Shown one piece after another: positions 1 to 64,000 of a stretch of DNA of 64,000 nucleotides. This DNA comes from Hydrogenovibrio sp. JE_KL2 (GTDB taxonomy: Bacteria; Pseudomonadota; Gammaproteobacteria; Thiomicrospirales; Thiomicrospiraceae): positions 62,001 to 126,000 of the forward strand of contig NZ_WBJR01000001.1 of the NCBI RefSeq assembly GCF_009296185.1, given 5' to 3'. The notes below the pieces were generated by a model. The model ran no database searches, was not told the origin of the DNA, and worked only from the letters and a program-made list of their open reading frames with translations. The translations under genes were made by a program, and so were the position numbers. The first letter of the stretch is position 1. Every line of letters begins with the position of its first letter.

Positions 1-1
1 T

Positions 2-175
2 ATAGAGTTGTTCGATTTGTATCAAGGCGCTGGTCTTGGTGAAAATCAAAAATCTGTTGCGTTGACAATTAAGCTGCAACATCAAGATAGAACACTTCAG
101 GATGAAGAAGTTGATGCATTGATGCAACAAATGATTGAAGCAGCAAAACATAAAGTAAGTGCAGAATTAAGATAA
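2..175 (+). CDS. pheT: Phenylalanyl-tRNA synthetase beta subunit, C-terminal end (partial)
   Basis: The window opens inside a reading frame whose last 58 residues end at TAA 173-175. The tail ([20 protein letters not shown], then an acidic helix with [11 protein letters not shown]) matches the C-terminal FDX-ACB anticodon-binding domain of PheT, which helps bind tRNA-Phe in the alpha2-beta2 synthetase. The call is strengthened by ihfA starting 53 bp downstream, since pheT-ihfA adjacency is the classical gammaproteobacterial order. The 5' part lies outside the window. Confidence 0.9.
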
Positions 176-228
176 ATCTACAAGAGTAGTTTATTTACAT
201 AGAAAATAAATAAGAAGGTAAGGATTGT

Positions 229-522
229 ATGGCATTAACAAAAGCGGATCTTGCCCAAACACTAACTGATACGTTTGGTTTTAATAAACGCGAATCAAAA
301 GAGCTGGTCGAGCAGTTTTATGCTGAAATGGCAACTGTGCTTGTGAAAGGTGAGCAAATTAAGCTTTCTGGATTTGGCAACTTTGAGCTAAGAGATAAGT
401 CGGCTCGTCCTGGACGTAATCCTAGAACGGGTGAAGATGTTCCCATTTCAGCAAGAAGAGTGGTAACATTTAAACCAGGTCAGAAATTACGAGCTCGTAT
501 CGATAACTATGGTAAAGACTAA
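229..522 (+). CDS. ihfA: Integration host factor subunit alpha
   Basis: 97-residue HU/IHF-family DNA-bending protein, full length for IhfA. It begins [12 protein letters not shown] and carries the beta-arm region with the conserved GRNPRTGE segment that inserts into the minor groove. IHF-alpha pairs with IHF-beta (not in this window) to bend DNA at specific sites, affecting replication, recombination and sigma-54 promoters. The ATG is preceded by an AAGGTAAGGA Shine-Dalgarno region. It lies directly after pheT and its 3' end overlaps the next gene by 14 bp, so pheT-ihfA-merR are probably co-transcribed and the last two translationally coupled. Confidence 0.97.
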
Positions 523-901
523 ATCGGGTGAATCCCCAAAGCAGTTGGAAATCGAACTTCCAGATAAGAAGTACTTTACCATTGGTGAAGTCAGTGAGTT
601 GTGCGATTTAAAACCTCATGTGCTTCGTTATTGGGAGCAAGTCTTTCCTCAACTTGAGCCTAGCAAGCGCCGCGGTAGACGTTATTATCAACGCCGCGAG
701 CTTGAACTGGTTCTTGAAATTAAAACCCTGTTGCACGATCAAGGATTCACCATTCCTGGTGCTAAAGCGCGCTTAAGCCGTGCCGAGCCACCGTCAGATG
801 TTCATTTCGATAAAGAAGCTGATGGACAAGCCTATCAAAACCTTTTGAACATGAAATCAGATCTTAGAGCCTTTCTCGAACATATTCGCGAAACTTACTA
901 A
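509..901 (+). CDS. MerR-family transcriptional regulator
   Basis: 130-residue protein with an N-terminal MerR-type winged helix-turn-helix at about residues 22-92 ([20 protein letters not shown], then the [19 protein letters not shown] wing and helix). A short C-terminal helical segment of about 35 residues follows; there is no cysteine cluster or effector domain. A MerR gene directly behind ihfA is a widespread arrangement in gammaproteobacteria and its target is generally unknown. It starts inside the ihfA coding sequence (14-bp overlap) with no separate promoter visible. Function beyond DNA binding cannot be told from the sequence. Confidence 0.88.
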
Positions 902-1026
902 TAGTTTGCCAATTTCTCGCCTATAAAGCCGGTTCCAACAGCTTGTAAAGATTTTATCAGTCCATAACGGGATACCGTTATAATGTCCAAATACTCGTTT
1001 AATGGTAATAAAACTAGGAGAGTGGT

Positions 1027-1371
1027 TTGGATCCGGTTCTTGCTTATGTAGTAAAACTCTTGGTTGGGTTGTCAGGCTTGATGCGCCCTTATCTTTCAGA
1101 AATTGGTCTGTCCATGGTTGCGACTTTGTTGGTGATTTATGGCAATGACATCAGCCTGTTTGTTAAGCAGCAAATAGGTTCATTGAAATACTTTCTACGA
1201 TTAACTTTATTTGTGCTGTTTTGTGCGATTGGCTTTGGAATTATCACGGCTTATTTAACGCCCTTATTTGTCAGTTGGTTGTCTCATATCAGTAACGTTT
1301 GGCTCGGTATTGCCGTTATTGTGACTTACTATATCATTGGTTTATTGGCACAGAAGAAGGGACTGATTTAG
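1027..1371 (+). CDS. Small integral membrane protein, DUF3392-like
   Basis: 114 residues with three to four hydrophobic segments (about 8-20, 25-45, 56-80 and 90-110), separated by a charged loop and ending in a basic tail (QKKGLI). It resembles the DUF3392 inner-membrane family, whose function is unknown. Translation starts at TTG 1027 after an AGGAGAG Shine-Dalgarno ending 5 bases upstream. Its stop abuts the greB start codon with no gap, so the two are very likely translated from one message. No signal peptide or catalytic motif is seen. Confidence 0.75.
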   Translation: MDPVLAYVVKLLVGLSGLMRPYLSEIGLSMVATLLVIYGNDISLFVKQQIGSLKYFLRLTLFVLFCAIGFGIITAYLTPLFVSWLSHISNVWLGIAVIVTYYIIGLLAQKKGLI

Positions 1372-1842
1372 TTGAACTATATCACTGCCGAGGGATATCG
1401 CAGAGTCAGCGCTGAACTGGTGGCGTTATGGAAGGTCAAACGTCCTGAGATTGTTAGGGCAATATCTGCCGCAGCAGCTGAAGGAGATCGTTCTGAAAAT
1501 GCGGAGTACATTTACCGCAAGAAAGAACTGAGGGAGACAGATCGAAAAATTCGCCACTTAGAGAAGCATCTCAAAGACATTAAAGTGGTGCAAGATAAGC
1601 CCAAAAATAGAAACAAAGTCTTCTTTGGCGCAAGGGTCTCTCTCTGTGGTGAGAGTTTACCGGATGGAGAATGTCAGTATCGTCTAGTCGGCATGATTGA
1701 GTCGCGACCAGAGGTGGGGGAAATTTCTATTCACTCTCCTGTCGCAAAGGCTTTGCTGGGTAAAGAACTTGGTGATGAAGTGGTGATTGTGCTGCCAACG
1801 GGCGAAAAAAGATTGGTTGAAATCGTCGAAATAGATTATTGA
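1372..1842 (+). CDS. greB: Transcription elongation factor GreB
   Basis: 156 residues, typical for GreB. The N-terminal coiled-coil (about 1-75) carries the tip motif GDRSENAEY, whose acidic residues enter the RNA polymerase secondary channel and stimulate cleavage of backtracked RNA. The C-terminal FKBP-like domain (about 80-156) binds polymerase. ERPEV-like and DRKIRHLEKHLKDI patterns favour GreB over GreA. The start is TTG 1372, immediately after the stop of the DUF3392-like gene, without room for its own Shine-Dalgarno in a spacer. This implies translational coupling. Confidence 0.93.
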   Translation: MNYITAEGYRRVSAELVALWKVKRPEIVRAISAAAAEGDRSENAEYIYRKKELRETDRKIRHLEKHLKDIKVVQDKPKNRNKVFFGARVSLCGESLPDGECQYRLVGMIESRPEVGEISIHSPVAKALLGKELGDEVVIVLPTGEKRLVEIVEIDY

Positions 1843-1898
1843 GAAATGCATAAAGGCGAATGCCTTTGCTGTGAATGGCTAAGGATTTGCTTGCCGGA

Positions 1899-1922
1899 TA
1901 GCACAAAAGTTTTATTGTGCTA
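1899..1922 (+). other. Stem-loop between greB and the next gene
   Basis: TAGCACAA (1899-1906) pairs with TTGTGCTA (1915-1922), an 8-bp perfect stem around an 8-base loop. It sits 57 bp after greB and 16 bp before the start of the next gene. There is no good U-tract, so it may be a weak terminator, an RNA-stability element or an operator dyad. The sequence does not decide between these. Confidence 0.4.
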
Positions 1923-1937
1923 TTTGGGTAAGGATAT

Positions 1938-2240
1938 ATGGAAAAGGAAAGGCAAATGGGTTGGATTATTAAAGATCACTATGAAGATGAGTACGATTTT
2001 GAAATGGATCGGATGAATTTGGAATCCATGGAAATTACGGCTTTTTCTTGTCCTAAACTACGCATCATAGAAGTACCTGTTGATGAAGATGATGTTGAAA
2101 AGATTGAACAGGTTTATGAGGTGCTATTTCCAGGGCTATTTGAAGATGTTCATCATATGATGGAGTCGGAAGCTAGAGACCCTTATAAAGTGAAGTGCTT
2201 TTATAAGTACCGTAAGTCAGATTCTCATGAGCTTTCTTAA
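1938..2240 (+). CDS. Small acidic protein of unknown function
   Basis: 100 residues, strongly acidic in the middle (clusters such as EDEYDFEMD and VDEDDVEKIEQ), with no signal peptide or membrane segment. I do not recognise the family. An AAGGA Shine-Dalgarno lies 5 bases before ATG 1938; a second ATG at 1956 (MGWIIKDHY) is also possible. It stands alone between greB and a chemoreceptor gene, with a stem-loop in its leader. Codon use looks like that of its neighbours, so I take it as a real gene, probably encoding a cytoplasmic protein. Confidence 0.65.
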   Translation: MEKERQMGWIIKDHYEDEYDFEMDRMNLESMEITAFSCPKLRIIEVPVDEDDVEKIEQVYEVLFPGLFEDVHHMMESEARDPYKVKCFYKYRKSDSHELS

Positions 2241-2374
2241 AAGTAGCGTCATTTTCTGCCACGTCATTTGATAAAATTAGCTAAATAATAATACGTAAAA
2301 TCTGGTGTTTTAATCAAGCAAAACACACAGGTATGTCTTAGGTAATACATATAGCTTGCGGAGACTAGTTAAGT

Positions 2375-4855
2375 ATGAAAAGCACTGCTAAAGAGGTGAA
2401 GGGCAGAAGTTTAGTACAGAATATGATGATTTATTTTGTACTAATCATTTTGGTCATAGGAATTGGATTTGTTTTTTTAGACCGTTTGGAGAATAAATCC
2501 ACAGCAAAATTTGAAGCCATTCAAGAACAATTTAATCAAAAAAATAAGTTATTTAACGAAATTCAATCACAGTTGGGTTATGGGCACTTAATCCATAACT
2601 TCAAAAATCTTGTGCTTCGCGGCGAACAAGACTACAGAACCCAAAGCTATAGTCAGAAGGTAGAAAAAAATACGGCTACCATCCTGAAAGATATTGCAGA
2701 CTACCGCCAATTTCAAAATTTAGATCAAACGGAAACGACTGGTCTGAATGAGGCGGAAAATGTTGTCAAATCCTACCAATCTAAAGTTGATCTTGTGAAA
2801 AAAATGCAAGCGCAAGGCGTTGCAGCAAAAGAGATTGATGCTCAGGTCATTGTTGATGATAGGCCTGCTTTGGCTGCATTTGAACAGTGGTATGCTTTTT
2901 TAAACAAAGCCGAAGCACAAAAAATCAAAGAAATGAATGAGCAGCGTCTCTTTGAACAACGCCTGAATTTATTAGCAATCCTTGTAGCCTTGGTATTGTT
3001 AAGCCTTTTGGCATTTGAGGTGTTTGTCCGTCGCGAAGTCATTTCTCCATTTATGAAGTTGGAGAGCGAGGTTAAGAAAGTTTGTGCCGGGGGTGGTCAA
3101 ATCGATTTCACGCGACAGCTTAATGTCGGTGGTGTGAGAGAACTTCAGTCACTTGGTATATATTTGCGCAGAATGTTGAATATGATTAGCGCGCAAATAG
3201 AAACAGCGGTGACTTTGAGATCTGTTGTAGATCAAAGTAGTGCAAGTATCATGGTTGCCAATGAAGATTTGGTCATTACCTATATGAACGACTCTATTAT
3301 CAATACGCTATACAATGTTGAAAAAGATATTCAAAAGATGTTGCCACATTTTTCAACGGATAAGCTGGTAGGCGAAAATATTGATATTTTCCATGTTCAC
3401 CCTGAGCACCAGAGAAAACTGTTGGCAAACTTAAAAGAAACTTATGTCGCGAAGTTGACACTTGGTGAGTTGCATCTTGAGATTGTTGTGAATCCTATTT
3501 TTGATGCAGAAGGTAACCGTAATGGTTTCGTTACTGAGTGGAAGGATGTTACCCAAACGGTGAAAATGGAAGCAATGCAGGAAGCTGTTGAAACCAACTT
3601 GAAAGTCATGGTCGAGAAAGCGGCAAAGGGGCATATCGGTGCGCAAATCGATGTTTCCCAGCTTGATGGCTTTATCCATGACCTGGGTGAGCAGATCAAC
3701 TATATGTCTAAAGCACTTCATGATGCGAACATGAATATTTCGCAAGTCATCAATAAACTGTCTCAAGGTGATTTAACGCCACGAGTACAAGGTGAGTATG
3801 AAGCTGATTTGAGTCAAATGAAGGATGCCATCAACAAATCAATGGACAATCTTTCGAATATTATGGCTCAAGTAAATGCATCAACCACTGACATCGCTTC
3901 AGATGTACGCGATATGTCCAGCCAAAACGCCGAGTTGTCCGGTCGTATTCAGCAACAAGCGGCTTCGATTCAAGAAACCGCTGCAACCATGGAAGAAATG
4001 ACTTCCGCTGTGCGTAATAACGCTGAAAATGCGAAGCAAGCTAACGAAATCACCATGAAGGCCAGTCAGAAGACAATTGAAGGTGCTGGCGTTATGAAGC
4101 AGACAATCCAAGCGATGAATAACATTAAAGAATCCAGTGGCCAAATTGAGCAAATCATTGGTTTGATTGATTCGATTGCCTTCCAAACAAACCTGCTTGC
4201 GTTAAACGCTGCGGTGGAAGCTGCAAGAGCAGGTGAACATGGAAGAGGGTTTGCCGTGGTTGCTGGTGAGGTCCGAAGCCTGGCAGGTAAATCAGCCGAT
4301 GCAGCTAAAGAAATTAAACAGCTAATTGACCGCTCTGTTGCCCAAGTACAGGAAGGCACGCATTTGGCGCAACAATCAGGAGATGCATTAGGTGAAATCA
4401 GCAGTTCCATGAACCAAGTAACCGAAATGGTGGGAGAGATCGCCAGTTCGTCGGTTGAGCAATCTCAAGGAATTGAGCAGTTGAATCACGCTGTTGTCTC
4501 TCTGGATAAGAACACACAAGAGAACGCGCATCTTGTAGAGTTGTCTGCGGCCAGTGCCGAATCTATTGCGCAAAAAGCCAGTAGCCTGGTTGTTCAAATG
4601 CAGCAATTCAAAATTTCTCAGGACATTCAGCAACGGGTGAACTCAAATATGGCCTCTAAGGTTTCCGGCGATAAGTTGATTGCCAGTGCTCAACCGAAGA
4701 AGGTGGAAGCATCTAAACCCGTAGCGGTGAAGAAAACTGAACCGAGTAAGGCCATGCCTGCTAAACCTCAGGCGGAAGCGAAAGCATCGGTAGCCAGAAA
4801 ACCGGAAGCACCTGCTGAGAAATCCGGCGGTGGCGATGAGTGGGAAGACTTTTAA
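2375..4855 (+). CDS. Methyl-accepting chemotaxis protein with PAS-like domain and EWEDF tail
   Basis: 826-residue transmembrane chemoreceptor. It has TM1 at about 17-35, a helical periplasmic sensor at about 37-195, TM2 at about 197-217, a HAMP-like linker, and a PAS-like domain at about 285-400 ([20 protein letters not shown]). A second HAMP region ([18 protein letters not shown]) leads to the methyl-accepting signalling hairpin with its conserved tip near 598-625 ([20 protein letters not shown]). The C-terminus is a Lys/Ala/Pro-rich flexible linker ending in EWEDF, which fits the xWxxF tether that recruits CheR/CheB. It would signal to CheA/CheW at the cell pole. The ligand is unknown. A Rho-independent terminator follows. 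Confidence 0.93.
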
Positions 4856-4879
4856 TTTAAGTTGCTCTTGGAGAGGAAT

Positions 4880-4907
4880 AAAAAAGCCGTCACATGACGG
4901 CTTTTTT
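4880..4907 (+). terminator. Rho-independent terminator after the first chemoreceptor
   Basis: AAAAAAGCCGTCA pairs with TGACGGCTTTTTT around a tiny loop. The U-tract on one strand and the A-tract on the other make it usable in both directions. It separates the chemoreceptor gene from the convergent NDH-2 gene. Confidence 0.9.
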
Positions 4908-4913
4908 ATTGCC

Positions 4914-4932
4914 AAAATCTGCCAGGTTGGGG
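4914..4932 (+). repeat. 19-bp interspersed repeat, perfect copy (intergenic)
   Basis: AAAATCTGCCAGGTTGGGG, the reference copy, followed by three further G residues. It lies between the bidirectional terminator and the 3' end of the NDH-2 gene. See the related finding for the other copies. Confidence 0.85.
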
Positions 4933-4944
4933 GGGACTTGTATT

Positions 4945-6252
4945 TTAGTAGAGTTTCAGCTTTGGCTTGATACGCTTTTCAATAAGGCTTTCTATCATAA
5001 TCCAAAGCGTTTTCCAGTAGCCATGCACGGCAAGCTGATGCTGCCTATAGAGACTCGCATAGGCCCAATGCGCCAGCTTACCTTCTATCATCCAATGCTT
5101 GTGCAGTAGCTGATCTAACAGGCTCCCCAGCGTCTGGAAACGGCTAAGGGAAACCAAAGCACCGTGGTCGCAGTACTTAAACTGCTTTAAGGATTTGCCT
5201 GTCATTTGTCGGGTGATATTTTGTGCGCAGTGCTTCGCCATCTGGTGAGCGGCTTGAGCGGTAGGGGGGACGGGACGAGTTGCTGCCTCGGGTTTCAGAA
5301 ACGCGCAGTCTCCAATTGCATAAATACTATCTTCGCCTTTCACCAAGAGAGATTCGTCTATTTCGATTTGGTTGATACGATTCGCTGGTAAATCCAGGTG
5401 GGATAAAAATTCAGGCGCCTTAATGCCGGCCGCCCAAACCAAGAGGTCGGCATGAATATCACCTTCAGAAGTATGAAGCGTATAGGGTGTAACTTGGTTA
5501 ACGTTCTTATTCAGTTGAATGCTAACGCCTAGTTCTTCTAAAGTTTTTTGAGCTTTACATGCCAGATTTTCTTCCAATGCCGGCAATATACGGGGAGCGG
5601 CTTCAATCAAAGTAACTTCCAAGCTCTGGTGATGAATGTTTTCAACACCAAACTGTTCGAGACGATCGACGGCATTATATAGTTCGGCAGATAGTTCTAC
5701 GCCAGTTGCGCCTGCTCCGACGATGGCGATACTGACCGACTCGCCGGAATGTGCAGTTTCTGAAAATTGAAGAAAACGGTTGAGGAAAGAAAGGTGAAAA
5801 TCTTCAGCTTCTTGCGCATTGTCCAGCTTGAAACAGTGTTCGTTGACGCCTTCGATACCGAAGTCATTTGAGTGTGCCCCTAATGCAATGACAAGAATAT
5901 CGTAGTCAATATATCGTGGTTTGAGTATTTGTTTGCCATGATGATCAATCAGAGTCGCCAGACGGATTTGTTTTTTCTCTTTGTCTAATGCGTCCATCTT
6001 GCCTAGACGGAAGTAGTAATGGTTTTCCGCAGAATGAGCACGATAGCTGAGTGCTTCCATGCCAGTGTCCAGAGAGCCAGCGACCACTTCATGTAATAAG
6101 GGTTTCCACAGATGGATTCGGTTGGGGTCAATGAGCGTAATTTTGGCCTGATTGGTTTTACCGAGTTTTCGGCCTAAGCGGGTAGCGAGTTCTAAGCCGC
6201 CAGCGCCACCGCCAACAATGACAATTTTTGGAAGTGAAGCGGTTTCATGCAT
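4945..6252 (-). CDS. ndh: Type II NADH:quinone oxidoreductase (NDH-2)
   Basis: 435-residue FAD-dependent pyridine nucleotide-disulfide oxidoreductase, the usual NDH-2 length. The N-terminal FAD-binding Rossmann motif is IVGGGAGGLELATRLG. A second dinucleotide fold (IVGAGATGVELSAELYNA, about 175-195) binds NADH, and YAIGDCAFL is the late FAD contact. The C-terminal part is hydrophobic and basic, as expected for peripheral attachment to the inner membrane. It moves electrons from NADH to quinone without proton pumping. I place the start at ATG 6250-6252 because GGAGG sits 7 bases upstream; the frame stays open upstream of this but without a better start. Confidence 0.9.
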   Translation of the reverse strand: MHETASLPKIVIVGGGAGGLELATRLGRKLGKTNQAKITLIDPNRIHLWKPLLHEVVAGSLDTGMEALSYRAHSAENHYYFRLGKMDALDKEKKQIRLATLIDHHGKQILKPRYIDYDILVIALGAHSNDFGIEGVNEHCFKLDNAQEAEDFHLSFLNRFLQFSETAHSGESVSIAIVGAGATGVELSAELYNAVDRLEQFGVENIHHQSLEVTLIEAAPRILPALEENLACKAQKTLEELGVSIQLNKNVNQVTPYTLHTSEGDIHADLLVWAAGIKAPEFLSHLDLPANRINQIEIDESLLVKGEDSIYAIGDCAFLKPEAATRPVPPTAQAAHQMAKHCAQNITRQMTGKSLKQFKYCDHGALVSLSRFQTLGSLLDQLLHKHWMIEGKLAHWAYASLYRQHQLAVHGYWKTLWIMIESLIEKRIKPKLKLY

Positions 6253-6428
6253 CTTTAGCCTCCAGAGAAGGGAGAGTTTTGGGCAAAGATCTGGGCCGAA
6301 CCCTTGTTTCAAGTTCGGCGTGTCCGTTTCATACTATAACGAGGTTTTTCAACGAAATAAATGAAAGATCCAATTAATGTGATAAAACTCGGATGAGGAC
6401 AAGGAAGGCATGACGTCCTTGCTGAAAA

Positions 6429-8594
6429 TTAAATACCGGTCATGACCAGAGCGATGACATCATTTTCATAGCCATCTCCATTTTTATACTCACGATAGCC
6501 TTCGCTCACTTTGAACCCGACAAGATAAGGCACGCCGTCCCATAGCCAGTAAATGGTATCGTTTTGGCCGTTGTCAGCCTGAAGGATTTCACTCGGTAGA
6601 TCCAATATTTCGCCAATGCCATGTTCTTTATGGGTGGTGGCAATAATCATGCCGCGTCTATCAACAAAGAAACTGAACGTGGTTTTGTTGATTTGTTGGT
6701 TCAGGTATTTAGGCTCGGTTTCTTTTAGCATGGCTTCAAACTGAGGTTTACTATCAAAGACCAATGCAATCCCACCAACATTGCGATGAGGGTTTTCCCA
6801 ATCTTTCACGGCTGCATGGTAAATATAGGTAAATTCGTCACCATATAGGTTTGTTTTGTGGAATTCCGATACGACATAAGCCTGAGTATCTTCCAGAGAA
6901 AGACAGCGTGAGGTGTCATTCGGTCTTGGAATGATGGTATCAATCAAATGACCTTCTACCGGATTGGAGACCGCTAGAATGCGACCTCTTTGGTCATAAA
7001 GCATAATGTTGGTATAAACCGTGTACAGCTTGTTGATGTAGCCAAGAATATCCGTCAGTTTTCTGGTCTCGGTTTCAGAAATTTCCTGAGTTTGATTATA
7101 GCTGCTCAAAATTTGGCGGAAGGTACTGTTCAACGCCCACCATCGGCAGTCATTCGCACGTTCGTAGAGGTTTCTATCCATGACTTCAACGCCAAGGGTT
7201 GCGCTAAACGCCGCTTTACCCTGAATGGTTCTAACCAATACGTGATGGATGTGATGGATGAAACTGTTAAATATCTCCTGAATGTCGATACTGATATTTT
7301 GGAAACTGTCTAATACCGGCAAGAAGGCTTTTACATCGCGTTTAAGCGATAGAATTTTTCCGTTCAGGATAACGATCAGCAATAACGTACTGACCTTAAG
7401 GTTGGTTTCTTCCAAATCTCTAAGGTACAGCGGAGAATCCGGCGGGATGGTAACGTTAATGTCTCGATCATCTGTTTTGTCGGCAAACGTAACTTGATTC
7501 TGTACTTGAACAAAACCTAACCAGGGCAGTCCATAGTAACCTTGGTAGCCATGCGTTTTGGTGGCGAACTGCAGTTTATCGCCGGAGCGTTCCGGGCGAG
7601 TAAAGTGGTGTGGCTCGATTTGCTTCGTATTGCGCTTTGATTTGTCGCTACTGTTGCATGAAATCACTTTGCCATGATCGTCCAATAGCATGATTTCATA
7701 GCCCTGCTGACCTTGTCCAAGCGTTTTGTAGATACGCGTCATTTCATCTTGGAAGTTAAAGCTTAGGCAAAGTACGCCAACAACCTTTATTTCCCCTTGA
7801 ATATTGGCTTCAATTTTTTTTGCATAAATGTGGCTGTCGGACTTGTTGGGGAACATATCCGATTTACGATAGATCTCTACATATTCTTCTTTGGTTGCCA
7901 TCGCTTCATTGATGAGCGAATCACGGGTGAAGGTTGCCGGGTTGCTTGCGTCCAGCTTCGCTTTGATTTCGCCTTCCGGTGAAACCAATAAAACATCATC
8001 GTACACAGTATATTTGGCAACATATTCAATGATTCGTTGATGAATGAACTCTTGATCTTCTTCTGAAACATTTGATTTCGCCATGAATTCGACCAGGTCG
8101 TCATCAGTTGCCAGGAAACCGACATCCGCAGTACGCTCGAACAGGTTGCGGATGAGAATGTCTATGGTTGCCTGAGCCTTTAGCATGATTTCACTATTTG
8201 CCTGGTTCAGGTATCGTCCAATTAATTCCTGAATCATGGTGTCACGCAGGTTTTGAAATTCTTTTTGAGTTTCGACAATAGAAATCAGTAGTTGAGGGTC
8301 GATATTCTCGTTGTTGATTTTTCCGACCATGGCAACGGTTGTCCACCATAAGTCTTGGTGTTCGAGCTCATTCAAATAGCGCTTTACTTCCGGTAAGAAC
8401 TGTGTGAATTGCTTGTGATCTTCAGCTTGTGTCGTCATAGTATTGGCATCAAATTGTTCAGTTGATTGTAGAGGTTTGTTAACTTTTCTAAGCAAAGCTG
8501 ATTCCAGATTTTCTTTTATAGTGTAATTACAGCTATTTATTGGCGTGAATCGGTAAAAGTACGAATAGACATGAGCGGCAAGAAGTTGATACAT
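6429..8594 (-). CDS. Soluble double cache-domain sensor protein without output domain
   Basis: 721 residues as drawn. Two tandem PDC/cache-like modules are visible: about 160-370 (YTVYDDVLLVSPEGEIKAKL) and about 500-700 (LYTVYTNIMLYDQRGRILAV, then FFVDRRGMIIATT). An alpha-helical N-terminal region precedes them. No convincing signal peptide or flanking membrane helices are seen, and there is no methyl-accepting, kinase or GGDEF output domain. The gene is divergent from a dCache chemoreceptor gene, so a role in that signalling complex is possible but inferred. The start is uncertain: a downstream ATG at 8436-8438 (MTTQAEDHKQF, 669 residues) is as likely, and neither has a clear Shine-Dalgarno. 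Confidence 0.7.
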   Translation of the reverse strand: MYQLLAAHVYSYFYRFTPINSCNYTIKENLESALLRKVNKPLQSTEQFDANTMTTQAEDHKQFTQFLPEVKRYLNELEHQDLWWTTVAMVGKINNENIDPQLLISIVETQKEFQNLRDTMIQELIGRYLNQANSEIMLKAQATIDILIRNLFERTADVGFLATDDDLVEFMAKSNVSEEDQEFIHQRIIEYVAKYTVYDDVLLVSPEGEIKAKLDASNPATFTRDSLINEAMATKEEYVEIYRKSDMFPNKSDSHIYAKKIEANIQGEIKVVGVLCLSFNFQDEMTRIYKTLGQGQQGYEIMLLDDHGKVISCNSSDKSKRNTKQIEPHHFTRPERSGDKLQFATKTHGYQGYYGLPWLGFVQVQNQVTFADKTDDRDINVTIPPDSPLYLRDLEETNLKVSTLLLIVILNGKILSLKRDVKAFLPVLDSFQNISIDIQEIFNSFIHHIHHVLVRTIQGKAAFSATLGVEVMDRNLYERANDCRWWALNSTFRQILSSYNQTQEISETETRKLTDILGYINKLYTVYTNIMLYDQRGRILAVSNPVEGHLIDTIIPRPNDTSRCLSLEDTQAYVVSEFHKTNLYGDEFTYIYHAAVKDWENPHRNVGGIALVFDSKPQFEAMLKETEPKYLNQQINKTTFSFFVDRRGMIIATTHKEHGIGEILDLPSEILQADNGQNDTIYWLWDGVPYLVGFKVSEGYREYKNGDGYENDVIALVMTGI

Positions 8595-8780
8595 TTCGGT
8601 GCAAAGTCGAACCAGATATGTCTCGCGTCCTTTAAGTTTATTAGAGTTTAATGAAGTTCTAACGCCAAAAGTTTTCTTTGCGGGTTATATCAAAAAATTG
8701 TATTGATGGTTCACAATGCAGGAGTAAAATGAAATTGAAATATAAAAAACGTACTTGGAAAGTACAACGTGGAGGTTGTG

Positions 8781-11441
8781 GTGATTAAGCGCTCATTGAA
8801 GGCAAAAGTAACGGCTATTTCGATTATTGTCGGATTAATTGTCGCAACCCTTGTCGGGGTAGCAATGTACTTCATTTTGGTTAAACCAGTGGAGTCAAGG
8901 GTTCAGGAAAACCTCATCAAGGATTCTGATATATTTATTGAGCATCAAATTGAACAGAAGTCTCAAGTGGGAGTTGCTGGGGCTACGGCATTTAGTCTTG
9001 CGCCCAATATCATCAACGCGTTGGGGGTTGAAGACAGGGATTCCCTTGTCCCCTTCTTTAAGGGTATTAAGGCTGGGTATGCCAAAAAGACCAATTACAA
9101 AAATATTGGTGTTCAGTTAATCACTTTTGATGGGCGTTCTCTGATTAAAACCTGGGACATGAACTCCTATGGTAAGAATGTTTCCAATAGTCCAATTATC
9201 AAAAAAGCCATGGAAGACAAGCAGGCATTCGGTATGCTGGCAGTCGGAGACCGAGGTGTTGGTATTATTTCTGTTGCGCCTATTTTTGATGGTGAAGACT
9301 TCAGCGGCTTAGTGACGTTTGTACAAGGTCTGGCTTCAGTCGCCAAAAATTACGTCAAAATGGAACACGGTATGTGGGTGATGTTGGTTGATCGACGTTA
9401 TATCCAAAAACATTACGGAAGCATGCCAGTCATCGACAAAAATGAAGCGGTAGACAAGAATTATATCTTGGCAAGTAACCGCTGGTTCCCGAAAGATTCC
9501 GTTGATTTGCTGAAGAAGGTTTATGAGCCTATCGATGGTAAGCAAACGACTTTTTACATCAAAGACAACCACGTTATCATGGACTTGCCTGTGCTTGATG
9601 TTACAGGTGAAGTGATGGGGCGCCACATGTTCATGTTGCCGGCATCTTTCTATTATGGGCCTTTGGCTGAAGCGAAAAAAGCCGCTTGGTTGTCGCTAGC
9701 AGGTGTCATGATTGGCATTTTCATTTTGGCATTCGCGCTGGTTGTCGCAATCAACAAAATGGTGGTTAACCCTCTAGCGAGAATGCAAAAAACCACTGAT
9801 GAGATTATGAAGTCAGGCGACTTCTCTATCCGAGTTGATGTGACCAGTGAGGATGAGGTCGGACGGACGGCATTGGCTGTCAATGACCTGTTGTCGCAAG
9901 TAGGTGACGCGCTGAAAAAAGCGAATGGTACGATTAGTGCCATTGCGGCAGGTGACTTCTCGAAACGCATTGAGGGTGATTACCACGGTGATCTAAATGC
10001 CTTGAAAAACGGTATGAACCAGAGTATTGACAACATCGCCGATGTCATCAAGCAAATTGCGACAGTGATGGATGAAATGAAACGCGGGCACTTTGACGTT
10101 CAGTTGCAAAACACCGCTTCTGGAGAATACTACCGTATCATTGACAGTGCACAACAAACCATGACGGTCACCAATAGCGTTATCTACAATGTCAACCAAG
10201 TTATGGAAAGTATGCATCAAGGGAACTTTGGCGCACGCGTTGATGTTGAAGCACATGGAGAACTAAGACGTTTGAAAGACAGCATCAACTCGTCGTTGGA
10301 TTCTCTGAATAAAGCCATGAGTGATATTACTCGCATTGTGGTCGCACAAAGTGAAGGGGATTTAACGCAATTAATCAGCACAGACTATCCTGGTGAGTTA
10401 GGACGTTTAAGAGATGCGGTGAACCAGTCTGTTGAAAAGCTGTCAGCTATTGTTGGACAGGTTATTGAAGCATCTGATGTTGTGAACACTGCTTCCCAGG
10501 AAGTGGCACAAGGTGCGTTGGATTTAAGCTCTCGCGTACAACGACAAGCGGCTGCATTGGAGCAGACTTCCGCTTCTATGGAAGAGATGAACGCCGCAGT
10601 GCAGAACAACTCATCAAATTCCGTTCAAGTGTCGGGTGTTGTGCAAAAAGTTCAATCGGACTCGTCGCAGGCAAATGACGTTATGCATCAAACCATTGAT
10701 GCAATGAATGCCATTCAGGAATCGAGCCATAAGATTTCTGATATCGTTACCCTGATTGACGGGATTGCCTTCCAGACTAACTTGCTGGCATTGAATGCGG
10801 CAGTAGAGGCGGCTCGTGCCGGTGAGCATGGTCGAGGTTTTGCGGTGGTAGCCGGTGAAGTTCGAAGCTTGGCTCAGAAGTCTGCGGAAGCGGCGAAAAA
10901 CATCACATCGCTGATTAACGAAAGTGTCGATAGAATCAACCAAGGAACGAAGTTGGCAACTGAATCAGGTCAGGTTCTGGAAGGAATCACCGAACAGGTT
11001 GAAAGTGTTGCGAGCATGATTCGACAAATCGCGCAGGCTTCGGAAGAGCAGGCAAAAGGCGTTGAGCAAGTTCACCAAGCCATGAATGACTTGGATTCGG
11101 CAACGCAACAAAATGCTGCTTTGGTAGAGCAAACGTCAGCGGCTGCTGAAAGCATGAGCGAGCAAGCGGTTAGCTTGAGTCATAACATTGCGTTCTTTAA
11201 AACCAATAAGACGCATTTGACAAAGGCCGAGACGCCAAAACTGGAAGCCAAGCCTAAGTCTGAACCAGCCAAAAGAATTGAGGCTAAAAAAGAGCAGGTG
11301 CAGGCAAAGCCGAAAGCACAAGAGGCAAAACCGGCTGCGAAACCGGAAGCTAAGCCTGCGGCTCCAAAAGAATCAGAGGCGATTGTTTCACCTTTGCATG
11401 GTAAGCCAGCAAAAGCTGATGATGAGTGGGAAGACTTCTAA
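8781..11441 (+). CDS. Methyl-accepting chemotaxis protein with large periplasmic cache sensor and EWEDF tail
   Basis: 886-residue chemoreceptor. TM1 is at about 9-32. A large periplasmic double-cache sensor spans about 35-300 ([37 protein letters not shown]). TM2 is at about 308-332, followed by a run of HAMP-type repeats and the signalling hairpin with its tip near 658 ([20 protein letters not shown]). The tail is a Lys/Ala/Pro-rich linker ending in EWEDF, the same CheR/CheB tether as in the first chemoreceptor. I choose GTG 8781 because GGAGG lies 5 bases upstream; a GTG at 8769 in the same frame is less well placed. A terminator follows. Confidence 0.93.
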
Positions 11442-11464
11442 GTCGTAACCTTTGTTGTTAGCAT

Positions 11465-11495
11465 AAAAAACGGCAAGTATTTACTTGCCGTTTTT
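11465..11495 (+). terminator. Rho-independent terminator between chemoreceptor and msr gene
   Basis: AAAAAACGGCAAGTA pairs with TACTTGCCGTTTTT. The A/U tracts on both sides make it bidirectional, serving the two convergent genes. Confidence 0.9.
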
Positions 11496-11526
11496 ATTTG
11501 TGTTTATTAATCAATTTGATTAATAA

Positions 11527-12891
11527 CTATTTTTTCTCGGGCTCATCAGGCACAAACTTTAAAACATTTCCATTGATGCAATAACGTTTGTGTGTTGGCG
11601 GTGGACCGTCGTTAAACACATGACCTAGGTGGATACCCGAACTGGCGCTGATGACTTCAGTACGCTGCATGCCATGTGAATCATCTGGGCGTTCCAAGAC
11701 AGCGCCTTTAACTGGGTTGAAAAAGCTGGGCCAACCTGTGCCACTGTTGAATTTGGTATCGCTGCGGAACAAAGCTACTCCGGTGATTGGATCAACATAG
11801 GTTCCCGCACGGTGTTCATCCAAGTGAGAACCCGTGAATGCCCACTCCGTTCCTTTATTGAACGCAATTTTGCGTTGCTCCGGTGTAAGTAGTCTGAATC
11901 CTAACCACTTCCAAAAACGATCTTTGTCACCACTATAGCCAGTGTATCGAGAGACTTCCTTTCCGTGCTCGAAGAAAACAATTGTTGGCGTGGCAAACAA
12001 AGGTTTTTCAAGTGTCCAACCTTTTGGAGGGTTTGGATTCAGGGTTGTGACAACAGAGACATCCGCTTTCCAACCGCTAAGGATTTCCTTGGTAAAGAGT
12101 TTGCAGTAAGGGCAGTCTTCCGCTTCGAAAACAATCAATTGTTTATCTTGATTCAGCTTGGTGGCATCAAGAATAGGGTGCCCAGATACGGCGTTATTCG
12201 AGCCCGGATAAGCAACCCCTGTACCGCCCAAACCACAATAACCGTTAGGATTTTTTTTCAGATAATCCTGGTGATACTCTTCTGCTTTGATGTAATTGTG
12301 AAGCGGGGCGATTTCTGTGGTGATTTTGCCATAGCCCGCTTTAGTTAACGCTTTTTGATATGCCGCTTCAGTTTCTTCCGCAACGGCTTTTTGACTAGGT
12401 TCGGTATAGTATATGACGCTGCGGTAGTTCGTGCCGATATCGTTACCCTGACGGTTCCCTTGCGTGGGGTTGTGATTTTCCCAGAACTTGATCAAGACAG
12501 TTTTTAAGCTGACGACTTGTGGGTTGAAGGTAACTTTGACCACTTCTGCGTGATTGCGCGCATGACTTTTTCCCTGTTCAATTTCTCGCTCAAGCCCTAG
12601 GACATCGTAATAGCCAGCATGTTTGGCATCCCCCCCAGCGTAGCCAACTTCAACATGCGTAACGCCAGGAATTTCGCCCATGCGCTTTTCGGCGCCCCAA
12701 AAGCAACCCATGCCAAGCACAATGGTCTCTGTTTTCATGGGGGTTTCCCTTGATGAGGCGACATCGTTTGTTGATTGAGTGTTGTTCATTTGATTCTCCT
12801 GCGCACAGCCTTGTACTGAAAAGAATAACATGCTCACCAATGCAAACCAAAGCGTTGGCAAGATTCGAGAATGATAGATTTGTGTTGTCAT
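11527..12891 (-). CDS. msrAB: Exported MsrA-thioredoxin-MsrB methionine sulfoxide reductase
   Basis: 454 residues. The N-terminal hydrophobic segment ends in FFSVQGC, a possible but atypical lipobox, so the protein is probably periplasmic or lipid-anchored. The MsrA domain (about 55-205) has the GCFWGAE catalytic cysteine and a resolving Cys in NGYCGLGG. A thioredoxin-like domain (about 235-330) has CPYC followed by the cis-Pro segment ATPTIVFF. The MsrB domain (about 335-448) ends with RYCING; its zinc cysteines are replaced (VDPITGVALF). Together these would repair both S- and R-methionine sulfoxides, with a built-in electron-delivery domain. The order differs from the PilB type, where thioredoxin is first. 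Confidence 0.92.
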   Translation of the reverse strand: MTTQIYHSRILPTLWFALVSMLFFSVQGCAQENQMNNTQSTNDVASSRETPMKTETIVLGMGCFWGAEKRMGEIPGVTHVEVGYAGGDAKHAGYYDVLGLEREIEQGKSHARNHAEVVKVTFNPQVVSLKTVLIKFWENHNPTQGNRQGNDIGTNYRSVIYYTEPSQKAVAEETEAAYQKALTKAGYGKITTEIAPLHNYIKAEEYHQDYLKKNPNGYCGLGGTGVAYPGSNNAVSGHPILDATKLNQDKQLIVFEAEDCPYCKLFTKEILSGWKADVSVVTTLNPNPPKGWTLEKPLFATPTIVFFEHGKEVSRYTGYSGDKDRFWKWLGFRLLTPEQRKIAFNKGTEWAFTGSHLDEHRAGTYVDPITGVALFRSDTKFNSGTGWPSFFNPVKGAVLERPDDSHGMQRTEVISASSGIHLGHVFNDGPPPTHKRYCINGNVLKFVPDEPEKK

Positions 12892-13036
12892 GATAAAAAC
12901 CGTTTTTGAGTGATTCTTGTTCTAGTAGACCGCAATTTCACGAGTTTGTTTCGTTAAATGTTGTGGATTCATGGTTTTGTAAGCTTTGTTTTCTAAATGT
13001 TTGCATTGAACACAGTCTTTTACCGTAGAAAATTGC

Positions 13037-13063
13037 TTAATATTTTCGTCACCTTGCCGATAG
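13037..13063 (+). promoter_or_regulatory. Candidate sigma-28 (FliA) promoter; otherwise featureless 324-bp gap
   Basis: The gap 12892-13215 between two divergent genes holds TTAATATT (13037-13044), an 11-base spacer, then GCCGATAG (13056-13063). The enterobacterial FliA consensus is TAAAGTTT-N11-GCCGATAA. The -10 matches 7 of 8 and the spacing is exact, while the -35 is weak. It would transcribe the EF-hand gene at 13216 with a leader of about 145 bases. I see no convincing riboswitch in the rest of this gap. Confidence 0.45.
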
Positions 13064-13215
13064 ATTTAGTTGTATGAGTGATCGTTAGAATCACCCGATA
13101 ATCTATAAAAAAGATATTTCACTTTTAGACCAGAAAGCTAAGTGAATCCGCTATCAAGGGAAAGCGCAGCCCGATTTATGGGTGTGTAAATCAAAACGAT
13201 AAGTGGAGCACAACA

Positions 13216-14529
13216 ATGATTATTTCTTCTTCCCAGGTTGCTCTGGGGTACGCACAGTCCGACAGCGCTAAGCTGACACAAAGCACGCAAACTACTCTCA
13301 CTCGAACAGCCTTGCCATCCATGAATGGTAGTTGGGCAATGGAAGTGGATGCGGAAACTTCTTATGAATATTCACAATACAGTCGAACCCTTCTTAATGC
13401 ACAGAGCAAGGTTAGACAAGGCGAGCAAAGCCAACAGCATACTCTGAACTCGGTGACGGAAAACCTCGCCAAGGTCAGCTTGGGGGCAAGCGACGCACAG
13501 ATAGCCATTCAAAAAGCTTTCCCGTCGGGGCCAGCAACAGACATGGTGCTAAGCGGCGAAGTTGCCTTCAATTTTAGCCATCAAATCCATTATCAACAAA
13601 ACAGCAGTAGTTTGATGAGTGCGCAGGGCTCCGTGACTCTGGCAGATGGTCGTAGTGTTGACTTCAATTTGCTATTGTCACAACAGCAGGCCACTCAGGT
13701 GTCCGCAAAGACGCAAATTGAATTTGGCCTGGCAAAATTTCATGACCCGCTAGTCATCAACTTTGGTACCGATACCGTTCAATTACAAGACACGACTTTT
13801 GAGTTTGATATGCAGGCTAATGGCGATAAACAAACCTATGCGTCCCTAGGAAAGGGGAGTGGTTATCTGACCTTTGATGTGAACGGAGATGGTCAAGTGA
13901 ATGACGGGAGCGAGCTTTTTGGCACGCAAACTGGTGACGCCTATGCTGAATTGGCGAAATACGATGATGACCATAACGGTTGGATTGATGAAAATGATGC
14001 CATTTTTCAGCGTTTGAAAATCTGGCAGGATCAGTCGGATACGACGGCAACCCTGACTTTGACTGAAGCCGGTGTTGGCGCAATTTATCTCGGCAATGTC
14101 GATTATGATCAGGAGTTGCGCGGCGCTCAAGGCGAAATGCTTGGTAAGACCAAACAGGCGGGTGTCGTGCTGATGGAAAATGGAGAGGTGAAAACATCTC
14201 AGGCCATTGATTTGGCGAAGATCCCCCAGGAAGTCGCGGCGGATAAAATTGAGAACAGCCGAGCCTTCAAAAACCTACAGGCTATTGCCGATGCTTTCAA
14301 TCAGACGAAACGAGTGACGCAATCGCTTCAAGGAAGCTTTCAGGTGTCTGATGCATTCAATTCCCGCTTTGGTTGGTCTATCTCCAAGCGAGAAGATGAA
14401 AAAGAGGCGCCTAAAAGCCTGTTTCAACAGCTTCAGGAATATATAGAACAGCAACTAAAAGAGCGTAAAAAGATGCTGGAAGACTTAGAAGATCGCTACA
14501 ACTTGAAAAAACACCGACATCATTCTTGA
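13216..14529 (+). CDS. EF-hand calcium-binding protein of unknown function
   Basis: 437 residues without a recognisable signal peptide. The first 110 residues are Ser/Thr/Gln-rich and low in complexity. In the middle, two EF-hand-like calcium loops occur: DVNGDGQVNDGSE (about 221-233) and, 25 residues on, DDDHNGWIDEND. The pattern DGSELFG...AELAKYDDDHNGWID is also found inside large RTX-type adhesins, but here it stands alone. The C-terminal 45 residues form a highly charged coiled-coil-like helix ending KKHRHHS. The function is not known. A possible FliA promoter upstream hints at a link to motility or surface behaviour. GTGGAGC lies upstream of ATG 13216. Confidence 0.75.
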   Translation: MIISSSQVALGYAQSDSAKLTQSTQTTLTRTALPSMNGSWAMEVDAETSYEYSQYSRTLLNAQSKVRQGEQSQQHTLNSVTENLAKVSLGASDAQIAIQKAFPSGPATDMVLSGEVAFNFSHQIHYQQNSSSLMSAQGSVTLADGRSVDFNLLLSQQQATQVSAKTQIEFGLAKFHDPLVINFGTDTVQLQDTTFEFDMQANGDKQTYASLGKGSGYLTFDVNGDGQVNDGSELFGTQTGDAYAELAKYDDDHNGWIDENDAIFQRLKIWQDQSDTTATLTLTEAGVGAIYLGNVDYDQELRGAQGEMLGKTKQAGVVLMENGEVKTSQAIDLAKIPQEVAADKIENSRAFKNLQAIADAFNQTKRVTQSLQGSFQVSDAFNSRFGWSISKREDEKEAPKSLFQQLQEYIEQQLKERKKMLEDLEDRYNLKKHRHHS

Positions 14530-14536
14530 TGTTTTT
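14517..14536 (+). terminator. Terminator overlapping the EF-hand gene stop codon
   Basis: ACATCA-TTCT-TGATGT followed by TTTT. The stem begins inside the last codons of the EF-hand gene and contains its TGA. It is short (6 bp) but has the right shape. Confidence 0.55.
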
Positions 14537-14557
14537 GATCTTAAAGCACATACATTG

Positions 14558-15109
14558 TCAGTGCGCTGATGATTGTAGTGCTTTAAGGTCTGCTAACACG
14601 ATTCGAACATGTTCTTTCGGGTCAACATCTGTATAGATTTTTGCGATACGCCCTTGCGGGTTGATGATAAACGTATGGCGTTTCGCAAACTTCACCACCA
14701 ATAAATCTAATAGCGAATCATACCGTTTTGCCACCAAGCCATCTTTGTCTGCCAGGAGATCGAAGGGGAGTTTGTGCTTCGACTGAAATGCCTGGTGGGA
14801 ATCTGCAGAGTCTACAGACACGCCAATGATCGTTGCCTTTTGTGCAATGAGTTGATTGATATTGTCTCGAAAGCTACAGGCTTCGGTAGTGCAACCTGGC
14901 GTGTCATCTTTAGGGTAAAAATAAAGTACTACCCAATGCCCTTTGTACTGAGAAAGGCTTACCGATTTTCCATTTTGGTTTTTGAGTGAAAAGTCAGGAG
15001 CGATATCACCGACCTTTAGACTGGCTGCTTGCGTGGTTTGACTATAGAGTCCCAAGAATAGAGTGGACAGTAAAATGGCAAAAAGAAAATGTGACTTCGA
15101 TACCGACAT
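14558..15109 (-). CDS. bcp: Exported thioredoxin-dependent peroxiredoxin, PrxQ/Bcp type
   Basis: 183 residues. The N-terminal signal peptide (SHFLFAILLSTLFLGLYSQ, cleavage probably after TTQAA) sends it to the periplasm. The mature AhpC/TSA fold carries the peroxidatic cysteine in DDTPGCTTEAC, with a second cysteine five residues later, the PrxQ arrangement. It would reduce hydrogen peroxide and organic hydroperoxides using thioredoxin-like donors. Exported PrxQ proteins are less common than cytoplasmic Bcp. It is convergent with the EF-hand gene and divergent from the DUF523 gene. Confidence 0.9.
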   Translation of the reverse strand: MSVSKSHFLFAILLSTLFLGLYSQTTQAASLKVGDIAPDFSLKNQNGKSVSLSQYKGHWVVLYFYPKDDTPGCTTEACSFRDNINQLIAQKATIIGVSVDSADSHQAFQSKHKLPFDLLADKDGLVAKRYDSLLDLLVVKFAKRHTFIINPQGRIAKIYTDVDPKEHVRIVLADLKALQSSAH

Positions 15110-15220
15110 GGCGTTATCCTTTAAGAAAATGTCAATTTATACTAATTCAAATCCGTTGAGAAAAACACCTAAGAAAACAGAGGTTATTGCTTGCTCATGA
15201 ATAGTAAGGTAGGAGAGAAA

Positions 15221-16195
15221 ATGGCTTTTCCTAGATTAAAAGTTGCAGTGTCAGATTGCCTGAGAGGGACAGAGTGCCGCTATAACGGCGGGCATGCGCA
15301 AAATGATTTCGTCAACCATCACTTAGCAAAGTATGCGGATTTTTATCCTTTTTGCCCCGAAGCCGCCGTGATTGGCACGCCGAGAGAGACGATTCGATTA
15401 GTGGGGATCGGCACCGAAGTTCATGTTATGGGGTCGCGCTCTGAAAAAGATTTCACTGAGGGGCTGACGGCCTATGGTGAAAAAATCGTTCCTAAACTTC
15501 TTGATAAGCAGATTGATGCAGCGGTGGTGAAATCCCGTTCCCCCAGTTGTGGGCTGGAACGAATTAAGGTCTATCAGCCTAACGGCGAATGGCATGGTTC
15601 AAAGGACCCGATGACATCCGGATTGTTTACCGGGCAATTACAGGCGGCAGCGCCTCACTTGGCGGTTGAAGAAGAGAGTCGGCTACAAGATGCTTGGTTG
15701 AGAGAAAATTTTATGCTGCACGCTTTCACCTCGGCAAGGTGGCGAGAGCTGTTGGCGAGTACCCCCAACCTGGCAGATTTTCAAGCGTTTCACCGTGACC
15801 ATAAATATCTGTTGCTATCAAAAAATGAAACCCTGTATCGCGAAATGGGACCCCTGGTTGCCAATACCCGTGCGGAGAATCTGGCAGAAGGGATGGCAGC
15901 CTATCAAGAAAAGCTTTTTGCACTCTTGGCGCATCGTTCCACTAAAGGACAGGTCAGAAATGTTTTGGATCATGTCTATGGCTATTTCAAAGACCAATTG
16001 AGTGCGGAAGAAAAGGCGCATTATCAGGACACGGTAACTGAGTTTGTAGAGGGTATTGTTCCATTGATTGCCGTGGTGAAAATTCTCGAACAGTTTTTAA
16101 ATCACTATGGTTCCGACTATCTTGCTACTCAGGTGTTCTTCCACCCTTATCCGCCGGATTTGGCTTTGCGCTCCGAAGTATCGGCTTACAAGTAA
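15221..16195 (+). CDS. DUF523-DUF1722 two-domain protein (YbgA-like)
   Basis: 324 residues. The N-terminal DUF523 domain (about 5-150) has the cysteine motifs VSDCLRGTECRYNG and KSRSPSCGL. The C-terminal DUF1722/YbgA domain (about 195-310) has KYLLLSKNETLYREMG. DUF523 proteins carry conserved cysteines of unknown role; DUF1722 proteins are often found next to photolyase genes, and a photolyase lies 5 kb away here. I choose ATG 15221 because AGGAGAG lies directly upstream; the frame opens earlier at TTG 15191. A reverse copy of the 19-bp repeat lies inside the gene at 15763-15781. Confidence 0.85.
   Translation: MAFPRLKVAVSDCLRGTECRYNGGHAQNDFVNHHLAKYADFYPFCPEAAVIGTPRETIRLVGIGTEVHVMGSRSEKDFTEGLTAYGEKIVPKLLDKQIDAAVVKSRSPSCGLERIKVYQPNGEWHGSKDPMTSGLFTGQLQAAAPHLAVEEESRLQDAWLRENFMLHAFTSARWRELLASTPNLADFQAFHRDHKYLLLSKNETLYREMGPLVANTRAENLAEGMAAYQEKLFALLAHRSTKGQVRNVLDHVYGYFKDQLSAEEKAHYQDTVTEFVEGIVPLIAVVKILEQFLNHYGSDYLATQVFFHPYPPDLALRSEVSAYK
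15763..15781 (-). repeat. 19-bp interspersed repeat, perfect copy (inside the DUF523 gene)
   Basis: CCCCAACCTGGCAGATTTT on the plus strand, the exact reverse complement of the 4914 copy. It is translated as part of the PNLADF segment of the protein. Confidence 0.85.
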
Positions 16196-16303
16196 AAAGG
16201 CGCCCGATCACTATTGTTTTGGGTTTTCAAAATAAAATTATTGTGTTCTGCAGAGTAAGCTGATGAAATGGGTTTAATGCTGGAATTCTGAAATTGAGTT
16301 TAT

Positions 16304-17419
16304 ATGAGTAGTTTGACGCCAACGAATGACATAACCTTTAGTGAAGAGTTAAAAGTCATTTACGATTATCTCCATAAAAAATATCCCGAAATCGAACGAA
16401 TGGCAGTTGCTTTATACGACGAAGAAACAGACATTCTGACGACCTTCGCTTACACGGGCGAGCGAGCAACGCCCTTATCCATGTATGATTTCAAGTTTTC
16501 CACCTCACAGTCGTTGACAGAGCTTAGAGAGTCAAAACAACCTCGTGTGGTTGACGACCTCGACGCGTATGAACCCAACCATCGTATTCATACTGAAGAA
16601 ATTCATAAAGCTGGATTCAAATCAAGTTACACCTATCCAATGTTCAACGGATCTCAATTTTTGGGAATGTTGTTCTTCAATGCCAAAAAGAAAGCCGCGT
16701 TTGTCGATGACATGATTTACGATCTGGATCTGGTTTCGCCCTTGCTCACAGTGATGGTTGCCAATGAAAAGCGAATAGAGAATCTTCTGCTGGCAACGGT
16801 GCATTCGACTTTGGAAATGAGCAAGGAGCGTGATCCCGAAACGCGTGAACATATGAGCCGTGTTGCCCATTATGCCAGATTGATTGCACAGGAAGTTGCC
16901 CCGAAATACCAATTGAATGATGAATTTGTGGAACATGTTTTCATGTTTGCGCCTTTGCATGACATCGGCAAGATTTCCATTCCTGACGCTATTTTGAGAA
17001 AGAATGGCAAGCTGACAGATGAGGAATTTACGGTGATGCAGACCCACACGGTTAAGGGCGCAGATTTAGTGAACTTATTGCTGCGCAACTATGACCTGCA
17101 AAATGTGAAGTTCGCAACCATGATTAAGAATATTGTGCGTTACCATCACGAGAAAATGGATGGCACAGGTTACCCAGACGGTTTGAAGGGGGCAGATATT
17201 CCTTTAGAAGCCCGCATTGTCGCGGTTGCCGATATTTTTGATGCATTGACGTCTGTTAGACCCTATAAGCTTAGTTGGAGTAACGGCGAAGCCTATGCTG
17301 AATTACAAAAGATGGCCGATGAGAACAAGCTTGATGCGGATTGTGTCGCGGCCTTTTTGTCCTTGCCCGACAAGATTGAAAACATCCAGATATTATTGGC
17401 GGATGTCGTCGAAAACTAA
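16304..17419 (+). CDS. GAF and HD-GYP domain protein, probable c-di-GMP phosphodiesterase
   Basis: 371 residues. A GAF-like sensor (about 15-165) is followed by an HD-GYP domain (about 175-365) with the metal-binding HDIGKISIPD motif and HHEKMDGTGYPDGLKG, the complete GYP signature. HD-GYP enzymes hydrolyse c-di-GMP to pGpG or GMP. No membrane segment is seen, so it is cytoplasmic. With the GGDEF-EAL and PAS-GGDEF genes about 7-11 kb away, it suggests local concentration of c-di-GMP turnover functions. No strong Shine-Dalgarno precedes the ATG. Confidence 0.9.
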   Translation: MSSLTPTNDITFSEELKVIYDYLHKKYPEIERMAVALYDEETDILTTFAYTGERATPLSMYDFKFSTSQSLTELRESKQPRVVDDLDAYEPNHRIHTEEIHKAGFKSSYTYPMFNGSQFLGMLFFNAKKKAAFVDDMIYDLDLVSPLLTVMVANEKRIENLLLATVHSTLEMSKERDPETREHMSRVAHYARLIAQEVAPKYQLNDEFVEHVFMFAPLHDIGKISIPDAILRKNGKLTDEEFTVMQTHTVKGADLVNLLLRNYDLQNVKFATMIKNIVRYHHEKMDGTGYPDGLKGADIPLEARIVAVADIFDALTSVRPYKLSWSNGEAYAELQKMADENKLDADCVAAFLSLPDKIENIQILLADVVEN

Positions 17420-17447
17420 TGTTTTGGTATGCGATTTAGTCATATAA

Positions 17448-17467
17448 GGCCTTCCATACGGAAGGCC
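17448..17467 (+). terminator. Bidirectional hairpin between convergent genes
   Basis: GGCCTTCC-ATAC-GGAAGGCC, a perfect 8-bp GC-rich stem with a 4-base loop. It sits between the HD-GYP gene and the convergent hydrolase gene. There is no clear U-tract, so termination is inferred from position and stability. Confidence 0.6.
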
Positions 17468-17481
17468 CGATTCAAAGGTAA

Positions 17482-18387
17482 TTATTCTTTACCGATAAAC
17501 TCAACCATTTTGGTGACGGCATCTTCTCCTGCGAAGTCGCGGTAGAAGTGTGTGGCGCCATCAATAACATCCAAGTGAATATTGGCGTGTTTTTTCAGGA
17601 CAGGTTCGATTTTTTCCGGCAAGTCTGTAACGATGTCATCTTCCGTACCGGCGAACACCAAGACAGGTTTTTTGATTTTAGGTAGCAAGTGGATGGTATC
17701 CAGATTCGGATTGAAATCATAATAACTCGCAAAACTCGCGGCCGTTACTTTCGTATCTTTACAGTAGAGCAGGTCTGTGTGCGGCATGACTTCACCCCCT
17801 TTGCCTGCTTTAACCAGCTTGTCGGCATGAGCGACTAACTTTGCTAGGTCTTTGTGGTAACGCTTTTTGTACTCCGCGATTTCACCTTTCTTCGACCATA
17901 GTTGAGGGGCAAACAGCACGATATGTTTGATATTGGCATCGCTGTTGTGTTCGGATGCATACCAAGCCGTCTGATTACCACCACGAGAGTGACCTGCCAA
18001 GGTGATATTGTGTACACCTTGTGATTCTAACCACTTGACCCATGCCCCGATTTCCTTGATGGCATCGGTATGTTTATGGGTATGGATACGGTCACATGAA
18101 AGGATGGATTCATCATGGCGGTCATTGACGTTGAAGCTTAAGTTGATTGCCAACAGGTTTACACCGGAATCCGGCAGTAGGTTTTTAAGGGTGTTGGCTG
18201 TGCTGTAGTTGTTGTTCATCCAGGTTCCGTGAGTGAACAGAACAACACCATCTTTTAAGGTTTTGCCATCGGCAAGTAAAAGCTCACCGTTCAAAGTCAG
18301 GCCGTTGTACTGAATCTTCACCTCTTTTGCATAGGCAGATTGGAATAGAGTGGCAGCGGCCAAAAGCGCATAAATCAGAAATTTCAT
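17482..18387 (-). CDS. Secreted alpha/beta-hydrolase
   Basis: 301 residues. The signal peptide MKFLIYALLAAATLFQSAYA is followed by the mature start KEVKIQY. The alpha/beta-hydrolase fold shows the oxyanion region FTHGTW, the nucleophile elbow GHSRGG (about residue 130), a late acid in GTEDDIV and a catalytic His in DGATHFYR. The substrate is not predictable; an esterase or dienelactone-hydrolase-like activity is plausible. It is a single gene with its own terminator and no operon partner. Confidence 0.82.
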   Translation of the reverse strand: MKFLIYALLAAATLFQSAYAKEVKIQYNGLTLNGELLLADGKTLKDGVVLFTHGTWMNNNYSTANTLKNLLPDSGVNLLAINLSFNVNDRHDESILSCDRIHTHKHTDAIKEIGAWVKWLESQGVHNITLAGHSRGGNQTAWYASEHNSDANIKHIVLFAPQLWSKKGEIAEYKKRYHKDLAKLVAHADKLVKAGKGGEVMPHTDLLYCKDTKVTAASFASYYDFNPNLDTIHLLPKIKKPVLVFAGTEDDIVTDLPEKIEPVLKKHANIHLDVIDGATHFYRDFAGEDAVTKMVEFIGKE

Positions 18388-18465
18388 CTTACACCTCGTA
18401 TGGTATGGCGAAAGGGAAACGAAATGCTTTCCCGAAAGCCAATCATAAAGCTAAATGATGTTCGA

Positions 18466-20910
18466 TTAAACCTTAAATTTCAAAATTGAAGAGGCCAATA
18501 AAGAAGCTTCTTGTTTGAGTTTCAAAGCCGTTTCAGATGTGACTTCAACCACGGTGGCATTTTGCTGCGTGTCTTGATCCAAGCTGCTGACCGCTATGTT
18601 GATTTGGTTAACCCCTTCGGCTTGTTCTTTGGCGGAGGCGTTAACTTCTTGGATAGTTCGACTCAATTCCTGAACACCGTGGCTGATTTGTTGTAGTTCT
18701 TCCACCGATGATTTCATCAAGCGCTCACCCTTATCGACTTCTTCCGTTGTGTGACCGATTAGAGAAGATATTTCCTTGGCGGCTTCGGCAGATTTTTGCG
18801 CGAGGCTACGCACTTCGCCCGCTACCACAGCAAAACCTCGTCCGTGGTCGCCCGCTCTTGCGGCTTCAACCGCAGCATTCAATGCCAACAAGTTGGTTTG
18901 GAATGCAATGGAGTCAATCAAAGCGACAATATTGGTGATGCTGTGAGACATGTTGTTGATTTCAGCCATGGCTTTGGCGGTATCATTGATAACCGCTTCC
19001 CCTTGGTCAGCTTGCTTTTGTGTCTGCAAGGTGTTGCTGTAAGCCTGATTGGTTAAATCCGTCGCGTTTTGCACGGTTGCGGTGATTTGCTCCAGCGCGG
19101 CGGCGGTTTCTTCCAGAGAGGCGGCTTGTTGCTGAACCCTTTCTGACAATTGTGTGCTGGAGTTGCTTAGAGATTGTGCATTCTCATCAACCGATAGGGA
19201 AACCTGTTGGATTTGACGAATGATTTGCGCCATCTCCTCAATACTCTTATTGATGGAGTTTTTCAGCGTTTCATAAGAACCGTGGTAGTCACCGGAAACG
19301 CGCTGCGTTAAATCCCCTTCGGTTTGTGCCAACATGACCTGATTGATTTCATCAAAAGTTGCCTGAATTTCGGACATGGAGGAGTTGATGTTGTCGATCA
19401 GGCGGCGAGTAGTTCCTTTTGCAGAAGGGCAGTCGATATACTGTGAGAAGTCACCTTGCACTAAGCCGTCAATCGCTTTCATAGTCTGTGTGAATGATTG
19501 ATCCAGCGTTTCCATTGCCATATCGACTTTTTCTCTAAAGCTTTTTGGTACTTCCTGGCTCAAGCGGACATTGAACTCCCCTTGCGTGATAGCGGTCATT
19601 ACCTTATCCAGCTCTTGTGTCATCATCGATACTGAGCGGGTTGCGGTGTTGGTACCATGTTGTAGCGACAATAAGTTTCCTTTAGTGTTTTCTTCAATAG
19701 AACGGTTGAAGTCACCATTACTGACGGCTGACAAAACATCATTGACTTCTTTGATGGTAGTTTCAAGGCTTGAAAGTAGGTGGTTGTAGGTTTTGGCCAA
19801 CATGGCGAATTCATCTGACCCTTCCAATTGGGCGCGTACCGAGAAGTCACCATTTTTATCGACAGATGTCATGGCATCCGTCAGGGCTTTAACCGAACGT
19901 TGGACACTCACAATAATCAGGTACATGACAATCAGCACCAACAGCAAGCTGATGACGATAGCCGAAGATGCCAACCATACCGAGCCAAGAGCAGAGTCAT
20001 AAAGCTCGTCGGTCATATTGGTTCCCTGATTTAGAAGTGAGGTTTGGAAGTTGTCCATTTGCTGTAGCACATTTCTGACGATGCCCTGCCATTCTTCGGG
20101 ATTGACGTTGATGTTTTCGGCAGTCAAATTGTCTAGCGCCAGAGATTCAAACTTAGTCATTTGTTGAAGTACGTCACTTTTCATCATTGCATTCAGTTTG
20201 GTTTGTTCAGCAGGGTTTGCATATTGTCTGAAACCATTCAGATAAGCCGATTTCTTGAAATATGCCTGATTGAACTTGAAAGCGAGCAGTTTGGTGAAGT
20301 GTGAGCGAGAGAATACGTTGTTCAGTACCGCGCCTTCGACACCGATGGTTTGCTTGGCGAACACAAAGTAATACATGCCATTGAGTGCGGAAGACATGTC
20401 ATGATTTGAGGTGTTGCTGGCGTAAATGGCAATCAGTTTTAACAGAACGGTATCCAGTTTAGAGAAAAATTGACCGCCTTTTTTGGTTTGCAGTGCATCT
20501 ATTTGAGGGTAGAGCGCAGTCAGATTTTTATATGCCGCGGCGATGGCGTTTTTCTGGCTGACAATTTTTTGCTGAAGTGCTTCATTTTTTATGCGGGTTG
20601 CGGTCATGTCCAAAGAAGTCATGAAATGGTCAAATGAGGTTTTCGTGACTTTTCGTTGGGCAACCAAATCATCTTGATGCTTTTGTCCTTTTGAACCGAT
20701 ATAGCCTGCGGTATAAGTTCGTTCAAGCTGGAGACTCTTGATAAGTTTGTTGAGTTCGATCGTATTGTTGAATAGAACTTGGCTTTCCTTTGCTTCAGTT
20801 AACTGTTTCAGGTTTTCTGACAAGTATTGAGAAGAAAATAAGACACTGGTAACCAAGGGAATAAAAGCTAACAGTAGCAGCTTTGATTTGATTGTCAGTT
20901 TATTTAGCAC
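18466..20910 (-). CDS. Methyl-accepting chemotaxis protein with NIT-type sensor
   Basis: 814-residue chemoreceptor. TM1 is at about 10-27. The periplasmic all-helical domain (about 30-305) begins with a NIT-like segment ([20 protein letters not shown]), known from nitrate/nitrite-sensing receptors. TM2 is at about 315-337, followed by HAMP modules and a signalling hairpin with its tip near residue 668 ([20 protein letters not shown]). Unlike the other two receptors in the window it ends in SSILKFKV without a WEDF tether, so it would depend on other receptors for CheR/CheB. The nitrate/nitrite ligand is inference from the family. Confidence 0.9.
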
Positions 20911-21138
20911 ACCGCACTCCTTTGTAACGAACTTATTCTTTTTATTATTTTAGTTTTCCTATAAATCATAAAGAATATTAACACTGCTTGTAGGGGAATT
21001 TAGGGTTTTGATTATCGTATTATTTAATGACCGCGCTATAAAATTCGATAGAGAAAAATGGAATATTTTTGCGGTAAAAACGTTATGAATATGGAAGGTA
21101 GTAGTATTTCGTACAGCTTTGGGTGATAGCTTTAAAAG

Positions 21139-22602
21139 TTATCCGGCTGTGCGGTTTTTTTTATCAATTTGAACCCTTTCCATGTGTGCCTTCCGACTCT
21201 CATCCAAGTTTACAATCGGGTGTGGGTAAGTTTTGCCAAGAAAAATACCTTTTTCCACACATTCACTTTCATATTTCCAAGGCTGGTGTATCGCTTTTTT
21301 CGACAGTGTTGAGAGTTCCGGCAACCAATGTTTTAGGTAATTGCCATCGGCATCGAATTTTTCACTTTGCACAACCGGATTGAACAAGCGGTAATAGGGC
21401 GCTGCATCCACGCCACATCCTGCTACCCATTGCCAGCCCATAACGTTGTTGGCTGGGTCGGCATCCAGTAAGGTTTCTTCAAACCAATGTTGTCCGATTA
21501 GCCAATGGAAGTTCAGATTTTTGGTGAGAAAAGAAGCCACGAGCATGCGCACACGATTGTGCATGATGCCGGTTGCCCAAAGTTCCCTCATGCCGGCATC
21601 GATAATGGGAATGCCCGTCAAGCCACTCTGCCATTTTTCAATGAGAATTTTACTGTCGTGATCAGTTTCATCACGCCACCGCATTTGCAGGTACTTTTCT
21701 TGGAAAGGGGCTGTCTGTGTTTGCGGAAACCAATACAGCAAATGTCTGGCAAACTCTCGCCAAGCGAGTTGGCGTAGCCAAGCCCGCGCAGCCGGTGCGA
21801 TATTGGCATCCGACTGTATCAGTGCTTGTAATTCAAAGTAAAGTTGCCTTGTCGGAATGTGGCCGAAATGAAGAGCCGTCGAAAGGTTTGAGGTGGCATG
21901 GTATGCGGGGAAGTCTCTATCGTTAGAGTAGTCCTGCAATTTTTCCGTGATGAAATCCGACAAAATCTGCCAGGTTGGGGTCTCACCGACTTGTCTGGCT
22001 GCCATGATTTTTTGCGCCCAGGGTTGTTGTTTAAGTTGGCGCAAGTCATCAGGTAAGGTCTGGTAGTGCGCAGGACAGGCTTTTGACGCGGTTTGCGTCA
22101 GCGTTGCTTTCGCTAGCCTTGCCAAAGGCTGGATATGATTTTGTTGTTTTAGCAGTCCGTTGTAAAAGGGGGTAAAAACCAGATAGGGACGGTTTTGTTG
22201 ATTTGAGAAATCTGTCGGTTTTAGCCAGAATTCGGAAAAAAAAGGTTTCAAACGTATATGCAATGTTTTACAGGCCTCCAGTGCCTGTTGCTGCATATTG
22301 GCGAAAGGTTCTCCAACCTGAAAGGTGTAGTAGACTTGATTAATAGATTCGTCTTTCAGTAGTTTTGGAAAGGTATCTGCAAAGTGACCGGAAACCATCC
22401 AGAGCTTACCATTTCGTTTGGCGGCATCGGTTGCAAGGGTTTCCAAGGCATGTGCCAGCCACACACGGTTGGCCGCACCAATACTTTTTTCAGGGTCATG
22501 AAAATAAGCGAGAATGATATCGTCATTGTTATTCAGCGCTTCATTCAACGCGGGGAAATAGTCTAATCTGAATTCTCGTTGTAGCCAGACCAAAGTCGTC
22601 AT
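21139..22602 (-). CDS. phrB: Deoxyribodipyrimidine photolyase (class I CPD type)
   Basis: 487 residues. The N-terminal antenna-binding Rossmann domain begins TTLVWLQREFRLDYFPAL. The C-terminal FAD-binding helical domain has TGIPIIDAGMRELWATG, MHNRVRMLVASFLTKNL and WQWVAGCGVDAAPYYRLFNP, all hallmark motifs of the photolyase/cryptochrome family. It repairs cyclobutane pyrimidine dimers using blue light. The length and motifs fit a class I CPD photolyase, though a cryptochrome-like role cannot be fully excluded. A perfect copy of the 19-bp repeat lies in the gene. Confidence 0.9.
   Translation of the reverse strand: MTTLVWLQREFRLDYFPALNEALNNNDDIILAYFHDPEKSIGAANRVWLAHALETLATDAAKRNGKLWMVSGHFADTFPKLLKDESINQVYYTFQVGEPFANMQQQALEACKTLHIRLKPFFSEFWLKPTDFSNQQNRPYLVFTPFYNGLLKQQNHIQPLARLAKATLTQTASKACPAHYQTLPDDLRQLKQQPWAQKIMAARQVGETPTWQILSDFITEKLQDYSNDRDFPAYHATSNLSTALHFGHIPTRQLYFELQALIQSDANIAPAARAWLRQLAWREFARHLLYWFPQTQTAPFQEKYLQMRWRDETDHDSKILIEKWQSGLTGIPIIDAGMRELWATGIMHNRVRMLVASFLTKNLNFHWLIGQHWFEETLLDADPANNVMGWQWVAGCGVDAAPYYRLFNPVVQSEKFDADGNYLKHWLPELSTLSKKAIHQPWKYESECVEKGIFLGKTYPHPIVNLDESRKAHMERVQIDKKNRTAG
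21962..21980 (+). repeat. 19-bp interspersed repeat, perfect copy (inside the photolyase gene)
   Basis: AAAATCTGCCAGGTTGGGG on the plus strand, antisense to the gene and encoding part of the TPTWQIL segment. Confidence 0.85.
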
Positions 22603-22807
22603 GTTATGCCCGGAATGTTGGAAATTATTTTGAAAGCGGTTGTCTTATTTTAGCTGTCTAATGGTAAACACCATCAACTATATCTGCTTATGGTGATGAT
22701 GGCTTCAACCCCAATTTGACTTTATGATAATATTCATAAAAAGAGTAGGGTTAAACAACACATATGTTTGCCTATTACGGTCTGGATTAAGGATAAACGA
22801 GGTCGGA

Positions 22808-23683
22808 ATGATTCGCAAATGGATATTGTTATGGGTTGTTTTACTGCTAGCTTCCTGTTCCAGCCCGCAAGATAAGCTGAAAATATCGGCAACGACTTGG
22901 GTGGGCTACTCTCCGCTTTTTTATGCTAAGGCCAAAGGCTGGCTTGATCCTCTTAAGATTCAACTGCTCCATGTTGTATCGCTCAGCGAAAACATGTATC
23001 TCTATCAAGCGGGCAATGCAGATGCCTATGTCGGCACGCAGTATGAATATAATGTCATGTCTTCTCACAAGCCGACATTAAAACCCGTCATGATGTTTGA
23101 TCGTTCCAATGGCGGCGACCTGATTCTCAGTAATGTTTCCATTGATGAGCTAAAGAACACCAAGCAAATAATTGATGTTTATCTTGAAATGGATTCGGTT
23201 AACCGAGTTTTGCTACATGATTTCATGGAAAAATATCAAATCAGTAGGGACAGAGTTCATCTTATTAATCATGATCAGGCAATTATTTCATCATTAAACA
23301 TGCAGAAGGTGAAAGGGCCGACGATTATTGTCACCTACACGCCCTACAATGTAGGTCTGGAAGAAAAAGGTTTTCATGAAGTGGCCTCTACTCGAGATGG
23401 GTTGGATTTGTTGGTGGTGGATGCCTTATTTACTACTCAAGATGTTTTACAGGCTCACAAAGAGCAGCTTGTGGCTTTAAAGGGGCTGGTTGCCAAGGCG
23501 GTTGCTGCGCTTAAGGCGAACCCTGAAGAGTTTTATCAAACTGTGAAGCCTTATATGCTGGGAGTGAGTTATCAAGACTTTTTAAATTCTTTGCACGACA
23601 TTGTTTGGATTAATGACGCTTTACCCGAAAAGTTGCGCCAACGTTTAACGCAAAGCAAGTTTGATACGAGGTTTTTGCTGTAA
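22808..23683 (+). CDS. Substrate-binding lipoprotein (NMT1/SsuA-like) without ABC partner
   Basis: 291 residues. A signal peptide with lipobox LLASC (Cys at about 18) predicts a lipoprotein. The mature part has the periplasmic-binding-protein fold of nitrate/sulfonate/thiamine-precursor binders (TTWVGYSPLFYAKAKGWLD; AGNADAYVGTQYE). ATG 22808 is chosen because GAGG lies just upstream and the signal peptide begins there; the frame also opens at 22724. No ABC permease or ATPase lies nearby. Its stop codon overlaps the start of the GGDEF-EAL gene (TAATG), which points to a sensing role rather than transport. Confidence 0.85.
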   Translation: MIRKWILLWVVLLLASCSSPQDKLKISATTWVGYSPLFYAKAKGWLDPLKIQLLHVVSLSENMYLYQAGNADAYVGTQYEYNVMSSHKPTLKPVMMFDRSNGGDLILSNVSIDELKNTKQIIDVYLEMDSVNRVLLHDFMEKYQISRDRVHLINHDQAIISSLNMQKVKGPTIIVTYTPYNVGLEEKGFHEVASTRDGLDLLVVDALFTTQDVLQAHKEQLVALKGLVAKAVAALKANPEEFYQTVKPYMLGVSYQDFLNSLHDIVWINDALPEKLRQRLTQSKFDTRFLL

Positions 23684-25707
23684 TGCAGTTCAATATCAAG
23701 CAATTTGTCGTTTTTATTGTTCTGTTTCTGTTGACGGTTCTATACGTCATCTTTTCTGACTATTATGCAGACCAAAGAGAGCAAACTGCTTCAGCGATAC
23801 TGAGTAATCTGCGGGAAGATATGTCTGAGATCGGGTATATCCTTTCCAAGAACCTACACAAGCAAGAAGATATTAAAGCACACCGTGCGATTTTGGATCG
23901 TACGGCCGCCAACAACGATTTTATCTCGGCAATCATGGTGTTGGATGGCTCCCGATTACTGCTTACAACCGATCCCGCGTTTCTTCAGGTGCCTAAAGAG
24001 AATCAATTTTTTCGTGCCCATGAGCAAACACCTTATGAAGTGATGAGACAAGCTGGGAGTTTTGAAGGCGTGATTCGCTATTATCGAAATGGGGAGCTTC
24101 ACCGTTTGAGATTGGTCTTTGTAGTGGATAAGGGGGAAGTTAAAACCTATTTAAATTACAACAAAGCTAATTTCCTGGTTTACTTGGTGTTTCTGCCATC
24201 GATATTGGTTTTCCTGGTGTGGGGGCTGTTCAGCGTTTATGTGTCTCAGCCGTTGGAAAAGCTTAAAAACTACTTGCTGACAGGGGAGGGCGCTCCCAAA
24301 CCGTTCAAGTTAAAAGAGCTGGATACGATTCGTGGCATTATGGAACAGACGTTTGCCCGGTTGGCACAGGAGCAAAAGCATTTATATAAACTTGCCCGCA
24401 AAGATTCGTTAACGGGGCTTGCAAACCGCAATGCGTTGCATGAAAGACTAGAGAAAATTATTGAAGAATCCAAAACAAAGGAGCGCCAATTTGCGTTTTT
24501 ATTCCTGGATTTGGATTTGTTTAAATCTGTTAATGATTCTTTGGGTCATCATATTGGTGATGAGTTGCTCAAGCAGGTCGGTAAGTTGTTGAAGAGAACC
24601 GTTCATCGGAACGAGTTTGTTGCTCGAGTTGGGGGCGACGAGTTTATTTTGTTATTGCACCGCTATAGCAATGTCTCGGAAATTATTGCCACTATTGAAA
24701 CCATTCAACGTGATTTGAGCGAACCGTTTCATATCCACAATCATCCTATCAGTATTTCGAGTAGTGTTGGAGTGGCTTTTTATCCGCAAGATGGCAAAGA
24801 TTTCGTCGGCTTGATGCAGTGCTCTGATATTGCCATGTATGAGGCCAAGAAAAACGGGCGTTCACAGTACTTTTTCTATACGGAGCAGCTTAATCAACAG
24901 GTGCAGAAAACCATCAAGCTGGAAAAGGAAATGCAGCTTGCATTGGATAATGACGAGTACCAGTTGTTCTATCAACCTAAAGTCGATTTGATTTCCAAAG
25001 AGATCATTGGTGCGGAAGCCTTGATTCGTTGGATCAAGCCAGACGGAACTCTCGTGCCACCAAGCGATTTTATTTCGCTAGCGGAAGAAAACGGTTTCAT
25101 TATGGATTTAGGGAAGTGGATACTAGAAGCGGCATTAAACCAGTTGCATGAGTGGCAACAAAAAGGTATTAAAATCAGGATGTCCATCAATGTTGCCGCT
25201 AGACAGTTTTTATCTGGTGATTTCGACGCGGATTTTAAAGCTCTTTTGGCAAAAATTCCGGTAGACCCTAAATTTATCGATTTGGAAATAACGGAATACC
25301 TGTTTTTCGAGCAAAACAAGAGCAACTTACATATCCTGCAAAGCATGCGCGATTTGGGCGTTACAATCTCATTGGATGATTTTGGAACGGGCTTCTCGTC
25401 GTTATCTTACCTAAAGAAATTCCCTATAGATTTTCTTAAAATCGATAAGAGTTTTGTCGATGACTATGATACAGAGCAGGGAGCCGTTTTTCTTGAAACC
25501 ATTGTAAGAATGGCGAAAAGTTTGAAGATGGGCGTGGTTGCCGAGGGGGTCGAAACCGAAACCCAAGTGAAGTACTTGGAAGCGATTGGTTGCGATACTT
25601 TTCAAGGGTACATTTGTTCTCGACCACTACCTGTAGAAGACTTTTATCGCTTCTTAGGTGTCAATCATCAAAATAGCTGTACTACGCAGAAGCTTGATAA
25701 ATTTTAA
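23683..25707 (+). CDS. Membrane GGDEF-EAL protein
   Basis: 674 residues. TM1 is at about 7-24, a small periplasmic domain spans about 25-160, and TM2 is at about 165-187. The GGDEF domain (about 245-400) keeps an intact GGDEF active site but lacks a clear RxxD inhibitory site. The EAL domain (about 415-660) has EALIRW, DDFGTGFSSLSYL and KIDKSFVDD. It could make or break c-di-GMP, or both under ligand control. It overlaps the preceding binding-protein lipoprotein gene by one base. This is like the NspS/MbaA pair of Vibrio cholerae, where a periplasmic binding protein controls a GGDEF-EAL enzyme; the analogy is inference. Confidence 0.92.
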   Translation: MQFNIKQFVVFIVLFLLTVLYVIFSDYYADQREQTASAILSNLREDMSEIGYILSKNLHKQEDIKAHRAILDRTAANNDFISAIMVLDGSRLLLTTDPAFLQVPKENQFFRAHEQTPYEVMRQAGSFEGVIRYYRNGELHRLRLVFVVDKGEVKTYLNYNKANFLVYLVFLPSILVFLVWGLFSVYVSQPLEKLKNYLLTGEGAPKPFKLKELDTIRGIMEQTFARLAQEQKHLYKLARKDSLTGLANRNALHERLEKIIEESKTKERQFAFLFLDLDLFKSVNDSLGHHIGDELLKQVGKLLKRTVHRNEFVARVGGDEFILLLHRYSNVSEIIATIETIQRDLSEPFHIHNHPISISSSVGVAFYPQDGKDFVGLMQCSDIAMYEAKKNGRSQYFFYTEQLNQQVQKTIKLEKEMQLALDNDEYQLFYQPKVDLISKEIIGAEALIRWIKPDGTLVPPSDFISLAEENGFIMDLGKWILEAALNQLHEWQQKGIKIRMSINVAARQFLSGDFDADFKALLAKIPVDPKFIDLEITEYLFFEQNKSNLHILQSMRDLGVTISLDDFGTGFSSLSYLKKFPIDFLKIDKSFVDDYDTEQGAVFLETIVRMAKSLKMGVVAEGVETETQVKYLEAIGCDTFQGYICSRPLPVEDFYRFLGVNHQNSCTTQKLDKF

Positions 25708-25793
25708 ATACCTTGTTATTGCTAGGTTTTTTCTTTATTTTTTTGTGCTGCTATGTTTCGAGTTTTATTGCGTAGAATTATAAAAAAAACAAA

Positions 25794-28364
25794 ATGGCGC
25801 GTGGTTATCGAAGCTCTACCCAGAAAAAAGTGTTTTGGCTTTTTTCTCTCCTGTTTTTGGTTATTTTAATCGGCTTCGGCACCGCTAGTTTAAGATTCCT
25901 CCATCAATTTGTCATTAATGACTTCTACAACGAATCTTTTTTCGTTTCCCGGTTGTTTATTAAAAATTTTGACGTCACACTCAATCAAGGCAAAGACCTA
26001 GTTGATTCTGTAGAGTTGTCTCCGGTTGTGCAGCATTTTTTCAAGGCGCCCGACAAAACAGATCGTACTTTTCTTGAAAAGGCGCTACTGTCAAAAATCA
26101 TTTCATTCAAAAATGCCTCTCAGCTTCGGTTACTTTCTCCAAATGGAATGGAGTTGGTTCGTATTGATCGCAAATTCACAACCGGCAAGTTAGTGATTGT
26201 GCCTCGAAAGGCCTTGCAGGATAAGTCGCAGCGCTATTACCATCAGGCAGTTTTAAAGCTCAAGGGCAAGGCCTTTTATTTCTCCAACTTTGACCTCAAT
26301 ATTGAGCACAACAAAGTGGTTGAGCCTTATGAGCCGACCATTCGTATTGGGCAAAAAATATATCTGGATAAACGTTTTGTCGGTTACGTAATGTTAAACA
26401 TCAACCTGGCTCACTTTATTGAGTCTTTACGTAATGCAGGGGAAATGGACTTTTTTGTCACAGATCAGCGTGGACATATACTGATAGGCAAAACGCCACA
26501 AGAAAGCTGGCATGAAAATTTGGGGTTACCCGCTAATGTTTTGCCGGTTTTGCAGCATGATGGCAAAACCGTTGACTTGACAAAGAACTTCTATGGCAAC
26601 GACTTTAGAGCCGAACCGCTTTATGTCACGCCAGATCAAAAGCTTTATCTCATCTCTTCAAAGCTGCCATCGCTTTTAAACCAAGTGCCTAGTACGGTGG
26701 CAATGGAGTTGCTCACCAGCTTTTTTATGCTGTTGGTACTAGTCGCTATTTTTATTTGGGCTTTGGCGTTACGTGTTTCTAAGTGGATATCAGAGTATGA
26801 GCTGCGTTCTAAAATACTAGATAAGGTTTCTGATAGTGTCTATGTTTATGATGCAAAGGGTCAGTTTATCTATGCAAATCAACAAGCCTGGAAAAAGCGT
26901 GGCTATGACGAGCAGGCTTTTAAACAATTGAATATTGTGCAGTTGAATACTCCAGAGTATAAGCGCAGTGTGAAGGATCTAATTGCCGATTTGAGGTATG
27001 TTCCCAACAAAGTTTTCCGTGCAGAACATATGATGAAAACAGGAAAACACTTGCCTGTAGAGGTTAGTGCTTCCTTGTTTGAGATGGAAGGCAGTGAAGT
27101 TGTGTTGAATGTTGCGCGAGACATTGGTGAGCAACTTAAGCATGAGAAACTACTGATCAATCTTGAGCAGCGTTATCGTCAATTAATGGATGAATCACCA
27201 GTCGGCATTTTTGAGATGTCCGATGACTATACATTTACCTACGCCAATAAAGTGTTTTTGGATTTATTTCACGTTGAAAGTATAGGGCAACTCAATAGTG
27301 ACGAGTTACCGGGGCTAAGAAAAATGCTGGTGCCTTTTGTAGTCTTGGTTCATGAAAATCACATGGTTCAAGATTTCGAGTGCGATGTTACCTGTGAAAA
27401 ACAAGCACTTTCAAAACGTTATTTTCGTATGAATGGTGTGATGCGTAACCAAAAGATGATCGCTACTTGCATGGATATTTCGCAACAACGTGAACAGGCG
27501 CTTATGAATCAATTGTGGACACAGTTGATTTCCCAAATAGAAGACTTGATTATGGTGACCGATTTGTCAGGTAAAATCACCTACGTCAACAAAGCCTTTA
27601 CGCAAGTAACCGGATATGAAGAAAAAGATGTTTTGGGGCAAAGCCCGAAAATCCTTAGCTCAGGTCAACAATCGTTAGACTTCTACACCTGTTTGTGGAG
27701 AACGCTTCTATCTGGAAAAAGTTTCCGTGATATCTTTATCAATCAGCGTGCCGATGGTAGTGTTTATTATGAAGATAAAACCATTACCCCTGTGTGCGAT
27801 GATGAAGGAGAAATTTCCGCATTCGTATCAAGTTCCAGGGTTGTCACAGAGCAGGTACTCAAGGAAAAAGCCTTAAAGCATCAAGCAGAGCATGACGCTC
27901 TGACTGGAGTCTATAATCGCTATACACTCAATATGCGTATGGCTCAACTTATGGAACAATTTAAAAAAGATGGCACCACTTTTTGCGTTATCTTTTTTGA
28001 TATTGACCATTTCAAACAAGTCAACGACATCTACGGTCACGAAGTAGGGGATATTGTCTTGAAGCAGATTGCCGAAATCGTTGATTTACATTCCCGTCAC
28101 TCCGATGTATTTGCACGCTGGGGGGGAGAAGAGTTTGTGTTGATCGTTTGTGATAGCGACCTTGAACAAGCCATGAAAGTTGCAGAAACCCTAAGAGCAC
28201 GCATTGCTGAATTTCACTCCGACAGCAGACCAGATGTGACGGCCAGTTTTGGTGTCTCGCAAGTTAAAGAAGGAGACGATCTTGAGTCGCTGATTAAGCG
28301 AGCAGATTCTGCAATGTACCAAGCAAAACAGAATGGACGTAATCAGGTTTATAGCCTTACATAG
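25794..28364 (+). CDS. Cache-PAS-GGDEF diguanylate cyclase
   Basis: 856 residues. TM1 is at about 13-35, a large periplasmic cache-type sensor spans about 36-300, and TM2 is at about 304-328. Three PAS-type modules (about 338-450, 455-565 and 575-690) precede a GGDEF domain (about 695-855). The active site is GGEEF, a functional variant, and RHSD sits five residues before it, the position of the inhibitory I-site. It should synthesise c-di-GMP with product feedback. The gene starts 87 bp after the GGDEF-EAL gene and may share its transcript; no strong Shine-Dalgarno is seen. Confidence 0.92.
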   Translation: MARGYRSSTQKKVFWLFSLLFLVILIGFGTASLRFLHQFVINDFYNESFFVSRLFIKNFDVTLNQGKDLVDSVELSPVVQHFFKAPDKTDRTFLEKALLSKIISFKNASQLRLLSPNGMELVRIDRKFTTGKLVIVPRKALQDKSQRYYHQAVLKLKGKAFYFSNFDLNIEHNKVVEPYEPTIRIGQKIYLDKRFVGYVMLNINLAHFIESLRNAGEMDFFVTDQRGHILIGKTPQESWHENLGLPANVLPVLQHDGKTVDLTKNFYGNDFRAEPLYVTPDQKLYLISSKLPSLLNQVPSTVAMELLTSFFMLLVLVAIFIWALALRVSKWISEYELRSKILDKVSDSVYVYDAKGQFIYANQQAWKKRGYDEQAFKQLNIVQLNTPEYKRSVKDLIADLRYVPNKVFRAEHMMKTGKHLPVEVSASLFEMEGSEVVLNVARDIGEQLKHEKLLINLEQRYRQLMDESPVGIFEMSDDYTFTYANKVFLDLFHVESIGQLNSDELPGLRKMLVPFVVLVHENHMVQDFECDVTCEKQALSKRYFRMNGVMRNQKMIATCMDISQQREQALMNQLWTQLISQIEDLIMVTDLSGKITYVNKAFTQVTGYEEKDVLGQSPKILSSGQQSLDFYTCLWRTLLSGKSFRDIFINQRADGSVYYEDKTITPVCDDEGEISAFVSSSRVVTEQVLKEKALKHQAEHDALTGVYNRYTLNMRMAQLMEQFKKDGTTFCVIFFDIDHFKQVNDIYGHEVGDIVLKQIAEIVDLHSRHSDVFARWGGEEFVLIVCDSDLEQAMKVAETLRARIAEFHSDSRPDVTASFGVSQVKEGDDLESLIKRADSAMYQAKQNGRNQVYSLT

Positions 28365-28511
28365 TATTTTATAAATTCACTTTTAAGTTCTGTTACCAGC
28401 CCTGAATTTTTAGGACTTTTGCGAGTTTCACTAAATGTGATTTTTTTATTAAAAAGGGGTTGCAGAGAACGATATTTTCTCTATAATACGCTCCATCGAA
28501 CGAATTACTCT

Positions 28512-28587
28512 TCCCGATTAGTTCAGTTGGTAGAACACCGGACTGTTAATCCGTATGTCGCTGGTTCGAGTCCAGCATCGGGAGCCA
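28512..28587 (+). tRNA. tRNA-Asn (GTT)
   Basis: 76 bases. The acceptor stem TCCCGAT pairs with ATCGGGA, followed by discriminator G and encoded CCA. The D-loop contains AGTTCAGTTGGTAGA, the anticodon loop CTGTTAA has GTT, and the T-arm is CTGGTTCGAGTCCAG. All four arms fold. Its 3' half is duplicated at 29497 as a candidate attachment site. Confidence 0.97.
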
Positions 28588-28648
28588 CATTCTAAAGCCA
28601 GATATTTCAAACACTTACGAGTGAATGAAGTCTGGCTTTTTTATTGCC
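28557..28648 (+). repeat. 92-bp direct repeat, tRNA-proximal copy (att-like)
   Basis: This begins in the tRNA-Asn variable region, covers the T-arm, acceptor 3' strand and CCA, and runs through the tRNA terminator. It is identical base for base to 29497-29588. Weaker similarity continues 5' into the anticodon loop. This is the layout of a tRNA-located attachment site. Confidence 0.85.
28594..28642 (+). terminator. tRNA-Asn terminator
   Basis: Outer stem AAAGCCAGA (28594-28602) pairs with TCTGGCTTT (28631-28639), with an inner hairpin CACT-TACG-AGTG, followed by a T-run. The whole structure is repeated exactly in the second copy of the direct repeat. Confidence 0.85.
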
Positions 28649-28661
28649 CTTAAAGAACCTA

Positions 28662-28889
28662 TTATAGGCGATCCTTTTTGTCAGCGGGCGCATCAGCGAC
28701 TCTATTTAACATAGATATAGCATGCTCTCTGCTACCACGTTCAGCTCTTTGTTTAAGATAGTCCTCAGTCTTAAGTGCAGAAATTTTTTCTGCAATGGCA
28801 TTTACAATGAACTGATTGATAGACGTGTCACCTTTCAATGCTTCAATCTCTTGCTTGTAGTAGTCAGGAATTCTAAGTGCATAATTCAT
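28662..28889 (-). CDS. Ribbon-helix-helix antitoxin
   Basis: 75 residues. The N-terminus (NYALRIPDYYKQEIEALKGDTSINQFIVNAIAEKI) has the beta-strand/two-helix pattern of HicB/Arc-type RHH DNA-binding proteins. The C-terminal half is charged and probably disordered until bound to the toxin. The start overlaps the stop of the PIN toxin gene by 4 bp (ATGA), so the pair is translationally coupled. Toxin-first order is unusual for VapBC but typical of this COG1569-like PIN group. It lies between the two 92-bp repeats. Confidence 0.82.
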   Translation of the reverse strand: MNYALRIPDYYKQEIEALKGDTSINQFIVNAIAEKISALKTEDYLKQRAERGSREHAISMLNRVADAPADKKDRL

Positions 28890-29320
28890 GAAATAACTCC
28901 TTGTAACTGTAAAAATTCTTTTGGTGTGCAGAGTTGAAAATTAAACTTATCGACTACGGGCTTAAAGTCTTTTGTGTTAAATGTAATCAAATAATCTGCC
29001 TGAGCGTTAACAACTAATTCAAGAACCATATCATCTTTTGGGTCTTTAATTTGTGGGCGCCAGAGAAAATGTATTTCCTGATGATTTGATATATGACAAA
29101 TATCATCAATAAATCTTTTCAATTCTTCCGTTGAGAAGTGCGGCATTCGTGACAGGTTTTTTGGCCTCAAAAGCACATCTTCTAACTCCAAAATAAAAGG
29201 AATGGATGCGAAATGGATACCATGTTCTTGTTCAAATAGCCACCTAATCAATAGATGAGAAGCTCCTTGATTAGAGGTTAAGGCACTGAGCCAGACATTT
29301 GTATCACAGACAATTCGCAT
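28886..29320 (-). CDS. PIN-domain toxin ribonuclease (COG1569-like)
   Basis: 144 residues with a full PIN fold. The first acidic residue is in MRIVCDTNVWLSAL, the conserved Glu in FILELEDVLL, and the further acids in DPKDDMVLELVVNAQADYLITFN. PIN toxins are Mg-dependent endoribonucleases that cleave RNA and are held inactive by their antitoxin. It is first in a two-gene operon with the RHH antitoxin. A perfect dyad lies 22 bp upstream as a candidate autoregulatory operator. The module is enclosed by the tRNA-Asn repeat pair. Confidence 0.88.
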   Translation of the reverse strand: MRIVCDTNVWLSALTSNQGASHLLIRWLFEQEHGIHFASIPFILELEDVLLRPKNLSRMPHFSTEELKRFIDDICHISNHQEIHFLWRPQIKDPKDDMVLELVVNAQADYLITFNTKDFKPVVDKFNFQLCTPKEFLQLQGVIS

Positions 29321-29342
29321 GAATGTTCCTTAATCTTAATAG

Positions 29343-29357
29343 TCATATTATATATGA
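29343..29357. promoter_or_regulatory. Candidate operator of the toxin-antitoxin pair
   Basis: TCATAT-TAT-ATATGA is a perfect inverted repeat 22 bp upstream of the toxin start codon. RHH antitoxins usually bind such dyads to repress their own operon; binding here is inference. Confidence 0.5.
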
Positions 29358-29496
29358 TATTGAATTTATGTCATCATTTTAAGATGCACTAGAGTGGAAG
29401 AGTAAAGTAGAGTTATGTTGTGAAGGATTGAGTAAAATGGGTAAAAGTGTCGTTAAGCTATTGATATTGTTAAAAATAATTGGCTGTTGATCCGTA

Positions 29497-29588
29497 GTCG
29501 CTGGTTCGAGTCCAGCATCGGGAGCCACATTCTAAAGCCAGATATTTCAAACACTTACGAGTGAATGAAGTCTGGCTTTTTTATTGCC
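29497..29588 (+). repeat. 92-bp direct repeat, distal copy (att-like, tRNA remnant)
   Basis: An exact copy of 28557-28648, with a degenerate extension CTGTTGATCCGTA upstream that matches the tRNA-Asn anticodon arm with changes. It cannot form a tRNA, because the D-arm and 5' acceptor strand are absent. The rest of the 336-bp gap 29321-29656 holds the toxin operator and no gene I can support. Confidence 0.85.
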
Positions 29589-29656
29589 TAAAATTTTTGG
29601 TTGCAGAGCAATCCTGTCGTTGAAATTTCAAAAATATATATTTCCACTCATGGTCG

Positions 29657-30190
29657 TTAAATACTGTTAGATGGTTCAAGACCTGCTTTTATTTTTTCTA
29701 GAACGCGAGTGATTTCCCCTTTATTTGTATGCCAGATAGCACCACTGCTCAGTACGAAAGTGATGACTAAAGTCAGTAGCATGAGGTTGCTTGAAAGGTA
29801 TAGGAAAATCATCATCTCGATATTGCTCATGTTGGGATCGGAAGTCATGCTATTGGAGATGGTGTAACCGATTAAGAATATTGAGCCGCAAACCAAGTAA
29901 GCAATGAATACGATTCGGTTATGGCGAACTGCCAGTGACCAATTGGCAGCAACATACCAGTGAGAAGCTAGGTCGAATTTAAGTTTTGCCAGTAGAGATT
30001 TCCAGTAGAAGTACTGCAATAGCATGATGCTGAGTGATATGACGGGAATCACCCAAAACCAATGTATTAAATTCAATTCAAATAAAATGACTACTGCAAA
30101 TAGATGGACGAGAATTACGTTTAAATTGAAAATGTTATGTGGCGTTCTGGCCTGTCTTTTTTGGTTATAATCCAATTCAGGTTGTGACAT
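29657..30190 (-). CDS. Four-helix membrane protein of unknown function
   Basis: 177 residues with four clear hydrophobic segments at about 22-42, 45-63, 92-112 and 128-152, and a hydrophilic N-terminus and C-terminal helix. I do not recognise the family and there are no conserved metal or catalytic motifs. GGAGTCGCAAT precedes ATG 30190, a good Shine-Dalgarno. It is divergent from the NsrR gene and shares its operator region, so it could belong to the nitric-oxide-responsive set. That link is positional inference only. Confidence 0.7.
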   Translation of the reverse strand: MSQPELDYNQKRQARTPHNIFNLNVILVHLFAVVILFELNLIHWFWVIPVISLSIMLLQYFYWKSLLAKLKFDLASHWYVAANWSLAVRHNRIVFIAYLVCGSIFLIGYTISNSMTSDPNMSNIEMMIFLYLSSNLMLLTLVITFVLSSGAIWHTNKGEITRVLEKIKAGLEPSNSI

Positions 30191-30219
30191 ATTGCGACTC
30201 CTTATATAAAATGCGCATT

Positions 30220-30284
30220 AAATACATGTTATATGGAAATGAAAAAGAAGTCTATAAGGTATATATAAAATACATTTTATGCAG
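30220..30284. promoter_or_regulatory. Candidate NsrR operator region
   Basis: Two copies of AAATACAT (30220-30227 and 30268-30275). The second is inside the dyad ATAAAAT-AC-ATTTTAT (30265-30280), which overlaps the NsrR start codon. Read on the other strand these are ATGTATTT half-sites, similar to the ANATGYATTT-type sites bound by NsrR in enterobacteria. Autoregulation, and control of the divergent membrane gene, is therefore plausible. Confidence 0.5.
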
Positions 30285-30731
30285 TTAACGAAATATACAG
30301 ATTATGCTTTGCGGGTATTGATGTACTTGGCTATCCAAGAAGATCGAACGGAAAAAATTCAGATTCAAACCATTGCAGATAAGTTTGGTATTCCGAAAAA
30401 CCATTTGATAAAGGTTGTTCACCGATTAGGTCAGGAAGAGTTTATCAGCACCGTAAAAGGAAAAGGGGGCGGTATCTTTTTGTGTCGCGCACCTTCTACA
30501 ATTTCGGTAGGGCAGGTGGTTCGTCGTTTGGAGACGACATTGAATCCAGTTAATTGTGATGAACCGGTTTGTTGCATTAAAGAAGTCTGCATGCTTAAGC
30601 CGGCACTGCATGCAGCTATGGAAGCGTTTTTATCAACTTTGGATAATTACACACTAGCGGACATCACGCAAAATGAACAAAAATTGGGGAACCTGTTGCA
30701 CACAGGCGGTACTGAGAATTTCTTTAAGTAG
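30279..30731 (+). CDS. nsrR: Nitric-oxide-sensing Rrf2-family regulator NsrR
   Basis: 150 residues. The N-terminal Rrf2 winged helix begins MQLTKYTDYALRVLMYLA, and the wing GKGGGIFL is conserved. Three cysteines are spaced C-x4-C-x5-C (NCDEPVCCIKEVC, about residues 90-101), exactly the NsrR iron-sulphur ligand pattern. The Fe-S cluster is destroyed by NO, which releases repression of NO-detoxification genes. No flavohaemoglobin or NO reductase gene is in this window. The next gene downstream is convergent, behind a strong palindromic terminator. Confidence 0.9.
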   Translation: MQLTKYTDYALRVLMYLAIQEDRTEKIQIQTIADKFGIPKNHLIKVVHRLGQEEFISTVKGKGGGIFLCRAPSTISVGQVVRRLETTLNPVNCDEPVCCIKEVCMLKPALHAAMEAFLSTLDNYTLADITQNEQKLGNLLHTGGTENFFK

Positions 30732-30747
30732 GTGTTTTGGGTTATTG

Positions 30748-30773
30748 AACCTCGCCAAGCGCTTGGCGAGGTT
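30748..30773 (+). terminator. Bidirectional palindromic terminator
   Basis: AACCTCGCCAAGC directly followed by GCTTGGCGAGGTT, a perfect 26-bp palindrome with GC-rich arms. It sits between the convergent NsrR and Spy-like genes. The U-tract is short (TTT). Confidence 0.75.
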
Positions 30774-30795
30774 TGAGCTGTCTAAAAAGCGGGTC

Positions 30796-31326
30796 TTAAT
30801 TGCCCATCATCATGCTTTCATAAGCATCTTTTAGCTCTTCTCTCTGTTCTTTTGTCAGCACTTTGCGCATTTCTTCCTGCATTTTTAAACGTTGCATAAA
30901 GGCTTCTTTTTTGACGGATGCCATTGCATCATATGCTTTACCGATAGCTTTATGGTCGCGTTTATCAGTACGCATTGCTTTCCATAGGGCAGCGCGGGCT
31001 TTCCACATTTTGCGCATAATGGGTTGCATGTCTTTCATGGCATTGGCTCGAACTTGTTGCATCTTCTTCATTTGCTCATCACTGAGCTGAATGATCCCCA
31101 TGCCTTGACCGCGCATGCCCATTCCCATACCATAACCAGGCATCATGCCACCATAACCCATACCTTGGCCGCGCATGCCGCCCATACCTGAACCATAGCC
31201 ACCCATCATGCCGTAGCCTTGTCCAGGCATCATGCCGGCAAAGTCTTCGTCATCATCAGCATGGGCTAAGGAAAATGATGTCATGAGCGCAAGTGAAAGA
31301 AGTAATGTTTTGAGTGTTGTTTTCAT
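30796..31326 (-). CDS. Spy/CpxP-like periplasmic protein with Met/Gly-rich repeat
   Basis: 176 residues from ATG 31324-31326, chosen because the signal peptide MKTTLKTLLLSLALMTSFSL starts there with AGAGAG upstream; the frame is open to 31416. After cleavage (AHA/DDDED) comes a low-complexity block of about 50 residues rich in Met, Gly and Tyr (GMMPGQGYGMMGGYGSG). A helical LTxxQ domain with LTKEQREEL follows. Spy/CpxP/ZraP relatives are periplasmic chaperones or metal-stress proteins. The methionine-rich block suggests copper binding, which is inference. A long stem-loop lies in its upstream region. Confidence 0.82.
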   Translation of the reverse strand: MKTTLKTLLLSLALMTSFSLAHADDDEDFAGMMPGQGYGMMGGYGSGMGGMRGQGMGYGGMMPGYGMGMGMRGQGMGIIQLSDEQMKKMQQVRANAMKDMQPIMRKMWKARAALWKAMRTDKRDHKAIGKAYDAMASVKKEAFMQRLKMQEEMRKVLTKEQREELKDAYESMMMGN

Positions 31327-31427
31327 TTTAGTAATCTCTCTTTTATTGCTTTGAAATTGAATAAAGAATGACCTACCTCGCCGGCCGACCTCCTGTTGCC
31401 GCGGAGTTGAAAACATAAAGCGATTTG

Positions 31428-31487
31428 TTAGAAACGGTTGCTATATAAACTTCACCGTACTTCGAGTGCGGTAGCCGTCGTTTCTAA
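31428..31487. other. 60-bp nested stem-loop upstream of the Spy-like gene
   Basis: Outer arms TTAGAAACG (31428-31436) and CGTTTCTAA (31479-31487), middle arms GCTA (31440-31443) and TAGC (31472-31475), and an inner hairpin ACCGTAC-TTCGA-GTGCGGT (31454-31472). The gap 31327-31698 holds this element, a GC-rich stretch around 31378-31405, and no gene I can support. Confidence 0.6.
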
Positions 31488-31698
31488 GTTTTTGATTGTC
31501 AAACTTTTTTAGAATCAAGTCAACGATGTGATATACGGTTTCATATATTATTCATTATAAAAATGAGGGGTATTAAAGATGTATTCATATTATATTAAAG
31601 CTGAAATGGTATTCTGCACCAGCGTACATGACTGATATACTAAAAAGATAATTTCTTACAGGATGAATAATCGCCAGGGATTTGGTAAAAGGATAAGA

Positions 31699-32949
31699 AT
31701 GAACAATATTTCAAATAATCTTACTCCAACGAGTAGGTTTCTTGGACTGGCACCATTTTTACGTCTGAGTTTGGACGATCAAGACTTAATGCCTATTGCG
31801 CAAAGCATATTTCAGCAGCTGGAAGAAGATTCAGCGAACCCTGAGCTGTTGATGAATCTTTCGATGGTGATGCAAATTCTGGGTGATCCTAAAGTTGGGC
31901 TTGAACTGCAAAAGCAGGCTTTATTGTTAAAAAGAACCTATGTCGTACCCTCTGTAACCGGAAAGGCTAAATATCGACTTTTATTGCTGATGGCACCGGG
32001 CGATATAGCTGAGAACACACCGCTTGACTGCCTGATGGAAGGCGAAGAAGTCGAGTTGATTTTTTATTACCTGAACGATGAAGCGCCATGGTTTATTGAT
32101 CCGATTCCTGAGCATGATATTGCGATGGTTGGCGTCTGCGAATCGGCACAGCATCAATCTATGTTGGAAGCGCTTTCCGAAACCTTGAAACACTGGCAAG
32201 TCCCCGTCATTAATGCGCCTGAGTATATCGGCGTTACCGACAGGACTTGCGCGAGCAGTCTGCTGAATCCTGTACCGGGCATTGAGGCCCCAATGACGTT
32301 TCTACTGAAAAGAAACGCATTGACTGAGTTGGTAACAGGAGAATCCGAGCTGTCCGCAAAGTATGAAGGTGTTCGTTTCCCAATTCTACTGAGACCGCGT
32401 GATTCTCATGCCGGACGTGACCTTGAAAAAATAGAGTCGCTACAGGCTTTGGCGCAATACCTAGATAAGGTTGAGAATGACGAGTATTTTCTTTGTAACT
32501 TTATTGATTACAGTGACGAACAGGGCGACTTCAAGAAATTCCGTATTGTGTTGGTCGAAGGTAACGCCTATATTTGTCACAAGGCAACTTCCAAGCACTG
32601 GATGATTCATTATGTGAATGCTGGTATGCTCGACGAAGAGGCAGAAATCAAGCGACAAGACGAAGCCTATAGCATGATGCACTTCGATGAGTTTATCGAA
32701 CGTCACGGCGATGCCTTAAAATCGATTTACGAAAAAACCAAAATGGATTACTTAGGCATTGACTGTGCAGAAACCAAAGACGGTCAATTGCTGATTTTTG
32801 AAATCGACCACGTGATGGTGGTGCATGGTATGGATCCTGTCGATAAGTTTGCATACAAGTTGCAACCCATTCAGAAAATCAAAGATGCCTTCAATACAAT
32901 GGTCGAGCATAAAATCAAAGCCTTTCCATCTGATGAAAATAATAGCTAA
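31699..32949 (+). CDS. ATP-grasp-like protein paired with SerC
   Basis: 416 residues from ATG 31699, which has AAAGGA 8 bases upstream; an earlier ATG at 31663 is possible. The N-terminal region (about 1-80) is helical and TPR-like. The rest looks like an ATP-grasp ligase: RFPILLRPRDSHAGRDLEKI as the nucleotide-binding part, FRIVLVEGNAYICHKA, and a late LLIFEIDHVMVVHGMDP that could bind magnesium. ATP-grasp enzymes join a carboxylate to an amine or thiol through an acyl phosphate. The serC gene begins 24 bp downstream, so the pair likely acts in one pathway; the substrates are unknown. Confidence 0.65.
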   Translation: MNNISNNLTPTSRFLGLAPFLRLSLDDQDLMPIAQSIFQQLEEDSANPELLMNLSMVMQILGDPKVGLELQKQALLLKRTYVVPSVTGKAKYRLLLLMAPGDIAENTPLDCLMEGEEVELIFYYLNDEAPWFIDPIPEHDIAMVGVCESAQHQSMLEALSETLKHWQVPVINAPEYIGVTDRTCASSLLNPVPGIEAPMTFLLKRNALTELVTGESELSAKYEGVRFPILLRPRDSHAGRDLEKIESLQALAQYLDKVENDEYFLCNFIDYSDEQGDFKKFRIVLVEGNAYICHKATSKHWMIHYVNAGMLDEEAEIKRQDEAYSMMHFDEFIERHGDALKSIYEKTKMDYLGIDCAETKDGQLLIFEIDHVMVVHGMDPVDKFAYKLQPIQKIKDAFNTMVEHKIKAFPSDENNS

Positions 32950-32973
32950 CTCCGCCGAAACAGACGAATCAAA

Positions 32974-34074
32974 ATGAAAAACTTAAACGAACTCAACTTT
33001 TCAGCAGGTCCTGGCGCATTGCCGGAGACCGTTCTCAATCAAGTTCAAGAATCCATTTTGGCATTGCCGGAAACCGGCATGTCGGTACTGGGTATGAGCC
33101 ACCGATCAGATTGGTTCAGTTCGGTATTGGAAGAAGCCGAGACCAATATTCGTCAACTGCTTGGCATTGGTGAAGAGTTCCATGTGCTGTTCCTGCAAGG
33201 CGGTGCCACCCAACAGTTTTCGATGATTCCCATCACGCTACTCAGAAACACCGGCTTGGAGGCCGAGTATTTGCAAACAGGCTACTGGGGTAAAAAAGCG
33301 ATTGTCGAGGCGGAAAAGGAAGGCAAGATCAAAACCCTATGGTCTGGGCAAGCGGATGGCTACAAACGATTGCCGGATGACAACGAGTTGTCGTTTTCGG
33401 AGCAAGCGGCCTATTTGCACTATGCCTCCAATGAAACGGTTGAGGGGTTACAGTTTCATCGTATATTGGGGCATGACTCGGTGCCTCGTGTATGTGATAT
33501 GTCATCTGATTTTTTATCACGACCGATTGATGCCGACCGTTTCTCTATCATCTATGCGCACGCTCAGAAGAACATTGGCCCAGCAGGCGTGACAGTGGTA
33601 TTAATCAAAAAATCACTGTTGGACAGCGCGCAAGAACAACCGAATTTACCGTCGTTTTTGGATTATCGTAATCATGTGGCGACTCACTCCAACTACAACA
33701 CGCCGCCGGTTTTTGCCATTTACGTAACCCTGTTGGTCACGCGTTGGATTAAGGATGTTGTCGGTGGTTTAGAAAACATGGAAAACATCAACCGCCGAAA
33801 AGCAGAACTGCTTTATCAGGCGATTGATGACAGCCAAGGGTTTTATCAAGGCTGGTCTCGCCAAGAAGACCGCTCTTATATGAATGCGACCTTTAACCTG
33901 ATGACCCCAGAACTGGAACAGCGCTTTTTACAAGAAGCTGCACAGGCTGGGTTCTCAGGGCTGGGTGGGCATCGTTCTTTGGGCGGTGTTCGAGCCTCCC
34001 TTTATAATGGTTTAACGGTAACCGCTGTTGAACAGCTCATTGAGTTTATGTTTACTTTTCGAACCAAACAGTAG
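32974..34074 (+). CDS. serC: Phosphoserine aminotransferase
   Basis: 366 residues, the standard SerC length. It begins with the hallmark LNFSAGPGALPETVL and has GMSHRS, LQGGATQQFSMIP and the PLP-binding lysine in HAQKNIGPAGV. The end GGHRSLGGVRASLYNGLT holds the phosphate-binding histidine and arginines. SerC makes phosphoserine from 3-phosphohydroxypyruvate and can also act in pyridoxal phosphate synthesis. Here it is coupled to an ATP-grasp gene rather than to gyrA or aroA. A second serC elsewhere would suggest a specialised role for this one. Confidence 0.92.
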   Translation: MKNLNELNFSAGPGALPETVLNQVQESILALPETGMSVLGMSHRSDWFSSVLEEAETNIRQLLGIGEEFHVLFLQGGATQQFSMIPITLLRNTGLEAEYLQTGYWGKKAIVEAEKEGKIKTLWSGQADGYKRLPDDNELSFSEQAAYLHYASNETVEGLQFHRILGHDSVPRVCDMSSDFLSRPIDADRFSIIYAHAQKNIGPAGVTVVLIKKSLLDSAQEQPNLPSFLDYRNHVATHSNYNTPPVFAIYVTLLVTRWIKDVVGGLENMENINRRKAELLYQAIDDSQGFYQGWSRQEDRSYMNATFNLMTPELEQRFLQEAAQAGFSGLGGHRSLGGVRASLYNGLTVTAVEQLIEFMFTFRTKQ

Positions 34075-34134
34075 TTAATACCGGCTTAATAAATCTTCTA
34101 CCCAAAATCTTCTACCCACAACTTTCTAGTATTT

Positions 34135-35118
34135 TCAGTGTGATGGGTCGCAGATTTTTTTGTTTAAAGCTGCCTTTAAGGTTCGGTAGGCAAAAATCAA
34201 CACCAGCACGAACAATACCGCCTGTATCGCAAAGCCGATATTCGCAAAGAAGATCTCATTCGTGTGTTTTGCCATGGTAAAAGAAGCAATAGAAATTGCG
34301 GCTAACGGAAAGGTATAAGCCCACCAGGAAATCGCAAAATCCAATTTTTTAAAATGCTTAAGCGTGCTCGCCAAAAACAAAGTAAAAAACAAGGCGAAGA
34401 AGTAGAGCACATAAGCGAATCCATCGATGCTACCAGAGAGTTTTACATAGGAAATAAAACCGACAGCGGGCGGGGCGATAAATATGAACAAGGTGGGAAT
34501 CAATCTATCCATAATCGGTGGGTGAAAAATGATTCTATAAACCAGAATAGACTTCAGCACCGGCCAAAATACGATTCCAATAGAAAAGAAAAACCAACTA
34601 ATCAATGGGTTGGCGTGCTCAACACCTGCAATGGGTACGATGATGTTACCGACGATAGGAATAAACCAAGCTGGGTTGGAATGGTGTATTTCAAAGTGGT
34701 TATGGAAAAACCAGTGGTTTAGTACCCATAGCGTCAGTAATAACTGAAGAAACGAGCCAATGGCCCATAAGTAGAAAGACACTTCTTTATAACCAAACTG
34801 CAAATAAGCAATGCTCAACAGTAAGAGGCCAATGCTGATGGTTGGGCCGAAATTCATCTTGATTGGGTGTTGCATTTCACTTAAGAATGCAGCTCTAAAC
34901 CTTAAAGTCTTACATACATAAACAGCAAATAAGAAAGCAAATAAAGCCGTAACAAATATCAAGCCGCCTTGAGCCAAAATCAGGATTGGCTTAAAGAAGT
35001 GGGACGCCACAAAGAAGCTAATGACAAGCCCCGCCATGCCCATCACCATACCGAATATCGATGCTGGGAAGTATTCTAGGCGGTTGAAATTTTCTAAATG
35101 CAAATCTTGAGTGTTCAT
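34135..35118 (-). CDS. SLAC1/TDT-family anion channel or transporter
   Basis: 327 residues from ATG 35116-35118, with GGAGGG 7 bases upstream; the frame is open to 35145. About ten hydrophobic helices in an even pattern, with FPASIFGMVMGMAGL near the N-terminus and NPAWFIPIVGNIIVP in the middle, are typical of the TDT (TehA/Mae1/SLAC1) family. Members pass anions such as chloride, nitrate, sulphite or C4-dicarboxylates across the inner membrane. A sequence like the NsrR operator sits just upstream, so NO-linked control is possible. The substrate cannot be told from the sequence. Confidence 0.87.
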   Translation of the reverse strand: MNTQDLHLENFNRLEYFPASIFGMVMGMAGLVISFFVASHFFKPILILAQGGLIFVTALFAFLFAVYVCKTLRFRAAFLSEMQHPIKMNFGPTISIGLLLLSIAYLQFGYKEVSFYLWAIGSFLQLLLTLWVLNHWFFHNHFEIHHSNPAWFIPIVGNIIVPIAGVEHANPLISWFFFSIGIVFWPVLKSILVYRIIFHPPIMDRLIPTLFIFIAPPAVGFISYVKLSGSIDGFAYVLYFFALFFTLFLASTLKHFKKLDFAISWWAYTFPLAAISIASFTMAKHTNEIFFANIGFAIQAVLFVLVLIFAYRTLKAALNKKICDPSH

Positions 35119-35134
35119 ATTCCCTCCAAATGAG

Positions 35135-35154
35135 AATAAATCCATTTTATGCAG
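35135..35154. promoter_or_regulatory. NsrR-operator-like site upstream of the SLAC1/TDT gene
   Basis: 20 bases that match 30265-30284 upstream of nsrR at 17 positions, including the identical 12-mer CATTTTATGCAG (35143-35154 and 30273-30284). It lies 17 bp upstream of the start codon chosen for the TDT gene. Confidence 0.45.
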
Positions 35155-35351
35155 GATAAATATAACTTATTAGTTAAGGATTCTCTAAACAGAGTTTTTT
35201 ATGAAGCTTAATCAAAGTTTTGAATTTCTTATTTTGGTTATTTGTTGTTCGTTATTGGTGCGTAATGCGTTTATACGAAGAGAGCTTGAGGGTGTGTTTT
35301 CTATATAAATAATTGATATTTATTGTCTTTTATTATTGGTATGTCGATTGC

Positions 35352-35379
35352 TTATTACGAAATTAATAAAACGTAATAA
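35352..35379. promoter_or_regulatory. 28-bp operator dyad 1, upstream of the guanidine ABC permease gene
   Basis: TTATTACG (35352-35359), 12 bases, CGTAATAA (35372-35379). It ends 29 bp before the permease ATG. The same dyad with identical spacing occurs at 53324-53351 and, with two changes, at 58176-58203. The half-sites are 20 bp apart centre to centre, as expected for a tetrameric RHH regulator such as NikR. Confidence 0.7.
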
Positions 35380-35408
35380 AAATATTAACGTAACCAAGAG
35401 AGAGCACT

Positions 35409-36383
35409 ATGGCAATATTTCCAAAATCTTGGACGACTCCGCGAGTAGAACTGGATAAAGCATCAAAAATTTGGCTCACTATCGCCAGTTTTGCGATTCC
35501 ACTTTTGCTTTGGAGTTTAGTCAGTTATGTTCCGTTTCTTTGGCATCCTGACATTAAAGTGACTGACCCGGGTAACGTGAGTTATTTCCGTGAAGGCACT
35601 CTGGTTAAAAAAGAGATTTTCGAGCGCGAAGTTGACAAGCGCTTAGCAATCAAAGGTGAAAATCCCGCCAATATTCCACAGGGCATTCCTGCCAACCCGG
35701 TTTACTTGCCAGCACCACATGAAGTTGCCTTGGCGATGTATACCGCATTTACCACACCACCGAAACGCTTCAATGAGCCTTGGTTACACCAAAGCCTTTG
35801 GCACTCTGTTCAAATTATCTTTTGGGGCTTTTTCTGGTCAATGGTCTTTGGCGTACCGCTCGGCATTCTAGCGGGTACCTACGACTCGGCATCTAGAATA
35901 ATTGAACCCTTTACTGAGTTTTTCCGCTACTTACCCGCACCCGCATTTGGCGCATTGGCGGTTGCAATCCTAGGGATTTACGATGCGCCGAAAATCGCCA
36001 TTATCTTTATCGGAACCTTTTTCCAAATGGTGCTGATTGTCGCCACCACTACCCGTAAGTTGAACATGGCTTTGGTAGAGGCAGCGTTGACACTGGGTTG
36101 TAAAGGCAAGTCCTTGATCCGCAGAGTGATTTTGCCAGGCGTTCTGCCAGACTTGTTCCGTGATATGCGTATTTTGTTGGGCTGGGCGTGGACCTATCTG
36201 ATCGTTGCGGAACTGATTGGAACCAGCTCGGGGATTACTTGGTTTATTACCCAGCAAGCACGCTATAAAAACTTCGACAATGTATTCGCTGCGATTTTGA
36301 TGATCGGGATTTTGGGAATCGTCACCGACATGATTCTGGCGAAACTGGGGAAACGTATGTTCCCTTGGCACAATGCAGGGTAA
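35409..36383 (+). CDS. ABC transporter permease, NitT/TauT type (guanidine/urea uptake)
   Basis: 324 residues with about six membrane helices. TM1 at about 17-38 is followed by a periplasmic insert of some 75 residues before the core helices. The EAA loop (EAALTLGCKGKSLIRRVILP) contacts the ATPase. It is the membrane subunit of a nitrate/sulfonate-type importer, the kind regularly linked to urea/guanidine carboxylase genes. AAGAGAGAGC precedes the ATG. It leads a tight operon with the ATPase, an RHH regulator and the catabolic genes. The matching binding protein is not in this operon but at 57170-58159 under the same operator. Confidence 0.92.
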   Translation: MAIFPKSWTTPRVELDKASKIWLTIASFAIPLLLWSLVSYVPFLWHPDIKVTDPGNVSYFREGTLVKKEIFEREVDKRLAIKGENPANIPQGIPANPVYLPAPHEVALAMYTAFTTPPKRFNEPWLHQSLWHSVQIIFWGFFWSMVFGVPLGILAGTYDSASRIIEPFTEFFRYLPAPAFGALAVAILGIYDAPKIAIIFIGTFFQMVLIVATTTRKLNMALVEAALTLGCKGKSLIRRVILPGVLPDLFRDMRILLGWAWTYLIVAELIGTSSGITWFITQQARYKNFDNVFAAILMIGILGIVTDMILAKLGKRMFPWHNAG

Positions 36384-36395
36384 GCGGAGAGAAAT

Positions 36396-37331
36396 ATGAC
36401 TGAAACGACTATGAATATTGAAAACGCACATCCACTGGACAAATGGGTTACACCGGAGATTGCAGCACGTAACGACCGCATTGAGATTCGCCCTGTTGCG
36501 CTGGAAATCAAGCAACTTCATAAATCCTTTGAACACAAAGGCAAGGTCAACAAAGTCTTGAACGGCATTGATTTCACCACTCACAAACGCGAGTTTATCT
36601 GCGTGGTGGGGCCTTCAGGTTGTGGTAAATCGACTTTGGCAAGACTGGTTGCCGGTTTGGAGCAGAAAGAAAGTGGCCACATTCTGGTAGAAGGCAAAGA
36701 GGTGACTGAACCTGGCCCGGATCGCGGTATGGTGTTTCAAAGCTATTCTTTGTTCCCTTGGATGTCGGTCAAACAAAACGTAATGTTTGGTCTGACCCAA
36801 GCCGGTATGGCGAGAAATACAGCCGAAGCGGAAGCGCTACAGTGGATTGACTTGGTTGGGCTTTCCAAATTCGTCGATGCTTACCCTCACCAGCTTTCAG
36901 GTGGGATGAAGCAACGTGTGGCGATTATCCGCGCCTTGGCGAATCAGCCGAAAATCCTGTTGATGGATGAGCCTTTTGCGGCACTTGACCCAAAAAACCG
37001 TTTGAAAATGCAACAGTACCTATTGGAAATCTGGCGCAATATCGACATCACGATTTTCTTTATCACCCATGATTTGGATGAGGCGATTTATCTGGCAGAC
37101 CGCATTTTGGTGCTGGATGCCAATCCTGGTAGAGTAAAAGAAGTAGTCAAAGTACCACTGCCTAGACCAAGAGCGGATGACACGCTTTTGACTGAAGAGT
37201 TTTTGGCCACCAAGGCCTATTTAGAAAGCCTTGTGCACCCTCCGGAAACGGAAGAAGAGGAGTCTATGGAAGACAAGCTCAGTATGGTGCGCATGGTTCC
37301 CGTTAACGCAGAAGTACCGGATATTTATTAA
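36396..37331 (+). CDS. ABC transporter ATP-binding protein, NitT/TauT type
   Basis: 311 residues with Walker A GPSGCGKST, Q-loop VFQSYSLFPW, signature LSGGMKQRVAI, Walker B ILLMDEPFAALD and H-loop FITHDLDEA. An N-terminal extension of about 40 residues precedes the ATPase core. It powers the importer whose permease ends 12 bp upstream. The C-terminal 50 residues are acidic (PPETEEEESMEDK). The next gene starts one base after its stop codon. Confidence 0.93.
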   Translation: MTETTMNIENAHPLDKWVTPEIAARNDRIEIRPVALEIKQLHKSFEHKGKVNKVLNGIDFTTHKREFICVVGPSGCGKSTLARLVAGLEQKESGHILVEGKEVTEPGPDRGMVFQSYSLFPWMSVKQNVMFGLTQAGMARNTAEAEALQWIDLVGLSKFVDAYPHQLSGGMKQRVAIIRALANQPKILLMDEPFAALDPKNRLKMQQYLLEIWRNIDITIFFITHDLDEAIYLADRILVLDANPGRVKEVVKVPLPRPRADDTLLTEEFLATKAYLESLVHPPETEEEESMEDKLSMVRMVPVNAEVPDIY

Positions 37332-37332
37332 T

Positions 37333-37806
37333 ATGGCACAACAACCCACTCATCTCGTAAGAACCAGTGCCTCGTTACCAGCGAAGGTGTTGGAAGATTT
37401 AGACAAACTGGTCGTCGATCGTGGTTTTAACAATCGTTCCGCTTTATTGGCGGAAATGATTCAAAAGGAAGTGGCTTCCTATCGCCAAAACTTCACCAAT
37501 GAAGTTATGGCAGGCACCTTGACCTTGGTGTTCGACCATTCTATTCCCGGCTTGCAGCAGAAATTGAATCAACTTAAGCATCAGTATGTTGCGGAAATCA
37601 TTTCCTCAACACAGGTTCAGTTGATGGATCAGCACACGCTAGAAGTGAACTTGATGCAAGGCCCTGCACAGGACTTGAAACGTATCAGCGATGAAATGCT
37701 ATCGAATCGCGGCGTGAAAACCGGAAACCTTTATTTAACCCATTCAGCTTTGCCACCCATTTTTACAAGGGGGAAAGACGCAAAACAGGAGAAGTCGGAT
37801 GACTGA
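37333..37806 (+). CDS. NikR-like ribbon-helix-helix regulator lacking the nickel ligands
   Basis: 157 residues from ATG 37333, right after the ATPase stop (the frame is open upstream inside the ATPase gene). The N-terminal RHH domain (about 8-50) has VRTSASLPAKVLEDLDKLV and NRSALLAEMI. The C-terminal ACT-like NikR domain (about 55-137) has GTLTLVFDHSIPGLQQKL and EIISSTQVQLMDQHTLEVNL. In NikR the nickel site is built from His in STQHH and LHVHIN plus a Cys; here these positions read STQVQ, LEVNL and no Cys. The effector may therefore be a small molecule rather than nickel. It is the natural candidate to bind the 28-bp dyads. Confidence 0.82.
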   Translation: MAQQPTHLVRTSASLPAKVLEDLDKLVVDRGFNNRSALLAEMIQKEVASYRQNFTNEVMAGTLTLVFDHSIPGLQQKLNQLKHQYVAEIISSTQVQLMDQHTLEVNLMQGPAQDLKRISDEMLSNRGVKTGNLYLTHSALPPIFTRGKDAKQEKSDD

Positions 37807-38566
37807 AAACAACGCGAAAACCACACCAAAATCTGCCAGGTTGGGGGATTTGATCTGGCGTGAAAATCTACCTGGCGGCGCACACTGGTCGGGCGTGATT
37901 CGCCGTGGAACCGTTTTGAGAATCACCGATGTTCAAGGTGGTGCCAACGCCTCCATGTTGATCAACAATATTGAAGTGAAAAACGAACGCTACAACATGC
38001 CGGATACCCTGAAAGCGCAAAAGACCGCTTTCCTGACAACGCCGAATATGTGTTTCAGTGATATGGGGCGGGTGATGTGTTCCATTATTGGCGATACCTG
38101 CGGTTGGCATGACACCATCGGTGGTATTTCAAATGCTCGTATCGTTGAAAAAAAATACGGCGCGAAAAGTTACCAAAAGGCACATAACGACTACTACAAA
38201 AACGGTTTCGACAGCTTGATTAACGAGTTGGAAAAATGGGGCTTGGGTGTCAGCGATATCATGCCGAACATCAACTGGTTCAGCAAAGTGCGTGTTGAAG
38301 ATTCGGGTGCCATGACCTTTGTTGAAGGCAACTCTAAAGCGGGCGATTGCGTTGATTTACGTTTTGAGATGGACTGTATCGTCAGCATTGCGACGGCGCA
38401 GCACCCGCTAGACCCTAACCCGAAATATGACCCGAAACCGATTGAATTAAGTGTGTTCAAAGCCATGCCTGTTGGACAAGATGACCCTTGCAGATTGCAT
38501 AGAGCGGAAAACGAACGTGCTTACTACAACACCAAGATTTACTATGGAGAAAATCCAAATGGCTAA
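37799..38566 (+). CDS. Carboxyguanidine deiminase subunit, DUF1989 (urea carboxylase-associated protein)
   Basis: 255 residues of the DUF1989 family. The core motif [16 protein letters not shown] (about 100-115) carries the conserved Cys and His-Asp. In guanidine-degrading bacteria two DUF1989 proteins (CgdA and CgdB) together deaminate carboxyguanidine to allophanate; older names are urea carboxylase-associated proteins 1 and 2. This is the longer of the pair. It overlaps the RHH gene by 8 bp and the second subunit by 8 bp, so stoichiometric expression is likely. Which of CgdA or CgdB it is I cannot decide. A perfect 19-bp repeat lies near its start. Confidence 0.87.
37828..37846 (+). repeat. 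19-bp interspersed repeat, perfect copy (inside a DUF1989 gene)
   Basis: AAAATCTGCCAGGTTGGGG, coding for the KSARLG segment of the first deiminase subunit. Confidence 0.85.
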
Positions 38567-39212
38567 GATGCAAACAGAAACTTTTGACGATAACCGTATT
38601 GTTTACCGTGAAGTGGTGGAAGCAGGCAAGCCTTGGATGCATGAAGTCAAAGCTGGTCAATATTTCCGTATTGTCGACTTGGAAGGTAACCAAGCGGTCG
38701 ATACTTTGTTCTACAACGCCAAAGACCACTCCGAACGTTATTCGGCGGCAGACACCATTCGTGAGCAGGGCAATATCTACCTGACCACAGGCAGTGTGTT
38801 GCAGTCCAATATGCTAAATCCGATGTTGACGATTGTTGACGACACTTGCGGGCGTCACGACACCATCGGCGGGGCTTGCTCGGCAGAGAGTAACACCGTG
38901 CGTTATGCGATAGAAAAACGTCATATGCACTCTTGCCGCGATTCGTTCCTGATGGCATTGAACACTTGTGATTGTCATGCCGACAAGCCAATGACAAAAG
39001 GGGATTTGGCGAGCAATATCAACTTCTTTATGAACGTTCCGGTTTCTCCAGATGGGCATTTGGATTTTGATGACGGTATTTCCGCACCGGGGCGTTATGT
39101 TGAGATGCAGGCGCACATGGATGTATTGGTGTTGGTGTCAAACTGTCCGCAATTGAACAACCCATGTAATGGGTATAACCCGACGCCGGTCGAGATGATT
39201 ATCTGGGCTTAA
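38559..39212 (+). CDS. Carboxyguanidine deiminase second subunit, DUF1989
   Basis: 217 residues from ATG 38559, with GGAG 10 bases upstream; the frame opens earlier at 38451 inside the previous gene. It is homologous to the preceding protein, with the parallel motif [16 protein letters not shown] and further conserved HSCRDSF and NTCDCHADK segments. It is predicted to form the heteromeric carboxyguanidine deiminase with the upstream subunit, releasing ammonia and giving allophanate. After its stop comes a 130-bp gap holding the riboswitch that precedes the carboxylase gene. Confidence 0.87.
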
Positions 39213-39286
39213 AGGGGCATCAGCGACTCAATTGCGTTGTTGAGCGGTTTCAATATTGAACGAACTTGAAATTTGTAACGGAAAAT

Positions 39287-39328
39287 CTAGGACGACCTAG
39301 TTGAAATAAAACCTTCAGAACGATCTGA
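39287..39328 (+). promoter_or_regulatory. Guanidine-II (mini-ykkC) riboswitch
   Basis: Two short hairpins with identical ACGA tetraloops: CTAGG-ACGA-CCTAG (39287-39300) and TCAGA-ACGA-TCTGA (39315-39328), joined by 14 bases. The ribosome-binding sequence AAAAGGA follows at once, with the carboxylase ATG at 39343. Two small stems with ACGR loops just before a Shine-Dalgarno are the defining layout of the guanidine-II class, where two guanidines stabilise a loop-loop contact and translation is turned on. Its position inside a guanidine carboxylase operon fits well. Confidence 0.88.
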
Positions 39329-39342
39329 TAAAAGGAAAACCC

Positions 39343-42300
39343 ATGTTTAAAAAAGTGCTGATTGCAAACCGCGGGGCCATTGCGACTCGCATCATCCGCA
39401 CCTTGAAGAAAATGAATATCGCTTCCGTGGTGTTGGCATCCGATGCCGACCGCGCATCTTTGCACGTCAAAGAAGCCGATGAAGTCATTTTCCTCAAGGG
39501 TAATGCCGCAACAGAAACCTATTTGAATGTGCCTTTGATTCTTGAGCGAGCCAAGGCTTTGGGCGTGGAAGCTGTTCATCCGGGCTATGGCTTCTTGAGT
39601 GAGAATGCCAGCTTTGCCGAAGACTGTGAACATATGGGCATTCGTTTTATCGGGCCGTCTCCTCAACATATTCGTGATTTCGGACTGAAACACACCGCCC
39701 GTGAGTTGGCGATTGAAGCCAAAGTGCCATTATTACCCGGGTCGGGATTATTGGATTCGTTAGAAGAGGCTTTGGGTGAAGCTGAGCGTATCGGTTATCC
39801 GGTGATGTTGAAAAGTACTGCGGGTGGCGGTGGTATCGGTATGCAGAAATGTGATACGCCGCAGGTGTTGTCGGAAGCTTTTGAACAGGTCGCGCGTTTG
39901 AGTCAAAACTCTTTCGGGCAAGCTGGGATTTTCCTGGAAAAATTCGTCGTCAATGCACGTCATATCGAAATCCAGATTTTCGGTGACGGCAAAGGCAAGG
40001 TCGTTTCATTGGGTGAACGTGATTGTTCTTTGCAACGTCGTAACCAAAAGGTGGTGGAAGAAACGCCTGCAGTAGGTATCAGCCGTGATATGGTTGCCGA
40101 GATGGAAGCCCATGCAGTCCGTTTGGGAGAGTTGGTCAGCTACCGTTCTGCCGGAACGGTGGAATACGTTTATGACGCTGACGCACAGCAATATTATTTC
40201 TTGGAAGTCAACACGCGCTTACAGGTGGAACACGGTATCACCGAAGCGGTAAGAAATGTCGATTTGGTCGAGTGGATGGTGCAGGTTGCGTTTGACCAAA
40301 ATCTACCAGGTCGGGGGGAAGTGAATCCTGCGACCGGGCATGCGATTGAAGTACGTGTCTATGCCGAAGACCCATTTAAAAACTTCCAACCAAGTTCCGG
40401 TAAGTTGACAGGCTGGCAAATGCCGACAGATTGTCGAGTGGACACTTGGTGTTCCAAAGGGCAGGAAGTCAGTTCTTTCTACGACCCGATGTTGGCAAAA
40501 ATCATCGTCACCGGTAAAGACCGCGACGAAGCGGTTAAGAACCTGAACAAAGCACTGAAATCGACCAGTATTCACGGGTTTGAAACCAATGTGTTTTATC
40601 TGGAAGCTTTGAGTGAAGCGCCAGCGTTTATCAAAGCGGAAGGGTTGTATACGCAATTTTTGAACAGCTTTACCCATGAACCTTTTACTGCGGAAGTGAC
40701 CAATCCGGGCACGCATTCCATGTTAGTGAGTTATCCGGGGCGTGTTGGTTTTTGGGATATAGGCGTGCCTCCTTCCGGGCCGATGGATGCGTTATCGCAT
40801 CGTTTGGCAAACCGTTGTTTGAACAACCCTGAAGACGCCGCAACCATCGAGATGACAGTGTCCGGCATCAGTTTGAAGTTTGATCGCGATACCGTGATCT
40901 GTATCACCGGTGCCGATATTCAACCGACTTTGGACAAAGAGCCGATTCCTATGTGGAAGCCGGTGCCTGTCAAAGCGGGGCAGCAGCTTAAGTCTAAAGT
41001 CATCAAGGATGTCGGACAACGTGCTTATCTGGCGGTGCTGGGTGGTTTTGATGTGCCGGATTACATGGGCAGTAAAACGACTTTCTCGCTAGGCGGTTTT
41101 GGTGGACACGGTGGTCGACTGCTGCGTGCAGGGGATGTGTTACGTCTAACGCGTCAGAGTAGTCAAACTAGCCAAGGTATTAGCGATGCCGTGTTGAACG
41201 ATTTGCCGGAAGGATTGATTCCAACACTTAATAATCGAGCCGAAATCGCGGTGATTTACGGCCCTCAAGGCGCGCCGGATTTCTTTACCGATGAAGATAT
41301 CGAAACCTTTTTCTCAATGGATTGGGAAGTGCATTACAACTCCAGCCGCACCGGGATTCGTCTGATTGGGCCAAAACCAAAGTGGGCGCGTAAAGATGGG
41401 GGTGAGGCGGGCTTGCACCCATCAAACATCCATGACAACCCTTATGCTATTGGTGCCATCGACTTTACGGGTGATATGCCGGTTATATTGGCGCAAGACG
41501 GTCCAAGTTTGGGAGGCTTTGTTTGTCCGGCAACCATTATCGAAGCAGAGCAATGGAAAATGGGGCAATTGCGTCCGGGCGACAAGGTGCGTTTCAGACC
41601 CGTTTCCATTGAGACAGCAGAAGCAGAACTTAAAGCGCAAGAAGCCGCCTTGGTCGGTTTATCTGACTGGGTATTGCCGGATACCAAATTCCTTGCATCA
41701 CCAACAGAACAATCCTGTTTGGCACTGGAAATTTCCTCGGACGAGCATGAGTTCGGTGTGAAGTATCGCCGCTCGGGTGATAGCCATTTGTTGATTGAGT
41801 ACGGTGCGATGGAGTTGGATTTGGCATTGCGTTTCCGTATTCAGGTATTGGTCGAGAAGTTGAAAACTTTGAAAGACCAAAGTTCAGATGAAGACCCAAC
41901 CTGGCAGTTTTTGCGTGATTTGACCCCGGGTATTCGCTCTTTGCAGGTGCACTACAACCCAAGACAAATTTCGCAGAATGAGTTGATTCAAAAACTGAAA
42001 GGGCTGGAAGACGAGATTTCCTCGGCAAAAGATTTGACGGTGAAAAGTCGTATCGTTCGCCTGCCTTTGTCTTGGGATGACCCCAGTACGCGTTTGGCCA
42101 TCGAGAAATACATGACCACGGTGCGCCCGGATGCACCATGGTGTCCGAGCAATATCGAGTTCATCCGTCGTATCAACGGACTGGATTCCATTGAAGATGT
42201 GAAGCGTATTGTCTTTGACGCCAAGTATTTGGTCATGGGCTTGGGGGATGTTTACTTGGGGGCGCCAGTGGCGACACCGTTGGATCCGCGTCACCGCTTG

Positions 42301-43008
42301 GTGACCACTAAATACAACCCGGCTCGTACTTGGACGCCGGAGAACGCTGTCGGAATCGGTGGTGCTTACATGTGTGTTTACGGCATGGAAGGCCCGGGTG
42401 GTTATCAGTTTGTTGGGCGTACCATTCAAATGTGGAATGCTTATTTCAACACCCCATTCTTCCAACAAGGTAAGCCTTGGTTGTTGGACTTCTTTGACCA
42501 GATTCAGTTCTATCCGGTGAGTGAAGAGGAATTGGCGCAAGCGAGAAACGACTTCCCGCTTGGGCGTTACGATATCGACATCGAAGAGACCACGTTGTCT
42601 TTGAGTGCCTATCAGGCATTTTTGGCAGAAGAAGCTGATAGCATCCAAACTTTCCAAACGAAACAGCAGGCAGCATTTGAAGCCGAGCGTCAGCGTTGGG
42701 AAGAAACCGGACAGGCGAATTTTGAGTCTACTTCGGCACAGGAAGAAGTGCTGGGTGAAACGCCAATAGAAATCCCGGAAGGGTTTGAAGCGGCATTGTC
42801 ACCGATTACCGGAAGTGCATGGAAGATTACTGTCAAACCGGGGGATAAGGTTGCAGAAGGTGATGTCATCGCCATTCTGGAAACTATGAAAATCGAAATT
42901 CCGGTCGAAGCGGAAAGTGACGGAATTGTCACCGAAATTTTGGTGAATGAAGGGGATTTGATTCAGAACGGGCAAGCCATCATGATTTTGGAGGTCGCAG
43001 ACGCATGA
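39343..43008 (+). CDS. Guanidine carboxylase (urea carboxylase family), biotin-dependent
   Basis: 1221 residues, the full length of bacterial urea-type carboxylases. The biotin carboxylase domain (about 1-450) has LKSTAGGGGIGMQ and LGERDCSLQRRNQKVVEE. The AHS2/KipA-like (about 465-770) and AHS1/KipI-like (about 800-1050) carboxyltransferase parts follow. The C-terminal biotinyl domain has ILETMKIEI with biotin on Lys 1183; the common AMKM is TMKI here. It uses ATP and bicarbonate to carboxylate guanidine (or urea). The riboswitch and DUF1989 partners point to guanidine as substrate. It overlaps the allophanate hydrolase gene by 4 bp (ATGA). Confidence 0.93.
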   Translation: MFKKVLIANRGAIATRIIRTLKKMNIASVVLASDADRASLHVKEADEVIFLKGNAATETYLNVPLILERAKALGVEAVHPGYGFLSENASFAEDCEHMGIRFIGPSPQHIRDFGLKHTARELAIEAKVPLLPGSGLLDSLEEALGEAERIGYPVMLKSTAGGGGIGMQKCDTPQVLSEAFEQVARLSQNSFGQAGIFLEKFVVNARHIEIQIFGDGKGKVVSLGERDCSLQRRNQKVVEETPAVGISRDMVAEMEAHAVRLGELVSYRSAGTVEYVYDADAQQYYFLEVNTRLQVEHGITEAVRNVDLVEWMVQVAFDQNLPGRGEVNPATGHAIEVRVYAEDPFKNFQPSSGKLTGWQMPTDCRVDTWCSKGQEVSSFYDPMLAKIIVTGKDRDEAVKNLNKALKSTSIHGFETNVFYLEALSEAPAFIKAEGLYTQFLNSFTHEPFTAEVTNPGTHSMLVSYPGRVGFWDIGVPPSGPMDALSHRLANRCLNNPEDAATIEMTVSGISLKFDRDTVICITGADIQPTLDKEPIPMWKPVPVKAGQQLKSKVIKDVGQRAYLAVLGGFDVPDYMGSKTTFSLGGFGGHGGRLLRAGDVLRLTRQSSQTSQGISDAVLNDLPEGLIPTLNNRAEIAVIYGPQGAPDFFTDEDIETFFSMDWEVHYNSSRTGIRLIGPKPKWARKDGGEAGLHPSNIHDNPYAIGAIDFTGDMPVILAQDGPSLGGFVCPATIIEAEQWKMGQLRPGDKVRFRPVSIETAEAELKAQEAALVGLSDWVLPDTKFLASPTEQSCLALEISSDEHEFGVKYRRSGDSHLLIEYGAMELDLALRFRIQVLVEKLKTLKDQSSDEDPTWQFLRDLTPGIRSLQVHYNPRQISQNELIQKLKGLEDEISSAKDLTVKSRIVRLPLSWDDPSTRLAIEKYMTTVRPDAPWCPSNIEFIRRINGLDSIEDVKRIVFDAKYLVMGLGDVYLGAPVATPLDPRHRLVTTKYNPARTWTPENAVGIGGAYMCVYGMEGPGGYQFVGRTIQMWNAYFNTPFFQQGKPWLLDFFDQIQFYPVSEEELAQARNDFPLGRYDIDIEETTLSLSAYQAFLAEEADSIQTFQTKQQAAFEAERQRWEETGQANFESTSAQEEVLGETPIEIPEGFEAALSPITGSAWKITVKPGDKVAEGDVIAILETMKIEIPVEAESDGIVTEILVNEGDLIQNGQAIMILEVADA
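40298..40316 (+). repeat. 19-bp interspersed repeat, 17/19 copy (inside carboxylase gene)
   Basis: AAAATCTACCAGGTCGGGG, two changes from the reference, coding for NLPGRG. Confidence 0.6.
41894..41912 (-). repeat. 19-bp interspersed repeat, 17/19 reverse copy (inside carboxylase gene)
   Basis: ACCCAACCTGGCAGTTTTT on the plus strand, with two changes from the reverse complement of the reference. Confidence 0.6.
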
Positions 43009-44813
43009 GTACCAAACATAATTTCGATTTGAGAATTTCTTCCCTTCGTCAGGCTTATGCGGATGGAGAACTCTCTCCTAGAGAGTTGATGACTTTGTTG
43101 GTGGAAAAAGCGGAGTCTTATGAAGACCACAATATTTTCATCCATCTGTTATCCGATGAAGAGCTTGAACCTTATCTGGCTAAGCTTGAGGCATGTGACC
43201 CGAGTAGCCTGCCTTTGTGGGGGATTCCGTTCGTCATCAAGGACAACATTGACCTGGCGGGTGTTCCGACAACGGCGGCTTGTCCTGAATATGCTTATGT
43301 ACCGGAAGCTTCTGCGACCGTTGTTCAACTTTTGGTGGATGCCGGTGCCATTCCGCTCGGTAAGGCAAATATGGACCAGTTCGCGACTGGATTGGTCGGC
43401 ACGCGTTCCCCTTATGGTGTTTGTCATAACGCTTTCAACTTTGACATGATTTCCGGTGGTTCAAGTTCCGGTTCTGCGGTTTCTGTGGCATTGAATTTAT
43501 GTAGTTTTTCACTGGGAACCGATACAGCAGGTTCAGGGCGAGTACCAGCGGCATTCAATAACCTCATCGGTTTGAAGCCATCCAAAGGGTTGCTGAGTAC
43601 CAAAGGCGTTGTGCCTGCCGTGCGTTCGCAAGACGTGGTGAGTGTGTTCGCGTTGAACTCTCAGGATGCCTATGAGGTGTTTGAAGTGGCGGCACAAGCC
43701 GATGCGGAAGACGAGTTCAGCCGTAAGGAAATGGATTTGATGCCACCGGCTTGGGGGGCTCGTCCGGTGCTGGGGATTCCAAGCTCGGAAACCATCAGCT
43801 TTGCCGGAGACGAACAGGCAGAGAAGCATTTTTATGACTCGATTGCCGAGCTGAAAAAACAGGGCTATGAAGTCAAAGAGATCGACTTCCAACCATGGCT
43901 GGATACCGCCAAGCTTTTGTATGAAGGTGCTTGGGTTGCCGAGCGTTACGTTGCCATTGAAGCCTTTATGGAAACACACGAAAGTGTCATGGATCCGAGT
44001 GTGGGGGCGATTATCGCAGGTGCGAGAAAACTCAGCGCCGCGGATGCCTACAAGGGCAGTTATGCCTTGCAGAAAGCACAGGCAGTAACGGCATCGTTGT
44101 GGCAAGACATTGATTGTATGTTGACGCCCACCACGCCAACTATCTACTCAATCGAACAAATGCAAAACGACCCGATCAAGCTGAACTCGGTATTGGGAAC
44201 CTATACCAACTTCATGAACCTATTGGATTATGCCGCGTTGGCAATGCCAACAGGTTTTAGAGAAGATGGCTTGCCAATCGGTTTGACGATGTTTGCACCT
44301 GCTGGAACAGACAGGTTGCTTATGAAGCTTGCTGATAAATTACACGGTCATTTTGTACCGACTTCGGGCGCGAAAGAAACGCCGGTAACGCCAACGCATT
44401 CAGAGTTTTTTGCGAATCCACATGCTATTCCGCTGGCTGTGGTTGGTGCGCATTTGACCGGCTTCCCTCTAAACGGGCAGTTGATTGAACGTGGGGCGAA
44501 ATTGTTACAGACCACGAAAACCGCGCCAAAATATAATTTCTATGAGTTGTCCGAAAGACCGATATTGAAACCGGGTTTGGTCAAAAACGAAGCGGCTGGC
44601 GTTAGTATCGAAGTGGAAGTTTGGGCGATGCCGAAGCAACATTTGGGTTCTTTCCTTGCGCTGATACCATCGCCATTGGGATTGGGTAAAGTCGAACTAA
44701 TCAATGGTACGCAGGTTGTTGGGTTTGTCTGTGAACCTTACGGTATTGAAGGCGCCAAGAGCATTAGTCAAACCGGCGGTTGGCGTAACTGGATGGCGGT
44801 TAGAAAAGATTAA
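43005..44813 (+). CDS. atzF: Allophanate hydrolase
   Basis: 602 residues. The N-terminal amidase-signature domain (about 1-460) has the catalytic Lys in FVIKDNIDLAG, the cis-Ser and Ser nucleophile in GGSSSGSAVS, and LGTDTAGSGRVPAAF. A C-terminal domain of about 130 residues, typical of AtzF and of the hydrolase part of urea amidolyase, has NGTQVVGFVCEPYGIEGAK. It cleaves allophanate to ammonia and carbon dioxide, the last step in guanidine nitrogen release. The 4-bp overlap with the carboxylase gene indicates translational coupling. It ends the operon. Confidence 0.93.
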   Translation: MSTKHNFDLRISSLRQAYADGELSPRELMTLLVEKAESYEDHNIFIHLLSDEELEPYLAKLEACDPSSLPLWGIPFVIKDNIDLAGVPTTAACPEYAYVPEASATVVQLLVDAGAIPLGKANMDQFATGLVGTRSPYGVCHNAFNFDMISGGSSSGSAVSVALNLCSFSLGTDTAGSGRVPAAFNNLIGLKPSKGLLSTKGVVPAVRSQDVVSVFALNSQDAYEVFEVAAQADAEDEFSRKEMDLMPPAWGARPVLGIPSSETISFAGDEQAEKHFYDSIAELKKQGYEVKEIDFQPWLDTAKLLYEGAWVAERYVAIEAFMETHESVMDPSVGAIIAGARKLSAADAYKGSYALQKAQAVTASLWQDIDCMLTPTTPTIYSIEQMQNDPIKLNSVLGTYTNFMNLLDYAALAMPTGFREDGLPIGLTMFAPAGTDRLLMKLADKLHGHFVPTSGAKETPVTPTHSEFFANPHAIPLAVVGAHLTGFPLNGQLIERGAKLLQTTKTAPKYNFYELSERPILKPGLVKNEAAGVSIEVEVWAMPKQHLGSFLALIPSPLGLGKVELINGTQVVGFVCEPYGIEGAKSISQTGGWRNWMAVRKD

Positions 44814-44857
44814 AATCAACTTGGTTCAAATATGTTTCATCCACACTTTAGACTCCG

Positions 44858-44887
44858 GTTTTTCTCAAAAATTTAATGGAGAAAAAC
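44858..44887 (+). terminator. Weak terminator-like inverted repeat after allophanate hydrolase gene
   Basis: GTTTTTCTC (44858-44866) pairs with GAGAAAAAC (44879-44887) around 12 bases, followed by TTTT about five bases later. It is the only terminator candidate at the end of the operon. Confidence 0.45.
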
Positions 44888-44995
44888 TGAAGTTTTCCTA
44901 AAAACCCCATTAAATTACCTTGTTTTCTTTGCTGTGTTTTGTACAATCAAAAGCAGTACTTTCATTTTTATTAAGTAATTCAAATTTAACAGTTT

Positions 44996-45069
44996 TTTCA
45001 GAAAAAGCTTTCTGAAACGAACCTGTTGTCTTTATTGCCTCTAGGGAGGTGATTGTCATGCGCCAATAG
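44996..45069 (+). promoter_or_regulatory. Structured leader with 3-codon ORF before the sucrose operon
   Basis: The 330-bp gap before sps contains the hairpin TTTCAGAAA-AAGC-TTTCTGAAA (44996-45017). A very strong Shine-Dalgarno, GGGAGGTGATT (45044-45054), follows, then ATG CGC CAA TAG (45058-45069), a three-codon frame. A further small frame of 33 codons starts at ATG 45076 and overlaps the sps start. A regulatory leader is possible; no known riboswitch class is recognised. Confidence 0.4.
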
Positions 45070-45143
45070 CTTTGTATGCGATTTAAGTGTATGCGCATGT
45101 CGAAAATATCAACCGCCAAAACCTTGAACAAAGGGAAGGATAG

Positions 45144-47339
45144 GTGTCGATGTCTACTACAAGGAAGTTATATATAGCACTCATCAGCGTTCATGGATTG
45201 ATACGCGCCAAGAATCTTGAGCTGGGTCGCGATGCCGACACCGGCGGTCAGACCCTGTATGTGTTGGAGTTGGCGCAAGCTTTAGCCAAGCATCCTGCTG
45301 TAGGGCGGGTTGACCTGTTTACCCGTAAGGTGGTGGATAAAGAAGTTTCCAAAGATTATGCAGAGCCTTGTGAGCGGCCGGAAGATAATTTCCGCATCAT
45401 AAGAGTGGAGGCAGGTCCTGAACGCTATTTGCCGAAGGAGCAGTTGTGGGATCACCTTGATGCCTTTACCGATAACATGATGGATTACTTTCGACAACAG
45501 AACGATTACCCCGATATCCTTCACAGTCATTATGCCGATGGTGGCTATGTCGCCGAGCATTTGGCAAACCAACTCGGTATTCCCTTGATTCACACCGGAC
45601 ACTCTCTGGGGCGTGTTAAGCGCAGGCGATTGTTGGCAAGCGGGCTGACTGCACAGGAAATAGAAACCCTCTATAACATGACGCGTCGGATAGATGCCGA
45701 AGAAAATGTACTGGCAGTAGCAGAGAGAGTGATTACCAGTACCCATCAGGAAATAGAAGAACAATACGAACTTTACGATTTTTACCAACCAGAAAAAATG
45801 CGGGTGTTACCGCCCGGAACCAATCTCAATAATTTCCAACCTCCTGATGGCGATGAGTTGGATACCCCTTTGTTTTACGAGTTGGTGAAACACCTCAAAG
45901 AGCCTTTCAGACCAATTATTTTGGCACTTTCCAGACCGGACAGACGTAAAAACATTGTCGCGCTGGTGGAAGCCTATGGGCAATCCTTGAAGTTACAGTC
46001 CATGGCGAATTTGGTTATCATCGCGGGGAATCGTGACGATATTGATGAATTGGATCAAGGTGCACAAATGGTATTCCATGAATTGTTGATAGCGATAGAT
46101 CGTTATGATCTCTATGGAAAAGTGGCTTTGCCAAAGCACCATAAGCGCGATCAGGTCTCGTTGATTTATCGTATTGCCGCGGCCTCAAGGGGTATTTTCG
46201 TCAATCCTGCACTCACCGAACCCTTTGGTTTAACCTTGATCGAGGCGGCGGCTTCCGGTTTGCCGATTGTTGCTACCGAGGACGGTGGACCCCGTGATAT
46301 TGTCGGCAACTGTGACAACGGTATTTTGGTGGATCCTTTGGAGACGCAAGCCATTAGTGATGCCTTGTTGAAGTTGTTGACCTTTCCTGACCTGTATAAA
46401 CGCTATGTCGAAAACGGTTTGCGTGGCGTGCGGGAACATTATTCATGGCAAGCCCATGTTGAGCGTTATCTGGATGTGATTGACTCGGTGGCGGACAGCT
46501 CACAACGACTTCAGGCAAAACCCATGGTGCGTAGTCAGGAACTTTTCCCCGACAGAGCTTTTGTCACTAGTCTGGATCAGAATTTGATGGATGATGGTGA
46601 GGCATTGCAGCAGTTGGTTGGGCTGTTACGGCAAAACCGGAAAAACACCTTGTTTATCATCGCAACGGGTCGACGTTTGGATTCCGCTTTGAAGTTGATG
46701 AAACGACATGGCATGCCGGAGCCTGACATTCTCATCAGTAGTGGTGGTACGGAAATCAACTATGCACCCAAACTAACCATGGACACGGCATGGAGTCGCC
46801 ATATTGATTATCAATGGACGAGATACAAGCTGAAAGAAGTCCTTAAAGACTATCCAGGATTGAAGCGCCAACCTAAGGAAGAACAAAGTTTCTTTAAACT
46901 CAGTTACTACATTGATCCTGAAATAGCGGATGTTGAAGAGATTAAACGCTTGCTTCATCAGGAGGATTTGTCGGTCAATGTGCAGATGTCATTTGGAAAG
47001 TTTTTGGATATTTTACCGATAAGGGCTTCAAAAGGCATGGCACTACGCTATGTCGTCGGGCAATGGCAAATCCCGCTTGAGCGGGTTTTCGTGGCTGGGG
47101 GCGCAGGTTCGGATGAAGATATGATGCGAGGCAACCCTCTGGCGGCAGTGGTGGCAAACCGTCATGCAGAAGAGCTGTCCCAACTGGTGGATGTGAGCAG
47201 AATTTATTTTGCGAAACAGCCTTATGAAAAAGGGATTTTAGAGGCGTTATCTTTTTACGATTTCTTTGGCGAGTGTCATGATCCTAGGGAGGGAAAAATC
47301 GCTAGTGAAGAAAAAATTCTGGAGCCGGAAGGTCTATGA
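45144..47339 (+). CDS. sps: Sucrose-phosphate synthase
   Basis: 731 residues. The GT-B glycosyltransferase part (about 1-450) begins YIALISVHGLIRAKNLELGR with DADTGGQTLYVLELAQAL, and has HTGHSLGRVKRRRLL and the nucleotide-sugar motif NPALTEPFGLTLIEAAASGLP. A C-terminal HAD-like phosphatase-related domain (about 470-710) has LISSGGTEINY and VAGGAGSDEDMM. It makes sucrose 6-phosphate from UDP-glucose and fructose 6-phosphate. The start may be GTG 45144 or ATG 45150; AAGGGAAGGA lies upstream of both. It overlaps the phosphatase gene by 4 bp. Sucrose likely serves as an osmolyte or carbon store. Confidence 0.92.
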   Translation: MSMSTTRKLYIALISVHGLIRAKNLELGRDADTGGQTLYVLELAQALAKHPAVGRVDLFTRKVVDKEVSKDYAEPCERPEDNFRIIRVEAGPERYLPKEQLWDHLDAFTDNMMDYFRQQNDYPDILHSHYADGGYVAEHLANQLGIPLIHTGHSLGRVKRRRLLASGLTAQEIETLYNMTRRIDAEENVLAVAERVITSTHQEIEEQYELYDFYQPEKMRVLPPGTNLNNFQPPDGDELDTPLFYELVKHLKEPFRPIILALSRPDRRKNIVALVEAYGQSLKLQSMANLVIIAGNRDDIDELDQGAQMVFHELLIAIDRYDLYGKVALPKHHKRDQVSLIYRIAAASRGIFVNPALTEPFGLTLIEAAASGLPIVATEDGGPRDIVGNCDNGILVDPLETQAISDALLKLLTFPDLYKRYVENGLRGVREHYSWQAHVERYLDVIDSVADSSQRLQAKPMVRSQELFPDRAFVTSLDQNLMDDGEALQQLVGLLRQNRKNTLFIIATGRRLDSALKLMKRHGMPEPDILISSGGTEINYAPKLTMDTAWSRHIDYQWTRYKLKEVLKDYPGLKRQPKEEQSFFKLSYYIDPEIADVEEIKRLLHQEDLSVNVQMSFGKFLDILPIRASKGMALRYVVGQWQIPLERVFVAGGAGSDEDMMRGNPLAAVVANRHAEELSQLVDVSRIYFAKQPYEKGILEALSFYDFFGECHDPREGKIASEEKILEPEGL

Positions 47340-48199
47340 TGCATCATCCTTTATTGTTATGTACGGATTTGGATAGAACCATGATTCCCAATGGCATTCA
47401 GCCGGATTTCCCCGAATCACGGCAGTTTTTTTCGCAATGGTGTCGTTCTGAAGCGGTTTGCTTGGTTTATGTCACCGGTAGGCATAAGACCTTGGTTGAG
47501 GAAGCGATAGCAAGCTACCATTTGCCCATGCCAGATTATGCCATTACCGATGTGGGTACCAAAATTTATAAGATTACGGATGGTCATTGGCAAAATTGGT
47601 CTGATTGGGAAGATGAAATTTCCGGTGATTGGAACGGCTGGGATAATGCCGATATTCGTCGATTGTTAGCGCCTTTTTCCGCGCTTAAAGCACAGGAAGA
47701 GGCTAAACAGAACACCTACAAGGTTAGCTACTATGTTTCGCCCGATGAAAATGTCGATGAGCTGCTGGAGCAGGTAGGGGCCAACCTGGCAGAAAATGGC
47801 ATCAAAGCAAGCTTGGTTTGGAGTGTGGATGAAACGCAAGATATCGGGTTATTGGATATTCTGCCATCGGAAGCAACCAAGTTGCATGGAATACGTTTTT
47901 TGCGGGAGCGGCTGGGGTTTCCGAAGCACAAGGTGTTTTTTGCGGGAGACAGCGGAAACGACTTACCGGTTTTGGCGAGTGATATTCTTTCAGTATTGGT
48001 TGCGAATGCCACTGAAGAAGTTAAGCAACAAGCGGTAAATTTAGCAAAACAAAATGGACATGCGTCGACACTCTATTTGGCAAAGAAGCAAGGGCGACGT
48101 AATGGGAATTATGTGGACGGAATATTGCAGGGATTGGAATATTTTGAATTCTGTAACAGCGTGAATGACGTTAAGGCAGATAGTAAGGATGGAGACTAG
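47336..48199 (+). CDS. spp: Sucrose-phosphate phosphatase
   Basis: 287 residues of the HAD-IIB family. Motif I is CTDLDRTMIP, motif II VYVTGRH, and the late acidic motif FFAGDSGNDLPVL. It dephosphorylates sucrose 6-phosphate, pulling the synthase reaction forward. It starts four bases before the synthase stop. A separate phosphatase besides the HAD-like tail of the synthase is the usual bacterial arrangement. Confidence 0.92.
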   Translation: MMHHPLLLCTDLDRTMIPNGIQPDFPESRQFFSQWCRSEAVCLVYVTGRHKTLVEEAIASYHLPMPDYAITDVGTKIYKITDGHWQNWSDWEDEISGDWNGWDNADIRRLLAPFSALKAQEEAKQNTYKVSYYVSPDENVDELLEQVGANLAENGIKASLVWSVDETQDIGLLDILPSEATKLHGIRFLRERLGFPKHKVFFAGDSGNDLPVLASDILSVLVANATEEVKQQAVNLAKQNGHASTLYLAKKQGRRNGNYVDGILQGLEYFEFCNSVNDVKADSKDGD

Positions 48200-48202
48200 G
48201 TG

Positions 48203-49093
48203 ATGGCTGCGGAAAAGACTTTGGTAGTGGTGTTTGGTGAGGTGTTGTTTGATTGCTTTCCGGATGGAGAGGAAGTATTGGGTGGCGCGCCTTTTAATGT
48301 GGCCTGGAACTTACAGGCGTTTGGCGATGAACCGGTGTTTGTCTCACGTATCGGCAATGACCCCAGGGGACAGAGGATCGTCTCGGAAATGCGTCAGTGG
48401 GAAATGAACCTGAGTCAGTTACAGGTTGACGCCACGCATCCGACCGGTCAGGTTGAAGTCGCTTTGCTGGGGGGTGAACCGCATTACACCATCACCACGG
48501 ATTGTGCCTATGACTTTATTGACTATCACGAAATCAAACCTATGCCGGAAGAAAGGATTGTTTATCACGGTACGCTTGGCTTGCGTAACCGAGTGGCTCG
48601 CCATGCATTGGTTGAGTTGACGTCTTCTTTTGGAAATTCCATTTTTGTCGATGTGAATTTACGCGACCCCTGGTGGAAAGAGGAGGAAGTTTTTTACTGG
48701 TTGGATTCTGCTCGCTGGGTGAAACTCAATATCGATGAATTGAGAAGGTTGGGCTTTTTTAATGAAAACTTGGAGCAAGCCATGAAAGAGCTTCAAGATA
48801 GGTTCGATTTGGAACAAGTGATTTTGACTTGCGGTGCAGACGGCGCTATGGTGGTTGATGACGAGGGCAAACTTTATCAAGTACAGCCTGAACCGGTCTC
48901 TGATTTGGTCGATACTGTCGGTGCGGGAGATGCTTTTGCATCCGTTTATCTTCACGGCTTGGTGCAAGATTGGCCGATACAGAAAACCTTGGAAAGCGCG
49001 CACAAATTTGCTTCACAAGTCATCGGACTTCGCGGGGCAACGACAAATGATAAGGACTTTTACGGCACGATCCTAAATACCTCTAAAGAGTAG
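48203..49093 (+). CDS. fruK: PfkB-family fructokinase
   Basis: 296 residues from ATG 48203, with GGAG 8 bases upstream; GTG 48200 directly before it is an alternative. The ribokinase-type N-terminal motif is VLGGAPFNVAWNLQAFG, and the catalytic C-terminal motif DTVGAGDAFASVYLHGL carries the active-site aspartate. It phosphorylates fructose released by amylosucrase, feeding it back to fructose 6-phosphate. It starts directly after the phosphatase stop. The order sps-spp-fruK-ams is the one known from halophilic methanotrophs; the symbol follows that usage and does not mean 1-phosphofructokinase. Confidence 0.88.
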   Translation: MAAEKTLVVVFGEVLFDCFPDGEEVLGGAPFNVAWNLQAFGDEPVFVSRIGNDPRGQRIVSEMRQWEMNLSQLQVDATHPTGQVEVALLGGEPHYTITTDCAYDFIDYHEIKPMPEERIVYHGTLGLRNRVARHALVELTSSFGNSIFVDVNLRDPWWKEEEVFYWLDSARWVKLNIDELRRLGFFNENLEQAMKELQDRFDLEQVILTCGADGAMVVDDEGKLYQVQPEPVSDLVDTVGAGDAFASVYLHGLVQDWPIQKTLESAHKFASQVIGLRGATTNDKDFYGTILNTSKE

Positions 49094-49103
49094 AAGGCAT
49101 CTT

Positions 49104-51056
49104 ATGTACGAACAAATTTCGCACACACTGTTAAATGACATTCTCAACCAAATCAAACCGGAAATCTCCAACGCGGATTTGCGCCACTTCTACACGCGCC
49201 TTGGCGCCAATTTCTATGCCATCCACTCCTTATTTGAAAAGCTGTATGGTGATCGTGACGACTTTCAGGAACATGCCCTGCGCTTGGTTGAAACCATGGC
49301 GCGCAAATATATCAACCGACCAGAAGAACTGAAAAACGCCGATGCAGAGCGTGAGCGCGACTACAACTGGTTCTTGAGTCAGAAGTGGGTTGGGATGGCG
49401 TTGTATGCCAATGGTTTCGGTGGCGATTTGAAAGGGGTTTGCAACCATTTGGGTTACTTCCAGGAGTTGGGGGTGAACATGGTGCATATCATGCCGATCA
49501 TGAGGTGTCCCGAGGGAAAAAGTGATGGCGGTTATGCGGTCAGTAATTTTCGTGAGATAGATGAACGCGTTGGCTCCTTGGAAGATTTGACGAGTTTGGC
49601 GGATGAGATGCGCCAACGGGAATTGCTGCTGGTGATGGATGTGGTGCTTAACCATACCTCCGACGAACATGAGTGGGCGGAAAAAGCCAGAAAGGGTGAT
49701 CCGAAATATCAGGATTACTACTACACGTTTGAGAATCGCACCGTGCCTGATATGTTTGAACAAAGCATGTTGGAAGTCTTTCCGCAAACCGCGCCAGGTA
49801 ATTTCACCTGGGATGAAGAAATGCAACGTTGGGTAATGACGGTGTTCAACAACTATCAATGGGATTTGAACTACAACAATCCGGCGGTGTTGATAGAGAT
49901 GCTCGACGTCATTTTGTTCTGGGCGAACCAAGGGGTGGATGTCCTGCGCTTAGACGCGGTAGCGTTTTTGTGGAAAAAAATCGGTAGTACCTGCCAGAAC
50001 GAACGTGAAGCCCATCTGATTCTGCAATTGTTGAAAGATTGCTGTCAGGTGGTGGCTCCGGGGGTGTTGTTTATCGCCGAGGCGATTGTTTCCCCATCGG
50101 AAGTGATTAAATACTTCGGGGAAGATGCTGTCATTGCCAAAGAGTGTGAGATTGCCTATAACGCGACCTTCATGGCATTGATGTGGGATGCGGTCGCCAC
50201 CAAAAATGCCAAATTGCTGAATCATGGTATCAAGAGTTTGCCGGTGAAATTGGATAGAGCCACTTGGCTGAACTATGTCCGTTGTCACGATGATATCGGG
50301 CTGGGGTTTGATGATCGTGATGTCATTTTGGCAGGATATGAGCCCGCTTCGCATAGACATTTCCTTGTGGATTACTTTTTAGGGAAATTCGATCACTCGC
50401 ATGCACGAGGCTTGCCTTTTGGGCAGAACCTGAAAACGGGAGATACGCGTATTTCGGGTTCATTGGCTTCTTTGGTAGGGTTGCAATATGCGATAGAAAC
50501 CGGTGATATTGAGGCGACAGATAACGCCATCAAAGTGATTTTGTTATTGCACAGTTTGATTTTCTCTTTTGGTGGTATTCCGTTGCTTTATTATGGCGAT
50601 GAGATCGGCACACTGAATGATGACTCCTATTTAGCGAATCCTTACAAAATGGACGATACGCGTTGGGTGCATAGACCGACAATCAATTGGGAAAAGGCGG
50701 ACTTAAGGAATGTACCCGGAACGGTCGAATATGCTATTTTCAGTGCGCTCAAGCGCATGATTGCCGTTAGAAAAGAAATTGAGGTATTTGCCGATTTCAA
50801 CAACAGAGAGTTGATTGAGGTGGATAACCCAAATTTGTTTGTCTTCGAACGTTACAACCTACATAGACAAGGGGATCATGTGTTGGTGGTGGCTAATTTC
50901 CATTCCGAACCTCAGTATTTGAACTTGTCGGAAATAGGTGAGTGGAAACAACAACAGCATCAGGTTGTTGATCTCTATACTGGAAAGTCGGCGGATATTT
51001 ACAAGGATACGCTGGTGATTCCACGCTTTGGTTTTTACTGGTTACACTTGGCGTAA
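49104..51056 (+). CDS. ams: Amylosucrase (GH13)
   Basis: 650 residues, close to known amylosucrases. An N-terminal helical domain of about 90 residues precedes the GH13 barrel. The catalytic nucleophile Asp is in DVLRLDAVAF, the acid Glu in LFIAEAIVSP and the transition-state Asp in YVRCHDDIGLGF. It splits sucrose, transferring glucose to an alpha-glucan and freeing fructose, so it links sucrose to glycogen-like storage. It starts 10 bp after the fructokinase gene and ends the operon. Sucrose phosphorylase-type activity is less likely given the domain layout. Confidence 0.9.
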   Translation: MYEQISHTLLNDILNQIKPEISNADLRHFYTRLGANFYAIHSLFEKLYGDRDDFQEHALRLVETMARKYINRPEELKNADAERERDYNWFLSQKWVGMALYANGFGGDLKGVCNHLGYFQELGVNMVHIMPIMRCPEGKSDGGYAVSNFREIDERVGSLEDLTSLADEMRQRELLLVMDVVLNHTSDEHEWAEKARKGDPKYQDYYYTFENRTVPDMFEQSMLEVFPQTAPGNFTWDEEMQRWVMTVFNNYQWDLNYNNPAVLIEMLDVILFWANQGVDVLRLDAVAFLWKKIGSTCQNEREAHLILQLLKDCCQVVAPGVLFIAEAIVSPSEVIKYFGEDAVIAKECEIAYNATFMALMWDAVATKNAKLLNHGIKSLPVKLDRATWLNYVRCHDDIGLGFDDRDVILAGYEPASHRHFLVDYFLGKFDHSHARGLPFGQNLKTGDTRISGSLASLVGLQYAIETGDIEATDNAIKVILLLHSLIFSFGGIPLLYYGDEIGTLNDDSYLANPYKMDDTRWVHRPTINWEKADLRNVPGTVEYAIFSALKRMIAVRKEIEVFADFNNRELIEVDNPNLFVFERYNLHRQGDHVLVVANFHSEPQYLNLSEIGEWKQQQHQVVDLYTGKSADIYKDTLVIPRFGFYWLHLA

Positions 51057-51134
51057 ATTGCTTGGTGAAAGAGATGTTTAGATAGATGGGTTGTTTAGAA
51101 GTGCCTGATGACACCTCTAAACGGCCATGACACT

Positions 51135-52496
51135 TTAGAACAGGTGACTATAACGTTTGATTTCCCATGCAGAAACCGTCTTGTGATATTCATCCCATTC
51201 CTGTTTTTTGTAACGAATGAATTCATTGCGAAGTTCTGAACCCAAGACTTCTTCAATAAATGGATCCGCAGCAAAAGCTTCAACGGCTTCGCCAAGGTTT
51301 TGAGGTAGGAACTCAATGCCTTTTGCTTGACGTTGCTCTTCAGTCAATTCATATAGGTTTTCTTCTTGCGCTTCGCCCGGATTCAGCTTTTCTTTAATGC
51401 CTTGTAGGCCAGCAGCCAGTACAAGCGCAGCAGCCAAATAGGGGTTGACCGCACCGTCGGCATTACGGGATTCAAAACGCCCGCCACCCATTGGCACACG
51501 CAAAGAGTTGGTACGATTGTTTGAGCCGAAAGAGTTGAACACCGGCGCCCAAGAGAAGGTTGCCATATCCCCCTGACGAATCAAACGCTTGTAGCTGTTG
51601 ACGGTTGGTGAAAATACCGCGCACAGTGCAGGACCATGTTTCAAAACACCGGCAATGAACTGGTAACCGATTTCGGTTAGGCCGAGACCTCTAGGATCCT
51701 CTTTCGGATCACACTTAAAGACGTTTTCGCCAGTCTCCTTATCGAATAAAGACATATTGAAGTGTGCGCCGTTACCCGTTTTGTCCGCAAATGGCTTCGG
51801 CATAAAGGTCGCAAGCAGGCCTTCTTCCTTAGCATAATGTTTGGCCATATAACGGAAGAAGATAAAGCGATCACACATCGTCAGTGCGTCGCTGTACATG
51901 AAGTCGAACTCATATTGTCCGTTGGCATCTTCATGATCCAAGGAGTACAAATCCCACCCAAGATCGTTGATGGTGGTTGCCATCTTATCCAACCACTCAA
52001 AGCGGTTCATAAAGCTTTGTACGTCATAACAAGGTTTGGTTAGCTTGTCGTCTGGATCAGGAACCGACAGGCTTCCGTCTGCTTCTTCCTTCAATACAAA
52101 CAACTCACACTCGATGCCCAAGTTGAAACCAAAGCCCATTTCTTCGGCTTGCTCCAAAACTTTTTTCAACGCGACACGCGTGTTGATTTCGTAGGGTTCG
52201 CCATGCAGTGTGTTGTCTGCAGCCATCCACATAACTTCAGGTTGCCATGGCAGTTGAATCGCGCTATTCAAGTCCGGTACAGAAGCGATTTCATCATCGT
52301 TAGGTCTTTGACCCAGACCATCCAACGCATAACCCGTGTAAAGTTCAGAGCCTTTAACCATATGCCCTAAATGATCAATCGGTACAAATTTTCCTTTTGG
52401 GATGCCGTGTATGTCGACATAGGCGCCAAGACAATATTTAACGCCTTTAGATTTCCAATCTGCTTGCAGTTGTTTAACATCAATTTCACTGTTCAT
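51135..52496 (-). CDS. glnT: Type III glutamine synthetase (GlnT-like)
   Basis: 453 residues from ATG 52494-52496, with GGAG 9 bases upstream; the frame also opens at TTG 52508. The glutamine synthetase catalytic domain shows [21 protein letters not shown] and [20 protein letters not shown]. The short beta-grasp N-terminus and [19 protein letters not shown] fit the GlnT/GSIII group from rhizobia. Such enzymes ligate glutamate with ammonia or, in some relatives, with an amine, using ATP. It follows the creatininase gene by about 33 bp in an operon with the 28-bp dyad at its head. Assimilating the released ammonia, or capping an amine, are both plausible. Confidence 0.88.
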
Positions 52497-52529
52497 TTGA
52501 ATCTCCAAAATTCAAGTTGTTCAATTAGG

Positions 52530-53309
52530 TTATTTATCGCTGTTGATAGGTGAGTGATAAGAGTAGGGTAAGGGCGGTTGTTCCTTAATACCTTTGTTAA
52601 TAACATCGCTTAGGTCGCTGACCATCCAGCTGAATAATTCTTGGCCTTTTTCAATTGAAGCTTCACTAGGCTTACCTGTAACCCCATTTAGACTGGTACG
52701 GTTCACGGGATGAGAAAAGACGCAGTTCTCTGTGCGGTCTGGATCGTCACTTTCTTTCAGCTTATCGGCTCTGACCATTTCCGGGGCAACAGCCATCATC
52801 AAAGAGGTTTCAGCTTCATTTGCGTGCCAATCGTCGGCATCCCAAAAATGACGTTCCCTAACTCTTTCGCTGATGGTTGCAGAGTTGATTAGGGCTACCA
52901 TCAAGTCGTCATGTTCGGCACGTAGCATTTCCAAAGCGCAACGCAAAGGGGCGAAATTTGAAACGTGACTGTTGAGGATGAAGAGTCTTTTGAAGCCGCT
53001 GTATGCAACCCAATCACCGATTTCTTTAACTACGTCAATTAGGGTTTTAGGTTGGAGAGCGATAGTGCCCGGCCATTTTTTTGAGTGCCCGATAGAGCAG
53101 CCATAAGGCAGCGTCGGTAAAACGGCGATATCGGTTATTTCACCGATCGATTTCGACAGTTTCTCTGCTATTTCCGAATCCATGCCGCAGCCCAAGTGTG
53201 GGCCATGTTGTTCAGTTGCGCCGACAGGTAATAACGCCGCACAGGAACCGGCTGAATCGGCTTTGGTAAATTTCTCGACCTCTTGCCAGGTCATGTGATG
53301 CCATTGCAT
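52530..53309 (-). CDS. Creatininase-family amidohydrolase
   Basis: 259 residues. The signature LLPVGATEQHGPHLGCGMDSEIA supplies the Glu, His and Asp metal ligands, and DDWHANEAETSLMM carries the later Glu. The usual NGHGGN segment reads NSHVSN here, so the active-site rim differs from true creatininase. The family opens cyclic amides (creatinine to creatine) and related substrates with zinc or manganese. It is first in a two-gene operon with glnT and is headed by operator dyad 2. A role on a guanidino or cyclic-amide compound is inferred from context. Confidence 0.87.
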   Translation of the reverse strand: MQWHHMTWQEVEKFTKADSAGSCAALLPVGATEQHGPHLGCGMDSEIAEKLSKSIGEITDIAVLPTLPYGCSIGHSKKWPGTIALQPKTLIDVVKEIGDWVAYSGFKRLFILNSHVSNFAPLRCALEMLRAEHDDLMVALINSATISERVRERHFWDADDWHANEAETSLMMAVAPEMVRADKLKESDDPDRTENCVFSHPVNRTSLNGVTGKPSEASIEKGQELFSWMVSDLSDVINKGIKEQPPLPYSYHSPINSDK

Positions 53310-53323
53310 AATGACTCCAATAA

Positions 53324-53351
53324 TTATTACGAATTCATAAAAACGTAATAA
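53324..53351. promoter_or_regulatory. 28-bp operator dyad 2, upstream of the creatininase gene
   Basis: TTATTACG-N12-CGTAATAA, identical in arms and spacing to the copy at 35352. Here the arms extend to 11 bp each (53321-53354). It lies 14 bp upstream of the creatininase start codon. Confidence 0.75.
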
Positions 53352-53476
53352 TTAAAAAACAAGAAAGAGCCCAATGAAAATTTTATTTTCAATTTCAAAT
53401 ACTTGCTTGAAAAATGGGGTGAATTTTGGTGGTTTTTATGTTCAAAACCTTCCCTTAAAAGGGAATATATTGTTCA

Positions 53477-54349
53477 TTATGGTGCAGGAAGAGGTCTGCT
53501 TGGTGGGACGGCTTCAAGGAGGGCGGCAACCAGAATGCAGGCACCGCCAATCATTTCAGTTGTTCCCATGGTTTCGCCTAGTATCAGGCTGGCGGAGACG
53601 ACGGCGGTGACCAGTTCCAGAATAATGATGATAGAGGATTTTCCGGATTCCATTTTTGTAACGGCCCACTGTGTTGCCATGTTGGCTGCCATCATCCAGA
53701 TTGCACCATAGGCAAGAAGGACGAACCATGCATAAGGGGTTACCGAAAGAAATACGGGTTCCCCTAATTGAAGTACGACGACAGTGGAAAGCAGAACCGC
53801 GCCAAAGAACATAAAGGACAATTTGAGCAAAACAGGCGTGGCGGTAGAGGCTCTATAAACGATGTTGTTCATGGCAAATAAAAAGCCGGACAAAACGGCG
53901 AGTGCATCTATCCATGTTGGGGGTGTGGTGAAGGCATTGAACCCGCCAATGACAAGGAATGCGCCTGTCAGTGAGAGCCCCATGCCGAGCCATCGTAACT
54001 GAGTGATTTTTTCTCCTAGAAAAATTCGGCCCCCCAGAACTCCCCATAGTGGCAACATGTAGAACAACACCATGGCACGTATGACATCGCCATAAATCAT
54101 GGATGTATTAAACGCAAGTTGTGCGCCGCCACCCAATAGCATGACACCAATCAAGGCAGGCCAGTTTTTGGAAATAAGGTTTTTGTACTTCCATACAAAA
54201 GGCAATGTCACTACAAACATAATGCTGTAGACGAATAGGGTAATGGGAATGCCATTGAAGCCTAGTTCATGTAAGTATTTGAGGGGTAACCAAGTGAGTC
54301 CCCATAAAAACGATGCGCCAAGGAGCGTCAATACCGCGAAGGATTGCAT
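53477..54349 (-). CDS. EamA/DMT-superfamily transporter
   Basis: 290 residues with about ten hydrophobic helices in two EamA repeats (about 5-135 and 150-280); the first repeat begins VLTLLGASFLWGLTWLPLKY and the second contains GAIWMMAANMATQWAV. DMT proteins export metabolites, amino acids or, in relatives, guanidinium (the SMR branch). It is the last gene of the operon that starts with the binding protein at 58159, 42 bp after the TIM-barrel gene. The substrate is unknown; export of a pathway intermediate is a reasonable guess. Confidence 0.88.
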   Translation of the reverse strand: MQSFAVLTLLGASFLWGLTWLPLKYLHELGFNGIPITLFVYSIMFVVTLPFVWKYKNLISKNWPALIGVMLLGGGAQLAFNTSMIYGDVIRAMVLFYMLPLWGVLGGRIFLGEKITQLRWLGMGLSLTGAFLVIGGFNAFTTPPTWIDALAVLSGFLFAMNNIVYRASTATPVLLKLSFMFFGAVLLSTVVVLQLGEPVFLSVTPYAWFVLLAYGAIWMMAANMATQWAVTKMESGKSSIIIILELVTAVVSASLILGETMGTTEMIGGACILVAALLEAVPPSRPLPAP

Positions 54350-54391
54350 AATATTCCTGTTGTGAGATTTTTGTTGTGGCTCTGAATCAGA

Positions 54392-55252
54392 TTATGGGTG
54401 GGTTTCAGTAAAATTTTGGAAATCATGCTGTAGGGTTAGACTCATCCATTGGTTAATTTTCCAAATATCAGCTACCGGCATTTGGGTATAAGGCTGCAAA
54501 TGACAGTATCCATCCGGGCCGAACTCTGGCGTTAATGTTGAGCCACTATAACCTCGCTGAGCCTGTTTTGCCCAAAACATTCGCCAGATGCGTTGATGGG
54601 AAAGCAATGCCTCATAATATTCGGGGGCGGCAGGAACAGGTACTTGAGGGCCTTGATCATAACCAACACGCCCATGAATGTGGTGGACTCGGTCGGCAAT
54701 GGCTTCAATGGTGTCCATTTCCGAATCCATCAATCGCTCACAGACAACGCACCAGTGACTGATGTCTGCGGTCAACTTCATGTTTGGAAGGCTTTCGACA
54801 ATCCTGCGTGTCACCCAAGGCGTGAAAAGAGAACGGCTACGATGTGTTTCAAAGCTCAGTGTGATGTTGTAGTCATCTGCAAGTTCAATCGCTTGGCCAA
54901 AAAAGTCAATGCTTTGGGATTCTTCCCACGCATCACAACCCGTAATACTGGTTGCAAATAAGGGTTCAATCATCATGCTGTTGTCTAGCTGACGTTTCAA
55001 GTCATCAAGGTGTTGTTGAGGTGACCAGCTTCGATCCGGGACATAATCGCCTCCAGTAACAATCTCGGCAATATAGTCACATCCGTTGTTTTGAATGGCA
55101 CTCAGCATCCCCAGTTGTTGTTGACGGTTATCTGGCGCTTGACCTTCAATGCCACTGAAGCCTGCATCAATGGCTTGCTGGCAGGCTTGGTCGGTAGTTA
55201 GTTTATTGCCCCAAAGGGTTTTAAAAGTTTTAAGTTGCATATTAGATGGCAT
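54392..55252 (-). CDS. Xylose isomerase-like TIM-barrel protein
   Basis: 286 residues with the AP-endonuclease-2/sugar-isomerase fold: KLTTDQACQQAIDAGFSGIE at the start, ITLSFETHRSR with a metal-binding Glu and His, LTADISHWCVV with the Asp and His, and HHIHGRVGYDQGPQVPVP. These residues fit a divalent-metal isomerase or epimerase site. The substrate is unknown. It lies between the EamA and metallo-beta-lactamase genes with short gaps, so it belongs to the same operon. Confidence 0.82.
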   Translation of the reverse strand: MPSNMQLKTFKTLWGNKLTTDQACQQAIDAGFSGIEGQAPDNRQQQLGMLSAIQNNGCDYIAEIVTGGDYVPDRSWSPQQHLDDLKRQLDNSMMIEPLFATSITGCDAWEESQSIDFFGQAIELADDYNITLSFETHRSRSLFTPWVTRRIVESLPNMKLTADISHWCVVCERLMDSEMDTIEAIADRVHHIHGRVGYDQGPQVPVPAAPEYYEALLSHQRIWRMFWAKQAQRGYSGSTLTPEFGPDGYCHLQPYTQMPVADIWKINQWMSLTLQHDFQNFTETHP

Positions 55253-55267
55253 ACTGGACGACTCAGC

Positions 55268-56050
55268 TTACTCGAAAAAATTCGGGAAGCGATTATGTTT
55301 TTGAAAGAACGCCCAATCATGGTTCGGCCAGATATCCGCTTGTAGGGTTTTGCCGAGTTTTTTCAGCTTTTGGATGCTTTCAATAGCCAGTTGATCTTGA
55401 TCCTGCCAGCATAGGCCGGGAGCGATTTCGTCTTCAATATTTTCCATGAGATCAGCGGCGTCACCTGCCAATAGGATAGGGCTTCCTTTGGGTAGTTCTA
55501 TCAGCATCGACATATGACCCGCAGTATGACCAGGGGTTTCTATGGCACTGACACCTGGGGTCAAATCATATTCTCCAGTTTGAAGTTTCCAGTTGAGTGG
55601 CAGGTCGAAATCTGAGGCAAAATAAGCTTCGTCAGCAGGTTGTTTTGCGGCATCTATTTCTCTGGTGTGCACGTGAACTTCCGCATTGCAGAACTCGCAT
55701 AAACCTCCTGCATGGTCAAAGTGTAAATGACTACAGAAAATCACATCAACATCCTCTGGTACCAGCCCCAAAATTTCCAAACGATTTGGCAGGCGTTCCT
55801 CTTCATTCATTTCCGGCGGGCCAAAAGGGAAGCCTTCATGCTCGTAATAGAATTTACGCTTTTCCGTATTTTGGATTTTTTCGTAATCGCACCCTACGTC
55901 AAATAGGATACGGCCATTGTTGGTTTCTATAAGATAGGCGAGGATGGGGGCTTTAATGATTTCGCCATGACCTCTACCTCTGGTCGATAAGGTCTTCTCA
56001 TAAGTGTGTCTGCCAGTCAGGATTGGCCAGAATTTTTTTACTTGTGTCAT
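55268..56050 (-). CDS. Metallo-beta-lactamase-fold hydrolase, lactonase-like
   Basis: 260 residues. The metal motif HLHFDHAGGL (HxHxDH) is followed by TPGHTAGHMSML, the late Asp in LAGDAADL and a final His in PNHDWAFF. The arrangement is that of AiiA/AttM-type N-acyl-homoserine lactonases and related lactone or ester hydrolases. No signal peptide is present, so it is cytoplasmic. Inside this operon a step opening a lactone, lactam or cyclic intermediate is more likely than quorum quenching, but that is inference. Confidence 0.84.
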   Translation of the reverse strand: MTQVKKFWPILTGRHTYEKTLSTRGRGHGEIIKAPILAYLIETNNGRILFDVGCDYEKIQNTEKRKFYYEHEGFPFGPPEMNEEERLPNRLEILGLVPEDVDVIFCSHLHFDHAGGLCEFCNAEVHVHTREIDAAKQPADEAYFASDFDLPLNWKLQTGEYDLTPGVSAIETPGHTAGHMSMLIELPKGSPILLAGDAADLMENIEDEIAPGLCWQDQDQLAIESIQKLKKLGKTLQADIWPNHDWAFFQKHNRFPNFFE

Positions 56051-56073
56051 GCCATTCTCTCAATTCATCATTT

Positions 56074-57084
56074 TTAATGAGCGGTCAGGAAAGAGACGCC
56101 ATCTACTCCGATAAAGGTTTCGCCTTCATCTGTTTTTACGTCTAAGTAGACCGGATCGCCATTCAAAATTCTGGGTATGCGATAGCGGTGAAAACTTTTG
56201 GCTAAGTGTCTCAAAGTTAAAACCTGGGATTTGTCCGAACCATAGATTTCCTGGTGTAGTTTTGGAAGTCGATACCAAGGTTGCAGTTGCTGGTCATGAT
56301 GAACATTGTGGTAGCAGAAATTCAACACCAACAAGTTTACCCAAGGATGTCTTTCGGAAAGCAAATTTGAGTAGGTGTTTTTGTGCTCAAACACTCGATC
56401 TCGCATTCTCGCTTCAGGGCCACGTGGTTGGTCTAGGGTTTCAAAAACCTCGTAGGTGTGTTGGTGCACATCCATAAAGCGCATCACGGTCATGAACATC
56501 AGGTAGGCAATCGGATAGAAAATCAATACCTGCCAACCAATGCTTGCCAGCCACGCAAAAAATGCGATTCGAAGCGCGAGAACGGTCATGACGCGTGTAC
56601 GTCGAGCCTTGCGGTTTTCCTTTATGAAAGGTAAAACTATTACCAAGGCATGCATCAGGATTTCCAATGCAGGAATATAAGCCCATTCAAGTGTTTTAAT
56701 GAGCTTAAGAAATTTGGGATGTGGTTCGAGTATCGGTCTGAAATCAAATGAGACGATATCGGCACGGTCGATATGATGACGGTTATGTTTGTTTCGAATG
56801 TCTTCGAAATGTGAATAACTACTGCCCGTCACCCAAAGCAATAATTCGGCATATCTTTGGTTATGTTTTTTATCTCTGAACAGGCTCATGTGCGCTGTTT
56901 CGTGAATGAGATAGGCTGCAATCACCATAGAGTGTGCCAAGATAAAGGTACCTAATATATTTGCAAAGACATCATCTGAGACGATGAGAGCAAAACCACC
57001 TACATAGGTTGTGATGACATATGCAAAAGCTGCCAGGTTGGGTAAAAAGGCATCTTCATGTCGGAAAATAGGCTTGTCTTTCAT
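56074..57084 (-). CDS. Membrane fatty-acid-desaturase-family oxidase
   Basis: 336 residues with about four membrane helices and the three histidine boxes of the di-iron desaturase/hydroxylase superfamily: HETAH (about 62-66), HNRHH (about 100-104) and HNVHH near residue 278. The family uses oxygen to desaturate or hydroxylate lipids, alkanes, carotenoids or amines. In this nitrogen operon a hydroxylation that starts breakdown of a substituted guanidine or amine is conceivable; a lipid substrate remains the default. It follows the binding-protein gene across an 85-bp gap with a strong hairpin. Confidence 0.86.
   Translation of the reverse strand: MKDKPIFRHEDAFLPNLAAFAYVITTYVGGFALIVSDDVFANILGTFILAHSMVIAAYLIHETAHMSLFRDKKHNQRYAELLLWVTGSSYSHFEDIRNKHNRHHIDRADIVSFDFRPILEPHPKFLKLIKTLEWAYIPALEILMHALVIVLPFIKENRKARRTRVMTVLALRIAFFAWLASIGWQVLIFYPIAYLMFMTVMRFMDVHQHTYEVFETLDQPRGPEARMRDRVFEHKNTYSNLLSERHPWVNLLVLNFCYHNVHHDQQLQPWYRLPKLHQEIYGSDKSQVLTLRHLAKSFHRYRIPRILNGDPVYLDVKTDEGETFIGVDGVSFLTAH
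57025..57043 (+). repeat. 19-bp interspersed repeat, 17/19 copy (inside the desaturase gene)
   Basis: AAAAGCTGCCAGGTTGGGT, two changes from the reference, antisense to the gene near its start. Confidence 0.6.
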
Positions 57085-57133
57085 GTTAGCCTCGTTTGTT
57101 ATTCAAGAAATAAAGTCTATTGCGTTGTAAAAC

Positions 57134-57157
57134 TCTCCGAAGCATTCGCTTCGGAGA
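57134..57157 (-). terminator. Hairpin between binding-protein and desaturase genes
   Basis: TCTCCGAAGC-ATTC-GCTTCGGAGA, a perfect 10-bp stem downstream of the binding-protein stop on the minus strand, followed by TTTT. It is likely an attenuating terminator that lets the binding protein be made in excess over the downstream enzymes. Confidence 0.65.
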
Positions 57158-57169
57158 TGGGAGTTAAAT

Positions 57170-58159
57170 TTATTTCATTGCGTTGGTTAGGCTACCGTCA
57201 AAGTAAGCGTCAACATCTTGATGTTTGTCATACACTTTGTTGGCGACGTTGAAGTCATCCGAAACTTTTGAAGAGCCGTAGATTGAATCCAAACCTGGAC
57301 CTTTTTTGAAAGCTGCTTTCGCTTCGTCCAAAGTCAGAATTTTGGTTCCTTCTAAGAAAGTGGCATATTCTTTAGGGTCAATATTCACGCGTGAAGCCAT
57401 GATTTTGACCGCATCGTCATGTGTTTTTGGATCTTTGATGTAAGCAACGGTTTTGTACCAAACTTTCAAAACCTTTTCCCAGTCTTTTTTACGGGTAGCA
57501 AGGCTTTCAGGGTTTACGGAAAGACCATCGTAAATCAAGCCAGGGTCGTTGGCAGATGTATAGAAAGCTTTTGAACCAGGAACGCCTTTAAGTGCTAGCC
57601 CAGAGCTAGGTTGCCATGCGCCGACAGCAGAGACTTCACCTGAGGCAAGAACTTGAGGTGTTTCATTAGTAGGTACGTTAACCAGTGTGACGTCTGACTC
57701 TTTCATGCCTGCAGATTCAAGTGCTTTCAATACGAGAAGGTGATCTACAAATCCAACTTCAACCCCAATTTTCTTGCCTTTAAGTTGCTTCATTGATGTG
57801 ATGCCTGGTTGACCGATAATCATATCGTTACCATTGGAATAGTCATTGATGATAATCATCGTACTCGGCGCACCTGTTGAACCCGTCACTAGCGCATCAC
57901 CGTTAGTCATGCCAACCGCATCCAATTTACCGGCAGCGTATGCATCCATGGAGGCGACATAATCAAACCATTCGAAATCTACATCAACGCCGGCTTCTTT
58001 AAACCAGCCTTTTTGAATCGGAATTTCCCAAGCAACCCAGCCAGGCCAATCGCTATAACCGATTTTTAATGGTTCTGCCGCGTTTGCTTGCCAACTCATG
58101 GCACTTAAAGTTAACCCAGCAACAAAGCCAAGTGTTTTGGACAGCATTTTGGATTTCAT
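57170..58159 (-). CDS. ABC substrate-binding protein, urea/guanidine carboxylase-linked NitT/TauT type
   Basis: 329 residues from ATG 58157-58159, with GGGAGA 7 bases upstream; the frame is open to 58192. The signal peptide [20 protein letters not shown] leads to cleavage near [11 protein letters not shown]. The mature protein has the SsuA/NMT1 fold ([46 protein letters not shown]) of the binding proteins usually encoded next to the carboxylase-linked permease. It probably serves the permease and ATPase genes at 35409-37331, 20 kb away, because both promoters carry the same 28-bp dyad. Confidence 0.9.
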
Positions 58160-58175
58160 TACACAATCTCCCAAG

Positions 58176-58203
58176 TTATTATGATTTACCAAAAAGGTAA
58201 TAA
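58176..58203. promoter_or_regulatory. 28-bp operator dyad 3, upstream of the binding-protein gene
   Basis: TTATTATG-N12-GGTAATAA, one change in each arm from dyads 1 and 2 and the same 12-base spacer. It lies 16 bp upstream of the chosen start codon. Confidence 0.65.
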
Positions 58204-58444
58204 TTTTTAAGCATAAGATATACCATTAAAAATAAGTTATTGAAATTTAATATTAAATTTTGTTTTTGGTTAAAAATTTATTCCTTTTTTATATTGAGAT
58301 GCATTATATGGGTGCAATAAATGAGCAGTTTTGGTGTGTTTTGTGTATCAAGGGTTGGGTGTTTGGTTTTTTTTAAAGATTTTTAATTTGAGAAACTATG
58401 TTTAAAGAAGGGGGAGAACTCTGTATAATAAGCGCTTCACAAAA

Positions 58445-58556
58445 TGGTGACTCTGTTCGTCCCCTCGCGATGATAGGTTGGGAACCCCGCCAGGTCCGGA
58501 AGGAAGCAACGGTACCTTCTGATTCATGCGCCGAGGATCGGCGGATAGGGTCGCCA
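58445..58556 (+). ncRNA. ffs: Signal recognition particle 4.5S RNA
   Basis: About 112 bases. The universally conserved SRP apical motif GCCAGGTCCGGAAGGAAGC is at 58489-58507. The ends TGGTGAC (58445-58451) and GTCGCCA (58550-58556) pair to close the long hairpin. It binds Ffh and guides membrane-protein targeting. Its place just upstream of dnaX is common in gammaproteobacteria. The rest of the 540-bp gap 58160-58699 holds operator dyad 3 and AT-rich DNA. The exact ends are estimated from pairing. Confidence 0.93.
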
Positions 58557-58699
58557 CCCTTTATTACTTCCAATTTCCCACTTCACGATTAATTTTTTTA
58601 TTCGTTTTTTGCATTGAAAATTGTTCAACTAAGTTTTTTCTATTGTGATTCGAGACAGGTTAAAATAGTTTCAATTTTGAAGCTAAAGTATTTGTATTC

Positions 58700-60955
58700 G
58701 TGAGCTATACCGTTCTAGCCCGTAAGTGGCGTCCGAAAAACTTTTCCGAATTGGTCGGTCAACAGCATGTTATGCAAGCGCTTTCCAATGCCTTGGATCA
58801 GCAGCGACTTCATCATGCCTATCTGTTTACCGGTACACGAGGTGTCGGTAAGACCACTATTGCCCGAATTTTCGCCAAGGCGTTGAATTGTGAACAAGGG
58901 ATTACCTCCACGCCTTGTGGGCAATGTCCGACTTGTCGTTCCATTGATGAAGGCCGATTTGTTGATTTGATTGAGGTGGATGCGGCCTCCAAAACCAAAG
59001 TGGAAGACACGCGCGAGTTACTGGAAAATGTTCAATATGCGCCGGTACAGGGACGTTTCAAAGTTTATTTGATAGACGAAGTGCACATGCTTTCCAAAAG
59101 CAGTTTCAATGCGTTATTGAAAACATTGGAAGAGCCGCCAGAACACGTCAAATTCCTACTGGCAACGACAGATCCCCATAAGTTACCTATTACCGTTTTA
59201 TCACGTTGCTTGCAGTTCAATCTGATGCGATTGACGCCTTCGCAAATTCAGAATCATCTGGCATACATTCTTCAACAGGAACAGGTACCTTTTGAAGAAT
59301 CTGCTTTAAGCATGATTGCAAAAAGTGCAGATGGTTCGGCTCGGGATTCTTTGAGTATTTTGGATCAAGCGATTGCCTATGGTGGCGGACAGGTGATGTT
59401 TGAACCTGTGCAAGCCATGTTGGGATTGGTTGATCAGCAGTTTGTGCTGAAGATTTTGACGGCATTATTGAACCAGTCACCTGATGAAGTTAAGGCCGTT
59501 ATGGTTGAGCTGTCTCGTATGGGGGTTGATTATGAAGCCCTTAATCATCAACTGATTGAAGTATTCCATCAACTGTCATTGATACAAGTTTTGGGTGGGT
59601 TGAATGATTTAGCGCTGGTAGATGAGGCATTTCTGCATCAGGTAGCGCAAACGCTGTCACCGGAAAAAGTGCAGATGCTATACCAGGTGGCGTTGTTGGC
59701 TCAACAGGATATGCGTTTGGCACCGGATGTCAGGATCGGCTTTGAAATGGCTTTGCTACGTATGCTGGCGTTTGAACCACAAACTTCTTCAGGGCAGACT
59801 TCATCATCTGTTCAATCAAATGGCGCCAAGGTTGAAGTGCCTGTCACCGTGCAACCGTCAGCCTCAGCTCAACCGCAATCTGTGGTGGCGGAAGCGCCAA
59901 TTATGCCCCAGGTGCAAAGTCCTGAACCGCTTCAGTCTGAGCCTGCTTCTATTGCTGCCGCCGTTCAAGTTGCTGAACCACAAGCTCCAGCGTCAGCGCC
60001 AGTTGGTGCCGCAGAGCAAGACGATAAAGATGTTCAGCATCTTATGAGTCTGAAGGAGAAAATTAGCCAATCACTGGGAAAGCTCCGAACTAAACCCTCT
60101 GCTCAAGAGGTTGAAACAACGCCAAACACTGAAGTCAATTTGTCTGAGCCTGTTGCACCGGTCGAAACCGAGGATAGCGCTATTTCAACCGGTTTTGTAG
60201 CGCCTGCCTCTTCTGAAAACACCGGGACTCAATTACAGCCTGAAACTATGCAGCCTGCCAAGGTGGTGCCATCTGTGCAAGCGGCAGAATCTTTCAGTTC
60301 GGAATCCTTTATACCAGAGAAAATGCCGGAAGTGCCGATGGAAGCATACAATGATGACTTCTCGCGAATGGATATGGATGCGAATGTGGATGAAGTTGGT
60401 GTTGATTTGAGTGTGGTGAATTCACCGCACTCACCAATAAATGAAGTGGTCGAGTCCCATGAAGTTCTGCCTACGGCATCTCCTGTTCCAGAGTCGGTGA
60501 GCACTGCATCGGAGCACCAGGAAAAACAACTTGAAACAACGCCGGACAGTTTCGCTGACTTTGAGGGGAATGGTGTTGAAGACTGGGTGAGATTGGTGCA
60601 GGCAATGAACTTGGATGGCTGGGCCGGCGAGTTGGTGAATCAGTCTATGATGGTGTCCCATGACCAACAGGCTTTGGTGTTGAGCGTTGACCCTCAACAT
60701 GCCAGTGCTAAATCGGAGTTGGCGTTAAGCAAGCTTGAAGAGGTTGTGCGCGAGAAATTGGGATGCGCGCTGGCATTTGTCGAGGCGGAAGGTGAGCACC
60801 TAACCCCAGCGAAATACTGGCAGCACCAAAAAGCATTGCAACAACAGGATGCAGTGCAATCGATATATCAAGACCCAAATGTACAAGGGTTTATGGAAAT
60901 TCTGAATATGCGGGTGATTGATTCATCAATACAATCACTTGGCGACGGACGTTGA
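58700..60955 (+). CDS. dnaX: DNA polymerase III subunits gamma and tau
   Basis: 751 residues starting at GTG 58700. The AAA+ clamp-loader part (about 1-365) has Walker A GTRGVGKTTIARIF, four zinc cysteines (NCEQG... PCGQCPTC), Walker B LIDEVHML and the SRC motif LSRCLQFNL. A long Ala/Pro/Gln/Glu-rich linker (about 370-620) precedes the tau C-terminal domain (about 625-735) that binds the polymerase alpha subunit. I looked for an A-AAA-AAG frameshift site that would give gamma and did not find one. dnaX-ybaB-recR form a conserved operon. Confidence 0.96.
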   Translation: MSYTVLARKWRPKNFSELVGQQHVMQALSNALDQQRLHHAYLFTGTRGVGKTTIARIFAKALNCEQGITSTPCGQCPTCRSIDEGRFVDLIEVDAASKTKVEDTRELLENVQYAPVQGRFKVYLIDEVHMLSKSSFNALLKTLEEPPEHVKFLLATTDPHKLPITVLSRCLQFNLMRLTPSQIQNHLAYILQQEQVPFEESALSMIAKSADGSARDSLSILDQAIAYGGGQVMFEPVQAMLGLVDQQFVLKILTALLNQSPDEVKAVMVELSRMGVDYEALNHQLIEVFHQLSLIQVLGGLNDLALVDEAFLHQVAQTLSPEKVQMLYQVALLAQQDMRLAPDVRIGFEMALLRMLAFEPQTSSGQTSSSVQSNGAKVEVPVTVQPSASAQPQSVVAEAPIMPQVQSPEPLQSEPASIAAAVQVAEPQAPASAPVGAAEQDDKDVQHLMSLKEKISQSLGKLRTKPSAQEVETTPNTEVNLSEPVAPVETEDSAISTGFVAPASSENTGTQLQPETMQPAKVVPSVQAAESFSSESFIPEKMPEVPMEAYNDDFSRMDMDANVDEVGVDLSVVNSPHSPINEVVESHEVLPTASPVPESVSTASEHQEKQLETTPDSFADFEGNGVEDWVRLVQAMNLDGWAGELVNQSMMVSHDQQALVLSVDPQHASAKSELALSKLEEVVREKLGCALAFVEAEGEHLTPAKYWQHQKALQQQDAVQSIYQDPNVQGFMEILNMRVIDSSIQSLGDGR

Positions 60956-60997
60956 CATAAACGTTGAAGTAACAACATAGAAAGACAAGGAGAGACC

Positions 60998-61327
60998 ATG
61001 TTTGGTGGAAAAGGCGGACTAGGTAATTTGATGAAGCAAGCGCAAGAAATGCAAAAAAACATGCAAGCGGCGCAGGATGAAATTGCCAAAATGGAAGTCA
61101 CTGGTGAAGCCGGTGGCGGAATGGTCAAGGTGGTAATGACCGGGCGCCATGAGTTGGTAAAAGTCGAGTTGGACGATAGCCTGATGGATGACAAAGAAAT
61201 GTTGGAAGACTTGTTTGCGGCCGCAGTGAACAGTGCTGCGCGTAAAGTGGAAGAAACCTCTCAGGAAAAAATGGGTGGGTTGACGGCTGGCTTGAACATG
61301 CCTCCTGGTATGAAGATGCCATTCTAA
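60998..61327 (+). CDS. ybaB: Nucleoid-associated protein YbaB/EbfC
   Basis: 109 residues, the usual size. A glycine-rich N-terminus ([15 protein letters not shown]) and the helix [16 protein letters not shown] precede the conserved core [22 protein letters not shown]. The family forms DNA-binding dimers and sits between dnaX and recR in most gammaproteobacteria, as here. AAGGAGAG lies just before the ATG. The acidic [14 protein letters not shown] segment is typical. Confidence 0.95.
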
Positions 61328-61346
61328 CCCCAACCTGGTAGATTTT
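61328..61346 (-). repeat. 19-bp interspersed repeat, 18/19 reverse copy (ybaB-recR gap)
   Basis: CCCCAACCTGGTAGATTTT on the plus strand, one change from the reverse complement of the reference. It fills the 20-base gap between the ybaB stop and the recR start, so recR has no normal Shine-Dalgarno. Confidence 0.75.
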
Positions 61347-61347
61347 T

Positions 61348-61935
61348 ATGCAAAGTCCTTTGTTGACGGAGTTGGTCAACGCCCTGAAAATTTTACCGAG
61401 CGTCGGTCCCAAATCTGCGCAACGCATGGCGTATTATTTGTTGGAACGCAATCGTCAGGGCGCTCAAAAGCTGGCAGACGTCTTGCAGGAATCCATTGAG
61501 AAAATCGGTCACTGCGAACGCTGTCGTGACTTGACGGAAGATCCGATTTGTCACTTATGCAGCTCACCTTCTCGAAATGCAAATGAACTTTGCGTGGTTG
61601 AGTCTCCATCCGATGTGTTGGCGATAGAGCAGTCTGGAATTTATCGTGGCTTATATTTTGTGCTGATGGGGCATTTGTCTCCCATTGATGGCATTGGGCC
61701 AGAAGAAATTGGATTGTCCCAACTCGAGCAACGTTTGAAGGAAGAAGTGGTGGTGGAGTTGATTTTAGCAACCAATCCTACTGCCGAAGGCGAGGCCACG
61801 GCGCACTATATTCAACAAATGGCGCAACCGCTTGGTATTAAAGTGACTCGCCTTGCACAAGGCATTCCGCTAGGCGGAGAGCTTGAGTATATTGACAGCG
61901 GAACCTTAGGTCAGGCATTTGCCGGACGAAAATGA
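61348..61935 (+). CDS. recR: Recombination mediator RecR
   Basis: 195 residues. An N-terminal helix-hairpin-helix ([17 protein letters not shown]) is followed by a C4 zinc finger ([16 protein letters not shown]) and a Toprim domain ([20 protein letters not shown]). RecR acts with RecF and RecO to load RecA on gapped DNA. It is the last gene of the dnaX-ybaB-recR operon and is followed by a strong terminator. The start lacks a Shine-Dalgarno because the 19-bp repeat occupies the spacer, so translation may be coupled to ybaB. Confidence 0.96.
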
Positions 61936-61962
61936 CGTGGTTATGCTTTGGTAAGCACGAAC

Positions 61963-61990
61963 AAAAAAGCCCTCAAAAGAGGGCTTTTTT
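61963..61990 (+). terminator. Bidirectional terminator between recR and argF
   Basis: AAAAAAGCCCTC-AAAA-GAGGGCTTTTTT, a perfect stem with A and T tracts on both sides, serving the two convergent operons. Confidence 0.92.
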
Positions 61991-62017
61991 GTATCTAAAC
62001 AGATCTGTTTTTTTGAA

Positions 62018-62923
62018 TTATTTTTTTCTTGCCATCAAAAATTCTAGCAAGGCTTTTTGTGCGTGAAGTCGATTTTCGGCTTCATCCCATACAACAGTGC
62101 CGGGTGCATCTATGACTTCTGCAGTCACTTCCTCACCTCTGTGTGCAGGTAGGCAGTGCATGAAAAGAGCATCCTTATTCGCACGTTGCATCAGTGCGCT
62201 GTTGACTTGGAAGTCTTTGAACGCTTTTTCGCGTTTTTTCTGTTCTTCTTCCTGCCCCATGCTTGCCCAAACGTCTGTTACGACCAAGTCGACGTTCTCT
62301 GCGGCTTCCATTGGGTCGCGGAAGATTTCTACACGATCGGCATGAGCCAGAACCAATTCTGCATTAGGGTCGTAGCCCTCAGGTGCAGCAATACGTAGTT
62401 TGAAATTATATTGAGCGGCAGCGTTGATGTAGGAATGACACATGTTGTTGCCATCACCAACCCACAGCACAGTTTTGCCTTTAATGGCACCTCGGTGCTC
62501 GTAGTAGGTTTGCATGTCAGCCAAAAGTTGGCAAGGATGGAAATCATCTGTTAATGCATTGATTACTGGAACAGAAGAGTGTTCTGCAAAGGTTTCAACG
62601 ATGTCATGTCCGAAAGTACGGATCATAATGCCATCCGCCATGCTGGAAATGACTTTTGCGCTGTCTTCAATCGGTTCGCCACGACCAAGTTGCGTTGCTT
62701 CTGGCGACATGAATAGGGCGTGTCCACCAAGTTGGGTCATGCCGATTTCGAATGAGAGGCGCGTACGCGTCGAAGATTTTTCGAAAATCATCGCCAGCGT
62801 TTGGTTTTTTAAAGGTTCGTAGATTTCACCGGCTTTTTGCATGGCTTTCAGTTCGGTTGCGCGAACCAAAAGCGATTGCAGCTCGTCCGTGGTGAAGTCT
62901 TTTAATGTTAAAAAATGTCTCAT
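62018..62923 (-). CDS. argF: Ornithine carbamoyltransferase
   Basis: 301 residues. The carbamoyl-phosphate site is [12 protein letters not shown], followed by [12 protein letters not shown], the ornithine-domain GNNMCHSYI and [13 protein letters not shown] with the catalytic cysteine. It makes citrulline from ornithine and carbamoyl phosphate in arginine synthesis. It lies 24 bp downstream of argD on the same strand, so the two form an argD-argF unit. Confidence 0.95.
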
Positions 62924-62947
62924 AATCTTAATCGGTTAGTTTAATTT

Positions 62948-64000
62948 TTATTGGGCCTGGTGGTTTTTTACCAAATCGACCACTTTTTCAATCATTTCAT
63001 CAATTTGTTGGTTCTGGATCACAAAAGGCGGTAGCAGACGAATGGTGTCGCCATGCGTTACATTGATGAGTAGGTTTTGTTCTAAAGCCTGTTGTACCAA
63101 ATTACCGCATGGGCGGTTGAGTTGAATACCAATCATGAAGCCTTTGCCGCGAACGTTGACAACGTGAGCAACATCTTTCAGCGCTTCTTTAAAGCGTTCG
63201 ACAATCATTTTTCCTTTGGAGTCCACATGTTCGATAAAGTTGTGCGTTTCCATGATGTGCAGGGTGGCAAGTCCTGTCGCACAGGCAAGCGGGTTGCCTC
63301 CGAAAGTGGTGCCGTGGTTACCAGGTACCAGTACTTCGGCAGCTTTACCTTTCGCTAAACAAGCACCAATCGGCACGCCGTTTCCGAGTGCTTTGGCAAG
63401 GGTCATGACATCTGGAACAATGCCATCGTGCTGGTGGGCAAACCATTTTCCGGTTCTACCGATACCAGTTTGAATTTCATCTAGCATCAATAGCCAATCG
63501 TTTTGTTCGCAAAGTGTTTTTAAAGCTTTCAGATAACCGTCTTTTGGAACGTGCACACCGCCTTCGCCTTGAACCGGTTCCACCAGAATCGCGACAATAT
63601 CAGGATCATTGCTAAGGGCTTTAACAGCATCAATATTGTCATAAGGTACACGGACGAATCCTTCCACAAGTGGGTAAAAGCCGTCTTGAACCTTTTCGTT
63701 TCCGGTTGCAGAAAGGGTAGCAAGGGTTCTGCCATGGAAACTGTTTTCCATAACAATCACCTTTGCGCGATCAATGCCTTTTTGGTGCCCGAACTTACGG
63801 GCGATTTTTAATGCCGCTTCGTTGGCTTCCGCACCTGAGTTGCTGAAGAAAACACGATCCATGTTGGATAGGGTAATCAGCTTTTCTGCTAGCTGCATCT
63901 GCTTTTCAACTTGATACAGATTGGAGGTGTGAATCAATTGGCTGGCTTGATTGCAAATGGCTTCGGCAATCGCAGGGTGTGCGTGCCCAAGGCTACACAC
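62948..64000 (-). CDS. argD: Acetylornithine aminotransferase (partial, 5' end outside window)
   Basis: About 350 residues are visible; the start lies beyond the right edge. Class III PLP aminotransferase motifs are present: NSGAEANEAALKIARKF, SFHGRTLATLSATGN, LMLDEIQTGIGRTG and the PLP lysine in MTLAKALGNGVPIGA. In arginine synthesis it forms N-acetylornithine; in many bacteria it also acts on succinyl-diaminopimelate. It is the upstream partner of argF. Confidence 0.94.
   Translation of the reverse strand: MCSLGHAHPAIAEAICNQASQLIHTSNLYQVEKQMQLAEKLITLSNMDRVFFSNSGAEANEAALKIARKFGHQKGIDRAKVIVMENSFHGRTLATLSATGNEKVQDGFYPLVEGFVRVPYDNIDAVKALSNDPDIVAILVEPVQGEGGVHVPKDGYLKALKTLCEQNDWLLMLDEIQTGIGRTGKWFAHQHDGIVPDVMTLAKALGNGVPIGACLAKGKAAEVLVPGNHGTTFGGNPLACATGLATLHIMETHNFIEHVDSKGKMIVERFKEALKDVAHVVNVRGKGFMIGIQLNRPCGNLVQQALEQNLLINVTHGDTIRLLPPFVIQNQQIDEMIEKVVDLVKNHQAQ

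Follow-up and report, generated by a model that had tools for sequence, protein, structure and literature searches.

A desaturase-superfamily gene cluster tied to the guanidine carboxylase operon in Hydrogenovibrio sp. JE_KL2, a predicted oxidative accessory branch

We analysed a 64,000-nucleotide stretch of the genome of Hydrogenovibrio sp. JE_KL2 (the window), in which the open reading frame listing contains seven minus-strand genes within positions 51135-58159. All seven lie where an earlier sequence-only reading had placed them, and profile matches (NMT1, PF00487, MBL, TIM, EamA/DMT, PF02633, and TIGR03105) bear out the families it had named. In the direction of transcription, the genes encode an NMT1-type substrate-binding protein (SBP; 57170..58159), a membrane di-iron oxidase of the FA_desaturase family (PF00487; 56074..57084), an MBL-fold hydrolase (55268..56050), a xylose-isomerase-like TIM barrel protein (54392..55252), an EamA/DMT transporter assigned by profile (53477..54349), a creatininase-family amidohydrolase (PF02633; 52530..53309), and GlnT, a type III glutamine synthetase or glutamate-methylamine-ligase-like gamma-glutamyl ligase (51135..52493; TIGR03105, 664.6 bits).

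On the plus strand, the window carries the complete gene set of the guanidine carboxylase pathway. The operon begins with an ABC permease gene (35409..36383) and an ABC ATPase gene (36396..37331), both assigned by family profiles, and includes an allophanate hydrolase gene (43005..44813; profile match). Two adjacent DUF1989 proteins, TIGR03425 (UAAP1; 37799..38566; 348 bits) and TIGR03424 (UAAP2; 38559..39212; 357 bits), score above their cut-offs and, at the level of predicted proteins, form the pair that makes up carboxyguanidine deiminase. Excerpts of PMC11410670 give as the rule for guanidine carboxylases an aspartate at each of positions 1330 and 1584 of the Kluyveromyces lactis (K. lactis) urea carboxylase. 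In the alignment of the window carboxylase (39343..43008, plus strand), D707 stands opposite N1330 and D969 opposite D1584, a signature of guanidine and not of urea. The window differs from the known guanidine carboxylase pathway in that it has no riboswitch at gathering score, carries a NikR-like regulator gene and an operator of that type, and encodes the SBP in another unit; no SBP gene is present in the carboxylase operon. The SBP had been described as the type that normally sits beside the carboxylase-linked permease, and this holds in nine loci outside the family, in which the orthologous SBP gene is directly followed by a carboxylase-type permease gene (L050, L051, L052, L056, L057, L097, L106, L108, and L121). 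Judged from its family profile and these neighbourhoods, the SBP of the cluster probably serves the carboxylase ABC importer.

The seven genes had been said to stand under two copies of the operator of the carboxylase operon, and a genome-wide pattern search agrees. The 2.44-Mb genome has TTATTAC-N14-RTAATAA at three sites, one per unit: 5' of the carboxylase operon (TTATTAC-N14-GTAATAA, 35352..35379, plus strand), of SBP-desaturase (TTATTAC-N14-ATAATAA, 58176..58203, minus strand), and of creatininase-GlnT (TTATTAC-N14-GTAATAA, 53324..53351, minus strand). The reversed control pattern gave no match genome-wide; with one mismatch allowed, five places were found versus one for the control. At up to two mismatches the window holds four matches (two perfect, one with one mismatch, and one with two mismatches inside the permease gene), with 0.18 expected and none of 100 shuffles reaching four. 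At the same stringency, 34 of the 40 upstream units from the family and its near kin carry the operator (mean of the shuffles 0.92, maximum 3). It emerged only as a dyad; a k-mer comparison of two upstream regions gave no common word longer than 10 bases. Each of the two minus-strand operators heads a separate unit, and the seven genes therefore look like two units and not one operon.

Sigma-54 (-24/-12)-like promoter elements lie 5' of the SBP gene (TGGTATATCTTATGCT, 58210..58225, minus strand), by a pattern chosen after the sequences had been seen, and, as a pattern match, before the carboxylase operon (TGGTATGTCGATTGCT, 35337..35352, plus strand). A pattern loosened after inspection of the sequences was present in 16 of 40 upstream units (mononucleotide shuffles: mean 0.14), and sigma-54-like elements and NtrC-type half-sites occur in both the desaturase-side and the carboxylase units. 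The strict pattern was not enriched over the whole window (2 matches vs 3.06 expected), so that the case for promoters depends on where the elements lie and on the upstream sets, for which the pattern was chosen post hoc. The candidate repressor at the three operators is the NikR-family protein encoded in the window (37312..37806, plus strand; profile and alignment), whose binding is a prediction. It shares RHH and NikR_C domains with NikR, matches PDB 2bj1 with 91 bits, and would act on a dyad-type operator. Its nickel site is degraded: at the positions assigned in the alignment to the high-affinity nickel ligands of NikR, which we take to be His, His, and Cys, the window protein has Q-x-Q and Thr, and among the aligned orthologues the Cys is lost in 17/17 and the HxH pair in 14/17.

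Directly 5' of the carboxylase gene lies a probable, divergent Guanidine-II riboswitch (39284..39328, plus strand; E = 1.3), which misses the Rfam gathering score (22.1 vs 32 bits) and consists of two ACGA hairpins, CTAGG-ACGA-CCTAG and TCAGA-ACGA-TCTGA. Twin ACGR hairpins precede the carboxylase gene in 16 of 18 loci and are absent in L033 and L035. No riboswitch was found 5' of the seven window genes, either at gathering score or up to E = 10; besides the sub-threshold element, the window scan up to E = 10 found an SRP RNA. In relatives, a Guanidine-II aptamer at gathering score is situated directly 5' of the desaturase gene in 12 of the 38 genes scanned, and in three further cases Guanidine-I heads the desaturase operon.

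PF00487 is the sole Pfam match of the window desaturase. Its histidine boxes (H61/H65, H100/H103/H104, and H259/H262/H263) are invariant in 34 sequences, which together with the PF00487 match places it in the fatty acid desaturase superfamily, an assignment of fold. Lipids are the substrates of most PF00487 members. A search of solved structures with the desaturase profile gave no match up to E = 1, and Foldseek with the model gave two matches below 0.001, both in chloroplast motor complexes and uninformative.

The desaturase is tied to the guanidine pathway in many bacteria. It is present in 15 of 34 family genomes (E <= 1e-90), 14 of which carry the full carboxylase; the fifteenth (G002) has permease, ATPase, NikR, and DUF1989 genes at a contig end, and the remaining 19 genomes have neither desaturase nor carboxylase. 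In the class sample, the carboxylase was found in 9 of 12 desaturase genomes versus 21 of 357 others (Fisher p = 8e-9); the sequence-only reading had named a consistent lack of such co-occurrence as one of two results that would count against it, and on this point it is not refuted. Overall, guanidine evidence, in the form of carboxylase-pathway genes or of a guanidine aptamer at the desaturase gene, accompanies the desaturase in 42 of 43 genomes. G220 has a desaturase with neither carboxylase nor aptamer, and for G160, G265, and L063 a carboxylase gene exists in the genome but at a distance from the desaturase. One locus (L108) unites the elements in a single gene row: Guanidine-I; SBP, permease, ATPase, creatininase, and GlnT; Guanidine-II; desaturase and TIM; Guanidine-I; and the DUF1989 pair, carboxylase, and allophanate hydrolase. 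The carboxylase match of this genome (G172) contains a stop codon. A Gloeothece plasmid homologue (35-36%) adjoins an ectoine-synthase gene and not guanidine genes. The desaturase tree contains a moderately supported clade (83/74) whose 34 rows all come from genomes with guanidine evidence; L101, L104, L108, and L036 fall outside it, and the unlinked homologues (L063, L064, L102, and L103) are not placed together. Co-occurrence, adjacency, the common operator, and guanidine riboswitches on the desaturase genes of relatives all uphold the claimed link with the guanidine carboxylase.

The proposal that all seven genes serve one pathway did not stand. Besides the probable assignment of the SBP to the carboxylase importer, creatininase-GlnT is separable from the desaturase: it is missing from the desaturase locus in 4 of 15 desaturase-bearing family genomes (G003, G005, G013, and G033; counted at the locus, which is incomplete in G002) and is found inside the carboxylase operon of a desaturase-free genome, G137 (L121). 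It is an optional unit of its own, headed by the same operator as the desaturase unit. The amidohydrolase belongs to PF02633 as proposed, but the alignment shows Ser or Thr in 13/13 sequences at the position of Glu122 (NGHYEN motif), presumably the second metal ligand of creatininase, and its TIGR04448 score is 130 against a cut-off of 235. GlnT is closer in sequence to glutamate-methylamine ligase than to GlnA; its best solved relatives are PDB 9qur (392 bits) and 7cql (333 bits), the latter being, as we understand it, a gamma-glutamylmethylamide synthetase (GMAS). SoxD matches were found in 9 of 15 genomes; G006, G008, and G010 carry the GlnT unit with no SoxD match, and a role in the N-methylglutamate route is therefore not indicated. 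A second GlnT homologue (42%) lies near a SoxD match on contig C11 of the window's genome.

Excerpts of PMC12508155 describe MgdH and MgdL, from a guanidine carboxylase operon of Vreelandella, as a methylguanidine hydroxylase and an N-(hydroxymethyl)guanidine lyase, hydroxylation and hemiaminal cleavage feeding the same carboxylase. The desaturase cluster resembles this pair in having a candidate accessory oxygenase and partner tied to guanidine carboxylase, guanidine riboswitches, and a predicted nitrogen-source role. It differs in that its oxygenase is a membrane PF00487 protein lacking the 2OG-Fe(II) dioxygenase fold of MgdH, in having a TIM barrel in the slot of MgdL, and in its additional MBL and DMT genes. 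In two other genomes (L118/L119), an HRI1-like gene (Asp-Leu-Arg in 7/7) comes after the gene for a 351/354-aa 2OG-Fe(II) dioxygenase next to the carboxylase, which is the MgdH-MgdL order. Its identification as MgdL rests on this order, a near-cut-off Pfam HRI1 match (26.9 vs 27), and the D-x-R motif, rather than on a published sequence. Within the window's genome, the HRI1-like query gave no match at E <= 1e-6, and thus no homologue with the conserved Asp-x-Arg. Two desaturase operons contain the HRI1-like gene, after MBL in L101 and after desaturase and MBL in L105, where it occupies the slot of the TIM barrel.

The slot replacement in this one locus, L105, makes the TIM barrel a candidate N-(hydroxyalkyl)guanidine lyase. 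Its AP_endonuc_2-like match falls just short of the cut-off (31.0 vs 31.1 bits), and residues E135/D163/H191/E243 are invariant. Foldseek of the model returned ketose 3-epimerases, YcjR, DgpB-C, and IolE, too broad a set to name a reaction, and the single match to solved structures (E = 0.89) is not meaningful. The main desaturase loci of G001 and G009, as well as L104 and L059, contain neither a TIM nor an HRI1-like gene, which weakens the lyase reading; G001 has a TIM gene elsewhere in its genome (L036). The MBL protein, proposed to be a lactonase-like hydrolase, has the MBL fold and HxHxDH motif, and its best solved relatives are AiiA-type acyl-homoserine lactonases. It departs from these in its score (152.6 bits vs an AiiA cut-off of 375) and, in an alignment with 5eht, in having Asp in 23/23 sequences at the position of Tyr194, which we take to be the catalytic residue of AiiA. 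An MBL gene is absent beside the desaturase in L060, L061, L106, and L108.

Taken together, we consider it fairly likely that the cluster extends the guanidine carboxylase pathway by an oxidative accessory branch, which probably strips side groups from larger guanidine compounds and frees their nitrogen for use. A guanidino compound, at a guess a substituted guanidine, would enter through the ABC importer whose SBP heads the cluster. The membrane di-iron oxidase, a candidate N-substituted-guanidine hydroxylase, would hydroxylate the carbon adjoining a guanidino nitrogen to give an N-(1-hydroxyalkyl)guanidine, and the TIM barrel, in the role of MgdL, might cleave that hemiaminal, an unusually stable one, to yield guanidine plus a carbonyl compound. 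The MBL hydrolase may act on the by-product, a carbonyl or acyl compound, which the DMT transporter possibly exports. Guanidine would then be carboxylated, deiminated, and hydrolysed to ammonia and CO2, activities assigned from the literature to the genes and carboxylase signature found. Creatininase-GlnT perhaps gamma-glutamylates and deglutamylates an amine or guanidine released en route. Transcription would be set at the NikR-like repressor site beside the sigma-54/NtrC-type elements, and carboxylase translation probably by the Guanidine-II riboswitch.

The PF00487 match with its three histidine boxes would also suit a true lipid desaturase adapting the membrane to guanidine, a chaotropic cation, with MBL, TIM, and DMT as detoxification genes; riboswitch control also fits such a stress response. 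This is quite unlikely, since the desaturase travels with importer genes, MBL, and TIM, and in two loci with the MgdL-like gene and amidohydrolases, since the units bear sigma-54/NtrC-type elements as expected of nitrogen-source genes, and since a second desaturase-TIM pair in G001 has its own ABC transporter genes (L036). These elements, common to both gene sets, are in turn what would be seen if the imported nitrogen compound were not a guanidine and only general nitrogen control were shared with the carboxylase operon; this is made very improbable by the operator, which in its perfect or R-variant form stands before just three units genome-wide, and by the guanidine aptamers that accompany desaturase genes of relatives. 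A different chemistry is suggested by L104 and L101, which carry Guanidine-I, SBP, desaturase, short-chain dehydrogenase(s), creatininase (353 and 338 bits, respectively, above the cut-off of 235), biuret-hydrolase-like isochorismatase (in L101, 245 bits, below the cut-off of 370), and MBL. On this reading, a dehydrogenase would convert the alcohol to an N-acylguanidine or a cyclic amide, which an amidohydrolase (MBL, creatininase family, or isochorismatase type) would open, with no hemiaminal cleavage. However, the seven window genes include no dehydrogenase, and L101 also has the MgdL-like gene; we regard this route as unlikely.

A bolder proposal, tentative and perhaps a little short of probable, is that a widespread family of membrane di-iron oxidases within the desaturase superfamily consists of N-substituted-guanidine dealkylases and is a new enzymatic source of guanidine. 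The TIM barrel would then be a second N-(hydroxyalkyl)guanidine lyase, unrelated to the first, and the genes would be under control of guanidine riboswitches or of a NikR-derived repressor that works without nickel and may sense a guanidino compound. In the open-access literature (subscription papers and supplements lay outside this scope), no paper was found that joins a desaturase-superfamily protein to guanidine catabolism; the portions of open-access papers covered mention desaturases only as the arginine desaturase NapI or with a B12 riboswitch. According to passages of PMC12508155 and PMC11018352, guanidine riboswitches are common and few guanidine-making enzymes are known. An oxidase tied to riboswitches and present in many bacteria would suggest that guanidine can stem from natural substituted guanidines, and the cluster names genes for testing. 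It may also be an instance of one gene set being shared between an RNA sensor and a protein related to a metal regulator.

The seven minus-strand genes at 51135-58159, which the sequence-only reading had proposed as a catabolic branch feeding guanidine carboxylase, are all present and encode an NMT1-type substrate-binding protein (SBP), a desaturase (PF00487 di-iron oxidase), an MBL protein, a TIM barrel protein, a DMT transporter, a creatininase-family protein and a glutamine synthetase (GlnT). The carboxylase operon of the window (35409-44813, plus strand) encodes a permease and an ATPase, then a regulator of the NikR family, a pair of DUF1989 proteins, the carboxylase and lastly allophanate hydrolase; none of its genes is for a binding protein. 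In the alignment, the carboxylase has Asp opposite Asn1330 of K. lactis urea carboxylase and keeps Asp1584; Asp at both positions is the rule for calling guanidine carboxylases in PMC11410670. With 87.6 bits against a cut-off of 1100, the DUF1989 protein at 38559-39212 also aligns to part of the model for trimethylamine N-oxide demethylase. Elsewhere in the window (22724-25707), a lipoprotein gene that is binding-protein-like by eye, with no family match, shares one base with a GGDEF-EAL-like sensor gene, and the two may form a binding-protein-coupled diguanylate cyclase.

The desaturase (E <= 1e-90) was found in 15 of 34 family genomes, 14 of which carry a full-length carboxylase; in the other one (G002), the start of the carboxylase operon lies at a contig end. 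None of the remaining 19 family genomes has a full-length carboxylase. Two further weak 37-residue matches (G007, G033) are left out of these counts. Among named records, the nearest desaturases belong to Thiomicrorhabdus and Hydrogenovibrio. Among the 21 desaturase genomes reached through a homologue search, which include G002 a second time, 18 have a carboxylase, one of them (G066) as a fragment at a contig end. A class sample of 369 genomes bears out the proposed link: 30 genomes have the carboxylase and 12 the desaturase, and nine of these 12 have both (p = 8e-9; p = 7e-7 without the two family genomes), at a carboxylase threshold that may let in urea carboxylases and with three of the nine matches partial. 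When pooled without repeats (15 family, 20 homologue-search and 8 class-sample genomes), 42 of 43 desaturase genomes have either carboxylase-pathway genes in any part of the genome or, at the desaturase, a guanidine aptamer, with L055 counted by hairpin scan only; the sole exception, G220, has neither. The carboxylase does not lie near the desaturase in G160, G265 and L063, and G315 and G293 have an aptamer and no carboxylase at the threshold used.

A dyad count without prior motif recovered TATTA-N16-TAATA in 21 of 24 upstream regions, L062 and G025 being duplicates, and no dyad exceeded three in 20 shuffles. TTATTAC-N14-RTAATAA occurs at three places in the window's genome (reversed control, none): 5' of the carboxylase operon (35352-35379), of creatininase-GlnT (53324-53351) and of SBP-desaturase (58176-58203). 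The operator claimed to be common to the carboxylase operon and the seven-gene cluster is thus found once per unit. With at most one mismatch it occurs at five places against one for the control; in unrelated genomes such sites appear at about the control rate, so single one-off sites carry little meaning. Across 40 upstream units, an author-chosen set of family and near kin, the operator within two mismatches was found in 34 (mononucleotide shuffles average 0.92), an NtrC-type half-site in 27 (2.1) and a -24/-12 element in 16 (0.14). Six units lack the operator; four are desaturase genes directly after the carboxylase operon, and three of those four (L028, L038, L042) have a Guanidine-II aptamer in its place. 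The natural candidate for the regulator at the operator is the NikR-family protein of the carboxylase operon (37312-37806), which has lost its nickel ligands; of the orthologues aligned, 17/17 lack the nickel Cys and 14/17 lack the HxH pair. It may sense a guanidino compound rather than nickel.

Guanidine-II at gathering score lies directly 5' of 12 of the 38 desaturase genes scanned (L028, L038, L042, L047, L049, L050, L052, L053, L058, L060, L061, L108), the upstream DNA of L054 being absent. In L101, L104 and L105 the desaturase operon begins with Guanidine-I. No aptamer was found 5' of the desaturase in most family members scanned, the window among them; a Guanidine-II match below threshold, with a pair of ACGA hairpins, lies 5' of the window's carboxylase gene. 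The whole set stands in a single row in L108: Guanidine-I, SBP-permease-ATPase-creatininase-GlnT, Guanidine-II, desaturase-TIM, Guanidine-I, the DUF1989 pair, carboxylase (a stop falls within its match) and allophanate hydrolase. The L061 contig is filed as Pedobacter, its desaturase groups with Moraxellaceae in the tree, and it is probably a contaminant.

The three histidine boxes of the desaturase are invariant in 34 aligned sequences. By tblastn, 33 desaturase loci, some on contigs that end early, have MBL at 29, DMT at 30 and TIM at 27. TIM is not at the main desaturase loci of G001 and G009, nor in L059, L101, L104 or L105. L105 has in the TIM slot (Desat-MBL-HRI1-DMT) an HRI1-like gene (Pfam HRI1 26.9 bits, cut-off 27), a candidate for MgdL, the N-(hydroxymethyl)guanidine lyase; in L101 such a gene follows MBL, and L059, L104, G001 and G009 have neither gene at these loci. 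Beside the carboxylase, an HRI1-like gene follows a 2OG-Fe(II) dioxygenase in L119, and in L118 with one ORF of unknown function between them, an order close to mgdH-mgdL of Vreelandella (PMC12508155). MgdL requires Asp49 and Arg51, to which the Asp-Leu-Arg kept in 7/7 HRI1-like members corresponds. The family occurs in six class-sample genomes, and in five of them one or more copies lie next to carboxylase or desaturase genes; the copy of G265 and one of two in G416 are elsewhere. Judged by gene order, the desaturase appears to take the place of the methylguanidine hydroxylase MgdH, and TIM, by one comparison, that of MgdL. In G001, TIM is found in a second, diverged TIM-desaturase pair (L036, 470-4992). 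This pair has an ABC permease, a binding protein and an ATPase to itself and lies close to the guanidine carboxylase operon, as though it served a different substrate.

Membership of the cluster in guanidine metabolism is well supported. In the best reading, which we consider fairly probable, the oxidase frees guanidine from a substituted guanidine; its substrate could be methylguanidine, a longer guanidino acid or a compound like creatinine. The link to guanidine drawn from sequence alone stands for the cluster, but creatininase-GlnT, which in the window has an operator to itself, is missing from the desaturase locus in four family genomes (G003, G005, G013, G033; the G002 contig ends early). 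The pair has transporter genes on one side and DUF1989 genes on the other in L050, L051, L106, L108 (with desaturase-TIM also in between) and L121, the last from a genome without desaturase. The creatininase of the pair lacks the second-metal Glu in 13/13. Creatininases above cut-off occur in the Guanidine-I operons of L104 (8195-13419) and L101 (4407-12142), alongside the desaturase, a short-chain dehydrogenase, a biuret-hydrolase-like isochorismatase and MBL. The best solved relative of GlnT is glutamate-methylamine ligase, and a gamma-glutamylation step by its unit is possible; a class-I glutamine amidotransferase-like gene is nearby in L105 and L059. On another contig of the window's genome (G000:C11:50454-55392), a SoxD match and a second GlnT homologue (42%) lie close together and may mark a cluster for methylamine (N-methylglutamate).
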